Assembly: GCF_019649055.1 (NCBI RefSeq)
Contig: NW_026570238.1
Span: forward strand, 1,364,001-1,428,000
Length of the DNA: 64,000 nt
Direction: 5' to 3'
Source: Paramacrobiotus metropolitanus
Taxonomy: Eukaryota > Tardigrada > Eutardigrada > Parachela > Macrobiotidae
In this document: positions 1 to 64,000 of the stretch, piece by piece
Layout of the letters: each line of letters opens with the position of its first letter
How positions within the stretch are numbered: the stretch's first letter is position 1
Notes under the pieces: model-generated
The model's input: the letters and a program-made list of their open reading frames with translations, nothing else
Database searches by the model: none
Told to the model about the DNA's origin: nothing
Made by a program: the position numbers and the translations under genes

Positions 1-3000
1 GCAAGTTTTAATCTTATTTTTTTAAAAACAAGAGCGTCTTTGTTGCATTTTTATAATTTTATATTAAGGTCGCAAATACGGTATGCGTACTTCCATAGTA
101 AAAGTCAACATGCCACTCTGCGTATAGTATTAAAAATGAAAATTGTTTGTTTATTGCTTGTTTCAAGTGTTAAGTGATCATCGCAAAATGCAAAAGAAAA
201 TTACCCAGTGACCTAAATATAATTAAAATATAATAAATGATTTGTAACGCGCGTAAAACTTAACTTTCTGTTATAGGATTGTTGGTACAGCTATACAGAT
301 ATTAATTATATTCAGTACTACTGTAGTAACTGTACTTAACTACTATATACTCAAACTGATAACGTACAGTTATAAGGCGAAATAGTTGCTTTCTAAAAGA
401 TCTGTGAAGTATTTAATATTAAATGCATGCACATGCATATTTCATGCATTTCATTATACATATATTTGGGCATGCACCTTATTTGTGATATATATTACCT
501 AAATTTATAGTTAGTAATGCAGCTACGCCCCTAACGTAATGTCGTCCATGTGGCCATATTGAATACAGTACGAGAACCATCCATGATATGGAAATGGAAA
601 TACGAAGTCATCGACAAATGGTAACACCTGCTAGCATGAGACCATGCTTCCCTTTACCAAAAATATTTATCTTTCTTGTGTGGAGGAGCAATATGAAAAG
701 ATCAACATTTGAGTAATAATTCGAACCACTTATGCAAACAGTATCTAGGCGTCACCAATCGTCTGGCAAATTTAAGAAAGTTTCACTTGAGATTTGCTGG
801 GATTGTTAATCCAACGTTACCAGTTCTATACGCACTTTTAAAACAAAGTGAAGTAAAGAAAAACGCAGTTGTTTTTACTGCGCTGTAAGCTTGCGGCTGT
901 AAACGGCGGTAGTTTGTCATTTATGTGCAATCATTGATTTTGAGGCCTTCTCCACCTGGACTGGGAAGTGGGAACTTTACCATATCCCTTTACTTTTCAT
1001 CTCTTTTACTTTACTTGCCACTTCACGTGTAATGTACTCGCACCATGTATAGTAGAACATGAAGGTAATTTCACCGACAGGGAATTACCGATGCGCAGTA
1101 ATATTGATAATTGCCGGCAAGAAGGATCCCACCACTGCAAGCTGTGTGCGGAAACAGAATTTCTATCTTTACGGCGTGTTCATGGCGCGGTTTTGCATGG
1201 TGCAGTACCTACAAATATTGTATATATACCGTACTTGCACATAAAACTATTTCTCCAGTACTTTGTGTTGTATATTTAATAAACATCGCGAGAAGATCTG
1301 TAGAAGTAACCCAGGCGGTCTGCTAAAACATTGTGTATATCTTTATTGGGCAAAAGCCATCAATATAACAAAAAGTGCATACGCAGAATACTACGCAAAA
1401 TGATGCTAAAACATTTGAACAGAAAAACTACAAAATAGAGCAAAAAGCTTCAAATGCCACCAAATTTAGTATAGAAGTATCTCGAAACTGCCTATCATTA
1501 GAAAGGGGTTTAAAAAAGGGTGGTGCCGCGGTTTAGAAAAGCTCTGCATCGCAAACAAGCTAACCTTTCATTGTTCATGTGGTCGAGGTTCCTTCGAAAC
1601 CTACCTCTCTTCACCAAAAATTTTATAATAAGTTCGAAAACAATCACTTATTAAGCATCAATCGAAAGGGGTAGCCTAATCACAGAGAAAATTTGATCCA
1701 AATTTGCTCCCATCAGTGCTGTCCACGTGATCGATGTCGCATTCTCTCGTTGGATTTCGATGCTTTCCGCTGACGAAGATATTCCGTGACTCGTTTTTCG
1801 CCGGTTTCCTATCGTATCTTCTGTAATCTACCACTTGCCAATGTAAAACACGCACCATTATGACCCAAACAGCGCCTGGTGCCGGAAGTGTTCAACGTCG
1901 ACAGCAAGATTCGTGCAGTACACACTGTACAGAACATAGAATTCCGATGGCCTTTACTATTTAAAGATCATGAGTGTCAGCATGTAAGTAAAAGGAAGCG
2001 CATGAAAATACATGTGAAAATAATTATAAGCTACACAGTTGCTTCCAAATAAGAAAGTAAATGCAGTTAACCCCAGATTTGGTGGTTAATGTTAGATGTA
2101 CTCTGTAGATGACACATCGGAGGCAAAGCCTTTCTTGCGTCATAAGAGTATGATAGAGCTCTTACAAATGTAGTAGCTTACAAGCCAACAAGAAATAGTA
2201 GCTGGTGGCGGGAATTTTTCAGAACACAAATCTAAAATGACATACAAAAACAAGCGTGTCGTTTTGACAGGTGACATGCTCAAGCAAATTTATACAGATA
2301 CTACAGTATTTGTATTAAAAGTTGCCTAATTGTAGCGCTCATGATCATGGTCGCCTTTATGGTGGGGGATATGCGTATGTGGCCTCGCGCCAGCTTGCAG
2401 CAACGGTCCCGATAACGTACTGTTTCATAAAAACGGAAGACCTTAACTTCTCCATCTCCTGAACTTTTATAAACTCTGCGTTCCAAAACCGAACAATCTC
2501 CAAAAACGCTTAAAGTACTTCCTCTAAACCTTTTCCTACTCTAAGTAGCTCACCATAGTCTCTCGCAGATGCAAAAATTCGTAATATCGCGCAGTACCCA
2601 TGCAATATAACGCTTTGTTGTGGGGAAAAAAACCATAACATGCAGCCAGCTTCTTCAAACGCGACAAAACTTTTTGCTCAGTTGTTAGCGATTATTGTCT
2701 AATACAGTATAATGCCTACCAGCAAAACGATACACTCGATCTGGACAACTGAGAAAAATAATCCTAGAAAATCTGCGAAAAAATGATATGCCGGCATACA
2801 CGCCTTTGTTCGAACTTCGGAACTGCAGTGGACTACTTCGGCACATAATTACAGATTTATTTGTACATGTATACAAATTAAAGTACCGTTTTCGCACTTG
2901 GAAATAAAATAACCCAGACCAGGAGCGGCAAAGCAGAAGGGAGGACGGTGAAATATACTCGTATATCCAAACCAAAAAAACTTAATCAGCGTTTCGGCGA

Positions 3001-3220
3001 CGTTTTTGATTTTCTTGTACGGTACATACCTGCGGCAAACCACTACTTTATCGAAAATTCACGCTGAGAGTTTTATTACATAATTATAGTAATTATTACT
3101 ATGTCAAGCTTATTACTATGTCATGTCAAGCCGGTTTTATCTTCGATCTGTAACAGGAATTAGGGGGTGAAAAAATGCGAAATCTTTGGGACGGTACGTA
3201 GAAGATCTCCGAAAGCCAGA

Positions 3221-3254
3221 CAATATTTAATGAGCATTCCCTCATTAAATATTG
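3221..3254. repeat. perfect 14-bp inverted repeat (hairpin)
   Basis: Arms caatatttaatgag (3221-3234) and ctcattaaatattg (3241-3254) are perfect reverse complements separated by 6 bases. No gene lies beside it. It may be chance in AT-rich DNA or the remnant of a small inverted-repeat element. Confidence 0.7.
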
Positions 3255-4889
3255 ATTGTAAATTGTGCATTGTGGACATGAGCAATTTCAAATATGATAG
3301 AACTGTAATTTATTTTTTAAGTTGAACGGCAAAATTTTAGGACGAGCTGCATCTAGAGTAAACATACGTGGAGGTTAATCGCTATATAAGTTCGGGAAAG
3401 CGCTTGATGAAAGTCGATAGGGAAACATATCCCGAAATAATTTCGATCCCTTCCTTTACCAGTACTGAAGTACCTCGGAAACACTGTGTAATTTGCTGTT
3501 CCACTGCTTTCTGGTAAACTTACTCCTCAACATGATCAGATTAGGAAGGATCGATATCAGCTCATTGATTATAATATGGCGGCATTCCCGCCAGAAGCAA
3601 ACGTGATGTCCCTTTTGCAATCGGTTGTCTGATTTCCGGGATTTTCACACAACTTTCATCTTCAAAGTTTTTCAATGCCATCTTTAACGACAACCAGGCT
3701 CACCGAACCAATATTTATGGTAATTAGGTATTTCATTTGTTATAGGGAAAGCTCAACACTGTCCTCTCGGGATCTAGCCTCTATTTTTATGGGCTACTCG
3801 TACTCTTGTCTACCCGGAAAACAAACTTCTTAATAAAACCTATTTTCGAGCTTAATTTTGCAACCACCGCAAAGTATAAAATAATCCTTGGTGTGATGCA
3901 CCACTTTTTATCTGATTCGCACTTCTAAAGTGGTGCCGCGAGATTTTATTTCGTATCCGATGCCTTATGCACGGTTGAGTTTTTGAAATTGATGGCCCAC
4001 GGCCACGAGACAAAATGTGCTGCGAAAAAAGGGGACGAGAGCCTGTACATGTGGGTGGTGAAAGACTTTAGTGGCAAAACGCAGTTTCCGGAGTATTCCG
4101 CTTTTATAATTATTAGTCTGATTTCCAGGATTTTTTACAATTGAACGCTCACCTAATATAAATTTTTGTCTGCGATTGCTTGAACAGAATTAATTTTAAT
4201 ATCCGTAACGTTAAAATTTATGGATGCCACGCACAAGACGCTATATTTTTGTAGAACGTACGTACTTCTACGCGCGGCATTACAAACAACTTAAATAATA
4301 CGTGTACTGTAATAATCGTATAAAACAAATACGTGTAATATAATAATTATTACTAATATAGATAGATAGTACTGTACTTCTCAGTGTCATTCGTAACAGC
4401 TCGTTAGGTTGTTCTATTCTTTGAAAATCAAAACATTAGTGCTTCAAAATTCAGCGCAGAAATTCGGCAGCTTTGTACTGTCCAGGATCCAGAACAACAC
4501 TGCATTATTAATAAATAAAAAAAAGAATTAATGCTTCTAAAAACTCTAAATAATTTATTTTTAAAAGGAACCATCAGCGATAGTTATTAACACTGATATA
4601 AATAATTATACCGTATGTATGTATCTGTGCGCTGCATATGTATTGCGTTTGGGCCATGCAACCAATGATTTAATTCTTGGTCAAATTGATTGCAGGTATG
4701 TGATTAGAAATCAATTATTTTGCTCAATATAACAAAAATAAAATGTAGTTAAAATTATCACCAGCATTATGCTGCCAGTTTATTATCATTAAATATAGAA
4801 GTATGGATGATCATACAACAATACTTCTATTCATAGTGTATGTACATGTGCTACTGTGTTTGTCGCAGCAGATCCTTGAGTTTTTTGTA

Positions 4890-4947
4890 GAAACATTATT
4901 TTCTAAGGATTACATTGCATTGAAACATTATTTTCTAAGGATTACAT
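4890..4947. repeat. 32-bp direct tandem duplication
   Basis: A 26-base string beginning gaaacattattttctaagg occurs at 4890 and again at 4922, a period of 32 bp. The two copies are identical over the shared part. This is a recent local duplication in intergenic DNA. Confidence 0.8.
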
Positions 4948-7089
4948 GATGTGATTATATCGAAATTAAATTTGTTTTAGCAGATATACGTATATTGTTC
5001 CTACTATTCTCACTTCGCGTTTAACAGACTGTTATCAGCTTATAGCTTTTAGCGTTAATGGCGATGAAACAGCTTGGGACTTAACTGGGGGTGCGTACGT
5101 ACATTACTCTAGGGAATTCTGCAATTATAATAATATTCATAATATTACTAAACTAACATAATAGTAATATTATGTAATATTACAATATGTATCCTGGGTG
5201 AATAAAATTAATATTGCCCAATATAGTAAGAAACACCGCATTCATAACGGTATAAACAAGCAGCGGGAAGAGGCGGCCGGATTCGTGCCGTATTTGCCGC
5301 CGGTTTGCGGTATTCCGATCGCTTATTTTCGATCGCGATGGTTCGAATTCGGTTTCTACGGCAGCTCCAACGAAGCCGCGTTTAAAAGAAGCGTTTGGAC
5401 TTTTATGTCTGGGCTTCCGGCCCCGACGTTTCTTGCAGCCGAGGCCGTTGTAACCTCGAACATCCATCCTCTCATTTCAGGTGCAGCGGCGTGGACTGGA
5501 CTATAAATTATAATTTTGGTATGATATAGGCACGTACGTACTAAAAGTACTCGTAGTTCGTACAAACGATACGTATACTGTTAATTTGACTGATTTCGCA
5601 TTCCAGGAATGGCCGCCACTCCTTCATGGTGATATATATTTTATTTATATTTAAACACTGCAGTTGTAATTAGAATACGAACCTTAAAACTGCGCGCATT
5701 ATGTTCTCGACACTTTTGATTGCAAAGTTTGGCATTTCGACCATGTAAGTCCCGTAATAGGTACTTACAGTACAAGGAGGCTCGTATGGAAGTAATTTAA
5801 CTAACCATATCTGTAAAGACTACGCACGGGTATGTGGCTGACAATGGGCAATAGGCAAGCAATTTGCCGGCATTTAGTGAGTGTACTGATAAACAAATGG
5901 TTACACCATGTAAGTGCACATAATTAATACTAGCGCAAAACATAACAAAAAATTTCGTGCTTCATCACCCACACAAATTACATACGTGTACCGATGCTAA
6001 TCTATCTAATCGTAAGCAGTCGATATTCTATAGTATACACTCGACACTGCTATCGCTCACACCGCCCCAGCCTAACAACTTTGAAAATCCTTAACCCGAA
6101 ACAAATTAGCACGGGCCGGAAGAGACACATGGTCAATTATAAGCAGCATCCAAGTGAACCAGCCGCTTCTTTTGCTAACTTAACCTAACTCGTCCTAACA
6201 TTAGCCAAAGGACAATATTGTTTGAATTTAAACTTTGACCCAACCCTGAACAAATTTTTAATTTCAGAGCGGAAAAGGACAGCCCATTTACTGGAGGTGG
6301 CAAAACATAATTAATGGATGAATAAGTCGGCTGCGCACCGCTGACCGCCAATTCGCTCTCTGCACCATTCCCTTTCCGTACCAGCTCCGACTAACACTCA
6401 TTGCTGGCCGCCAAACGACATTCAACCTGAAAGTCAACAACCAATTATTAAGCCACGCACAGCACTCACTAATTAATTATGGACAATAGCGTTCCTTATG
6501 CCGGCCAGGGAGCTGTGCACGGCAGACTACGATTTGCGCGTAGATATGTGCGCCGAAAGGTCGACTGCAGTTATCGAAAGCCGGTTCGGCGTGTCTCCTC
6601 ATTCGCTGATTATTAATGGTCCTCATTGTCCAGTCCATGTACGTGTGTAGTAGAACCCACGCGTCCAACTCGCATGCGCTTTTGATTTTACCGGTGCACT
6701 TCTGATCATGAAAACCCTTGGGCTGATTTCGTTTGTCAGTCGCACACTGATAGTGTCACAGCAATTTTCTCTATTATTCTCGTTGCAGTTAAACTGTTGT
6801 TGCAAATTGCAATCGATCGCGTGGTTAGCGGAGATATTTTTTAATTAAATTTACGCGGACACGATGTATTGTATAATTATATATTGCATCATTAATTAGA
6901 TGTGCGGTATTCTCTGCGAAGCGTATTTCACTGACTCCGTGGTCGACCTGACATATTTCCAGCTGTATCGCAAAAACGTATGTATGACTTCGGTGAACGC
7001 AAGCCAATCAATAGTCAGTTTAATCTGAAGAGGTTGTTCGACATTGTCGAAAAAAGTGCTCAACTAATTTTTACACTGAAGCCAAAAGG

Positions 7090-8800
7090 ATGGACAAAGC
7101 GACATCGGAACTGGTCATGAGCCCTGCATTTTGCGGCCTGGAACGACGCAGGAATGGCGAAAAGCATAATAAAACAAAATACGGTGACATGTTTGTTGAA
7201 GCCAGCCAAAATTCCGAAACTATGGGTTCTTCCGACGCTCGTGTCCCGTTCAGTAATTCTCCCACTGCATTTGATAACGCGGATGACAAATTATCGGAAA
7301 CAGCGTCAGACGATGTCACCACATCCTCCAAACACAAACTGCGACCACACGAAAGCGGTTTCATTTCAAACAGCAAGCAACGACGCTATCGAACGACATT
7401 TACGGCTTTTCAACTGCAGGAACTGGAAAAGTGTTTCAGCAAAACGCATTATCCGGATGTTTTTAACAGGTAATTTCGTGGGCTATTTTAATGCGCCATA
7501 GTGCAGTTTTACTATGATGAAATTTGTAAATAAACTTTATGGTGTTAATTAATTTTAAAAGTCGTAATTTTTTTGCGGTCAACAAACCATGTGAATACGC
7601 CAGCACTACGGGTAACTGTCTAAACTTTCTATCGGCTGAGTTCGCGGGTAACAAAAGCGAAATTGTATAGCGCGTACATTTTATGTTGAAAATAATCTGC
7701 ACGTTGGGATTTTGCAGTTTATTAAGTTTCGTCAGCTTAGAATATCAAATCGATTTCTTTTGATAATTTTCTGAAAAACAACATCAGCTTTTTATACTCG
7801 TAGTTCTGTTGCGCAATCCCACTTACATAGATCTAGAGCTGACAAAGCAGTGTTTTTCCTTCATGATCAGATGTTAAATATACAAATTTTCGAAAAAGAC
7901 ACGTGGACAGTGAACTTGCATAATACTAAAGGTCACATCCATAACACTTTGTACCACGCTGACAATAGCATTTACACAGTGAACACACTGTGCTAATATC
8001 TGCCCCTTCACACATAAATTTTACAATATAATGTGCATCAATGCATCAATTAAGTTAAACGTGTTAGCAACTCTGATTTTTATATTCACAAAATACGAGT
8101 AGTATAGTTGTAGTTGTAATTTCTCTATATTTCGCGATTTTCCTGTCGCCAGTGCAAAAATTTTTTCTTCTGTAGAGAAGAATTGGCTCTGCGAATAAAT
8201 TTGACGGAAGCGCGCATTCAAGTGTGGTTCCAAAATCGTCGAGCCAAATGGCGGAAATCGGACAAAGTGGCCTCCAGTGAGTCAGGCAACGAAATTGCGA
8301 TTCCCTGTGGAGCTGACCCAAATCCACCCAATGCTCCCACGAATTCACAAACCAATCACCTCTTATCAGCTGGTGCTTTACCTGGTTTTTATTATTCCCC
8401 TTTTAATTCAAGCTCCCGAAATACTCGGGGTACAGGATCCGGCGAGTTTTATCAGCCATGGCTTTCCGGTCATCCACCGAGTGGATTTCAGCACAATCTT
8501 TCCAAAGGGTGTAGCAACGGCAGCAATGGCACCGGCAGTTCTCATCTGCCTCCTGTAAATTATCTGCATAATTTGTGGGCAGATAGATATAATTATTTGC
8601 ATCATATGGCCCTGTCGCAGCTTTTTGGGATAGACGGATTCAACCCGGCGGCGCCGTGGAAGCAACCTGTCGCACCCAGATGCATGCCAGCACCGCTCCG
8701 TATTCCCGTACCAGGCGTGCTTGAATCCTCGTTGAACACGAGCCAAGGAAGAGGTCATGCTTTCTTTTCTGAGGCCAATATGCCTCCTAGGCTGCCTTAA
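7090..8800 (+). CDS. paired-like (aristaless/Arx-type) homeobox protein
   Basis: Two exons, 7090-7469 and 8176-8800, encode 334 residues. The donor is aacag|gtaatt and the acceptor is tctgtag. The homeodomain covers about residues 96-156, from [16 protein letters not shown] to [14 protein letters not shown]. It has Gln at homeodomain position 50 and Asn51, as in Q50 paired-like proteins of the Al/Arx/Pph13 group. The intron falls in phase 2 inside the codon of homeodomain Arg31. Residues 1-95 are Ser/Asp/Thr-rich and lack a paired domain. The C-terminal half is rich in Gly, Asn, Ser and Pro and shows no recognisable OAR motif. The family consists of nuclear sequence-specific transcription factors, often neural or appendage patterning genes. 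The exact orthology (al, Arx, Pph13 or another) cannot be settled by eye. Confidence 0.9.
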
Positions 8801-9864
8801 TTCTGACTTTTACATTGAAAACTTGGTGATGCTCCAAACATCATCTTTGCAAATATGTTGTATTATTGTGGATAAATTGCCTAAATCACGTTTCTTGCGA
8901 CTGGCCATGATATTTCAGGTTTTTCGTTTGTCACTGGCCTGTTTGTGCAAAACCCTTCCATCTCTAATTGACGACTCAGTATTGCTCTTTAAAAAAAGTA
9001 AAACGAGTACAAACCTTTATTCATCACTGATAGGTTTGCACTCGAAAGATATATATATTTTTGTAACCTACGAGTAGGTTTGGTTCTGGTAATTACCAGT
9101 TATCACACCACTGGTTGGAATTTTTCAGCATCATTTAAATTAATTTAGTCCTGCATAAATTTTTGGAATCAGAAAACCAACTTAGCTTTCTTTACTTTGT
9201 AAATCCTTATGGAATAGTAGGCTAAATTTGTATATGTACCGTTTGGACAATTTTGCAATCGTGACGCGCCAACGCGGAGGTGCTGGGAATTGGCGGTTTG
9301 TGTGATAGCATCGTATCGAGGGGACTAGGCAGTAACTTAAACTTTAATTGACTGAGCCGCCTGTTCAAATCAACATGCAATATCCCGGCACGACGTCTGT
9401 GCACTAAACTCATAATAAAATGTTATCCGAAGGCGGATCATGTTTTGCCAAAGTTTCAATTGCAGCCCGGTTTACTTTTATCCAACAGAAATATAATTTA
9501 CGCTGGCCAGCAGCATCAAATCATACAGCGGATTATGATCTTTGCCGTGATATACGTTTGACTTCTGTCTCTTGCCGTACCGATGCAACCTGTGGGCCAA
9601 TATCATTGACCAAACAACATTTAGGCTCGATTATGTCCTATTAGCCTGTTTGCGGCTTCGTATAGGTGAATTATGATCGATGAAGTAGCTGTATTCGTCG
9701 CTATAATGGATGTCGAATCTGTGCGAGAAGCACGACGCCATAGAAGACCGCTGCATTTTATTGTAGATGTCATTTACAGAGTCGAGCCAGTACTTACCGT
9801 ATAGTTACGACAAGTTCACGAAGATGCGCTGCCATCGTAATTGCTTACTCTTATTTATTGTCGT

Positions 9865-9913
9865 ATTTGAACCACAACCTATACATCGCATGTAAATTGG
9901 TTGTGGTTCAAAT
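9865..9913. repeat. perfect 15-bp inverted repeat
   Basis: Arms atttgaaccacaacc (9865-9879) and ggttgtggttcaaat (9899-9913) pair perfectly around a 19-base loop. The arms contain a ggttcaaat word similar to a tRNA B box. No tRNA cloverleaf can be drawn around it. It could be a tiny inverted-repeat element. Confidence 0.75.
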
Positions 9914-10782
9914 TCATAAAACACGTACGTCTGTGCTTTGAGCGGGTTAGTAGGCTAAAATAGAATTAATTTGCAACTGCGGTCAGGAAAAAATAATATA
10001 ATTTTCAAAATACTAAACATCTTTGTCATATTTCATTAGGCCTGGCCGCATGCATGTATGCATGGATTGTCCACGAACTACTTTGTTGTTAGCACTGCTG
10101 TTAGCATTCAGCTGGCTGTGATAAATGCTGTGCATTTACAAAGTTGTTTAGGTCATATAAAAATTAATGCGATCGATAATTTATTCTCCATATTTTTAAA
10201 ATGATGATTATATCAACTTTTGTTTTATTACTTAGATATTGTTTTACAGATAGAGCTTTCAAACTTTATGCCTACTTCTAACACCATTTGGGCGACAAAA
10301 TAGAGCCACGTTATTAATTAATACAGAAGCCATAAATGGATTGCAACATTTTTCATAATTTACAGTATACGTCTTTTGGTCTGTTTAATTGGTATTCGGA
10401 ACTGGAGGGCTTGTAAGCTGTAATTTAATTATTTCCTTTCAAAATATGAACCCTGTAATTTTCGCACGCGCGTTAACAAAGCCTCGTATTATCATCTTCT
10501 GCTACGGGTGATGATTCTGTTAGGCTCAAGTATATGCGTGCCCGCAAGGGTAGTTATTATGTTTTTATTGATATCGGGTAATTAGTGATCCATCTGACTT
10601 GTAACAGAAAAGTATTTCCGATTTCACCTTTACGATGCCATTTGAAGGCGCATAAAACAAGTATTACAAAAACAGCATTTGATTAAAAATTGCTTAGGCC
10701 ATGGTTTGTACTGCGCTAGCGCTATATGTAAGGTTTACATATAACCGGTATCAATAGATTCATATATCCTTACGTCCTTATT

Positions 10783-11145
10783 TTTTGGAAATTATCTCCT
10801 AAATGAACATTGATTTTTTCAAGAAGTTATTAATTTCATAAAATACAGGATCACACAGACGTTCCTACCATTATCTTTAAAAAAATCACAAGTTTTGGAG
10901 AAAGTCTAAATAAAATTTTTGAAAGTTGTAGTACTTAAGGGTTTTTAGTACTTAAAAGTTGTTAGTTTTGGAAATTATCTCCTAAATCACCATTGACCTT
11001 TTCAAAAAGTTATTATTTTTATAAAATTGAGCATCACACAAACGTTCCTACCTTTATCTTTAAAAAAATTATCAGTTTTAAAGCAGTTCTTAAAAACGTT
11101 TTAAATGTTGCAATACAGTACTTAAAATGTTGTTAGTACTTAAAG
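10783..11145. repeat. diverged tandem duplication, period 183 bp
   Basis: Two head-to-tail copies start at about 10783 and 10966. Shared blocks are ggaaattatctcctaaat, acgttcctacc and tatctttaaaaaaat, all offset by about 183 bp. The copies differ at scattered positions, so the duplication is not very recent. No open frame spans the repeat. Confidence 0.75.
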
Positions 11146-11674
11146 GTACTGTACTACTAATTAAATTACTTATTTTGGCAATGCATGAGTACTTTACAGT
11201 ACTCAGTACATAGTTGTAGCAATTAAATGTAGTACTACTATCACTTAATCGCCAGCGTATTAATACAATAATATTAAAAGCTGTATTACAGTACTGTATA
11301 CTGTACAGTATTACAGTTGTAGTACTGTACTGTACCGTTGTAGTACTGTTGTGGTCTGTTTCGCAGCTTAGCAACCTAAACTACAGATCTGTGTATGTTA
11401 TTTAAATTGTCAATTCCATCAAAATTATAACTTTTTTAAATTTTTGAAACCTCTAAGATGTTTTTAAAACATGTTCGGATACCTCAAAATAACTATTAAT
11501 TTTTCCAAAGTCGGCTCTAAAGCTTTTACATTTCCAGAATTTCTAAATATTTCTAAATATTTCGACTCGGCCCCGCTGCGCGGGGCCGTTACCTCTAATT
11601 TTCTGAGCCTCCAGAGTTTCGAATTTTAAAAATGTCTAGAAATGTCTGAGTACCTCAATATCTCGCGGTCTTAA

Positions 11675-11885
11675 GGGGTTTGGCCCGGTACATAGCACCA
11701 AATTTGTATGTATCCACGGCAACTTCCGCTGTCGCGCGCTCCCAAACCCTAATTCTCATAACGGTCCTCATACTCATAACCCTATTCCTAATTCAGAATT
11801 CATACTCAAAACGGCTTTCACTATCATAATCATACTTTGATCCTACCGGTTATCATATTTTTGTTCATAATCATAACTCAAACCT
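11675..11885 (+). repeat. left arm of the long inverted repeat pair
   Basis: This is the left copy of the repeat, matched in reverse complement by about 18330-18573. It starts immediately after TTAA and runs through catac/cataac-rich subrepeats to the shared word cctaccggttatcatat. Confidence 0.75.
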
Positions 11886-14033
11886 TTACCGCTACTCATA
11901 CCAGTGCGGTACTGCGCTTGATGTTATTAGCAAAAGCATTATATTGTTTATTAATCGTAAAAACCGTATTATTGACACTAAGTAGTAATAGCTGTTGCGC
12001 AAATTGTGCACCGTTCTTGAATTTTTTTAAAATTTTTTTTGATGTCTGCTTTTGTTCTGGCTAGCAACGATTAAACTGCGTTATTACTCTTCCTGTGTTC
12101 TATTGCTGTACAGTGTACACGATGCTTTTGGCGAAATTTAGTTTTGTGGAAATGAAAAGTTAACAGCCCGTTCACTTTTTGTTTGGTGGAAGCTACGTAG
12201 TAAGCCCATTAACATTTCAGGTTTTTTCATCATTAGCACTAGTATAAAAAATGGACGAAAGTGGACAATGGTAGATTTTCTTGCTCAGGTTTTATATGCA
12301 GATTAAACTACTTAGCTTTCGTTACCCAGTTCAAGTTTGCTGAAGTCATTTTGTAATGAAGCCATTTTCGAATAAATATTTTTTCGCTACTAATTATGAT
12401 GAAATAATTTTTACGAGTGGACGAAAGCGGGCGGTTGAGTAGACTTACATGAACACATAGTTGTAAAAAAACACAGCCTTTATTGCGTCTTCGTTTCCCT
12501 ATTACAATAATTTTTACTGGAAATTAAAAGGCGCGCAGGCCTCCGGTACTTCCTATGAAAAGATTTACGGTTGCGAATATTATATGAATAAGTGAATATA
12601 GAGAAATTGTAGGGTAGGCGATCGCGCTGGGGTCCATGCAGAAAACCAAAAACCCACACATCTAATTCAAACTAAATGTACTAAATGTGATGGTAATTAG
12701 CTAAAAACTTTAATCAAAGAGGAAAAAGAAATTTTTCTTGTGGGGAAAGGAAAGCACGGACACTTACGCACGTATTCGCCTTTTTGTATTACTTTGTGTC
12801 GCAACCGTAATCTTATATTATGCTAGATACTAGGATGCGCAATAAAGGTAAAAGGGGAGAACATCTCACAAGGCAATTATCGACATCAGAAGTGCGGTAC
12901 AGAGAATAACGGGACAGCATCGTTTTCGACCGTGCTGAGGTCGACTGGACATGAACGAAAGCATATCAATACGCAAACAGTTCACTTGGACCCGGAACTA
13001 CCCAGTTAACATTAGATTTATTCAAGAAAATAACGTAACTGCAGCTAAGGGCGATAGCTGCGAGTGACTCAGGGAGTTGTTTGGCGAGAGCAGATATACT
13101 AACAGTGCAGAAGTATCGTTTGTGGCAATTTTTATCTTAAATTTGTCTGAGCCGCAGCACCGGGATAACATACCGAGGCGGTGAGCAGGCGACGGGCAGT
13201 ACTGACAATGCTTTACTCAATGTGACTGCTGCCAAATTACGTGCAAATTTTAAATATTCAAAAATGTTTAACTTTGTTTGTTCTTAAGCAAAAATTGTAC
13301 CCATAGGCTTGAAAAATACATAATAATATATACTTTTAAACAGTATGCATGGAGTTATTTATTTTGATTGCAGAGTAATGATATGACTCTCCGGAGTTAA
13401 CATAGTCTTCTACGAGAAAATAGAGAAAAGCCAGCACCAGGTCTGCCATAGACGGGTATGCTAATTTCTTATCGCCATAACACTTCTTTGGCACGAAAAC
13501 AAAAAACCTGCATTCATACTGCCTAAAAGTAAATATTATTATAAATTTTTCAAGCCTATGGATACAATTTTTGCTTAAGAACAAACAAAGTTAAACATTT
13601 TTGAATATTTAAAATTTGCACGTAATTTGGCAGCAGTCACATTGAGTACTGTATTCGCTCGCACATCTTGAACCACAGAGTGTGTGTACGGGAAAAACAC
13701 GCATTCAATATACACACTCTAACCGGGCAAAATGCACGACTACGAAATATTGCTCATTTGGTTTCAAGATGAACAGTTCTTCTTGTGAATTTATCCAATA
13801 AATCAAGACTTTTCATTTAAATGACAGTTCACTCTGGAAAAAAAGGTTCTGTAGCTGAAAGCTCGAATTGTCTGTGGTTCATCGCCATCAAGAATATTGA
13901 CGCTGAACGTACCCCTCCCCCTCCAGGGGCACCCCAAAAACCACAACAAATCAGTTTGTAACTCGTGCTTACGGCAAAGCTGTATGTTAATGGCTGCTTT
14001 CGAGCATAAACATGGTTAAAAATTCTTAGAGCT
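11886..14033. other. non-coding interior between the inverted repeat arm and the LINE
   Basis: There is no supported gene in this 2.1-kb stretch. The open frame at 11837-12064 is short and low in complexity. A nearly perfect 433-bp fold-back palindrome occupies 13215-13647. The last few hundred bases before 14034 probably include the LINE 3' untranslated region, because the LINE lies on the minus strand and ends at 14034. Confidence 0.6.
13215..13647. mobile_element. fold-back (palindromic) element, about 103-bp arms
   Basis: The left arm (about 13215-13317) and right arm (about 13545-13647) are reverse complements with about one or two mismatches. The arms run from actcaatgtgactgctgcc inward to ataggcttgaaaaat. 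The spacer is about 227 bp. This is the shape of a fold-back or snap-back MITE, or of a recent inverted duplication. I see no clear target-site duplication. The high arm identity suggests recent formation or gene conversion between the arms. Confidence 0.75.
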
Positions 14034-17000
14034 CTAACTTTTTTTAATATTCAAGAAGTTCTCCACAGCAGATGTTGCAAAGACATCAGCAATTTCCAAA
14101 TCGCGAATAGCGCAGTAGCGCTCCTTCTTCCGCGTTTTGGCATTGGTGAATCCCTGGTCAGACTCAAAAGGGACTGTTACCTCTGCTAAAATGATACGCT
14201 TCTCGGTTCGGTTAACACATGTTAAATCAGGGTAAAGCGTAGTAGGAAGAATGTCGGCTGGGATGGTTGTGGAATGACGATCGTAGCTCTCGCTGTCAAG
14301 ATCGCAACGAACCTCCCACTTACCATTCTTAGCCGCACTGGTAAAACAGTCGAAAATAGCTTTCAGAACACTGTTATGTCGCCATGTGAAGCGTGCACCA
14401 GAGAGAGCGATAGGACACCAATTAAGGATATGACAAAGGGTACCGCTTTCACCACCACAGAGATCACACTTAGGTGAGACAGACATGCCCCACTTACATA
14501 GATTAGTGAAAGAAGGAGCAATGTCAAGAGCCGCTTTAACCATAAAGGATACAGTCTTCTCTGGGAGGTTGTATATTACTGACTTCCAAAACGTATCCAA
14601 TGCTTGTGCTTCTGCGACTGCCTTCCACGCGCCCTGCTGAATAAGAGTACTTAACCTATTTTCTCGCCTAGTTGTCATTTCTGAGCGAACTTTGGCGCTG
14701 ACTAACTTCCTAATTTTCCCTTTTGATACACCTGCCTGCTTCCCTGCCTCTACGGTGTCGTTAACAATGTTAACAACAGCTGTGTCTGACAAACAAGATT
14801 TTTCCAAGGATTTAGATGCAATAGTAGAAACAACAATATCTGTAGAACACATGGCATCCGCAAGAAAGGCTGCATGCGATTGCAAATAGATAGAAGTAAC
14901 AGATTTTAGATCTAGGCCATCAGGTGAATAGAATTAGTCGCAATTCGCGGAATTATTCAACCCAATCCACTTTTTGATGTATTTATTCACTTTGCTTTCC
15001 AACTTATTACCAACAGACAGAGTCAGATCATGTACCGTAAGAAGAAACCGGACACACGATGTCATATAGTCTTTGTAAATTTTTATTTTAAAAGTATCAC
15101 GTAAATTCAATTTATCAATACGCTGTAGAAAATTATCGAAAATTTCGCATATCTTATCACCAGCTGAAGTTGTTTGCTGCTTTTCAAAAACCCAGGTTCC
15201 CAAAAATTTCATCGGTTCTTCAGAGATATTCGTTATACGCTGACCCTTAATCGAAAAATCGGAAACTGTAGAAACGCCTTTTTTTAAGCTGGAGCTGCAA
15301 ACCCAGTGAATTCATTCGGCTATCGATGTCGTTCAAGACGCGCTGCATAGTTAATAATTTATTGTGCACGATTAACGTAAGGTCATCGGCAAAACTCAGT
15401 GCGACAAGCTTATGGTCGCGTAAATTATCGAAAGCAATACCGTGCTTCCTGTTATTTTCAATAAATTCCAAAATTGGGTTAAAAATTAATAAAAACAGCG
15501 CACAGCTCATTGTGTCGCCCTGAAACAAACCTACGTTAAACGGAATTTCACTGGTAAAAGAATCGTCATTTTGAATTTTAATAGAAAGTCCAGTGTAATA
15601 ATTATTAATGTAATTAATAATTTCGTCAGGAATGCCATAATGCTTTAACGCAGCCAACATGACTTCTTTCCTTACCGAGCCATAAGCATTGGCTACATCG
15701 AGCCAGGTGACGTGCATTGCACGTCTTTCAGTACGTTGCTGCTCGATCAGTTTCAAAAGTTTTAACGAATGTTCGCCGCACCCATTCATTTCTTCTATGA
15801 ACCCCTTTTGTACATCCGTATCGATAATACCGTTTTATATGCAAAAAGACATTAACCGTTTAGAAATAACTGAGTGGAAAATTTTCCCTACACAACTGGT
15901 TAATGTGATGGGACGATAATTTTCAACCGATTTCAAATCGCCCTTCTTATGTATAAGAACAGTCTTACCTGTCTGCCATGACTTACACGGTTTCCCTGAC
16001 GCCAAAATTTTATTAAAAAGAAAAGCCAAAAATCTGTGAATTACCGGAAACGGTTTTAAAAAAGCATAGTTTAAACCAGACCTGGGCAGTTATAACTTAA
16101 CTCATAACTTAACGCGAGTTATTTCCGAGTTATCGAGTTATAACGTAACTCTGAAGCGTAACTCGCGACGAAGAAAACTTAACTCTAACGTAACTCGAAA
16201 GTAAAATAGCGCAGCGTAACTATAGCGTAACTTTGTGGTTTCGAGTTATCTGTAAACATATTGAAAACAAACACAAAAGAAAGTTTGACTCAGGCCACAT
16301 TACTTTCCGAAAATTCGCGAAACAGTTAATTAATGAACATCGCTTGATCTGGTGTTCACCACAACCGCCCTAGGAACTGAGTCAACTGGCCATACGGCTG
16401 ATTGTGAATACGGATGGGATTCTGTTATGCCGTACATATATCTGTATTCTGTACGTACTCGTAAATCGCAGCAAGTGCTCACGCCGCCTGCACAAGTACT
16501 ATTAAGCTAGACCGTACTTTTATGTAATAGAAAGCGAATCAGCTTGGCTTCTTGAAAAGGGATTGCGGCATCGGTTTTATGCCCTTTATCCGGCAGGGAT
16601 AAGGTATTTAATGGAAACGGCTAGTATTGTTTTCTTAGACTTAAAAGCAGTATTATGAAAGTAATTTTTAATTATATAATTCAGATTGAAAGGCCAAGGT
16701 AGACCCAAAGACCGTCTAATAGGTAGCTACCAATAAAGATAAAAAGGTAAAATGCTCCGCTCAGCTGTAGCGTTTCCTTTATTAACCCATTAACAACGGC
16801 ACTACCAGCGGTAAAAAGCGGTCTTAAAAATCGGTGGAATGCGCTTTTTCTGGCAAATCCTTAAGTTTACGGCTTGTGAAATAGACTTCAAAACGCTTAC
16901 TGTTAGCGGCGGTCCGGCAGTTCCAGCGTATTTTGTAATACAGATACAGTACTTGTGCAAACATGTAGAGCTGATGTTCCACTACTATTTTTTGGAATTA

Positions 17001-18093
17001 GAGAATCAGTTAATTATTTCGAAAAACACATCGGCATGTGCTTAAAATCTAGTGTAAGTAATTAGTCCTAACTTAAATTGATTAAGAGCGCAAATGAAAT
17101 TTTTTTACTGTAGCGTAACTCGCGCTATAACTCGTAACTCATGTTTTTGGGAATAGCGTAACTCGTAACGTAACTCGCGCGCCCCGGCTAACTCTTAACT
17201 CTAACTATTGGTCCATTTTCCATAACTGCCCAGGTCTGGTTTAAACCATCGAGACCAGACCCACATGAAAGCTTCTTTTCTTTCAAGATGTACTCGATAT
17301 CGGATGGCTTGATATCTGACGAATTAAAGTTAACAGTCACTGGTTTCTTTTCGAGTTTGTTAATCCAAGCACAATCGACTGGTGGTAGCTGGGTTGGGTT
17401 ACAAACCTTTTTAAAATATTCTTCAATATCACCAGTTTTCAGCGCGCTATTGGAAGTATTATTACCGTGCTTGAGTTTCGAATTAATGAAACTGAACATA
17501 TTTCGCCGGAACCAACTATCGTTTTCTTTACGCTCTGCTGAAGATCGGAGCTGTGCTACTTTTTCGGAAAGGGTTTTCTTTAATAGTTTTAAATGACTTA
17601 AATTACTGGCATAATCGAGAGACAGTTCGCGGTTATTGGCCCTGATGCGGCGCTTCGTCCGCTTTAGTTTATTAATTTCACGAGTTACCGAAGAAAGGTG
17701 GGACAACAGTTCAGGAGGGACGGCACTAACTCGCTTTTTGTTAAAAAATTTAGTTTTAGAAGACGTGCAACGTAAAACACACAAAGCATATTCTGCCAAC
17801 CCCCAAGTGAATAATTCAGCAATCTCATGCGCAGCCCAAAGGTCATGTTTACATGCGTAAGATAATTGATTAGTGAAGTCACCAAGAAACGATTGATATC
17901 TTACCAGTGCGGAATGGGGGAGGTTGTCCCACGCAGGAGGAAGGATTTTCTGACGAGAAGCATTAGCGAGAATTACAGAGGAAATATTAATTGGTAATTT
18001 ACGGTAAATAATTTCATATAAAAACCGGGTAAGGTATGCTTCTTCATGTCCAGATTGGCAGCGTGTGAATCGGTACCAGTTCTGAACGTCCAT
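14034..18093 (-). pseudogene. dead R2/NeSL-like non-LTR retrotransposon (LINE) ORF
   Basis: A degenerate LINE polyprotein is read on the minus strand in five blocks: 18093-17239, 16076-15838, 15834-15286, then about 15278-14937 and 14933-14034. The reverse transcriptase core is visible: YRPITLTSCVGKIFHSV, VTWLDVANAYGSV, the GLFQGDTMS block and the FADD box (LSFADDLTL). Downstream lies a CCHC-type knuckle (CDLCGGESGTLCHILNWC) and a C-terminal PD...E segment (YPDLTCVN, then AEVTVPFE). That arrangement matches the restriction-like endonuclease at the C-terminus of R2/NeSL-type elements rather than an N-terminal APE endonuclease. Damage: in-frame TAA at 15835-15837 and at 14934-14936, a one-base frameshift in a 7-base A run (15279-15285), and a hAT-type insertion at 16077-17238. 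A 5' end before 18093 is not evident. Confidence 0.85.
16077..17238. mobile_element. hAT-type non-autonomous DNA transposon (1162 bp) inserted in the LINE
   Basis: Perfect 17-bp terminal inverted repeats CAGACCTGGGCAGTTAT (16077-16093, complement at 17222-17238) are flanked by an identical 8-bp direct repeat gtttaaac (16069-16076 and 17239-17246). An 8-bp target duplication with CAG-starting ends is the hAT signature. Both subterminal regions carry many short taactcg/cgtaactcg words in both orientations, as expected of transposase-binding repeats. No transposase frame is present, so the element depends on an autonomous partner. Removing it together with one copy of gtttaaac restores continuity of the surrounding LINE frame, so the insertion came after the LINE. 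Confidence 0.93.
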
Positions 18094-18329
18094 GGTGACT
18101 GGGAGGACTGATGTCGATAATTAACAAGGGATATTCAAATTCGGATGATGGAATACGGCAGTTTTCACAGTTAAAAACGCCAGTTAAATTCGAAAACCGC
18201 TATGCTTTTACCTGTGGGTAACATGCATAGCAAAGTCTCGACCAGCCAGCACAAGCAGCGATCGAGAAGTGACACATTTTTGACTAATTGAATATTACAT
18301 TTTTGACACACCAGCATGAGTAATGGTTA

Positions 18330-18573
18330 AGATATGAGCTATAATTATGAATAATTTAATATGATGACCGGTAGGACCAAAGTATGATTATGAGTATGAG
18401 GGCCGTTATGAGTATGGATTTGGAATTAGGAGTAGGGTTATGAGTATGAGTATGAGAGCCGTTATGAATATTAGGTACATATCTAGCCATGCAAAAAAGT
18501 GTCTAGGATTGCGCGACAGCGAAAGTTCCCGTGTATGTACCCGAATTTGGTACTATGTGCCGGGGCAAATCCC
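18330..18573 (-). repeat. right arm of the long inverted repeat pair
   Basis: This is the reverse-complement partner of 11675-11885. It ends in cccttaa, placing TTAA immediately outside (18574-18577). It contains three or four copies of a tgagtatgag...gccgttatga subrepeat and is slightly longer than the left arm. Confidence 0.75.
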
Positions 18574-18609
18574 TTAATTGTCTAATTTATATGTAATTTC
18601 TAAATATTA

Positions 18610-19689
18610 GGCCTCGTCCCCAATCTGTAGCGAATCTAGCTACCGTACAGGACACCACCGTCCCATAATAGGAGTTACGCGATACGGTATGTCGGTTCTC
18701 GCTTCGCATATCTGGTTATCAGTGCAAAGATTCGGGACGGGGGTATGCTGCGTATCCGAATGCGTCCCGTTTCCACAACTCTCAGATACGGTATCCTGCG
18801 AACCGCATCTCAGAACCCGTACCAACCCCGCGTCTCACATCAACCAAAAATTTTACGAGCGCTTTTTACGCATACCCTGAAATTCAAAGAAAAACGATAC
18901 GGTACGCGAAGCCACCTCCAGAGGTGGCTTTCCTTGGTATCTTTTTGTTGATGAGCGAGCATTTTTTAGTATTGCCATTGTGTGACGATTTCTTTTCGTG
19001 AGTTATTTACGTTTTATGAAATTTCTAATCATTTTAAAACCCAACTGAATGCACAAAAAACTGAAACAGGAAATGTGACCAGCTCAAAACAATAAAAATT
19101 CTACCAGATAACAACAATTAAGTACTACAACATCATGCGGCTACAGAGAAGCGAAATGGTTTTGAAAAACAATTATTCAGACCGAGTGTGTTTTCGAATA
19201 CGAAATTAGTTTGTATTCTTTACCACATAAAATACTGAATAGGAGCGCTCGGAAAATGAAGATCTAAATTTGCAAATTTTGATCAGTATGTACTACTTAT
19301 GTAGCTGCTCTAGCGCTATTACTATACTGCAGCATGCTGGCCAAAATAAATAATTGCGCGGGTGCTGCGACTGATCTGACTCATCACCAGCTAAAAAGTA
19401 AGGACAATGATGCCAAAAACTTTCAATCCAGGGAACAACATTTAGCAATTCAGACTAGGAAATAACTAGAATCAGGGCATAAAAACAGCACAAGAATACG
19501 CAAATACAGCGACACGGAGCCAAAGCTGAAGGTTCGATACAGGAAACGGAGAGCGAGCCCAGTTTCGATATGCGTAGCCTGTGCTGCATCTTGGGGTGCG
19601 CACCAAATAGTGTCCCATTTTTGTACTGTAGCGAAACTAGATACGGTGCTGTATCGCAACGAGATACGCTTTAGAAAGGGGACGAAGCC
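18610..19689. mobile_element. putative 1.08-kb TIR element (unknown superfamily)
   Basis: The ends GGCCTCGTCCCC (18610-18621) and GGGGACGAAGCC (19678-19689) form 12-bp inverted repeats with one mismatch. Weaker inverted similarity continues inward (agcgaatct versus agcgtatct). The outside sequences share taaatat on both sides, a possible target duplication. The interior is enriched in the word gatacggta and holds a perfect 10-bp-arm hairpin at 18909-18930. There is no coding frame. The element abuts the TTAA-flanked repeat at 18577. Confidence 0.5.
18909..18930. repeat. perfect 10-bp-arm palindrome with 2-base spacer
   Basis: Arms aagccacctc (18909-18918) and gaggtggctt (18921-18930) pair perfectly around two bases. 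It lies inside the putative TIR element at 18610-19689. Confidence 0.8.
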
Positions 19690-19728
19690 TTTAAATATCT
19701 AAAAGCCGGCCCGCGGCCCGTTTACCGT

Positions 19729-19832
19729 ATTCACTCACGTAGCGGCTCTGTAATTCTGGTGGTAGCTTGGTCATTCACTAACCTACGTTGCTCTGTAATA
19801 CAGAGTACTGGCGGTAGCTTGGGTATTCACTA
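19729..19832. repeat. two-and-a-part tandem repeat, unit about 44-52 bp
   Basis: Copies begin attcact at 19729 and 19773, with a partial third at 19825. Each contains gctctgtaat followed by ggYggtagcttgg. The second copy carries a small insertion. The repeat is non-coding. Confidence 0.65.
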
Positions 19833-21270
19833 AGCTCGAAATCTAATATAATATATGTATTTATTTTATTTTAATAATTACTGAAGAGCTTGACTGATTG
19901 GCTGAAAATCTTACAGTCTTACACGCAGCCTGCGAGGTCACCTTGGGCAACAGTTAATTGTTTCCCACAAGTTTCCATTAATTCTGCGCTGAAATATCGG
20001 CTGAACGGTTTTTTATGGGCATCGTGTAAATGATCCCATCCATCCATTTTATCACCGTTTAAATATTATTTGTCGTACCAAAAAATACAGGTTTTCAGTT
20101 CGTTAGAATTGGCAATATAAAGTTACATTAAAAACGGGAAAAAGAACCGTGAAAAAGGCAAACAAAAAGAAAAATTACGGAGGCTTTCAGTTTTTATAAA
20201 CTGGTCGAATTTAACTGGGAAGCTTGAAAACTGTCCGCATTTCCACATGTTTAAAATATTTTCGTAGCTGTCCTCGCTGGGGTTTTATATTTGAAATATT
20301 TCTCAAAATATTTTTTATTGCTGTACCGCCTGTACGAAGTATAGTTTGTATTTTTTTCATTTTTCCATACCTCGAACACAACTGGTCGCGCGCTAGCGCG
20401 ACCGATACTTGTAGTTTATTAATTATTACGGTCCTGACTGTGAATACGTCACGTATTGACTTATTGTTGGACAAATTGGACGCAATAATCGGTATAATGT
20501 GCCGGCATAGCATCTTTTACTTACACCATTTCCCAGCTGTATTCTGGCTCGCCCATTGTGACGCATATATGTACGGTATGCTGCATCTTATTACTGCGCT
20601 GGTAGTAATCTCGAACAACGGCTTCGAACCATAACGTGGTCATCTCTTTCTCACCTTTAGCATCAAGTTTTTAAAGCAGTGAATACATGGAAATGCACCG
20701 AATTTCTACACGAAATGCACTGAATTTCTACACATGAAAATAAGCTGCGGCTACTGCAATGCTGGTTTGGAGATATGAACTTTGGGACGATAAATGTGAG
20801 GAACTTCCTCATTGTCAGCCGCCGGAACAATCCACACCTCCATGGCAAGAACGTGGCAGAACACTTATAACAACAATCAATTAAAACAACATAAGTTTTA
20901 TTTTATCAACAAAAAGTCTCTTTCGTCGATCTCGGAAATCCAGGGAGCGTCTGAAATTAATATTAATCCGGGTGATTTGGTAGCTCGCTATTAACTTTAA
21001 CTAAATAATAGACTGCATACAGAATCATGCGATATGCCAGTAGCTGTAGAAATATACCTATGCGACATTACACTATTTTATTCGCGTACCGCGTATCCCA
21101 AGTTCCCGACTATTGCCGCTTTACAATATAGTGCACACTGAATTAACAATTCACTGTTTACTATTGTTAGAGCGGCAATGCCACAACGCATAACCACGTC
21201 GTATAAGTAAATGTAAGCAGTACAAATATACTTTAATCTATTATATCTGGACTCCAATGGTTAACATTAA
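19833..21270. other. intergenic region before the astacin gene 3' end
   Basis: I see no recognisable gene. Overlapping opposite-strand open frames at 20211-20634 (100 and 136 codons) match nothing I know and lack splice or start context. On the minus strand an AATAAA (plus-strand tttatt at 21077-21082) lies about 190 bp past the astacin stop and is a good candidate for its polyadenylation signal. Confidence 0.5.
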
Positions 21271-24200
21271 CTAAAAATAACAATAATTATGCGCCGAAAA
21301 ACTAAATTTATATTTTTTTGTTACCTGGCCAGAAAGTCTATCCAGCATATACAAATGAGTTCCGTCTCCAATAGATTCAGTTGTTGGAAAAGCTAGCATC
21401 CTTCCGTCAGGTAATTCCGTGACCGGTCCACTCAAAAATAAAGGATTTTGGAAATTCATTAGCGGGCCCATAATTTTATCAGATCTGATGTCGTACAGCC
21501 ATGTAGAAGCTCGAGATATGAAATGGATAATGGTCCCCTTCACAAAAATATTGTCCCATGATATGTCCGGTAGTCCGGGAAAAAGCTTTTTTAGAGCAAC
21601 AGGACCACGGATATCGCTATCACTTTTCGCAACCCATACCATAGTATCCTGTAATTGTAATATAAAAATAAGCATTACCAAACAACGGCAACCTTAACCT
21701 GGCAGATACAAAGATACAGGCAAAGCCAGTGCGTTCACACTCCACAGAACTCAATTAGTAATAATATAAGCTTAACACTACAATGAATTATAATTCTAAC
21801 TAATCAATATACGCACAAATTCAGTTTCGTTCAGTTATATACTTGAAGTATACTTACACAGGCCTTGCTTAGTGTTGGGGATGAGTTTAAACGCACGACT
21901 ACGGATAATTATTTTAATTCTAACTCTATGCAATAATTTAACTGTGAAATATTTACATACATATTAAATTTTATAGCTGTTATAACCCAGTAAGTTTTGA
22001 TCAGTAGAAATGTCCCACGTACCTTCACAAAGTAAATATAAGTGAGGTAACTGAAAACGCTGTCAAGTTTATTTGGAATGTCTGCATTAAAATTTGCTTT
22101 ATAAGCCTTTGGAAAGTTGGGTTGTTTTGTAAATGCACCATCCAGATACGAATACTTCCAATATAATCCATCTGCAATCCACAAACAAGACAACATTAAA
22201 ACACTTTGATGTAACTGAATCGGTAAGTTTCAGATTTGCTGCTCTGTATGCCAATGGTTTAAACAAATGGGTGTGCTTATATACTGACGAATTAAACACT
22301 AGACTCTCTCACCTTTGAACAAATAGAAAAACCCTAAAAAGTTTAGTACAGCATCTGGAGCAAAAAATCCCGAGCATACGGAAACAGCGGACGAGGTGGT
22401 CGGTGGCTGGATGATTTCCTGTGGAGCGTTATTATCCGCAATGGAGTGCAGTGTTCCGGGCAGAACCGGCACATCCACATTGATGGTGCTAGGTGTGCCT
22501 GCTACAATGAACTGCGGCGCTTGGACGTCATTTTCGTGGTTAACTGTAGATATATCTTCGTTTCGAGCTTGACGAACTAGCGGTATGAGTTTGCCGTTCT
22601 TTGAAGTGTCTTCTGGATTGGTATGTTCGCTGGGATCAGGAAAACCGGGATGATCCTCAACGAAACCGCCGATAAACGGCATCAACCGCTTCGGACAGTT
22701 GTAAAATACTAATATCTGCTGCAGGTCAATTGCACTGAAGCCGCGGCGTTGACCCAAGCGATCCGGAGGAAAGCCCATGTTTTTCGGTATCATAGTGTAT
22801 TCTTTGTCATCCGGATCTTTGGAAAACGTCAACGCGGAATAATGCATAACCGACGAGTAATCATATGGCACACCCAGTGTATTGCCAGATTGTTCGATTT
22901 GAAAATTGCTGAGTTTGTCGGCACGAATGTTGTTCCATACGACCTGAACGTGGTCGTCCCTAGTGGAATTGAAATGGTGCATCGTGTCCGGTTCACAACA
23001 AAACAGGTGCTTTATAAACAAGCGTACACCAGAGCTATTAGAATCTATTGGCGGAACTCACCGATCGGGTCTGGAGTGTTCGTGATAAAATCCAATCCTT
23101 CAATTATTAGAAAAAATGAATGTCACAGCCAGATCGTCTAACAATTAGAAGGATGCTAATTGCTAATTATGTACTATTATATTTTGAAGACATTCGTTAC
23201 GAAAGCAATGATGACTTGCAGATTCATAATTTAATAATTTTGTCTTTTAAACTTTGCACGCAGTGGTTATTTACATATTGGTGTGCAGTTTATTACTGTT
23301 CGCTGTGAAAAAAATTACTTTTACCGTCCTACAATAGATTTAGGTAGAAACTACTACCCTGAAAATGTGAAAAATTGTGTATAGAAGCACAAAATATCAT
23401 TAAAAATGTCCGCATAAAGAATTAATGGGGTTCGGTGAGGATGGGGATTAATGTAATTCAGTTTTACACTTACGTGTGCATTAGTTCATGGATGATCGTT
23501 CCTTTTAGGTAGAAACAGTTTGGCCGTAATAAAAAGACTTCCTGTCGACCACCTTGCCATCCAATATAAGAAAGGCACCTACACAAGAACAAGAAGCATG
23601 AAAATAACTGACAACGTGGCCTAATTTAAAGATGTATTTTTGTGTATCCAAACTAAAATACTGAGTGTAATGCAAAGCTTTTAAGATTTAAACACGTTGC
23701 ATTACGCAGCCTTTAAGTTACTTGGCGAATTTCGGTGGATACGATCGCGCGCACGTTTTATGATGCCGCTGCTTGATACTATAATACGGCGATTTATTGT
23801 AGGTATTATGTAAGCATTTTTGTAGCTTACTGGTTAGTGGATGACAGAAACAATTGCGACCTTAGTAACAAAATCATACCCGCGCTTTGGATCGGTGGTT
23901 ATAAAAACATAATCGCGTTGACCGGTGCGCGGAACAAACTGGACACAGGTACTGTCCGAAAAGTCCCGGAATGCCAGCATTAACATTTCAGTTTCGTTGC
24001 TTTCTGCAAAATCAGCATTTTTAGAATTTTAAAGATGAAATTCCCTTGAAATTTTAACTGGAGAAATCCACGAGAATTAAGAGGAAAACACTGTTAATTT
24101 GTTAGGTGATCGAATACGATGGCTTTGATGTAGGTACTAGTCATGACTATGGTTGTAATACTGCATAAAGTATTGTACACTGTGATCGAGAGAATAATAC

Positions 24201-24753
24201 GAGAATCATTTGTAACGACCGCAAAAAATATGTTTTATGCAGTACATGTATAGGATTAACTTGGAATGACTGTATTACTAAAACCGTTTGACATCGAAAT
24301 ACTTTTATGTCACCTTTGGTACTGCGTTGATGTCGGTGGGAACAATCACTTAAATGTGCATGATACTGCATTATAACTTTAGAAGAAACATTAAACCTAA
24401 AGTAAGTGCTCTGTTTGAAGTGGTCTAATAATTTTGGCGTTATTCGGATATTTTATAAAGCCAAAAATACTATAATTCATTATACCGTTGCATAACATAC
24501 TATGTACGTGCAATTAGCTATCTCGCGTAGCATACAGCTTACTTACGAAATCCCGCTGCTGGATCAATTTCATATGGGATGAAGCGACTTGGCCACTGCC
24601 GAGCGGAGTTGACCTCGCGAACGGACAAACGTTTTTTCGGAATCAGGATATCATTTTCCAGGATACTCAACCCTTCCAGTGGCTGTGATTCAATGAATTC
24701 TTCTGGATTTGTCACATTTCTAATACGTTGCTGTGAAATGGGAAACGCACTAC
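21271..24753 (-). CDS. astacin metalloprotease with C-terminal hemopexin-like propeller
   Basis: Minus-strand exons are 24753-24547, 24003-23880, 23578-23474, 23097-23062, 22959-22313, 22171-22023 and 21648-21271. All junctions keep frame, giving at least 547 residues. The exon carrying the signal peptide was not found. An ARQWPSRFIPYEI segment marks the mature start. The zinc site HELMHTIGFYHEHSRPDR is intact and assembled across two introns, and the Met-turn SVMHY follows. After a Pro/Thr-rich linker come hemopexin-type blades: DAVLNFLGFFYLFKG, LYWKYS, KLDSVFSYLTYIYFVK and WDNIFVKG. A Cys just before the first blade and the Cys five residues... near the C-terminus (NYCYF) could form the disulfide that closes such propellers, which supports the unspliced end at 21271. 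Astacins are secreted zinc endopeptidases and usually carry CUB, EGF, MAM or ShK domains. Hemopexin propellers are typical of matrix metalloproteases. Confidence 0.85.
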
Positions 24754-24778
24754 CTGGGAAACAAAATTTTCTAGGCAA

Positions 24779-27300
24779 GACTGGTAAGTAATTTATTGTG
24801 CGTAATATAAATAAAGTTCTACAAATGTATTTTAATTAAATTAGCAACTGTAAAATCACCCTGATTACCGTACCACAATACCGATATGTGCAAAAGCTAC
24901 AATTCAATTTAGAGGTTTGTCAAGGGTTTTGTTATTAATACTTCTAGAATATTCTCCTACATGCCAAAGTGCCGGTAATATTATAATACTGCTGTATGCT
25001 ATACACTCTTGCATACCTTGCGTTGGTTGCGCTCATACAAATAAATTAAAGGAAAAAGCTCGAGAAAGCATGCAAAATCACAGACCCCTAACCTCACCTT
25101 GAAAATAATATAAAATAAATTGAAAGAAGGAGTTAATTAAATATAAATTACGCAGAAATGCGCGGCAGCTGTTAAGATGATAAAGCTGCATTTTTACGGA
25201 GGTTTATCCAGGTTCATCCCATGAAAGTTAGATATATCCTGCAGTCCAGGCCAAAGCCATAATACCAGGGCCACATCGTGTGTGGTACAACATGAATTGT
25301 TGGAGGGAACGAATTCTGCCGGTCGACACCGTACCAGAAGTGTTCCAACAAGCAATTCAATGGTGAGAAAATTTGGCAGATGAAGTAATGACTTGCTCTT
25401 GGCCTGCACAGTATTTTGCATTTTTGGGTTGGTGATTTAAGCTAAGGTTGCAAAATTGTCTTTATCTTTTGTGTTGTGACAATCTTAGCGTTGTAGTCAC
25501 ACTGATTTCGTTTAGGTGTTGTTTGAGCTTCCGGTCGTACAAAATTAAACACTGTATTGACGGCCGATCTGATGACGTTTGAATATTTTGTTTGTTTTAA
25601 CAGTAAATAAACCTATGTTGTACTTGTGCAGTTATTGAAGCTGTATGTATATGCAGCAATGCATCAGTTACAGTTTTGTATGGGAACGTTTGCAGGACCA
25701 GTGATGAAGCAAATTTAGGCGAACAAAATGTCGGCACCCTGTGTTGCACCTTGGCATTTACTTAGTTCTCCAAAATTTACTCGAGTTCTGTTACTTCTGT
25801 GTTCCATACACAGAAATATTCAACTTCAGTGCATTATAATCTACCGTAAAACGGTATAGTCCCGGTTCTACGGCAACAATTTTTTGACGTGCTTTAGACA
25901 TCGCCGGCGCACAATACGCCGTCTTTAGAACGGCATGTTTCGGTACATTTATGGAGCCCGTTTTTATATACATTTTCACGTCTAAAATACATAGTCTACG
26001 GAAGTATATATATGGCTTTTGAAACTCAAGAAACAACCATCCTAAGGACATCTTTTGGTTGAAGAAAGCATGAACGTTTTTTTCTCGCATAGAACCGGGG
26101 GCGTACTTATTAAACTATATTACTGGAAATTACTGTACTGTATTATCGGAAACTGTACTGCATGAAATTTAAACAAAGTTTATGAAAGTATGAAAACAAT
26201 CGGAAGGTTTTGCGAAGATTCAGGTTCTAATTGTGCAAAATATGTACGTGAAATATACGGTAAAAGATACAGTTTATCAGTTCTGACTGAATGTAAGTTC
26301 CGTAACGACCAATAGATATCCAACATACAACACCTTTACTGTCTGACAGACTTCTGGTTGTGAAACCGCACCGGATTTTAATGATTTTCGTCATGTCCAT
26401 AGACTACATTTATTTTTTATTAACATTTTTATTTAGTGCGCTTACATTTAATTACGCCGGTGCTGCCATATATTAAATACTTATACAGTGCTATTTATCA
26501 TAAGGGAATATTACGGGAAAGCTCTGCGAAATGGCCGCTAATTATTTATCTGCCGACTGCTTTATGCTTTCCCCATACTCGTATCCTTGCAAACTTAAAA
26601 TAATTAGAATGATAATACAATATATAAACGCAAAACCGGAAATTAATAAGCCGAAATAGGCATAGTTAAAATCAAGACACCATATCTGAACTTTAATAGT
26701 AATATCAGTTATTTACAGTAACTGTCATTAAGTAATAATCAAAATCGGTAAGGTTTTCCAAAATATTGTAAAGTTACAACATTTACGGTGATTTACCGGG
26801 TTTACTTATTAATTATTATGGTGAATACGGTTGTGCAGTTTCGCCTCGGTTTGGTGCATACGGTTGTGCAGCATCTTGGCGCTTTTGGAATCACAGACAG
26901 TTTCCTGTTTAATAATTAATAGCTGCTTTCCGCTTTCGCTTTCTTATGTTTTGTGATTTTTTGTCATTTATGATTTATGTAAAAACTTATTACTTATGGT
27001 GTACTTGCGAAGTTTTGCGGCTTATCGTTCATCAATCAGCAGTTTGATTAAGTAACAATAGTTTGCTGTATCCTGTGAAACAAATATTTGTGGGCTATGC
27101 GCTGGATGAATTAGCGCAAGTTTAATTTTTTCGGTTTGATAACTTTGATTGCAATATGTAATTCTATGTTTCATGAATTGGGATGTATGGGAGCCAGTCA
27201 GTGGAAGAGCACTGTGGAATCTAGTTAGGAACACCAGGACGTGTCCTGAGTTTAGTTTAACCGTTTATTGCTGGCAGTTGCTGTTTGTGTACTATAACAA
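24779..27300. other. region upstream of the astacin and KIAA0930 genes
   Basis: The region lies between two divergently transcribed genes and should contain the promoters of both, plus the missing first exon(s) of the astacin. The minus-strand frames at 25421-25194 and 26090-25791 were considered for that exon. The first has a hydrophobic run (ALVLWLWPGL) but no donor in the right phase. The second resembles nothing I know. No repeats stand out. Confidence 0.5.
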
Positions 27301-29658
<2,358 letters not shown>

Positions 29659-30030
29659 GTGTGCTTGCAGACATCTTTCGTTTGGACATTGATTACTGTG
29701 TATTGGTTGTATTCGTTGTTATTTCCAGTTATCTCTTATATTGTGTATTGTGATGCAAGTGTTTTGAGCCCGGTGAATAAGTAACATTCGTAAAATAAGT
29801 ATTTCGACATTTCTCGGTTTGGTCTTTGAATGCTGTTATTTTCTTAAAACACGTATTTGCAAGGGCCACTGTCCATCGGTAACGTTTTTTTGGTGATTCA
29901 GAAGCAGCGTTCGAAGAACGAAAGATTAAAAATTTATCGATCAACCCAAAACAAGTTCCTAATCTGAAGAAGAACTGTTTCAACACAGTAAAACAAGTCG
30001 CAGCAATATTCATCCGTAAAAGCAATGTTT

Positions 30031-32403
30031 TCAGTTAACAGACATGGAGTCGCTTTCTTCCGACAAGAGCTTGAGTAACATATCCTTTTCTTCCTTGATT
30101 CTTTCTTTACAGGCATCTAGAACATTAAAAAGCAAATCACAGGCTTTAGCCATGTCGTCTTTCTCCGTCTCGCTCAGGCTTCTGGTGTCGATGCGCGGCT
30201 GGCGTTTTGCTCTCTCCGTCAAATATCGATCGTGCAGCTGAATATTGGTTGCCAGTTCTTGAGCTCGATTCTGCGAACATTCAGTGAATATTAACAATAA
30301 ACAGGGTAGGTAGCAACAAAACAACAATGCAAAATGCAACCATGTAATACGCAAAAACCACGATGCAATAAGTTACGATAAATCCGTTCAAGCTTATCGC
30401 CAATTTTTGGCATGCACTTCTTCACACCTTCAAATTCCTTTCAGGTGCTTCCATCGATGCCTTCATTTGTGACACTTGATCGAAAAGATCGGTTTCAAAT
30501 TTGGAAAGAGGCTGACCTATCCGCGCGATGGTAGGCTGATTGCTCGCAATCTAAAAAGACAGCGGAAATGTAAAACAACAACTCTGGCTGGATGAACAAC
30601 TACTCACAGCAACTTACACGCAATTGACGCAATACAAATTTATCCAACTTATCACGATAACTGGAAGACAACTGTTTGTTTGTCTCGGCTTTGCTCTCAA
30701 GCTGTCGGAGATCATTTTCGATGAGTGTGGATTTTTCCTTGCACAGTGCAGCCAGCGCGTGTTCCTTCTTCAGTTGGTCGTACATCTCGTTGAATCCGAC
30801 GATGGGCACAGGAAAGAGATTCTCCGGATCAGGATTATCCTTTTGTGCTTGGTACCACATGTATGAGCTGAGACCAGGGGGAACTTTTTCCAAATACTGC
30901 TTTTCCATTTCTTTAGTGTGAGCGACCTTGGCCTGAACATCCTCTACGAGCATACTTTGCAAATGTGCTCTTTGTGCAGGCTGCATGAGGAATGAAAACA
31001 ATTCCGAAGCAGGGGTGCGACGTATATTTCCGTCATTTTGTCGTTCTAGGACATGGAATAATAGTTCACATCTACAAAAGCAAATTATGTCAAGGTGATT
31101 TCACAACTGCACGTTTCTCCCGCATCTGTACATTAGTAGTTAGCACTTAACGATGCAACAGCGAATTTTCGCTGACTAATTAATTTCAGGTCTACCAAAG
31201 GCTGTAAACAAATTCGAGGTTTTGTAGCAACGACATCACACTTTTCTGATTAATGAATTTGTGAACTTACTTATTATCTGGAAGAGGAGCAACGCCGTCG
31301 ATTTCCACTTGAACATTCGGCAGATCTCCTAAAAGCTTATGTAACAGCTCCGCCAATTCCCTTCTGACTTCGTACACTTCGGTATCCGTCTTGTTAAAGA
31401 TCATCCGGATGACGCCTTCATTACTTCCCGGATCCCGCTTAGGCATGTAAACAACACACTGAAAGTACCATAAAATTCATTAAAAAGTGAACAACCAAAA
31501 CGTAATAAATAACACCGTAATTATTAAGTACCATATGTTCACGATTTCGAATTGTTTTAGTGGCTGCTTTATTTGCGCAACGCTATGCATCGGACTTCAA
31601 AAACTACGAACCTTCCACTTGCAAAACGCATTGTCAGGCGCAATCTCCAGAGTCTGCCCTTGACTATGAAAAGCCTTCCCACAGCCGATGGTAGCCAAAA
31701 CGGAATTGTATTTAGCTATGATCGGATCCCGGTCATCTCCGAAGATAAAGGGACTTTGGATGCACGTAGCCAAGCGAGCGGCATACTCTGCTTCCGACAT
31801 GGGCCCACCTGGGGCGGGTTGAGCGCCAAACACATTTGGCTGAGTTGGTTGCGCTCCGAAGAACGTTCCTCCTGTCGTTTGGGTACCACTGAAGAAGCCG
31901 CCCGATGGCTGGGCTGGCTGACTAAGCCCAGAAAAAAAAGACGACTGCGGCTGCGCTGATTGAGCGGTTGCACCGAAACCACCGAACGTTCCACTGCTTG
32001 TGGTAGGTGCACCGAATCCCCCTGTCAATTTAACGATTAACCAAATTATAATTGCCTATTTTTGAAAACGCTGTCTTAGCCTGACTGCGCCGATTGTCGG
32101 GTACTTGAATCAGATAATGTAACATATTAACTATTTTTGAATGGAGGATTTTCTAGGTGGAATCACTGGAATCGTAATTCCCCTGAGTGTACTTATGTGC
32201 CTGCAAATGTTAGACAAAATTGTAAATAAGACTGCCTGCCAATCCTTACCAAAAGCGCTCCCACCGAAACCTGGGGCAGCGTTTGGAGCCGTTGATCCGA
32301 AAGCGAATCCCGTGCTTCCTCCAAACGTGGGCTGCTGCCCGGATACGGCTGGTGTTGAAGCAGGAGCTCCAAATGCGTTTCCACCAAAAACGTTGGTATT
32401 TGC
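30031..32403 (-). CDS. Nup54: nucleoporin p54 (Nup54), first exon unresolved
   Basis: Minus-strand exons are 32403-32250, 32021-31612, 31458-31271, 31071-30618, 30550-30428 and 30270-30031, all in frame, ending SMSVN-stop. The N-terminal part is an FG-repeat region (FGG, AFGA, FGGS, FGAQ). The Nup54 core follows: DDRDPIIAKYNSV, then VVYMPKRDPGSNEG, then DNPDPENLFPVPIVGF. The C-terminus is predicted coiled coil. Nup54 joins Nup62 and Nup58 in the central channel subcomplex of the nuclear pore, where the FG repeats bind transport receptors. The first coding exon with the ATG must lie upstream of the acceptor ctacag at 32404. I found no ATG exon with a phase-compatible donor. The gene faces the SCAF-like gene head-to-head, so 32404-33087 probably contains two divergent promoters. 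Confidence 0.93.
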
Positions 32404-32593
32404 CTGTAGTTTGTTGCAAAAACCTTGTGGATCAGGACATATGAGAATTACGCGACCAAGTAAAGCCTGCTCGAACTAGCATAATTTCCTAGCTGCTCTA
32501 GCAGTATCGCACTTCCAGGCAGCTGTTTTCAAATTCCAAAATGTCCACACTTCCCGTTTTTAAACAAACGAACCAAAGGGGAAAATTTAAAAA

Positions 32594-32755
32594 ATGAACT
32601 TTCGAAAAGAACTTATACTTCGCAATGAGAGAAGCAGAATAAAACCGCTTCTGGCTATGCTTCTGGTGGTGTCGTATTTGCTACGGTCTGCGCAGTGGGC
32701 AACCTCCACGGATTTGGTTTATCACGCAAATCTTCAAGCAGTTCGTTCGTTATAG
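32594..32755 (+). CDS. possible small ORF, 53 codons, between Nup54 and the SCAF-like gene
   Basis: An ATG preceded by aaaaa opens a 53-residue frame, too short for routine ORF calling. It starts MNFRKELILRNERSRIK, continues with a hydrophobic stretch (PLLAMLLVVSYLL) and ends in a polar tail (HANLQAVRSL). A short basic N-terminus, one membrane segment and a polar tail would suit a small membrane or mitochondrial protein. I recognise no family. It sits in the presumed divergent promoter region, so it could equally be a chance frame or an upstream ORF in a 5' leader. Confidence 0.25.
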   Translation: MNFRKELILRNERSRIKPLLAMLLVVSYLLRSAQWATSTDLVYHANLQAVRSL

Positions 32756-33087
32756 AAGTAGCAGTACGAGTTTACCGAAAAATGCAGACATATCAATCTT
32801 ATCATATCAATCTTATGTTCACTGAACTTTTGCTACAATTTTTATTTATAAATTTATATTAATTGTAAGTTGTGAATTTATAAGACTGGATGTGATTGGT
32901 AAGAAAGTGCTGTACTTACATAATTATTTGAAGTCGATTATGTGACAACTCTTGAATTCGGGAATTTTAATTCGTGAACGTTGCTTTGTGCAAGTGTGCG
33001 CCGTAAGACGATAAGAGAATAATTATTATGGTGGAACCCCTACTTGCTTGTTACGTATTGAGTCAGTAGGCTACAGGATCTGTTATT

Positions 33088-36000
33088 ATGGATACCCCAA
33101 AACTTTCCTCGTCGAATGAAAACGTCAAAAGCGCGGACACCGAGAACTTATTCCAGAAGCCTAGAACTGCGTCGCTGACCGACAAAACGTCGGACAAGAA
33201 ATCGCGAAAACGCTCGCGATCTGGAAGTCCAGTATCCCAGAAGAAATTGTTGTCCTTCATTTCGCCAGCCTCGGCTCTTTTGGTGCAGTCCAAGTCGTCT
33301 TCTGAGAAGAAGTCGAAGAGTAAAAGAAGTGACAAGACCAAAAGCGACAAAGCTAAACGAAAGAAATCCAAAAAGCAAAGTTCCAAAAAGTCGAAGCGCA
33401 GCCGAGCACAGCCAAAGACTGCACCGCCCATTGCTGCCCCTTCCGAGCTTCCTTTGACGCCGAAGGATACACCTCCTGCGTCCCCGCCGGCACAGGCGGA
33501 GCTGCCGACCAGTGCAGTTGCTTCGAAGCAACCTCCTGAGGATATTTGTGAAGAGAAAGTTGCAGTGAGCGTTGTTGCGCCACTGGTGCCGCTGGGCCAC
33601 ACGCCTCCTGAGCCGAGTCCTAATTCTCCCAGTTCACCAGGAAGCGACGTCAAGCCTGCGACCAAATCAACTCTGCCCTCTTCATTCGCATTGAATACGG
33701 TGGCTGGATTGCGCGGAAAGGTTCCTCTCAAAAAAGTGCGCAGTACTGATGCAATTCCCGCGGGGGAATATGAACAACTACGAAAGGAATTTTCCAAAAA
33801 GGTAAGCCAGACGTAAAAGACTTTTTGGCCTTTTCAGATTAAAAACAAATATTATGAAGACGAAGTAATTTGTTAATTGTTGAAGCCAGGTGCTGTTTAC
33901 ATTTAAAATGCAATTGTTTGGCGCGCATTGGGCTTGTTTATTTAGAAATTGTTAATTGCAGTACATGTAAATTTACCATCGATAAACACTCGGCAGGCGT
34001 CGAAAAGACCAGCTGGTTTGTTTTCGACAGAAGAATTACAGTAATAGAAAGCGCAGTGGGCACTGGGCAGTGCTATTTACCATTTGTAGGTGCTTAAATT
34101 TGTAGTCTGTCATGTCTTATCGGATGGTACGTGGAAATACGCTGGGATCGTCTGAATAACAATTTTTGCAGATAGTCGATGCCTTTCGCAGCAGTAAGCC
34201 TCATTCGCGCAGTCGCATTTTGACCCTTGCCGAAGTGGCAACGAAAAAGGCTTATTTGTACAAATCCACAGAGAAGATTCTAGCTAAACAGATGGACAAG
34301 ATGGTTGAAGGAAACTTCGAAGGCGTCATTGCCTGTTTGTACTTGGTAGACGCCATAGTTTCGCGAGCGAAAAAGGAATTCGGAAAAAGTAAAGAAAAAT
34401 TTAGTGACCGGCTATTGCCTACTGTAATGAAACATCTAAACCGCACTATGGAAATGCAGCTGCCACCATCCCTGTCAACAAAAGCCATGGATCTCATTGC
34501 AGAAAAAACTATAGAAATGCAGCGTATCAAGGTACTGTAAGCATGCTACAATACCATCGCTGTTGCACGACCGACGCCAACAGTTGTTTAGATTTTTCTG
34601 TTGAAAGAATTTAATTTAAACTGTGCATAACTTACGTCTGTAGAAAGAAGCCCTGCGACTCGTCAACAATTGGCTTGAAAAGAAAGCATTTCGTGACCTC
34701 GAAGGACAGCTGCTTAGTTTCCGAAAGAAATGGTTGCCACAATTTCCAGCTACCAAAACCGACAAATTTCACCCTAGCTTTTCAGTAAAGACTAAAAAGC
34801 TCCGACTGAATATACCAAAAGAACTTGAAGTTACGGAATCACCTCCGTCGCCCCCGCGATCTCTCAGTCCGGTCCCACTGCCCCCTGCCTTGCCTTTGCC
34901 AGTTCCTGCTCTCAATAAACCTATGCAGAATACCCCCGCATTCAGTGTTATGGTGGTTAATAAAACTGGCCTGACTGCGGTGCCTCCTCCACCCCCTTTA
35001 AAGAACGCGTCGAACCAAGAAGTAGACTCGCTTGAATCACGCGTAAAAGCTTTGTCGGGCCAAGGATTGACCACAACTCGAACCGCGGTTGTGGACTTTC
35101 AACCTCCTTTACTTCCGCTTCCTGCAGCCATGCTGATGTCAGTGCCGCCCCCTCCTAATGGCATTTTACAACCTTTGCCTCCTCCAGTGGTACCTTTTGC
35201 GAGTATGCGGTCTGGTTTGCCAGTTTATAATATGCTTGTAAGTGATGTGTTTAAAGTTATATCACACAGAAATATATTAGAAGGATGCAAAAATATCAAT
35301 AGTTTTATGTGGGGTGAAATTTGTATTAAGTGTTTATTCAATGGCTCATTTTGTAGTCCCAAGGTTTACTTCCTCTTCCGGTCGGTGTGGCTGTGGATAA
35401 TTCACAACTGACCACACCAGTGGCATCTGCCACCAATGCAGATGAGCTCTCCGCATTTTATAATGACATAAAGTAAGCAAGGCACCTACTAATCCGTCTG
35501 CAGTGCAGTATCTGGTTTCAGCTGACACCTGTTTTAGGACAGTGGTTGCTGCACCAAAGAACGATCAGGGAGAAGTGAGAAATGTACCGCTTACAGGCAG
35601 CAGCAAGCCTGCCACTGTGCCTCAAGTGGGTAATAGTTTGCCACAACGGCGTGCTTTGTTGCCACCTGTACCCGATCCAGTCGGAACTGAGGCGGACTGG
35701 AGGAGGTGGTGTGGATTCGGCCCAAAACCTCGAGGCATGCATTATTCAGGTGAGTTGCTTTCTGTTTCTTATTTGTTTTGTGACAGGTCATGGTGTAACG
35801 TTTTCGTGACAATTTACTGACGGTTTCTGTAGTGGTGACGCGAACGTTGCATGTACGTGTTTTGCCAAAAGACTGTGATGCTGCACGTAATAAGGCGATC
35901 CTGTGTCGATTGTTTTCACGCTTTGTGGTCAACGATGAGCCGGTGGATGTTGTGGTGGATCCCTATAACAACTTTGCTGTTATTACGATGGAAAATCGAG

Positions 36001-36851
36001 CTCGAGCTCATCAAGCTAAGCGAGAAATACTCGGCAACCCGGACGTTAACCGCAACAAGCAGGAGGGAGCTCGCAAATGGGATGCTGAACTGGAGGAAAG
36101 TGAGCGATTCATTGTGATGGCCATACGAAGCGGAAGAATGCAGTTAGATTGGTGAGGTAGTTAATAGTCAAAGATTTCTCAAAGGGGAATCTGTCCATTA
36201 TTGTCAAGTGGCGCAGCTTATGTTCAGCCCGCCCGCTTGGAGATTGATTCTAACGGTCAGCGGCCAGCATATGGATGCGGTATTTAAACTGGCTGGACAG
36301 CCATTGCTAATACATTCGCCGATTAGCTGAAAAAAATTTTCGGGCTTCGTTATGTTGTGACCTTAACGATAGCACTGTTTCGATTTGTGATGAAACTCCG
36401 AGAAGTACCAGTCTTGTTTGTTAATGCGTAGAGAATACAATAATTGTACATAATATTCAGTATTTTTGGCGATCATTCTCGTTATTAAGTTTTTTTGTAC
36501 GAGTATGTCAGACTGTGTGCTTATCGTGCTAAAAATTTACGTATCTGCAGGTATCCTAGCGAGTATATCAAGAAGAACTTCTCGCGATATTGGGAAGTAT
36601 CTCCCTTTGGATGTGCGTATATCCCATGGAACAGTTTATGGACTGCTAAGACGGATCGGCACCGGGTTAATCCAACATTTGATCCAGGGAAATTTCGTCA
36701 GTTTGCGCAGAATATGCTCGCTGATGGAACGACAGCGATTTTGCCCGATTCGCTGTATCCTCAAGATAGACCTATTTACGCGGAGGTGATTAATAATCAT
36801 CCTTATTTTTCAAAACAAATTTTTCCTCATAGACGCGGAGCACGATATTAA
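33088..36851 (+). CDS. CID- and RRM-containing protein (SCAF4/SCAF8-like)
   Basis: Seven exons in frame (33088-33801, 34172-34531, 34644-35237, 35357-35472, 35538-35749, 35833-36151, 36551-36851) give 871 residues. Residues 1-238 are disordered, Lys/Ser-rich then Pro-rich, with nuclear-localisation-like KKSKKQSSKKSKRSR. A CTD-interacting domain-like helical region follows at about 239-400 (KAYLYKSTEKILAKQ, CLYLVDAIVSRAKKEFGK, LRLVNNWLEKKAF). A long Pro-rich linker leads to an RRM-like segment near 680 (LHVRVLPKDC, RLFSRFVV, NFAVITM). The last 100 residues have a WYPSEYIKKNFSRYW block and RYWEVSPFGCAYIP. CID+RRM proteins of the SCAF/Nrd1 type bind the RNA polymerase II C-terminal domain and nascent RNA. 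The long N-terminal extension before the CID is unusual for SCAF4/8, where the CID is N-terminal. AATAAA at 37005-37010 is a likely poly(A) signal. Confidence 0.7.
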
Positions 36852-38604
36852 ACTCTATGGTTCTGGATGTAAAAACACGTTTTCTTTCGTTTACCGGTTT
36901 TAGATTTCACCGTCTACCATGTGTTGTTTTGTGTTACTGGTTTGTTTATTAACAGTAGTTATTCGAGTTTGAATAATTTGAAAAAATGGACACGGCTGGT
37001 GCATAATAAAAACAGAACTGTACGAGTACGCTAGCGTTAGTGATATGGTTTGGTGAGGGCCGGTTTTGCGTTCATGACAGATACGTAGCATTGTGGTGAT
37101 TGTACTGTAGTTTATATCATTTATAATAACGAAGAAATCACATTTTTGCGCTCTGAAAGTTAATTAATTTTATTTTCCGGCTGTTGTAATGCTGAGGAAT
37201 AGACCTGACACGGCTTACAGTCACCTCTTTTCGTACGCGTACCTCCTATCGAACACGAGTTTTCGAATTATCGTAAATCGTCAAAATTGACTTTGCTATT
37301 TAATAACTAAATAAACTTATCTACTTAATTCATTAAATAAGTTGTATTCCGGTACCGGAGAAAATTTCACAACTCAAAAAGTTACCGTTGGAATTGAAGG
37401 AAGCAAAACGAAAAGCCCAGTACATGATTATTTGCTTTCGTTTGCGATACCGAGAACCGACCGAACGCCGGCTCTCAGCCCGTACGGTAGCGTCGGTAGG
37501 TGCGGTAGTACGGTACAAAGGTTAGCGACAGGACTCAGCCGTAATGTCGATTTTCAAATCAGTTTTGTCGGGCTGCTTTGCTGTTTATGAAAGGAGCAAT
37601 TTCATCGTTAACACATTTTGGATTTAAAATTTTGGTTCCAACTTCCGAGGTCTTGTCGCGGACACCATGTTGATCAATTTCATTTAATTTCGGCTGGATA
37701 AAGAAGCATTTCTTCATCAGTTGATCGTATATAATAATATTATTTTACAGTATATCGCTTTGCGAATGAATAATGATCATGTAGTGAGATTGTTGGATTT
37801 CTTAAAGTCGCAGAAACCGTGAAAACGCTGGATAATACAGAGCGCAGGTAAACACTGTGTATGTGAACAGTGAATGTGAAAATTGTAAAATGTTTTGTTT
37901 CCGAACTTCACATATAGAGACTTACATACTTTATTTGGTACATTGCTACTGGAACTTGGTTAAGAATGGTGGTTACGGACTCACGGTTATGAATCTGTGA
38001 AAAATAAAACCGAGAACGACTGTTGTTCCTTTCAAGCTTCTTTGGTGCCATAATCTATTCTCGGTCCATCTGTGATTCAGTGATACCTACGACATAACGA
38101 CAGTGACAAGTTCCAGCGAACTAAAATTAAATAAGCTCCGAAATTTCAGCGCGAAAACGTGTGCAACGTTGCAATTATTGCTGTTTTATGCCAGAATAAT
38201 CTCTTTTCCCCCTGTTTATTAAATTTTAGACTTTTGCACAAATAGTTAATAGACTAATAGAGTAACACTGCATCGCACCCTCCGTTGCATATCGTACGTC
38301 CGTCGCGTTTTGATTCCATAGTCAGTATTGCTTGTGCTATATTTGTTGCTAGAATTCTGACAATATCCTTGGTTTCCGGCAAGATTTGCTCTGGTAGCGA
38401 GCATACATTATTAACTCACAGGAAAAGGCCAAAACGTCTTGCTATCTGGACAGTGTACTGACTACTGCGTACCGTACATTTTGTGTTTTTTTATTAATGC
38501 GAACTTTTTTTCTACCTTAGCCCTTAGGCCCATTATTTATTTATGCAATTAAATTTCTTTTCAGAGTTGTTTAATTTGTAGCGCCAGAACTGTTACCGTT
38601 CAGG
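36852..38604. other. intergenic region: 3' UTR of the SCAF-like gene and USP9X promoter
   Basis: AATAAA at 37005-37010 probably ends the SCAF-like transcript. From about 37.2 kb to 38.6 kb I see no coding exon. The frame at 37342-37590 is unsupported. The DNA just upstream of 38605 is AT-rich, and the ATG context is ttcaggATGCCA. The aggATG could also follow a splice acceptor, so a non-coding 5' exon is possible. Confidence 0.5.
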
Positions 38605-41600
38605 ATGCCAGTTCAGAGTACAGATGAGCACGAAGAGGTCTCCGCTGGCGGAGCAGGCGACACCATGGTCCCGGAGACTGCGACAACTCCCAGCAGCGAT
38701 GCAGCGGAAGTACAGTCCGCCTCCGATCCGTCCGCTGCTGCCGTGCCCCTAGCTCCGCCACCGCCCCTGGCGCCCCCCGCCCCTAAACCCGCCTCCCCTC
38801 CGACGGAACGCTCCGTTGCTCGCTTTGACCAGACGGAATCAGTGTACACTCAGCGCGGCGACGATGAAGCCGTGGAACAGACGCTGCCGAATCCCAGCCA
38901 GGCCATTCCCTTGCATGCACCCCCGGCGGCGTCGGCGGAGTTTGCCTCCACATCACCGAGTCATGCTGCGGACGAGGAGGAACTGACGGAGGACACCATT
39001 CAGCTGTATTTCGGTCGCATGGAGGATTTCAAACAGCAGTTGTCGTACACTATCCACCGTTCCGGTCCACCCTTCGCGGTGGCGGAGGGACATTCGCTCC
39101 ATCAGCTTTTGAAGTTCTGTGTACGCATGGCGGAAACGGGTGAGATACGACAGCTGCTGCTTGTGCTGGATATTTGCTACAGTGGGGGTGTTGTTGTGTT
39201 TTCAGGAAAGGATACGGAATATCCTCAGTTTGTAGCTTTTTATCAGGATTTTATTGGAACTGCTTTCCAGAAGATATTAGCGGACGATAGCGTGGGTAGC
39301 TGGTCAACGGAAGCGCACGTATGTACTGAAATAATTTTTCCTTTTCCTGGAAAACTATTTTTAGTTTGCAAACAGAATTTTGTACTACAGTACTGGCAAT
39401 GCTGTGAAGCTTAGTAACGATAAAACATCAGTGCATACTGCATAATATCATAATCTAACTTTTTTGCCAAACCCTAAAATTTCATACAACTTGAACGTGT
39501 TTAGTAAATCGTATTAAACGTTGCATACCTGTTTTTTTTTTGGTTAATTTCTGAATATTTATAAGGACCTAAATAATGGACCTAGTCGTTTACTTAATCT
39601 TACTTGTAGAAACAAATTTACCGCCGATGCGAACAAGCTTTAAAACTGATTGCCATAAAGTTTCCGGATGATATTTTGGGTTTGTTGGATCTCCTGGGTA
39701 TCATCCTAAATCCACAATGCCGGTTTCACCAATGCAATAGTACACGGGCTTCGGAAAAGTTTCCTACTATTATTTTTCCTCCCGGACGAAGCACCTTCGT
39801 GTTTGCTCCACATCGACACCTTGGAGATACAGCCGATGGAAACGAAATGAAATCTGAAGAAGATGTGATTCCTCCAAATATTTACGCACGATCTTTCGAC
39901 AGCCGGTCACCCCGTGGGTATCTTGTTGATTTTCTTAACATCTTTGGTCAGGCGGGAGGATTTAACAATTTGAAGAAACGCATTACGGAAAATGAGCGAC
40001 CTCTTACCATCCCATTGTTGGTGGCTTGGTTACGCCCGTTTGGGCCATGTGCTGATTATTTAGCAAAGAGAACGGTGGAACGGTACTTTTGGGAAATTTT
40101 CGTAAGTGACTTATCGCCTCTCCGGTCTCCGCGCGCGTTTCAGTAGTAAAATATGGTTTTCAATGGAATCAAAAAATGAGAATGATATCTTGCAGGAAAT
40201 CGTGCCACACTTCCTTCGGTCTATGTCGGATGAGGAATTTAAGAAAGAGTCCGGCAAACAGGATGGAAAAAATGATCCAGTAACCATGATTCTCCGTTCC
40301 CTGCGATCTCTTGCCAAAGTGCTGCACGAGCAAAGTGCTGTTGTTAATCAGCATATTGAAATCGCACGTCTTTCTGCCATTTTTAAACTGTTGAAAGTTT
40401 CCACTTATAATGGGAAGATGCATGCCTTGAACGAGATTAATCGTATCGTGCAGAGCCTTAACTATACACACCGGCCGTTCGCTGAAGAAGAGTCGGCACT
40501 GGGATCGGAAAAAGTGGCCAAATGGCTACAGGAAAACCATGTCCTTACGATTATTCTGGCCGATAGCATGCATCAACCCCAGTACGTGGAGAAGCTGGAA
40601 AAAATCATTCGGTTTATGGTAAGCTCGAGTGTTTGCTAATTTTATATCTTTTAACGAGTTCCGTTGGTACGGGTTTTTTAATTTTGTTGCTAATTTTATG
40701 TCTATTTATGAGCGCATCATATGCCCAATGTACCTTGGTTGTCTGGGTCGTTTGAGATCGGGTTTGTCTTGCGCCTATCGAGCCTTTGCGGTTACAATCG
40801 TTGCCGTTTAGCTTATTGCAGAACCGTCGTTTTTACAGATAAAAGAGAAAAGTTTGTCGTTGAACGATTTGGATGAGCTGTGGAACGCACAGAACGGAAA
40901 GCACGAAGCCATCGTAAAAAACGTTCACGACTTGTTAACCAAACTGGCTTGGGATTTCACTCCAGAACAGCTTGACCATCTTTTTCAACACTTTCAAGGC
41001 AGCTGGGTGAGTGCATCTCGTCGACAGCGTGAGAAATTGCTGGATCTGATACGCCGACTGGCCGAAGATGATAAGGAAGGAATTATGGCCATTAAAGTTT
41101 TGGAGCTACTGTGGAGTTTGTGCCACAATGAAGAGTTGCCAGCGGAAATCATGGAGATTGCATTGAACGCCCATTTGAAAATTTTGGAATTTGTTTGCTC
41201 ACATGATAGGGATCAGCTCAAGATGGCATGGTTGAAGAAATGCGTGGAAGAGATCAAGGAAAACACATGGGTAGTGCCCGCGCTTGGACATATTAAAAGT
41301 ATTTGTGATCAGTTTCCGGAGGTACGGTATTGAAGGGGAATCTCCTCCTTAAATTCGATTCCTAGTTATTTTGGGTCAGGATATGAAATTTAATCTTTCG
41401 AAATTTTTGGCGTCGTTTTAGTTCATTACAAGTGGATAATACTCTACTCTGCAATTTCTGCATATTTAGTTATGTTCGAGTATGCTCATTTGTTCTTTTT
41501 TCGCGCAGCAGATATGTACGATAAGTTTATGTTGTCTTCTCCATTACTACTTTATGCGGTTAAAATATCTTGATTAGTAAAAGCACAGGAGCGTAAATAC

Positions 41601-44600
41601 TTTTGAGGTTTGACTTCGATTTCTGCTTGATCTTCGAATTTCATACAGATATATCTTTTCAGAGCATGAATAATATCGGTGGAATTACATCGCGACCTCA
41701 TGGTGCCAGTCGAGTGGATGCCATAATGTTTTTGGTTAATGAGCATAACATCATCGATACAGTTATCAGCAGTTTGGAGCAATATTTGGACCAAGTTCGT
41801 TTTGTGTTTAAGAACGAGCATCTTCCGAATTTCGATCCACGAACACAGGATGCTTTAAAATCAAAATATTCTCACTATTGTCATGTAGAAAGTCGCCTGA
41901 AACTTTTGCATTATATTCTGCAAAACACTCATTATTGTCTGCCGAAACCGGAAAGACTATGGGGTTGTTTGGCCGAGAATCCGGTAGTGGAGCTGGATCG
42001 TGATTTGTGTTTCGGATGGTTTGATCGGTTGATGAGTGCCGATCAGCCTGATTTGGAACCCAGCGCAATAAAGCCTTTCTACGAATCCAAAATTTTACAG
42101 GTTGAATGGAAGTTCTAAATTATTGCTCCTACTGTTTGCCTTATCCGGTTTTGTTGTTTGTGTTTTTAGTTATCTCCGTCTAGCCTGACCGAAGCAGGTA
42201 TTCTGTGCTTCAGTAAATTTCTGCGATTCGTTAACGTGAAAGAGGGCAAACTGGAGCTGAAGAGGAAATCCCACTACTTTCTCCTGCAGCCGGATATCCT
42301 TGGAATGGAATATTTGTGGAAAATTATATTGCACTGGTAAGCAAGGCTTGTATAAATGTCATGTACTTATTGTCGAATTTGCTAATAATAGTGTTTTTTT
42401 TGCAGTCGTGATGAAATTGCTAATTTTGGCATTGATCTCCTTCGTGATTTATACGCTTTTCCTAGTCAGAAATTAGCCTTGAACGTGGTTAGTTTACACA
42501 GCGAATTGATTTCCGAATGTATCGAGAGGCTGCGTACCATTTACGATAACCTGAATGAGTTGAAGAATGACAAAGAATATCACAACAAAATCACACAAGA
42601 CGCCAACAAAGCCGTCAGGATATTAAAGGTCATCAAAGAGCACGTCACCCAGTACGATCGAGAGTATCATTTCGAGCGTGCTCGACTGCCGCTAAATAGG
42701 TATGTCATGCATATTGCCTTCGGTTGGTTTGTTTTTATTATTTACGTGCTTTTTTTGTTACAAGTTGAATTTTGTTTCATCAATTTGTATTTAAATTTTT
42801 GCTGCTGTGATGTTAGGCGACCTTTCAATGTTGTTGTTCTCGCCGTTTTCTTCTCAAGTTATTACTGTGTCTCTTTAACTCGGTGATCTTTATACTGTTT
42901 CTTGATAAGTAACGCGCATAGGTGAGCAGATCTTCAGGGTAGCTTTTGTGTCATCAGAATTTAGCTATTTGAAACGAATCGAGTACAAAATTATCGGTTT
43001 TCGAAGTATTCAGTATCGCGAATTTCGATTTAATTTCACAGAGCAACTTCTGGAGTGGGATTTTTCGTGACTGTGAAACTCTTAAATCCACCTCGGCAGT
43101 TCGATGATCAAGAGCTGCACACTCACACCAATGAGACGCTGGGTGGTTTGCGACGAGCTATTACTTCGAAGTACGTTTGTCGTTTCCGACTGTCCATATT
43201 TTCTATAATGTGTTTTCATTGTTGTTTTCTTGAAGGGTCCGCCATCTGACTGGTGCTCCCAAATTGGACTTATATTTTAATAATAATGAAATTCTTCCAA
43301 GCATGGACAGGCGACTTATTACAGAGATCGGCATCGTGGATCACGGTCGCGATAGGCCGGTTATTACTGCCAGATTTTCTGTTGTAGCTTTCCAAGATAA
43401 CTTGATATCGGAAAGTATTGTGCCGTCTTCACCTGAAAGCAGCACTGATGTTTCTCCTTCGGACACTCCCCAGACAGCGTATTCGGATGAGACACACCCC
43501 GATCTGGAAAATCAGCTGCCTGGGTTGTATATCGCCAAAAGTCCTGATACTATTCCTTTTATCATCCGATTGGCTGACCTGGGAATACGTTTGGGCAATC
43601 GGAATTTGACAGAAATTGCCAGAGACTTGCTTGGCATTCTTCCAGCCAGTGATCAGATCCTTGAAGCAGTCTACAAGTCGGTGTTGGATCCATCCATCCA
43701 GTTTGATGCCTTTTTCCATTGTGATTACTCATCAGAAGTTTTGTATAATTTGCAAGTGTTCCAGAGTCTCTTATTGCCGGCTAAGCAGTCCCAAATGGAA
43801 GACGCTGCTCGGTTTTGCAAAGAACTAATCACCAAGCGGGATTTTGCTCAGTACCTCCTGGATTCGTTGAAAAGAAACAACTTTCTTCAGAATGCTGATG
43901 TGCTAACCAAACAGAGTAGCTATCGCAGTATACTGCGAATGGTGAAGTTGTTCCTTAGCGTCATGTGTATGATTGGGCTGGATTATGTGGAAAATCCCGC
44001 TCGACAAAAAGCCAGTGGAAATTTTATGAGTCGAGGCTTTGCAGAAGATTCTCTCCCACTGATTGTAGCTTTTGGTGAAAACTTTAAGAATAACATGAAC
44101 GATTGGGGCATCTGTCGTATGAGTGAAAAAATAAAGCGTCTGTGGCAAGAAGGCTCCATGCAGTTGCCGTCAGTGGATGTGTGCAAAGCTCTTCGACATT
44201 TGGTATGGACAGCGGCATCCGGATCATTGAATTTGCTTGAGTGTCCAGAAGAAGATGCAAGCGCAGCATTACATAAGGCAAGTTTATTGTATTACTGGTT
44301 AACTGAAGTTGTCCGCTACATGGTTTTAACTCGAATATATCCATTAAAACTCTGTCTCATTAAAAGGCAGTCGGAAACGATTTTTTGTATTCGTGTACTG
44401 CCGTATTTTACTGATTCACTCGTTTCTGTTATTATGCAGTATTTAGATTCTGTATACTGTGTGGATCGATCGTAATAGTAACATAACAGCTTTGACATAT
44501 TTTTAAGACTGTAGTACGAAATTCGAATTGTTGCACGAGCATATGATTATTTAATAGCAATTTGTTCGATTTCTGCGATATGTTTACAGTAGTTGCAGCG

Positions 44601-47600
44601 TTAAGGTGTCATGAAACAGCACAAACTGAACTGGTTGTACGTTTTAGAAAACGGATTTTGTGGATATTGCCGACCAGGAAGTAGCTCTGGAAGCATTGGA
44701 TTGCCTGCTTCCAAGTGTTGCTTTATGCCCTAAATGCATCGAAGACATGATTACAGCAGCTGGTCCTAATCCGCAGTGGTTTGGATTTTTTAACGACATG
44801 CTGTTTCTTTGCCGCAATCCTGTTGTTCGACAAAGTGCTTTCTTTCATTTTCGTTTGCTGAGTTTGCGAATCGAAAAATGGCCTCTAGATCGGTACATGC
44901 TTAGCTCCGTTTTTGGCAATATTCAGCGGGTATCCAGAAAACATCCGGAAATGTGTGGGGAAGCGTTTCAGCTAGTGGCAAAGTACGTTTTGTGTTTAGC
45001 TTCGAGTATTGAACATTTTTGTTAGCTACCTCCTTTTCAGTCTGCTGAATAAGCTAAACAGCACGCAATCGCTTCAAGAGAGCACCGGTGAAATGCTGAA
45101 CAGCGAACTGCAGTGGTTTGCAGAGTGCCGTCGTGTTTGCATGGAGCAAGGGCGACAGTGCATTCATGATGTGTTGCTGGAAGGACATTTGGTATTGTTG
45201 AAAGAATTAGTCCGAACTGTGAAACCGCAGAACAGGAAGCTGCTTCGAACAAATATCAGTCGACCGCCACTTCTAAAGGTGCTTTATAATTTATGTTAAC
45301 GGAATCTAAAGGTAGCAATTGGCACCTTGTTTCGTGATTGGGGATGAGTACGGATTTTAGGATTGCACAGTAATTCGAATATAGTACGTGAGTCGTCCCA
45401 TTCATTTAAATGTTCATCAATTTTCAGGAATTGCTTGAAGATTTTTTGTTTCCGGCCGCACGAGTATTGGCTAAGGCAGCTTGTCCAGGGGCTCTTGTCG
45501 ACGATCAAGGATCTCCGAATTGGGCGCACGGCGATACGGTTTTTGACCCTGCCTACTCTGATCCCTTCGCTCTACTGGAGTTACCCCACCAAGCTCGTCC
45601 AATCTGCCAGACAACTATTGCCATTACAGGAGCCTTTGATGTAATTAAGGAATTATGTATGGGTTCGCCTGCCAACGTTCGTCTGTTGGATGAAACGTTG
45701 ACATCCTTGTTTTATGCCGATGCTCAGCCCATTACCGAATGGGAGTACAGTCCCCCTGTTGGGCCACGGCGCACGGATGGCTTTGTCGGTTTAAAGAACG
45801 CGGGAGCTACGTGCTACATGAATTCAGTGCTGCAGCAACTATTTATGATTCCCAACGTTCGTAATGGTTTGCTGACAATTGATGGCATCACCTCAACGTA
45901 TGCTGACGAAGAAAATGACGAGAAAGGGGGAGAAGGGGATTCAGTTCCTATGGAGTTGGGTCCCGTGTTACCGTTCAGTGGAGGAGATATTATGGAGATG
46001 AGTGGGGATGCATCACGTCCATTAGTGCCGGCCAAAGCGGCGTCTGTAAAGGATTACAATGTCGGACTGATTAAGCATTTGCAGATTATTTTTAGCCATT
46101 TGGCTTGCAGTAAACTGCAGTTCTATATTCCCCGTGGATTCTGGAAGCACTTCCGGTTGGGTAATGAGCCGGTGAATCTGAGAGAACAGCATGATGCCTT
46201 GGAATTCTACAACAGCGTTGTGGACAGCGTGGACGAGGGACTAAAGTCAATGAAAAAGATGCCTTTCATGAGTCGGATTTTGGGCGGGACGTTTGCGGAT
46301 CAGAAAATCTGTCGAGATTGTCCGCATCGTTATTCTCGTGAAGTTTTATTTACTGCGCTGAATGTCGACATTCGGAATTTCCATACTCTGCAAGATGCAC
46401 TGGAACTATATGTAAAAGGAGATCTTTTGGAAGGCGCCAACGCTTATGAATGTGAAAAATGCCAGCGAAAAGTAGATGCAGTAAAGCGAATGTGCATAAA
46501 AAAACTACCGCCTATCCTGACCATCCAGCTAAAACGATTTGATTATGACTGGGAACGCGAGCAGCCCATTAAATTTAACGATTATTTTGAATTCCCACGC
46601 GAAATCGACATGGAGCCCTATACGGCAGCCGGTTTAGCCAAAAGCGAAGGACAGGAAATCCCTGACGATGAAGATGTTATGCAGGCTATCGAAGAAAGTC
46701 TCGCGAAAACCCCCACCAAACCGCAGTCCACCGCTGTTACCAAATACAGGCTGGTCGGCATTGTTGTCCATTCTGGTCAAGCAACTGGAGGCCATTATTA
46801 CTCGTATATTTTGGACCGGTGTGTGACTTTAATTTTCAGTAGTTTGTACTAATTTTTGATGGTATTTTCCTGAGACCTTTAATGGTATGTATAATGTAAT
46901 CTTCCTTGTTGCAGAGATGGGCTCTCCAAATGGTATCGTTTTGACGATGGCGACGTGACGGAATGCAAAATCGACGATGATGAGGAGATGAAAGTGCAGT
47001 GTTTCGGAGGAGAGCACCCGTACGAATTTTGTTGACAGAATATTATGTTTGATATTTGACGGTTTGAATATTTTAGGCAGAAGAGATGGTGGAACGCGTA
47101 TATCTTGTTCTACGAGCGTTGCGACCAGAGTGTGCCGATGCCGAAAGAGCATCCTGGGCGGATGCGTCTTGTGTCTGAATCGATAGGTAAATTAATAATT
47201 TCTGAAACAGATTGACAACTTTCTGACGACCTGTACTTTACTGCTTAGGTTCCCAGGTTGTGCATATGATTCCACCGAATCTGCGTAGTGTGATAGTGAA
47301 AGAAAATTTGAAGTTTGTCCACAATCGGAGCCAGTTTTTTCCGGAATACTTTTCATTCCTCAGGAAGTTCTTACAAAATGCTGCGACAGTTGTCAGTGTA
47401 CCGGCAGATCAGAATCGAGCGCAGCATCCATTAGCAAAGTGGGGCTTAAGCTTCGAAGAAATAGAGGAATTTGCTGTAACTGTGATAGAATTTTTGGGGA
47501 AGATCCTGTTTGACGTCGTGTTCCGTACACGTCGGCATTTGCGTGGAGCTGTTCACGAATTTACGGAGAGCTTTATAAAAATCTTGCAAGTGACTGCTGT

Positions 47601-50490
47601 CGGCCGGTGGCATTTATCGGAGCAGGTTTTGCTGAAAAAACACAAGAGGATTTTCGAGTATTTGGTGGAATGTCCCAGTCAAGAGATCAGATCTGCCGTT
47701 ATGCGCTTGCTGGGGCACTTGATTTTTTACAGTCGAGTGGATTGTCCCTGCCCACCTTCGACACTTCAAGCTGCTTATAATGTCGGTGAGTGTCAGTAAA
47801 CTAAGACTAAGTGTATGTAGACTAAGTGTATGCAGATATATATATGTATATATTTAAATATGCAGAATTTTGCATCAGCTGTTGAAAGAGATTTTAGTCA
47901 CTCACTTGTGTAAGTGCAACTCGTATTTTGATTTGACTTTTTCTTACTTTTTATTGCTGTCGAGGTACTTTTTATAGTTTTGTGGTTTACAGGCTATAAA
48001 TTTCCACAAGAGATTACTTCTTTGGGTGATTTGATTCTTTCGTGCTGCGTGAGCCTGCTGGAGTGGAAGGAAACGGGCGATAACGTGCGACAGCTGGGGC
48101 AGTATTTTGGGATGTTCCATAATTTGGCAACTAGTGGGGCTGAACAGGTAATTTGCTGGCATAAAAAATAGTGCGATAAAATGTATAACATTTCAAATTT
48201 GCAGAAAGAAGTTCTGCTCCGATTACGAGTGCCGGAAATATTCATTCGATTGGCTGTCGACGATATGCCGGTTTCCATCTTTAAACATAATTTCACCAAT
48301 GGGGAAAACAGTAAACTGTATACAACTATTGCCCATTTAGTGCGCTCCATTGATTTCTCGGAATTTAGCGTTTCTTGCAACGACGTGGAGGTAGATTGGA
48401 GAACCGATGGTTTCTTATTTAATATTACGATCGTTTTTGTGGTTGCAGGCTTTACCAAATCCGTATGTCGATGGTCAGTACGCGTACACGGCTTCCCACG
48501 ATCTCGTACAGCAACTATACATGACCAACGTCTTTCTGAAGAAGCTTGTTGAAGAATGTCTCCCTATGGAAGAAGTGCGCCAAATGATTAAGGTCTGGAT
48601 ACCTTTGAGTACGATTTTGCGATGGCTAGAATAACTTTGTCAGGTTTCTTGTAGTTCTTGTCATGGGAGAACTCCAACTTCACTGCCCGCTTGCTGTATA
48701 CCTTGTTGGCCGCTTTGGGTGCCCAGTATATTCAAGACCTGCGTACTTTACTGGATTTCTGTTTTGCTTTCATCAGTTTGGAGGACTCATGGATTATCAT
48801 TCGTGTCGATGGGTTTTTAACATCAAGACATATTGGTGAGTTTTTTTTGCCGAAATCACTCATACTGCAGTAATTTTCATACAAATGCGTTACGGAATTT
48901 GTAAGTGCGTACATATGTGCATATGAAATGCATAGGCCATTTGTCAAAAAGAAGTAGAAATAGTGGTCTTAATAATTACACTGTGTTAAAATTTTATTGC
49001 TCTATGGTGTTCGCTGTGATACCCAGGCCATATGACAAGATGGTTTCTTCGTTCTGTCAAAGCTGACATTTACTGTATCAAGCCGATCGAATTTTTTTGC
49101 GAATCTTGTATTTTAATTTTTATAAATCTGGCGCAAGAGCTTTGGATACAAATTGTAAATCTGTTCTCTATTTTTTTTTACTAGAACAATCTGAAGGGTT
49201 TCTGTCGATCATGTTGCGGAACCGCAACTTGCATCCTCGCCGGGCTTATTTGTACTTCAAAAATTTATGGCGCTTTTTGTCGTCCCATCTACGCACGCCA
49301 CAGGAATCCGTGTTAGCTGCCGATTTGTTAGCTCGATGGCAGACTTCCTTGGATGGCGAAGTAAGTTTTCGGGCGCATTTACAAACCGCATTTTAATCTT
49401 GTTTAACACTTTTCATATTGCCAACTTCTAGCTAAAACTCGCTGTAACCATGATGTGCGAGTGGCTTCAAAATGAAATGGAAAGTGGGCATATACGCTCC
49501 AGTCAGTATTATCCTCACTCGTCGTCCTATTATTCGACGTATAACAGCAGCTGGAATAATCAGATAATTAGCAGCAATGAAACCGGAAATGGGCAGTATT
49601 TTGAGCGGACAATGTCCGCTAGAGAATTGCTGGAAAACACCAAAGAAATTTTACCCGAGGTAAAACTTACCTTCGCTTAACACTATACTCGCACCACATT
49701 TGTTTGTACTATTGGCTGTTAAGCATTAGGTAACTGTCGTTGTGGATGCTGTTGTACATAGCGCAGCAATATTTCAGCATTTTAAATTTTTAGACTATTA
49801 TACTGGAATTGTGTGTTTAAGCTGTAGACTGTGGGTATAGTCTATTTCACAGTAGAGCTCTCAGGCATAATTGTTTTCTTCAAAATTGATGTACGTTGTT
49901 GGATCCCATATTTCCTTCGAATTTTGCAGGATGCTTTAATGATGGTGAATAACCAAGCCGGGAGTCCGCCAGGCGACGATGAAGAAGAAACGGAAGAAGC
50001 CATTTCATTTAACGCCAGCGCTGATCAGCAGGATTTGGATGGAATGCCGAAATTAGCGGATTCTGAAGGTGTGTCAGGGACTCTAGTTACAAGCGGCTAC
50101 GATCCCGCCGAATACAACGATAATTGGAGCGCAGCTGACGATGCCACCACCATCGCGGACAGTATTGCCACGAATTTGGGTGACGGATGTCGGGTGCCCG
50201 TTCGACGCGGCTATATGGGACTAAATGTGCAGGGGCCGGTGTCGTATAATACACGACTGGACAACTCTCAAGGTTATAGTCGTCGGAATGGAGTCGCCCC
50301 GACACTCCTGCAGAGCTACGACAATTTGGATCGATTACACCATATTACCCGAACCGACAATGAAGAGGAGACGGAGCTGGGTGGAATGTTGCCCCTGCTG
50401 GACGATATGCACATTGCGGAAGGGAGTGGACGTCCTAGTAGCCCTGTGGATGGATCGTTTGCGCCCAAACGACAGCAGCATTACGGTTAA
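38605..50490 (+). CDS. ubiquitin carboxyl-terminal hydrolase USP9X / fat facets
   Basis: Twenty-three exons join in frame to about 2820 residues: 38605-39139, 39206-39318, 39610-40101, 40196-40618, 40839-41321, 41663-42100, 42170-42336, 42406-42699, 43042-43170, 43236-44277, 44648-44982, 45041-45278, 45428-46818, 46915-47019, 47077-47186, 47249-47785, 47993-48147, 48205-48390, 48449-48592, 48655-48835, 49185-49360, 49432-49659 and 49930-50490. The helical-repeat N-terminal half matches USP9X throughout ([44 protein letters not shown]). The catalytic domain has the Cys box [17 protein letters not shown] (Cys at 45812, about residue 1692), zinc-ribbon CxxC pairs ([18 protein letters not shown]) and the His box [11 protein letters not shown] (His at 46793, about residue 2019). 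USP9X/Faf removes ubiquitin from endocytic and signalling substrates in the cytoplasm. The first 110 residues are a Pro/Ala-rich lineage-specific tail. Intron 39140-39205 is stop-free and in frame; I removed it because it lacks homology and has GTGAGA/ttttcag ends. Intron 44278-44647 is GC-AG. Confidence 0.97.
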
Positions 50491-51496
50491 TGTGAAAACC
50501 TAAGTTTGTAGACGTTTTCGGTTTGCTTTACCTTTGATCAGCCTTTTTCTGCACACTAGAATTAAATTTTTTTAATTATTTCCTATGCTTATGTTGGATT
50601 TTATTTTTATTTAGCAGATTAATGAGAGGTTGACTTGGGAACACTGCTTTTGCTCGGCCGGATGAACATGGTGGTTCAGTGTTTTGTTTGTTTTTGGCTG
50701 GACAGATCTTGTTGATCACCTGGTGATATACAGGGTCCTTTTTAATTGCTGCTAACTGAAATTTGAAAGTGATTTTTGCGGTTACTTGTGTATACAGTTT
50801 TGTCGTTTTTATAGCAACATGACCAGAATTTCGATGGTTTTCTTATAAAGAGATGTTTTACACTGTTGAAGATCGCGTTTGATTGGGTAGCATAAATCCT
50901 TATAATTTTGTACGAAAACAGGAAGTGATATTTATGTTGAACTATTTAGTACGTACTTATCAGGTTTCCACAGTCATTCTTTGTTCCATAAAATGTCACC
51001 GAAAACCTATACTCGATCGGACGCTTAATCTCATTTATCTAATGCCTTGAAAAAATTATATTCGAACTCCAAACCGTTTGCACTTTGCAGTGTACAAGTA
51101 CAGTACTAACGTAAGCACAGTCTGTACTAATAACGGTCAGGTAACTCAGGTAATAGAACATAATATTGAAGTTGGATATTGCTAAATTGCTTGTTCTGCT
51201 ATAATAAATTTGTAGCCCTTACAATAAGCTTATAATTAGCAGCTCAGTTTAGGATGTTTAGCCTAGCAGCTCTTTTGCTGATCTTTAATAATCCTTTTAA
51301 GTTTATTCACAGATGACTTGCATTTTGAAGGTCCACCGGTAACTTCATTAGGAGTACTCATAGACATAGTCATAACCAATGTAATGTAACGCAGTCCAAT
51401 ACGGTACCAGGTAACCAATACATTTATAATTTATATCCAGCTTTGTATTGTAAGTAATATCAGCGGGGAATGTCAGCGAAGACTATATGTGCCGAC
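50491..51496. other. convergent 3' UTRs of USP9X and the syntaxin-like gene
   Basis: The two genes are tail-to-tail, 1.0 kb apart. A plus-strand AATAAA lies at 51203-51208 and a minus-strand AATAAA (plus tttatt) at 51302-51307. The two transcripts may therefore end within about 100 bp of each other. No gene is present. Confidence 0.6.
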
Positions 51497-52288
51497 TTAA
51501 GAATATCTTACTATGATAATGATGATGATAATGAGGAGCACAAGCACAAATGGGAAACTGAAGAATATGATGCGATTCCTGCGTCTGGATAAAGGGAAAT
51601 TGCGGTTCATCCAGTCCGCCACGGGGCGGCCCTGTGTGGCGCGGTTGCCCGCTCTCTTTAAGTACGGTTTACCGGTATCCTCCATCTCGATGGTGGCGGT
51701 GTTCTTCTTGGTGTACACTTCCACCAGATCATCATCGTCCTCATCGGCAAACTCTCGTTTATGTTTCATCTCGTGCATACTGGTGCGACTGGGCTCCACA
51801 TGGAAATTCTGCGATCCATTATCGCCCATATAGCCCAGATTTTCTTTGTTCCCGGTGAGCAGATGGCGTCGGACGTTGCCCTCACGCTCGGCAAACAATC
51901 CCTCGACGACGGTCTTGGAATCCACCGAAGCATCACCGGTAATGGCGAAGGCGAATTTATCCCGTAGACCGTCGAACTCGCGCTGATGGACTTCGACAAT
52001 ATCCTTCCGTTTGGCCAGTTCGGCCATGTTCAGACCGAGCACTTTGGCGTTCTGTGACTGCATAGCGAAGGTATCGTTCAGTTCTTTCAAGTTGTTCTCC
52101 AGTTCACTGATCATCTTGATGATATCCTGCACGGCGCCCTTATCGAAGGCGACATCATCATCCGCATTCTCCTTGTGTGTCGGTGAAGTGGGCAGCTGTG
52201 CTTGCCGGTCAAACTTCTCTACGGCGCTGGCTAAACGGCTCAAATGGTGTTTCACTTCACCGCGATTAATGTAAAATGGATCGGCCAT
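51497..52288 (-). CDS. syntaxin-6-type N-domain protein, tail-anchored, no visible SNARE motif
   Basis: One uninterrupted exon encodes 263 residues. It starts MADPFYINRGEV in a good context (aaaaaATGGCC). Residues 1-112 resemble the three-helix N-domain of syntaxin 6/10: a DPF and GEV start, then a long spacer, ELENNLKELNDTFAM, and LGLNMAELAKRKDIVEVHQ. Residues 236-261 form a very hydrophobic C-terminal anchor with seven consecutive Ile, followed by VRYS. Between them, residues 113-235 are polar, acidic then basic, and I see no 60-residue heptad SNARE motif before the anchor. Syntaxin 6 works in fusion at the trans-Golgi and endosomes. A protein with its N-domain and anchor but no SNARE helix could bind tethers or SNARE partners without driving fusion. 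The single exon among intron-rich neighbours suggests a retrocopy. Family assignment is moderate. Confidence 0.6.
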   Translation of the reverse strand: MADPFYINRGEVKHHLSRLASAVEKFDRQAQLPTSPTHKENADDDVAFDKGAVQDIIKMISELENNLKELNDTFAMQSQNAKVLGLNMAELAKRKDIVEVHQREFDGLRDKFAFAITGDASVDSKTVVEGLFAEREGNVRRHLLTGNKENLGYMGDNGSQNFHVEPSRTSMHEMKHKREFADEDDDDLVEVYTKKNTATIEMEDTGKPYLKRAGNRATQGRPVADWMNRNFPLSRRRNRIIFFSFPFVLVLLIIIIIIIVRYS

Positions 52289-53114
52289 TTTTTATGAGTT
52301 GTCCTTCTGATTACAAATGTCCCCGTGTTTCAATCGCTCGCAAACCGTAAAACTATCGCAAATTTTGCAGGTGTATGATAAGTGTACGAAAAGTGTAGTG
52401 TATCGCAGAAATGGGGTCGTGTATTGCGTGGAATAGTTACCTGCCACTTTCTCCTTGTAGCGCACATCATAATTTACTACCTGTATTATCGGGCTTTTAT
52501 CACAAGAAATTACACCAACCCGGCATGACTCGAACAATGCAAACGGTCAAAGGTTTACGATAATGCACATGTTTCCTGGTGTAAACACTGGTATCGTGCA
52601 GTGTAAATGCATGAGATCCTTACAAATCACCGCTTTCAAAATGCAAGTACTTACTGGTACTTACGATCGGGCAGTTACAGCAATCCCTTATCGGTGTCCG
52701 ATTGCTGTTTCTTTCGTTCCAATTAAAATATGTAATTACGCATCTACCCGGGTAACTGTGATCTCTCGGAGACTCGGATTAACGCTACGGCCAAGCCCAT
52801 GTCCCGAAATGTTTCGGCGTTCACGTTCCCATCGTTTTAAAGTCGATCAAAATGTTGCGGTATAAGTACCGTACTCAAATTTATAGAGTGATGACTGTTG
52901 TTTTCGTCATTATTGTGCATAGCTATATATTCAGATTCTGGTTGTCGGTGCCGAAATTGCGAGTACGAACTACGAAGTAAAGCCGATTGCAACGACGTTT
53001 TACTTATACGAGTACGATACACAAATGTTCTTTGATGCTCATATGTACAAATCCTCGTTCCTAGCAGTGCCTCTTTGCACTAACAACTGCAACAGCATAA
53101 AACAATAAAAAATA
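52289..53114. other. intergenic region between Rab11 and the syntaxin-like gene
   Basis: This stretch is 5' to the syntaxin-like gene and 3' to Rab11, both on the minus strand. No coding exon is seen. The plus frame at 52563-52865 has no recognisable content. Confidence 0.5.
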
Positions 53115-54710
53115 TTAACAAGCACATGTTTTAGTTGATGTGCTTTCATTTTTCTGAGTGGCATCCGAAACAGGTGTACCGGCGCCTATCCGACCTGCAT
53201 GTGTATGCACATTCTGACCAGCAGCATCTTTCGTCATAATATTATGGTAGATTTCCGTGAGCAATGTGTGAAACGCGTTTTCCACATTAGACGCATCCAA
53301 TGCTGACGTCTCAATAAAAAACATCTTGTTTGATTCTGTAAAACAAATTCAAACAATTACTAGTAACTGCAACTACAGAGTAGAATAAGGAATTTCCACG
53401 GTCGGATTTACGTTTTGACTCTTGCTCATCCTACTGCATAGCCGCTCGTATGTAATTCTATAGATACCGTATAACTATCAGATATATGAAATTATTATGA
53501 TTGTATATTGTATAAAAAGCTCATAATATGAAAATATAGTAATACTCACATTTATGCAGCAAATACCACCTTATACGTACGGTAACGTACCACAAACCAA
53601 CCGTATGTACAATTTCTAAAGTCCAATACGAAAAAGGAATGTGAATATCAAATCCCCGGAAAAAGTACAGTAATTATAAGAAATTCTCCAAAATAAATTT
53701 ATTGTTTACGGGTTTTATTTGTAACGCATCTATACTAACGAATGACCTTTCCCTGTACCTGCAAGCGCCTTTCCTTCTTCGATATTGACAGCTCGAAGGT
53801 GTTTAAGGTCACTCTTATTTCCCACCATTAAAATAACCAAATTATTATCCGCGGAATCTCGCAAATCCTTCAGCCACGACTGAATATTCGTAAAAGTGGG
53901 CCTTTTAGTTATGTCGTATACTAGAAGAGCCCCCAGTGCTCCACGATAGTACCTGAAAAATTATATGCAATAAATATGGACTGTTGTCTGTATGACAACC
54001 GAGAGCCTTCGAATGAATCTTCGGTAGTTAAAACATGTAAAATTTGCTGCAGCATATTATTCAATAATTTCAGTTAATACACATTTTAGATTACAGAAAA
54101 ATAATTTTTCGTTTTGAAATGAGGAAAGTATATGCCAAGAGATCAATATATGCTCAACAACTTACGCACTACCGATGGCCCGATAACGTTCTTGGCCAGC
54201 CGTATCCCAGCACTGGACTTTAATGGTCTTTCCTTCTATTTGTACGCTTTTGGTAGCAAATTCCACTCCAATGGTACTTTTGCTTTCCAACGAAAATTCA
54301 TTCCGGGCAAATCGAGACACCAAGTTTGTTTTACCAACCCCTGAATCTCCAACCAGAACAACTACAATAAAAAATGGAGCAAACGGTTTCACACAGCGGC
54401 ACAGCTGATCATATCAAAAATGTATAGAAACGTGTAGTTTTACCGTGGCGTGGGAGCGTACAATTGTACTGTACAATAACAAACAAGAAGAAACAGTAAA
54501 TTTACTTTTTTCAAATTTACATAAAAATAGAACGTTAATGTAATGTCCCCTTTTTGTAGTACAAAGTAAACGCTGCAAACGCAGCTATTTGTACCTATTG
54601 ATGCATGGGCTGGGTATGTAATCAGACACATGTAAATTGCTAACAAGTACTAAGTAATTGTCACCTTTAAAAAGATAGTCATATTGTTCGTCTTTCTTTG
54701 AATTTCCCAT
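53115..54710 (-). CDS. Rab11: Rab11 small GTPase
   Basis: Four minus-strand exons, 54710-54665, 54361-54166, 53952-53759 and 53335-53115, give 218 residues. The first exon is only 46 nt ([15 protein letters not shown]). The G motifs are GDSGVGKT (P loop), [12 protein letters not shown] (switch II, with the Rab11-type YRAI), NKSDL and ETSALD. Effector-region residues [20 protein letters not shown] match Rab11. The C-terminus ends TKTCAC, a CxC double-geranylgeranylation signal. Rab11 controls recycling endosomes and exocytic traffic. The linker before the Cys pair is the variable part and lacks close resemblance to other Rab11 tails. Functionally the neighbouring TGN/endosome syntaxin-like gene is suggestive, but animal gene order gives little support. 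Confidence 0.96.
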
Positions 54711-56315
54711 ACCACAAATCCAGTATGAGAGATTAGCGAAAATACTTCAGATTTCGTAGGAGTATGTCAGATGGTATCAGATAGTATGGCTAGGTCATTT
54801 ACATAAACTGCAAATACTGTGTGTTTAGACAGATATCACAAAATTATTACGCAAAACGCGGGCAACAGATATGTATACTGACAGCGGCAAGCATAAGTTC
54901 TGCAGTATTTTTTTACGTTTCGATATTGCACAATTAAAAAAATTTAAAAACATCAATAATTCCTTATTACACAAAAACCATTTTGTAAATACAGTTGTAT
55001 GGTGCGATTTGGCTTTATACTTGAATTATTTTGCATTCTGCAAGAGAGTGCATTCCAGAGGAGAAGTATTACGAAATTTGTTGATTGCCTTGGAAACACC
55101 ATAGTGTTTTCACATGATGTTAATAACTAATTTTTAATTTGCACTTCGAGATTTATTTTTGAGCTTTAGAACAGGAAATGATAAGGACGATTTCGAAGAC
55201 TAAAACATTCTTTTAATTTTACATAACAAAATAATTGAAACACTCTGTAGATTGTAGCAATGCTCCGCCAAACTTTAATTGTACGTGTGAACTATAGTTC
55301 AGTGTGATATGATAGGTTTAAACGGTACAATTTCTAAAAGTCGTTCATAAAGCGCATAACCAAGTACGACAGAAGAACAAGAAGAATGATAAGTACCGTT
55401 TGTATAAGTCGATGCAATGTTTGGCGTTAATAATCACCAGTTACAATACTTGACCGCTGCTTTTAAAAGCAGCACGATTGTAGTTGTAATTACTACTTAC
55501 CAGCAATGTAAAAACGACCTGGAAAGGAATTATCCTTCTTTCCAGAAACTACAAAATTTAGGTACACTGCTAATTTGTGGTTTTCCGCTAACTCACCTTT
55601 GAAACATTGGAACACGGATTAAACACTATGCAACGCCACATGCCACCAGTTTCACCATGTAATCTATTCTATCATATACAAGTGTATGAGCGGCTTGTTT
55701 ATGTTCAACTGTATACGTTTACACAGTTTGATCATCACTGAATATTGATTAAAAACAGCAGTTCTGTTTAACGTCTTCATAATTACATAAGAAAACGAAT
55801 GGCAAGAAAGTTCAAGTTAGAAAAGAGCTTCGAGGTTTATGACCTTGCTAGTTGCTACACGGTTTATATTAACGCAGTCCAGTTACACACCATGACAATC
55901 TTTCGGACAAAGATCTTTATATGATCAACCTGCATATCGTGCGTATTATATTTTCGTTTGAAACTTTTTCTTTCAAGAAAACCTTGTGGCGCTGCATTTA
56001 ACGCTTTTTTAGGTGTTTATGTATGTTTGAATAACGAATATTGCAGATTGTGTCCTTTACACCGCTTCATTTACTACAACGACAAGCCTACAATAGTAAA
56101 ATATTTATTGATTGCCGAGTATGCATTTAACTACTGTATGTTTTTTCCCTTTAAGCTCTGCTGTTACGCTGCTGTGCTGTGTTTAATGTAGGCAATACAT
56201 TAAACTATTGTTGACATCCCCTGGCCCTTTTCATAATTTTTAAACTTCTTTTAAAATTCAAGTCGACATTCAGCAGAAATTTCATTCTTACTGCCGCATC
56301 TCAGTTACCGCTGGG
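54711..56315. other. intergenic region between Rab11 and the clip-domain gene
   Basis: The region lies between divergently transcribed genes and should hold both promoters. It is AT-rich. The frames at 54871-55104 and 55958-56191 are rich in Phe, Leu, Tyr and Cys, with no family resemblance, and I do not support them as genes. Confidence 0.5.
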
Positions 56316-59043
56316 ATGGTCATCGTAAACGGTGCGACAATGCTGTATTTTTTCGCTGGCCTGTTATTTTGTAATATGTTTATCACTATATTTGCAAAAG
56401 GGGATTTTAATGACCATCTTGATTTTCTGCATCCTACCCACAGCCTGAACCCCTCTAATCTGCGGATTCCACGTAAGTAATATTGTCAGGGTATATTCCT
56501 TTCTTAAAATTGTTCCTAAACTTGTAAATTAAGCAAGATGGCCTAAAATAATTGCAGCGTTATGATTTAATTAAAATGTTACTTGAGAGTACATAAACCA
56601 GGTATTTTTAATCCTGCATGTTAGGATAGACTGTACATGTGGCAGAAATTGCCAGTGCACTCAAAATGGGTCTACTGCAAAATTCTTTAAACTTATAAGC
56701 TTTTATTCTGTCAGAATTTTCTGTTGTGCATATAGGTAGATAACTGTTCCTGAGTTTTTCCAGTTGATGGTTTTCCAGATGAGCTAGCAACGCCTTCAAT
56801 TAATTCAGTCGTATATATGTACGGGGAATGATAAAAATATCGCCTGTTATGACTCATTAGCGGCTGTTGCAGGATTTCTTGATTTCTACACCTGCATTAG
56901 TTCGGCAGGAACATTAGGAGTTTGTTTACCAGAACCCTACTGTTCTTATATGGTCAGTGGTGCCATTCTCGATCCGAATCCGACAAAAAGCTGCAGCCAT
57001 ACAATGTTAAGTGATTACGGATGTTGCACCTTGCCATGTGCCGGGAGCAATACAGCCATACCCAGCAAAATTCAAAGTCTGCCGATTACGGAAGTTCTTC
57101 CTACGACAACAACCCAGGGACCGGTGACCCTTAATAATGTCGCAGTGCAAGTGCAACCGGCATCGTTGGCGGCGCCACCCATTCGTTCCTCCAGTGCGGA
57201 TTTCGCCAGCTGTGGACGCATAAATACAAATTTCCGGGAGATCACCAGGACGGGTCCTAGAGATACACAACTATCCCCGACAGGCAAATGGTGTTGGCAG
57301 GTCAGTGTGGCTAGAATATCATACAGTTGTCACTACGAAAGATCAGATTATTATTAGGTCGAAGTGGAAATACATAATATTGTATACAAAAAACGTATGG
57401 TACAAACTACAAACGTTATGTATAATTTGAATTACATTATCAGCGCGCGTGGTAATTTTTTAGCCAAGCTTAAGTGCTCTGTATTACAGTTCAAGGAAAT
57501 CTTTCCTATACCGCAAATTAATAAACTAAAACATACGCAACATTTATCTTTCCGTTATTAATTCAGGCCGCTGTGATGGATAACAATTTGACTTTCAAAT
57601 GTGGAGGGATAGTGCTTAACAATCGGCACGTATTAACGGTTGCTCACTGTGTCCAAAAAAGCACACCGGCCACACTATTAATCCGATTGGGAGACACTAA
57701 CCTTCGGTCATCGGTGAGAAATTCTTGTTGAGTTGCCATAAGATTAGCAAATTTCAGGATCTTTCCCAGACTATGCTAAACTGCGTGTGCTGAAAAAACT
57801 TTAATTATAAATAGAGAAAAGCCGTGTACATATAGAGAAATAGAAAATAGAGAAAGCCGTACAGAAATTTGTTAACACCACTTAAATAACTGCATACTTC
57901 AACACTAGCAATGAGCTCAGCAATGTAGTTTATGTGGCGAAACTATATGCAAATTTTTTTAGGATGATAATGAAGACTTAATCGATATCAAAGTCTCCAA
58001 GATTTTGATACATCCAGACTATACCGGACAGAGCCCATTTCAGGTACTGGAATAATTAGTGGTAAATACAGTTCAACCAGGCGCCGGAGCGGTAACTAGT
58101 ATTATTGTATTCACAGTCCCTACGGTTTTACACAGCAACAGGAATGACTAATTGTAAAGGGTTTGCTATCGTGATTGATACCATGAATTTTTAAAAATTT
58201 GTAAGGAAATTTAATAATTTGCTATAAAACTGACAGCTGTGCAAAACTTTTTCATATGAATTTTAGCATAACTTAGCCATTCTAACTCTGGATTCGGATG
58301 CCCCGACGAATCGCGATCGTATCTGCAGTGTATGCTTAATGTCCAGCAACAGTCATACTGAAATGGAAAGTATGTTTGCGCGAGGCAGTCCGAACGGAAG
58401 ATGCGTAACAACAGGCTATGGGAAGTTGGAAAGTAGAGACGAATTCCCAATCATGCGTATGAAAGAAGTCCCGGTTCCTTTAATCAGTAATGACCAGTGC
58501 AGCAACATTCTGCAAGGACTGCTGGGAAACAAATTTATGCTGCCTGATACGTTCTTTTGTGCTGGTGGGGAAGGCTTGTCTGATGGATGTGAAGTAAGTA
58601 TTGTTACGATTGATAATTATCGTTACTTTAATTTGTAACAACTACAAGCAGAATTATTTCTGCCACCACCGCTTTGCTATAAAATAAAAAAATCTTACAG
58701 TAAATACGTTGCGGACTATTTTAAGTCCACTTCAACCGCTAGAATTAATACTCTTGGAGCCGAATGACTTACCATTTACACGTACCTATTTCTATTTGGC
58801 CTGATGAAAAAAGGACGGGAAAATGGTTTATAATTGCAGTATGATGGCGGTGGTCCACTTGTTTGTCCGCTAAACGCCAACGGCGACGGTCCTGGCGCTA
58901 GTTCACCTGGATTGGGAAGTATCTTTGTGCTTTATGGAGTGGTGACTTGGGGAGTTGATTGTGGCAAAGTCGGTGTTCCCGGTGTTTACACAAGGATAAC
59001 AAACTACTCTAACTGGATAGAAAACAGCATTAACACAATTTAA
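56316..59043 (+). CDS. clip-domain serine protease homologue (non-catalytic)
   Basis: Six exons in frame (56316-56472, 56873-57300, 57567-57713, 57963-58043, 58267-58593, 58840-59043) give 447 residues. A signal peptide is encoded around [15 protein letters not shown]; the ATG at 56340 is an alternative start. A clip domain follows (about residues 60-105), with Cys spacing C-x9-C-x5-C-x16-C-x9-CC. A Thr/Pro-rich linker leads to the trypsin-like domain. The catalytic His is present (TVAHC). The Asp position is Asn (HNLAIL) and the Ser position is Gly ([10 protein letters not shown] instead of GDSGGP). The protein should therefore bind but not cut. Arthropod clip-domain homologues of this kind act as cofactors in prophenoloxidase and Toll protease cascades in the body fluid. 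AATAAA at 59127-59132 is a likely poly(A) signal. Confidence 0.92.
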
Positions 59044-60315
59044 TTTCACATAGTTATAATGTTTAATATGTTATTGTGTAATCTATGCACTACAACAGAC
59101 TTGAACAGAGGTTATAAACTAGACGAAATAAAGGCATCCATATTTTAATTCCATAATGCATTAAATTGGCATTTCCTGCATAACTATGTTATACTTAACT
59201 TATAATAAATAATAATTGCATTTATACTGAAACGTGCGTGCTCAGGATGTCGGCAGACTAGGCACTACACGTGTCCCTTACTCCAAAATCCAAATGGCCC
59301 CTTTTTTAAAAGCAGTTAGAGAGGTAACCGATTAACATTGAATAACATAAACGGCAAATATACACGTGCATGCCATCATTTCAATCATGAATGTCCATAT
59401 AGATAAAATTAAAAGTTACACCTAAGAAGAAACATGAAAGTTACAACAACGAAGAAATATGTACGCAGGTATAAAGCTGACCTTTAATTGTTTAGACCGG
59501 AAAGTCCGCCGCCAGCCTGCGGCCCTGCAGCGTCGTCGTTTTGTACGTTCTTTTTGTCTGCAGTAGTATGCAGTGACGCAGTAGCCTCATGTGAAGGGTA
59601 AACGCCAGTGGTGTCACAAGATCCTTTATTAATTGTCATCATGCTGCTCATGGCCAATTTGTAAAACCGGTTTTATAAAATTTGCACAGCGTTAAAACAG
59701 GTACAAAGTATAGATATTTTGGTTTTGCAAAAGTGCTCCTTTCTATAATTATTGAGGCATAGAAATCAGTAGTACTCCTGACAAGATGTTAAGTCAGTAA
59801 GTGCCTACTGCCTAATTGTGATGGCCAGGGGGGAAACACCGGCCAGCTGTCTGCATTTACTACTTTCGGAAGCGTCAACTTCAAGTTCATTCAAACGGCA
59901 TGCACTTGACTCAGTCGACGGCTGGCAGACTACCGTTAAAAAACTGATCCCATGCTGAGCATACTCGTTCGCATTTTTTGGGTTTGTCCTGAATAAGCTT
60001 TTTACAATTTTGCTTATGTTCTTCTTTTCTTTATTTACACCCCGCATGTTCAGTTCTTCCACAGCTTGTTAGGATTCAGAAGTGTGTAGGAGTATACCAA
60101 ATCACTATCAGTTGACGGTGAGTGGCATTGGAACAGCATGCAGGACGTTGATAGCGCTTGGCATTGGCATCTGAGCTTCTCGTGCGTTCCGGTCTGCTCT
60201 AGTTGGCCTGCTCAGTCGTTGATCCCCTCTTAATTTTGGACAGCATCCCGTTCAACGGTTCAGCTCCAAATTATGCTGGATTATGCGTGATGTGTAGCGT
60301 TGACTCATCTAAAGG
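59044..60315. other. intergenic region after the clip-domain gene
   Basis: It begins with the clip-domain gene 3' UTR, with AATAAA at 59127-59132. A minus-strand frame at 60062-59805 (85 codons) has no known relatives and no splice support. The 200 bp before 60316 are presumably the leader of the next gene. No repeats stand out. Confidence 0.5.
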
Positions 60316-63300
60316 ATGACTATTGCTGATCATTCCCCTTGTAACGAATATTCCCATTTTTCTGGATTAGCAACTGCGGTGTCCTCTTGTTCATGCTCTC
60401 CCTGTTCTGCTGAGTGCGGCGGTGTGGTGGGTTGCGGTGAAGAGTCGGATGATCTGATTGTAGAGTGGCGTTTGCCTTCGCGATCGCCTTTCTACGGCCG
60501 AAACAACAGGGATCAAAGCGCACAAGTGGACGTCTCGGTTGCGTCACTCCTTGCCTGCCGCAGTGTAAGTCAGTAAGTGCTTTGCACGCAGACGGTGAAT
60601 TTAATAAATAGTTGTTACGTGCATCCTTATCGGGAGAATTTAAAAATGAAAAACCATTCAGTTTTGCGATAAGCTAGGATTTTAAGTACTAGTCGGAGAG
60701 CGAGAGACAGAAAGGGGGCTGCGAGATATCGTAAACTCGCAAGTAACCGATAAGCGACAGTGGCAGTGTGTAGTCCAAATAGATTGCCAGCAGTGCCAGA
60801 TAGAGAATTTACTGTAGATCAGCGTTTCCACCCTCTCAAGGATCAGGTTTCCTCTGTGCCCGTACGCTTGGTTTCTGGCCGTATTGACTGTTAGCTGGAG
60901 GATTCTGCACTTTGTCGATCAGATAATTACCGCTTGATCAACCTTGATTGCGGTTGTTTTGATGGTCTATTTTGCGCACGTGTGCCAGGGTGAGTCCATT
61001 AAGTCGATTTCCGTGTTGACGAATCTGTTTGCAGCAGTCTGTTTTACTCGTGAATTGGGCGTTTCACGTCTGGAAATTGTATTATTTCCATAAATGGACT
61101 GTTCTACATAATAGGAAAGTAGTCGATAAATATATTTAATAATGAATATCGCGTGCGTTAAGCCAATTTTAAAACCGTAATTGTGGCACTTGAAGAGAAC
61201 ATGCAGTCGATGTTTTCTTTTGAGCCACGGATTCGGGAAGTGCTTAGCTGGTTGGGAACACAGTATTTGTATTCCAGGCTGGAAGCTTGTTCGGCACGTT
61301 ATGTGCAGGTGTGGCCCCTTTATTCGAGGAAGGTTTCGATGAAAAGTTTACAGTCTCCTTATTTCACATTTACGCTCTTTTTGCGTCATAATGATGGGCC
61401 GAAAGTACTATTAGCGTTCCGCTTACGATGAGGGCTTGGTTCCATGAAACACTTATTTTAATAACCATTACTTTTGCTAGTGTACAGATAGCTAAGCGTG
61501 CAATAAAATTTGCTGCAGCGCTCGTGGTAAATTGTTACCGGTGGTTTATAAAAAATATCCGTTTTTCCCATTTTTTGTATAGTCTGCGTCTTTTTTCTGC
61601 GGCAGTTAACGCCCGGTAAGCTGTTGATAAGTAGTGCGTTACTTTTAGCTGTTTAGCATTATTGACTTTTTCCGTTTTGGCATATCTAAACAATGAATCA
61701 CTTGTAACGTTAACATTGCTTAACAATTCCATTTATCTGGTTTCCTGCTGAAATGTGACGTGTGTCAGGAAGTACGCATTTAGCAAAGATTCCAATACGT
61801 AAAATAGCCTTTGTAGGCATGCGATTTGGGATTATTTAGCTTGAGCTTTGTGTGAAATGTAACGTGATCGGAAGCATTCAGGAATTCTGAAACGTTATTG
61901 CAGTTTGTTTCCTGATTGCAGATTCTTTGGATTTTATTGTGCCCCGATCAGCAGGCTGTGCCGCACAAGCCGCAGCTGCCACAGGACGGTAATACGACCG
62001 GGCCGGGATCGAAGGCGGGAGGAGATCTCTCTCATCATATGAATGTATCACAGTGGGTCCCTGATTGATGTGGTGGGCTTGGTACTTTCCATAATCATAA
62101 CTGTTTTCTGGATTGGCGTTTGGCATCTTCATCTGATCGGCATTATGTATGGGTAAGTACTGTACAGTGTTGGCAGCAGACTCGCAGGGCGCACCGTGCA
62201 ATGTGGCCTCAGGGAATACACTACGAGAAGGTTATAGATTATTTTTTTCTTGTCGGCTTCGGCATGCAATCGTCGTGCCAGTTGTTACTTTGAGTCTCGT
62301 GTAGGCTTGTAGCCAATATAGGCCATTGAAAAGAGCCGTGCTTTGAAACAGTCACACAGCAGGAATGAATGAGAACTGAAAAATTCGACTTTTCTTCGAA
62401 ACTGTTGGCATGTATACTCGTATCGATTTTTGTAGTAACGGCTTCCGCTGAAGCAGGATATAGCCGCGACGAGTCTGGTTCATTAATGCTCCTATACAGA
62501 AAACAGGAGAACCCTGCTGAATTTTGAACTTAACATTTTATGCACTGTTCGCTTGCATTGCTGAAAATATAAACAGAAGTAAATATTGACCTGGTTTATG
62601 AGTTCGCAAGTTATACATTAATATTTGTTACTCGTATCGCTCATGCATTTCGCCTATTTAGTGGCTACTGCTAGTACGTGCACCATGCCGGTATTATTGT
62701 CCATCCATGGTGGTCTGACGTCTGGTACGCTGCCAAAGAAATTCTGAAAATTTATTTAAAGTTCTGTATAATTAAGTACATCCTTAGTGTTATTTATGAT
62801 TATTCTAAAATAGTTGATGCGAGTATAGGTAGTTTTTTTTGCAACAGTCTTTATAAAAGTTGGACAGGATATCTTCTTGTCTTCGTAGTTGTTAGGGAGG
62901 GAAATATTATTTTTCGTCTAAATGTTGTTTTCCATTAGTATCTATAGTTAGCGTTTATTTTTGTGTGCTTCCATTTGCTAGCTCGGTGATTTCAGCTTCC
63001 ATCGTTTTTGCCATTTCTTGACAGTAGTTATGGGCTTATGGCTAGTGGAGCATAGTTTATTTGTGATATTCCATGATATCAACACACGGACGCATTTTGC
63101 ACATGAGCGATTCGGGATGATAGCTGGCTGAAATGGGAGTTGCAGTCTCTACTGCCTGATGCTGCGCTTTAATAGCAAGCCGCAACCGTATCCCAATAAT
63201 AAGCTGAACAAAGTGCGCCTGATGACTTCTACAGCCACCGAACGCAGATGCATAACATCTGTATTCTGTATCATGCCGATGTTATGTCGCATGTCTGGCA

Positions 63301-63782
63301 TGCAGCTATGCAAATAGTCAGTAGACGGCAAGCCATTATGGACATTGTGCAAAAAACTGATTGATATCTCTTGTAAGTCTACGTTATTTTTATCATGTTG
63401 TAGGAAATGGCGGTTGCATCGCTCATCAGCTTTCCAGATTCCCGGTCGACCGGCAAAACCAGTGCGCTTAAAATCGTCCAGTGCCAAGGTCGGCCATAAT
63501 GCAGTTGGCAGTTTTTCTGGTTCATCCTTGTTGGATGCCAGTGATAACAGTCAAAACCGCACCGACTCAGCCAAACGTGATCCTAGTCAAATACCTGCAC
63601 AGCACTCTGCAACATCGCATACTATCGTTCAAGTGGAAGTCGCTGGTCAGGAGAAGGAAAACATTTATACCCTGTTTAGTGGCGATCTGCTGCCCGGTGT
63701 ATCTATCCTGAAACCACTGGTTGGCATTGATCAGTATTTAATGCATAATTTGGAGTCGTTTTTCGTCATGTCGTATCCAAAG
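60316..63782 (+). CDS. unrecognised multi-exon gene, 5' part (continues past the window)
   Basis: I assemble three exons by phase: 60316-60564 (donor cagt|gtaagt), 61922-62052 (acceptor gattgcag, donor ca|gtgggt) and 63404-63782 (acceptor gttgtag, donor aag|gttagt). Together they encode 253 residues and remain open. Exon 1 is Ser/Cys-rich and low in complexity (SSCSCSPCSAECGG). Exon 2 has a Pro/Gly-rich segment (VPHKPQLPQDGNTTGPGS). Exon 3 moves from Ser-rich to a better-structured end (LFSGDLLPGVSILKP, then HNLESFFVMSYPK). I recognise no family, and no signal peptide or membrane segment is clear. The third exon is the most convincing as coding. The link to the first two rests on matching phases. 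The introns (1.36 kb each) are long for this window. Confidence 0.4.
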
Positions 63783-64000
63783 GTTAGTGCGTAATGGAGG
63801 ATTAGGAAGAAAATCTAGTGCGTGCTTGACAAGGGATATATTCCATGTCAAGTACAGACTAGCTGATCGCTATGTGCTTTTAGTCATTTCCTCTGCTTAT
63901 GTCAACACTTGATAGTTGATATCGTATCAGTGTCTCACTCACTCTTATTTTTGCTATTACTAATAATATTCATCAAGCCTTTTTATGAGCTGACTTGTGA
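63783..64000 (+). other. start of an intron of the right-edge gene
   Basis: After the donor gttagt at 63783 no further exon is visible before the window ends. Confidence 0.4.

Follow-up and report, generated by a model that had tools for sequence, protein, structure and literature searches.

A predicted astacin protease with an MMP-type hemopexin domain in the tardigrade Paramacrobiotus metropolitanus

Introduction

The hemopexin domain of matrix metalloproteases (MMPs) is held responsible for much of their substrate choice. In the MMPs that carry one, represented here by human MMP9 (propeller structure 1itv) and by six loci of the tardigrade Paramacrobiotus metropolitanus (L059–L064), a catalytic domain is followed by a hinge, a cysteine, the hemopexin-type domain and a terminal cysteine. 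As modelled, the gene described below has the same order of parts, and its propeller is homologous to theirs. It differs in having an astacin catalytic domain instead of Peptidase_M10, no cysteine in the propeptide and no intron in blade 3.

The astacins, defined by the motif HExxHxxGxxH, were reviewed by Gomis-Ruth and Stocker (2023; PMC9848320), who found more than 25 000 sequences and some 30 partner domains. Hemopexin is absent from the list of partners in the legend of their figure 1, and the word has no occurrence in the portion of the text available to us; the remark of an earlier note on this DNA that hemopexin is an unusual astacin partner agrees with that list. With crayfish astacin (1ast), BMP1 (3edg) and high choriolytic enzyme (3vtg), the present gene has in common the whole catalytic profile, the zinc motif, the family Glu and the Met-turn, but its partner domain is hemopexin.

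No description of an astacin–hemopexin fusion was found in the literature searched, which comprised titles and the beginnings of abstracts, with subscription papers, preprints and domain databases outside its scope; the available parts of PMC12549020, PMC11788884, PMC10381214 and PMC5491558 contain none. In a table of PMC11788884, human MMP24-type genes are listed with a match to the Astacin profile, a warning that the Astacin and M10 profiles can cross-match; the gene described here has a full-length Astacin match and none to M10.

Results

Gene structure

The window analysed is a stretch of 64 000 nucleotides of contig NW_026570238.1 (C18), and positions without a contig name refer to it. 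The astacin–hemopexin gene lies on the minus strand, where the motifs quoted in the earlier note are found in the window sequence. Between 25191 and 21325 it has eight exons, bounded by GT–AG sites and consistent in phase; a proposed ninth follows at 20950–20906, and the model that includes this ninth exon has 576 residues. Elsewhere in the window, Pfam matches indicate a homeodomain split over two frames (7024–8800, plus strand), a Nup54-type nucleoporin (30600–31100, minus), a ubiquitin hydrolase (45410–46852, plus), a syntaxin-6 type N-terminal domain (51497–52291, minus) and a trypsin-like piece (58267–58638, plus). A reverse-transcriptase element, its extent judged by eye, occupies 14034–18120 of the minus strand, with an RVT_1 match (E = 1.4e-16) in 15247–15834.

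The candidate first exon, E0 (25098..25191), would provide the start codon, has a stretch that weakly resembles a signal peptide and ends in phase 1. It was picked by eye, its GT donor and phase fitting E1; it scores below our hydropathy filter for signal peptides, and the same filter gave two other candidates. The propeptide, with a possible aspartate switch, and the start of the catalytic domain are encoded by E1 (24547..24753). The N-terminal part of the astacin domain, including the first conserved Cys, is found in E2 (23880..24003); two further conserved Cys and the beginning of the zinc motif (HELMHT) are in E3 (23474..23578), and the remainder of the motif (GFYHEHSRPD) is in E4 (23062..23097). 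The astacin domain ends in the long exon E5 (22313..22959), which encodes its C-terminal half including the Met-turn, then a hinge (about 104 residues) and Cys384, and finally blade 1 as far as its middle. E6 (22023..22171) completes blade 1 and begins blade 2, again to its middle; E7 (21325..21648) completes blade 2, encodes blade 3 and opens blade 4 with its first half, blades 3 and 4 being weakly supported. All of E1 to E7 are preceded by AG and followed by GT, and the phase is kept throughout, as the earlier note had claimed for its seven exons.

The proposed last exon, E8 (20906..20950), encodes TLPGFPRSTKETFC followed by a stop codon and would provide the end of blade 4 and the terminal Cys576. 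Its acceptor, TTAATTTCAG, has the AG and phase 0, and among the 11 downstream acceptors that pass the filter it alone opens a frame ending in Cys and stop. The E8 peptide aligns with the ends of MMP propellers (GYPRPT...C), and a possible poly(A) signal, AATAAA (20897..20902), adjoins the stop. The alternative 3' end, read-through to 21271, is kept as a second possibility; a profile test discriminates only weakly between the two (0.4 versus −0.8 bits), and E8 is preferred for its splice site, the Cys at its end, the alignment with MMP propellers and the AATAAA beside its stop. This bears on the pair of cysteines reported earlier: the Cys before blade 1 stands (Cys384), but the one placed near the C-terminus, in HNYCYF, belongs to intron read-through, its place being taken by Cys576 in E8.

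Astacin catalytic domain

The spliced protein matches the Pfam family Astacin (PF01400) at residues 84–278, over profile positions 1–189 of 189, with 183.8 bits (cut-off 22.5) and an E-value of 3.5e-54. Both this profile and Hemopexin (PF00045; see below) exceed their cut-offs, which was the outcome looked for in the Pfam check proposed earlier. Peptidase_M10 gave no Pfam match to the spliced protein at E-values up to 10. The best NCBIfam match, LegP (138.8 bits), falls below its cut-off of 300; LegP identity was therefore rejected and the match read as general astacin likeness.

The sequence HELMHTIGFYHEHSRPDRD contains the HExxHxxGxxH motif and an ExxRxDRD-type stretch, which occupy invariant columns of our astacin alignment (A1), and the Met-turn SVMHY stands at the SIMHY position with the zinc-binding Tyr. 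The intact zinc site and Met-turn reported in the earlier note are thus both present, in conserved columns of A1. The zinc motif, the family Glu and the Met-turn are in columns conserved with nine other astacin exons of the same genome; three of the four usual astacin Cys are invariant in this own-genome alignment, and the first aligns with that of a solved relative. The nearest solved sequences are the LOC792177 protein, high choriolytic enzyme 1, tolloid-like 1, BMP1 and astacin. The propeptide (model residues 32–83) has no Cys and hence no cysteine switch of the MMP kind; read by eye, the Asp in ILENDI may serve as an aspartate switch.

Hemopexin-type propeller

Over the whole protein, PF00045 is found in two stretches (27.5 bits, E = 3.1e-6; cut-off 21.3), and with the hemopexin domain alone the score rises to 33.5 bits (E = 4.1e-8). 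A phmmer comparison matches the MMP9 propeller at E = 9e-9, over residues 8–129 of the 179 queried, a span of three blades. Identity to MMP propellers of the same genome is 23–29%. A profile built from five of these propellers gives the domain 29.6 bits; none of 2000 shuffled sequences reaches this score (best shuffle 8.0 bits, and 12.1 bits in another run of 2000).

Nearly all of this signal (28.5 of 29.6 bits) resides in blades 1 and 2. Blades 3 and 4 alone score −0.7 bits, a value reached by 150 of 2000 shuffles, and have no Pfam match; E7 and E8 together score 6.0 bits, reached by three of 2000 shuffles. Of the three or more blades claimed earlier, blades 1 and 2 are upheld by Pfam and by the profile, whereas blades 3 and 4 are not distinguished in this way. 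The blade 1 motif described as ending in FKG is FYLFKD in the spliced sequence.

The structure of the part formed by E7 and the read-through end was predicted with AlphaFold without an alignment (mean pLDDT 55.7). The model has a short helix, a four-stranded sheet (33–62) and strands at 76–78, 84–86, 98–102 and 109–114, the last lying in the 17 read-through residues, outside E7. A Foldseek search with this model returned no match at 0.001 or better. Among its best 50 rows, most of which we take to be beta-propellers, proMMP-1 ranks 24 and 26 and hemopexin 37, with other propellers above them. For this part of the protein, the four-bladed fold expected by the earlier note thus found propeller-like matches but no confident prediction, an outcome that agrees with a propeller and does not prove blades 3 and 4. 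If E8 is right, Cys384 and Cys576 both stand at the places of the MMP propeller Cys and are candidates for the closing disulfide; we infer that they would close a four-bladed disc.

Joining point and intron positions

The fusion is contained in one open frame: since E5 leads from the second half of the catalytic domain across the hinge and the Cys into blade 1, the joining rests on no predicted splice site. Intron positions in the propeller were compared with those of the six MMP loci, whose splice sites were inferred from borders and frames. In five of the six (not in L060), a phase-0 intron splits blade 2 behind a Lys, the final residue of its first half, and the gene has this intron too (after YFVK). 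The gene also has a phase-1 intron in blade 1; a phase-1 acceptor at this place, seen from the acceptor side only, occurs in two of the six MMP loci (L061 and L064). In blade 3, where the MMP genes have a phase-1 intron, the gene has none. That the introns of blades 1 and 2 agree with MMP introns in position and phase favours an origin of the propeller in MMP genomic DNA, most likely in an MMP gene, and also lends support to the gene model. The domain shuffling proposed earlier, an MMP-like layout built on an astacin, is supported by the lack of an M10 match, a hemopexin score over the cut-off and propeller introns placed as in MMP genes.

Astacin and hemopexin genes in the P. metropolitanus genome

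The own-genome searches cover an assembly of 169.8 Mb. The astacin set is very large, with at least 164 matches (150 of 445 candidates scored). Hemopexin (PF00045) gives 17 matches at E-values of 0.001 or better, 15 of which adjoin Peptidase_M10 matches; the limit of 10 gives 36, including two on contig C33, four on C107 and one on C26. Neither scan lists the gene in the window, and these hemopexin counts are lower bounds. The four on C107 (164506, 171115 and 177645, plus strand; 257524, minus) are similar and weak (E = 0.003–0.004) and are perhaps repeated copies. A match to the propeller query on C83 (E = 0.375) was set aside, the surrounding frames looking like a mobile element with no astacin match.

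The two strong hemopexin matches away from M10 are on C12 and C3. For the C12 frame, there is no astacin match in two overlapping 10-kb stretches and no M10 match listed on the contig. The other (C3:1554916; locus L066) follows an astacin-like domain: two frames match PF01400 (1.3e-6 and 4.8e-7), then come a linker and a hemopexin frame (2.5e-7), whose joining rests on inferred splicing. This locus shares with the gene the astacin-like domain, linker, hemopexin and the phase-0 intron of blade 2. It differs in having lost the zinc-site and Met-turn residues, in a Pro/Thr-rich hinge contained in its own frame and in a hemopexin part with 27 of 171 residues identical; judged by its sequence, the astacin-like domain is probably no protease. 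The locus (about 2750–5870 of its stretch, near 1552750–1555870 of C3) shows a possible membrane-spanning stretch near its end. Comparison of the catalytic exons did not establish a common origin for the fusions on C18 and C3; those of C18 lack a close paralogue, the best match over their full length having 41% identity. A third astacin–hemopexin case is possible on C33 (215324–217998, minus strand), where an astacin match (217792–217998) is followed on the same strand, after about 1.3 and 2.4 kb, by two PF00045 matches (E = 0.006 and 0.115); the hemopexin there is half-blade, and no M10 match is listed on this contig.

Other additions to astacins were seen in this genome. Leucine-rich repeat (LRR) matches follow the astacin domain in the same open frame in five of the 10 frames scanned (L034, L014, L016, L017 and L021), exceeding the Pfam cut-off only in L034 (1–1941, minus strand; 3e-10), with the other four below it. 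LRR is absent from the astacin partner list as available in PMC9848320. The astacin frame of L022 (580–1932, minus strand) ends in a stretch that looks LysM-like by eye, with no call by Pfam; PMC9848320 names a LysM astacin from a tardigrade.

Astacin–hemopexin pairs in other organisms

A search with alignment A1 through species genomes of bacteria and archaea gave 186 relatives, of which 80 were kept, and a hemopexin profile hit the astacin frame in one of these 80 loci. This is Drouetiella hepatica, a cyanobacterium known from a metagenome-assembled genome (L130), in which an astacin domain (1.3e-44) and four hemopexin stretches (1.6e-17) share one open frame. It has a short junction instead of a hinge, no visible closing Cys pair and another hemopexin subtype, 28 of 174 residues being identical to the tardigrade gene; its joining was probably independent. 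Four of 386 cyanobacterial genomes match the D. hepatica protein, including its own, the other three over the hemopexin part. In viral contigs, 67 stretches matched a pattern and none is a relative. The pairing of astacin and hemopexin is accordingly not unique to the gene, being found on contig C3, possibly on C33 and in one cyanobacterium.

Discussion

The gene on C18 is very likely a single genuine gene, predicted to encode a secreted astacin protease with a C-terminal MMP-type hemopexin propeller on a long hinge, and that it is a fusion gene appears highly probable from the sequence. The contrary reading, in which two neighbouring genes, for an astacin and for a hemopexin-only protein, were wrongly joined into one model, is very improbable: hemopexin proteins without a protease may exist here, as the C12 frame with no astacin or M10 nearby suggests, but in E5 a single open frame runs from the Met-turn half through the hinge into blade 1, and the phases agree through E7. 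Least probable of all is that the hemopexin likeness arose by chance or by convergence of a repetitive beta domain. The modest identity to the MMP propellers of the same genome would fit that idea, as would the other propellers placed by Foldseek above proMMP-1 and hemopexin; against it stand the Pfam score over the curated cut-off, the MMP9 match, the shuffle control and the shared intron positions and phases.

A more serious competitor, though still an unlikely one, accepts the fusion and takes the propeller to be decaying or incomplete, with blades 1 and 2 kept, blades 3 and 4 drifted and the tail a spacer or functionless. The concentration of signal in blades 1 and 2, the negative score of blades 3 and 4 and the weak profile test of E8 all point that way, and the relative on C3 is an instance of catalytic residues being lost in a gene of this kind. 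However, every exon keeps an open frame between good splice sites, the Cys that would close the disc is retained and the score of E7 with E8 is rarely reached by shuffles.

Under the preferred reading, that of a fusion with a complete propeller, an astacin gene and an MMP gene would have recombined in the hinge region. The product would be a secreted zymogen, its zinc masked by the propeptide Asp until cleavage removes the propeptide, with a four-bladed disc closed by Cys384–Cys576. The disc may work as in MMPs, binding an extracellular-matrix substrate, an inhibitor or a partner and steering the catalytic domain; by analogy, we lean slightly towards such an exosite or anchor role. More tentatively, and with the balance somewhat against it, astacins may have taken up the exosite module of MMPs repeatedly; in the lineage of this animal, an astacin would have received its propeller from an MMP gene and founded a small family (the active enzyme, the presumed non-catalytic one on C3 and possibly that on C33), MMP-style substrate steering thereby arising anew on another metzincin branch.

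An astacin with an MMP propeller is a rarely seen combination. It adds a partner domain absent from the list in PMC9848320, one whose origin is indicated by gene structure, and the same genome has a relative presumed to be non-catalytic. As a natural transplant of the propeller onto another metzincin, it may allow one to ask whether the propeller carries specificity by itself.
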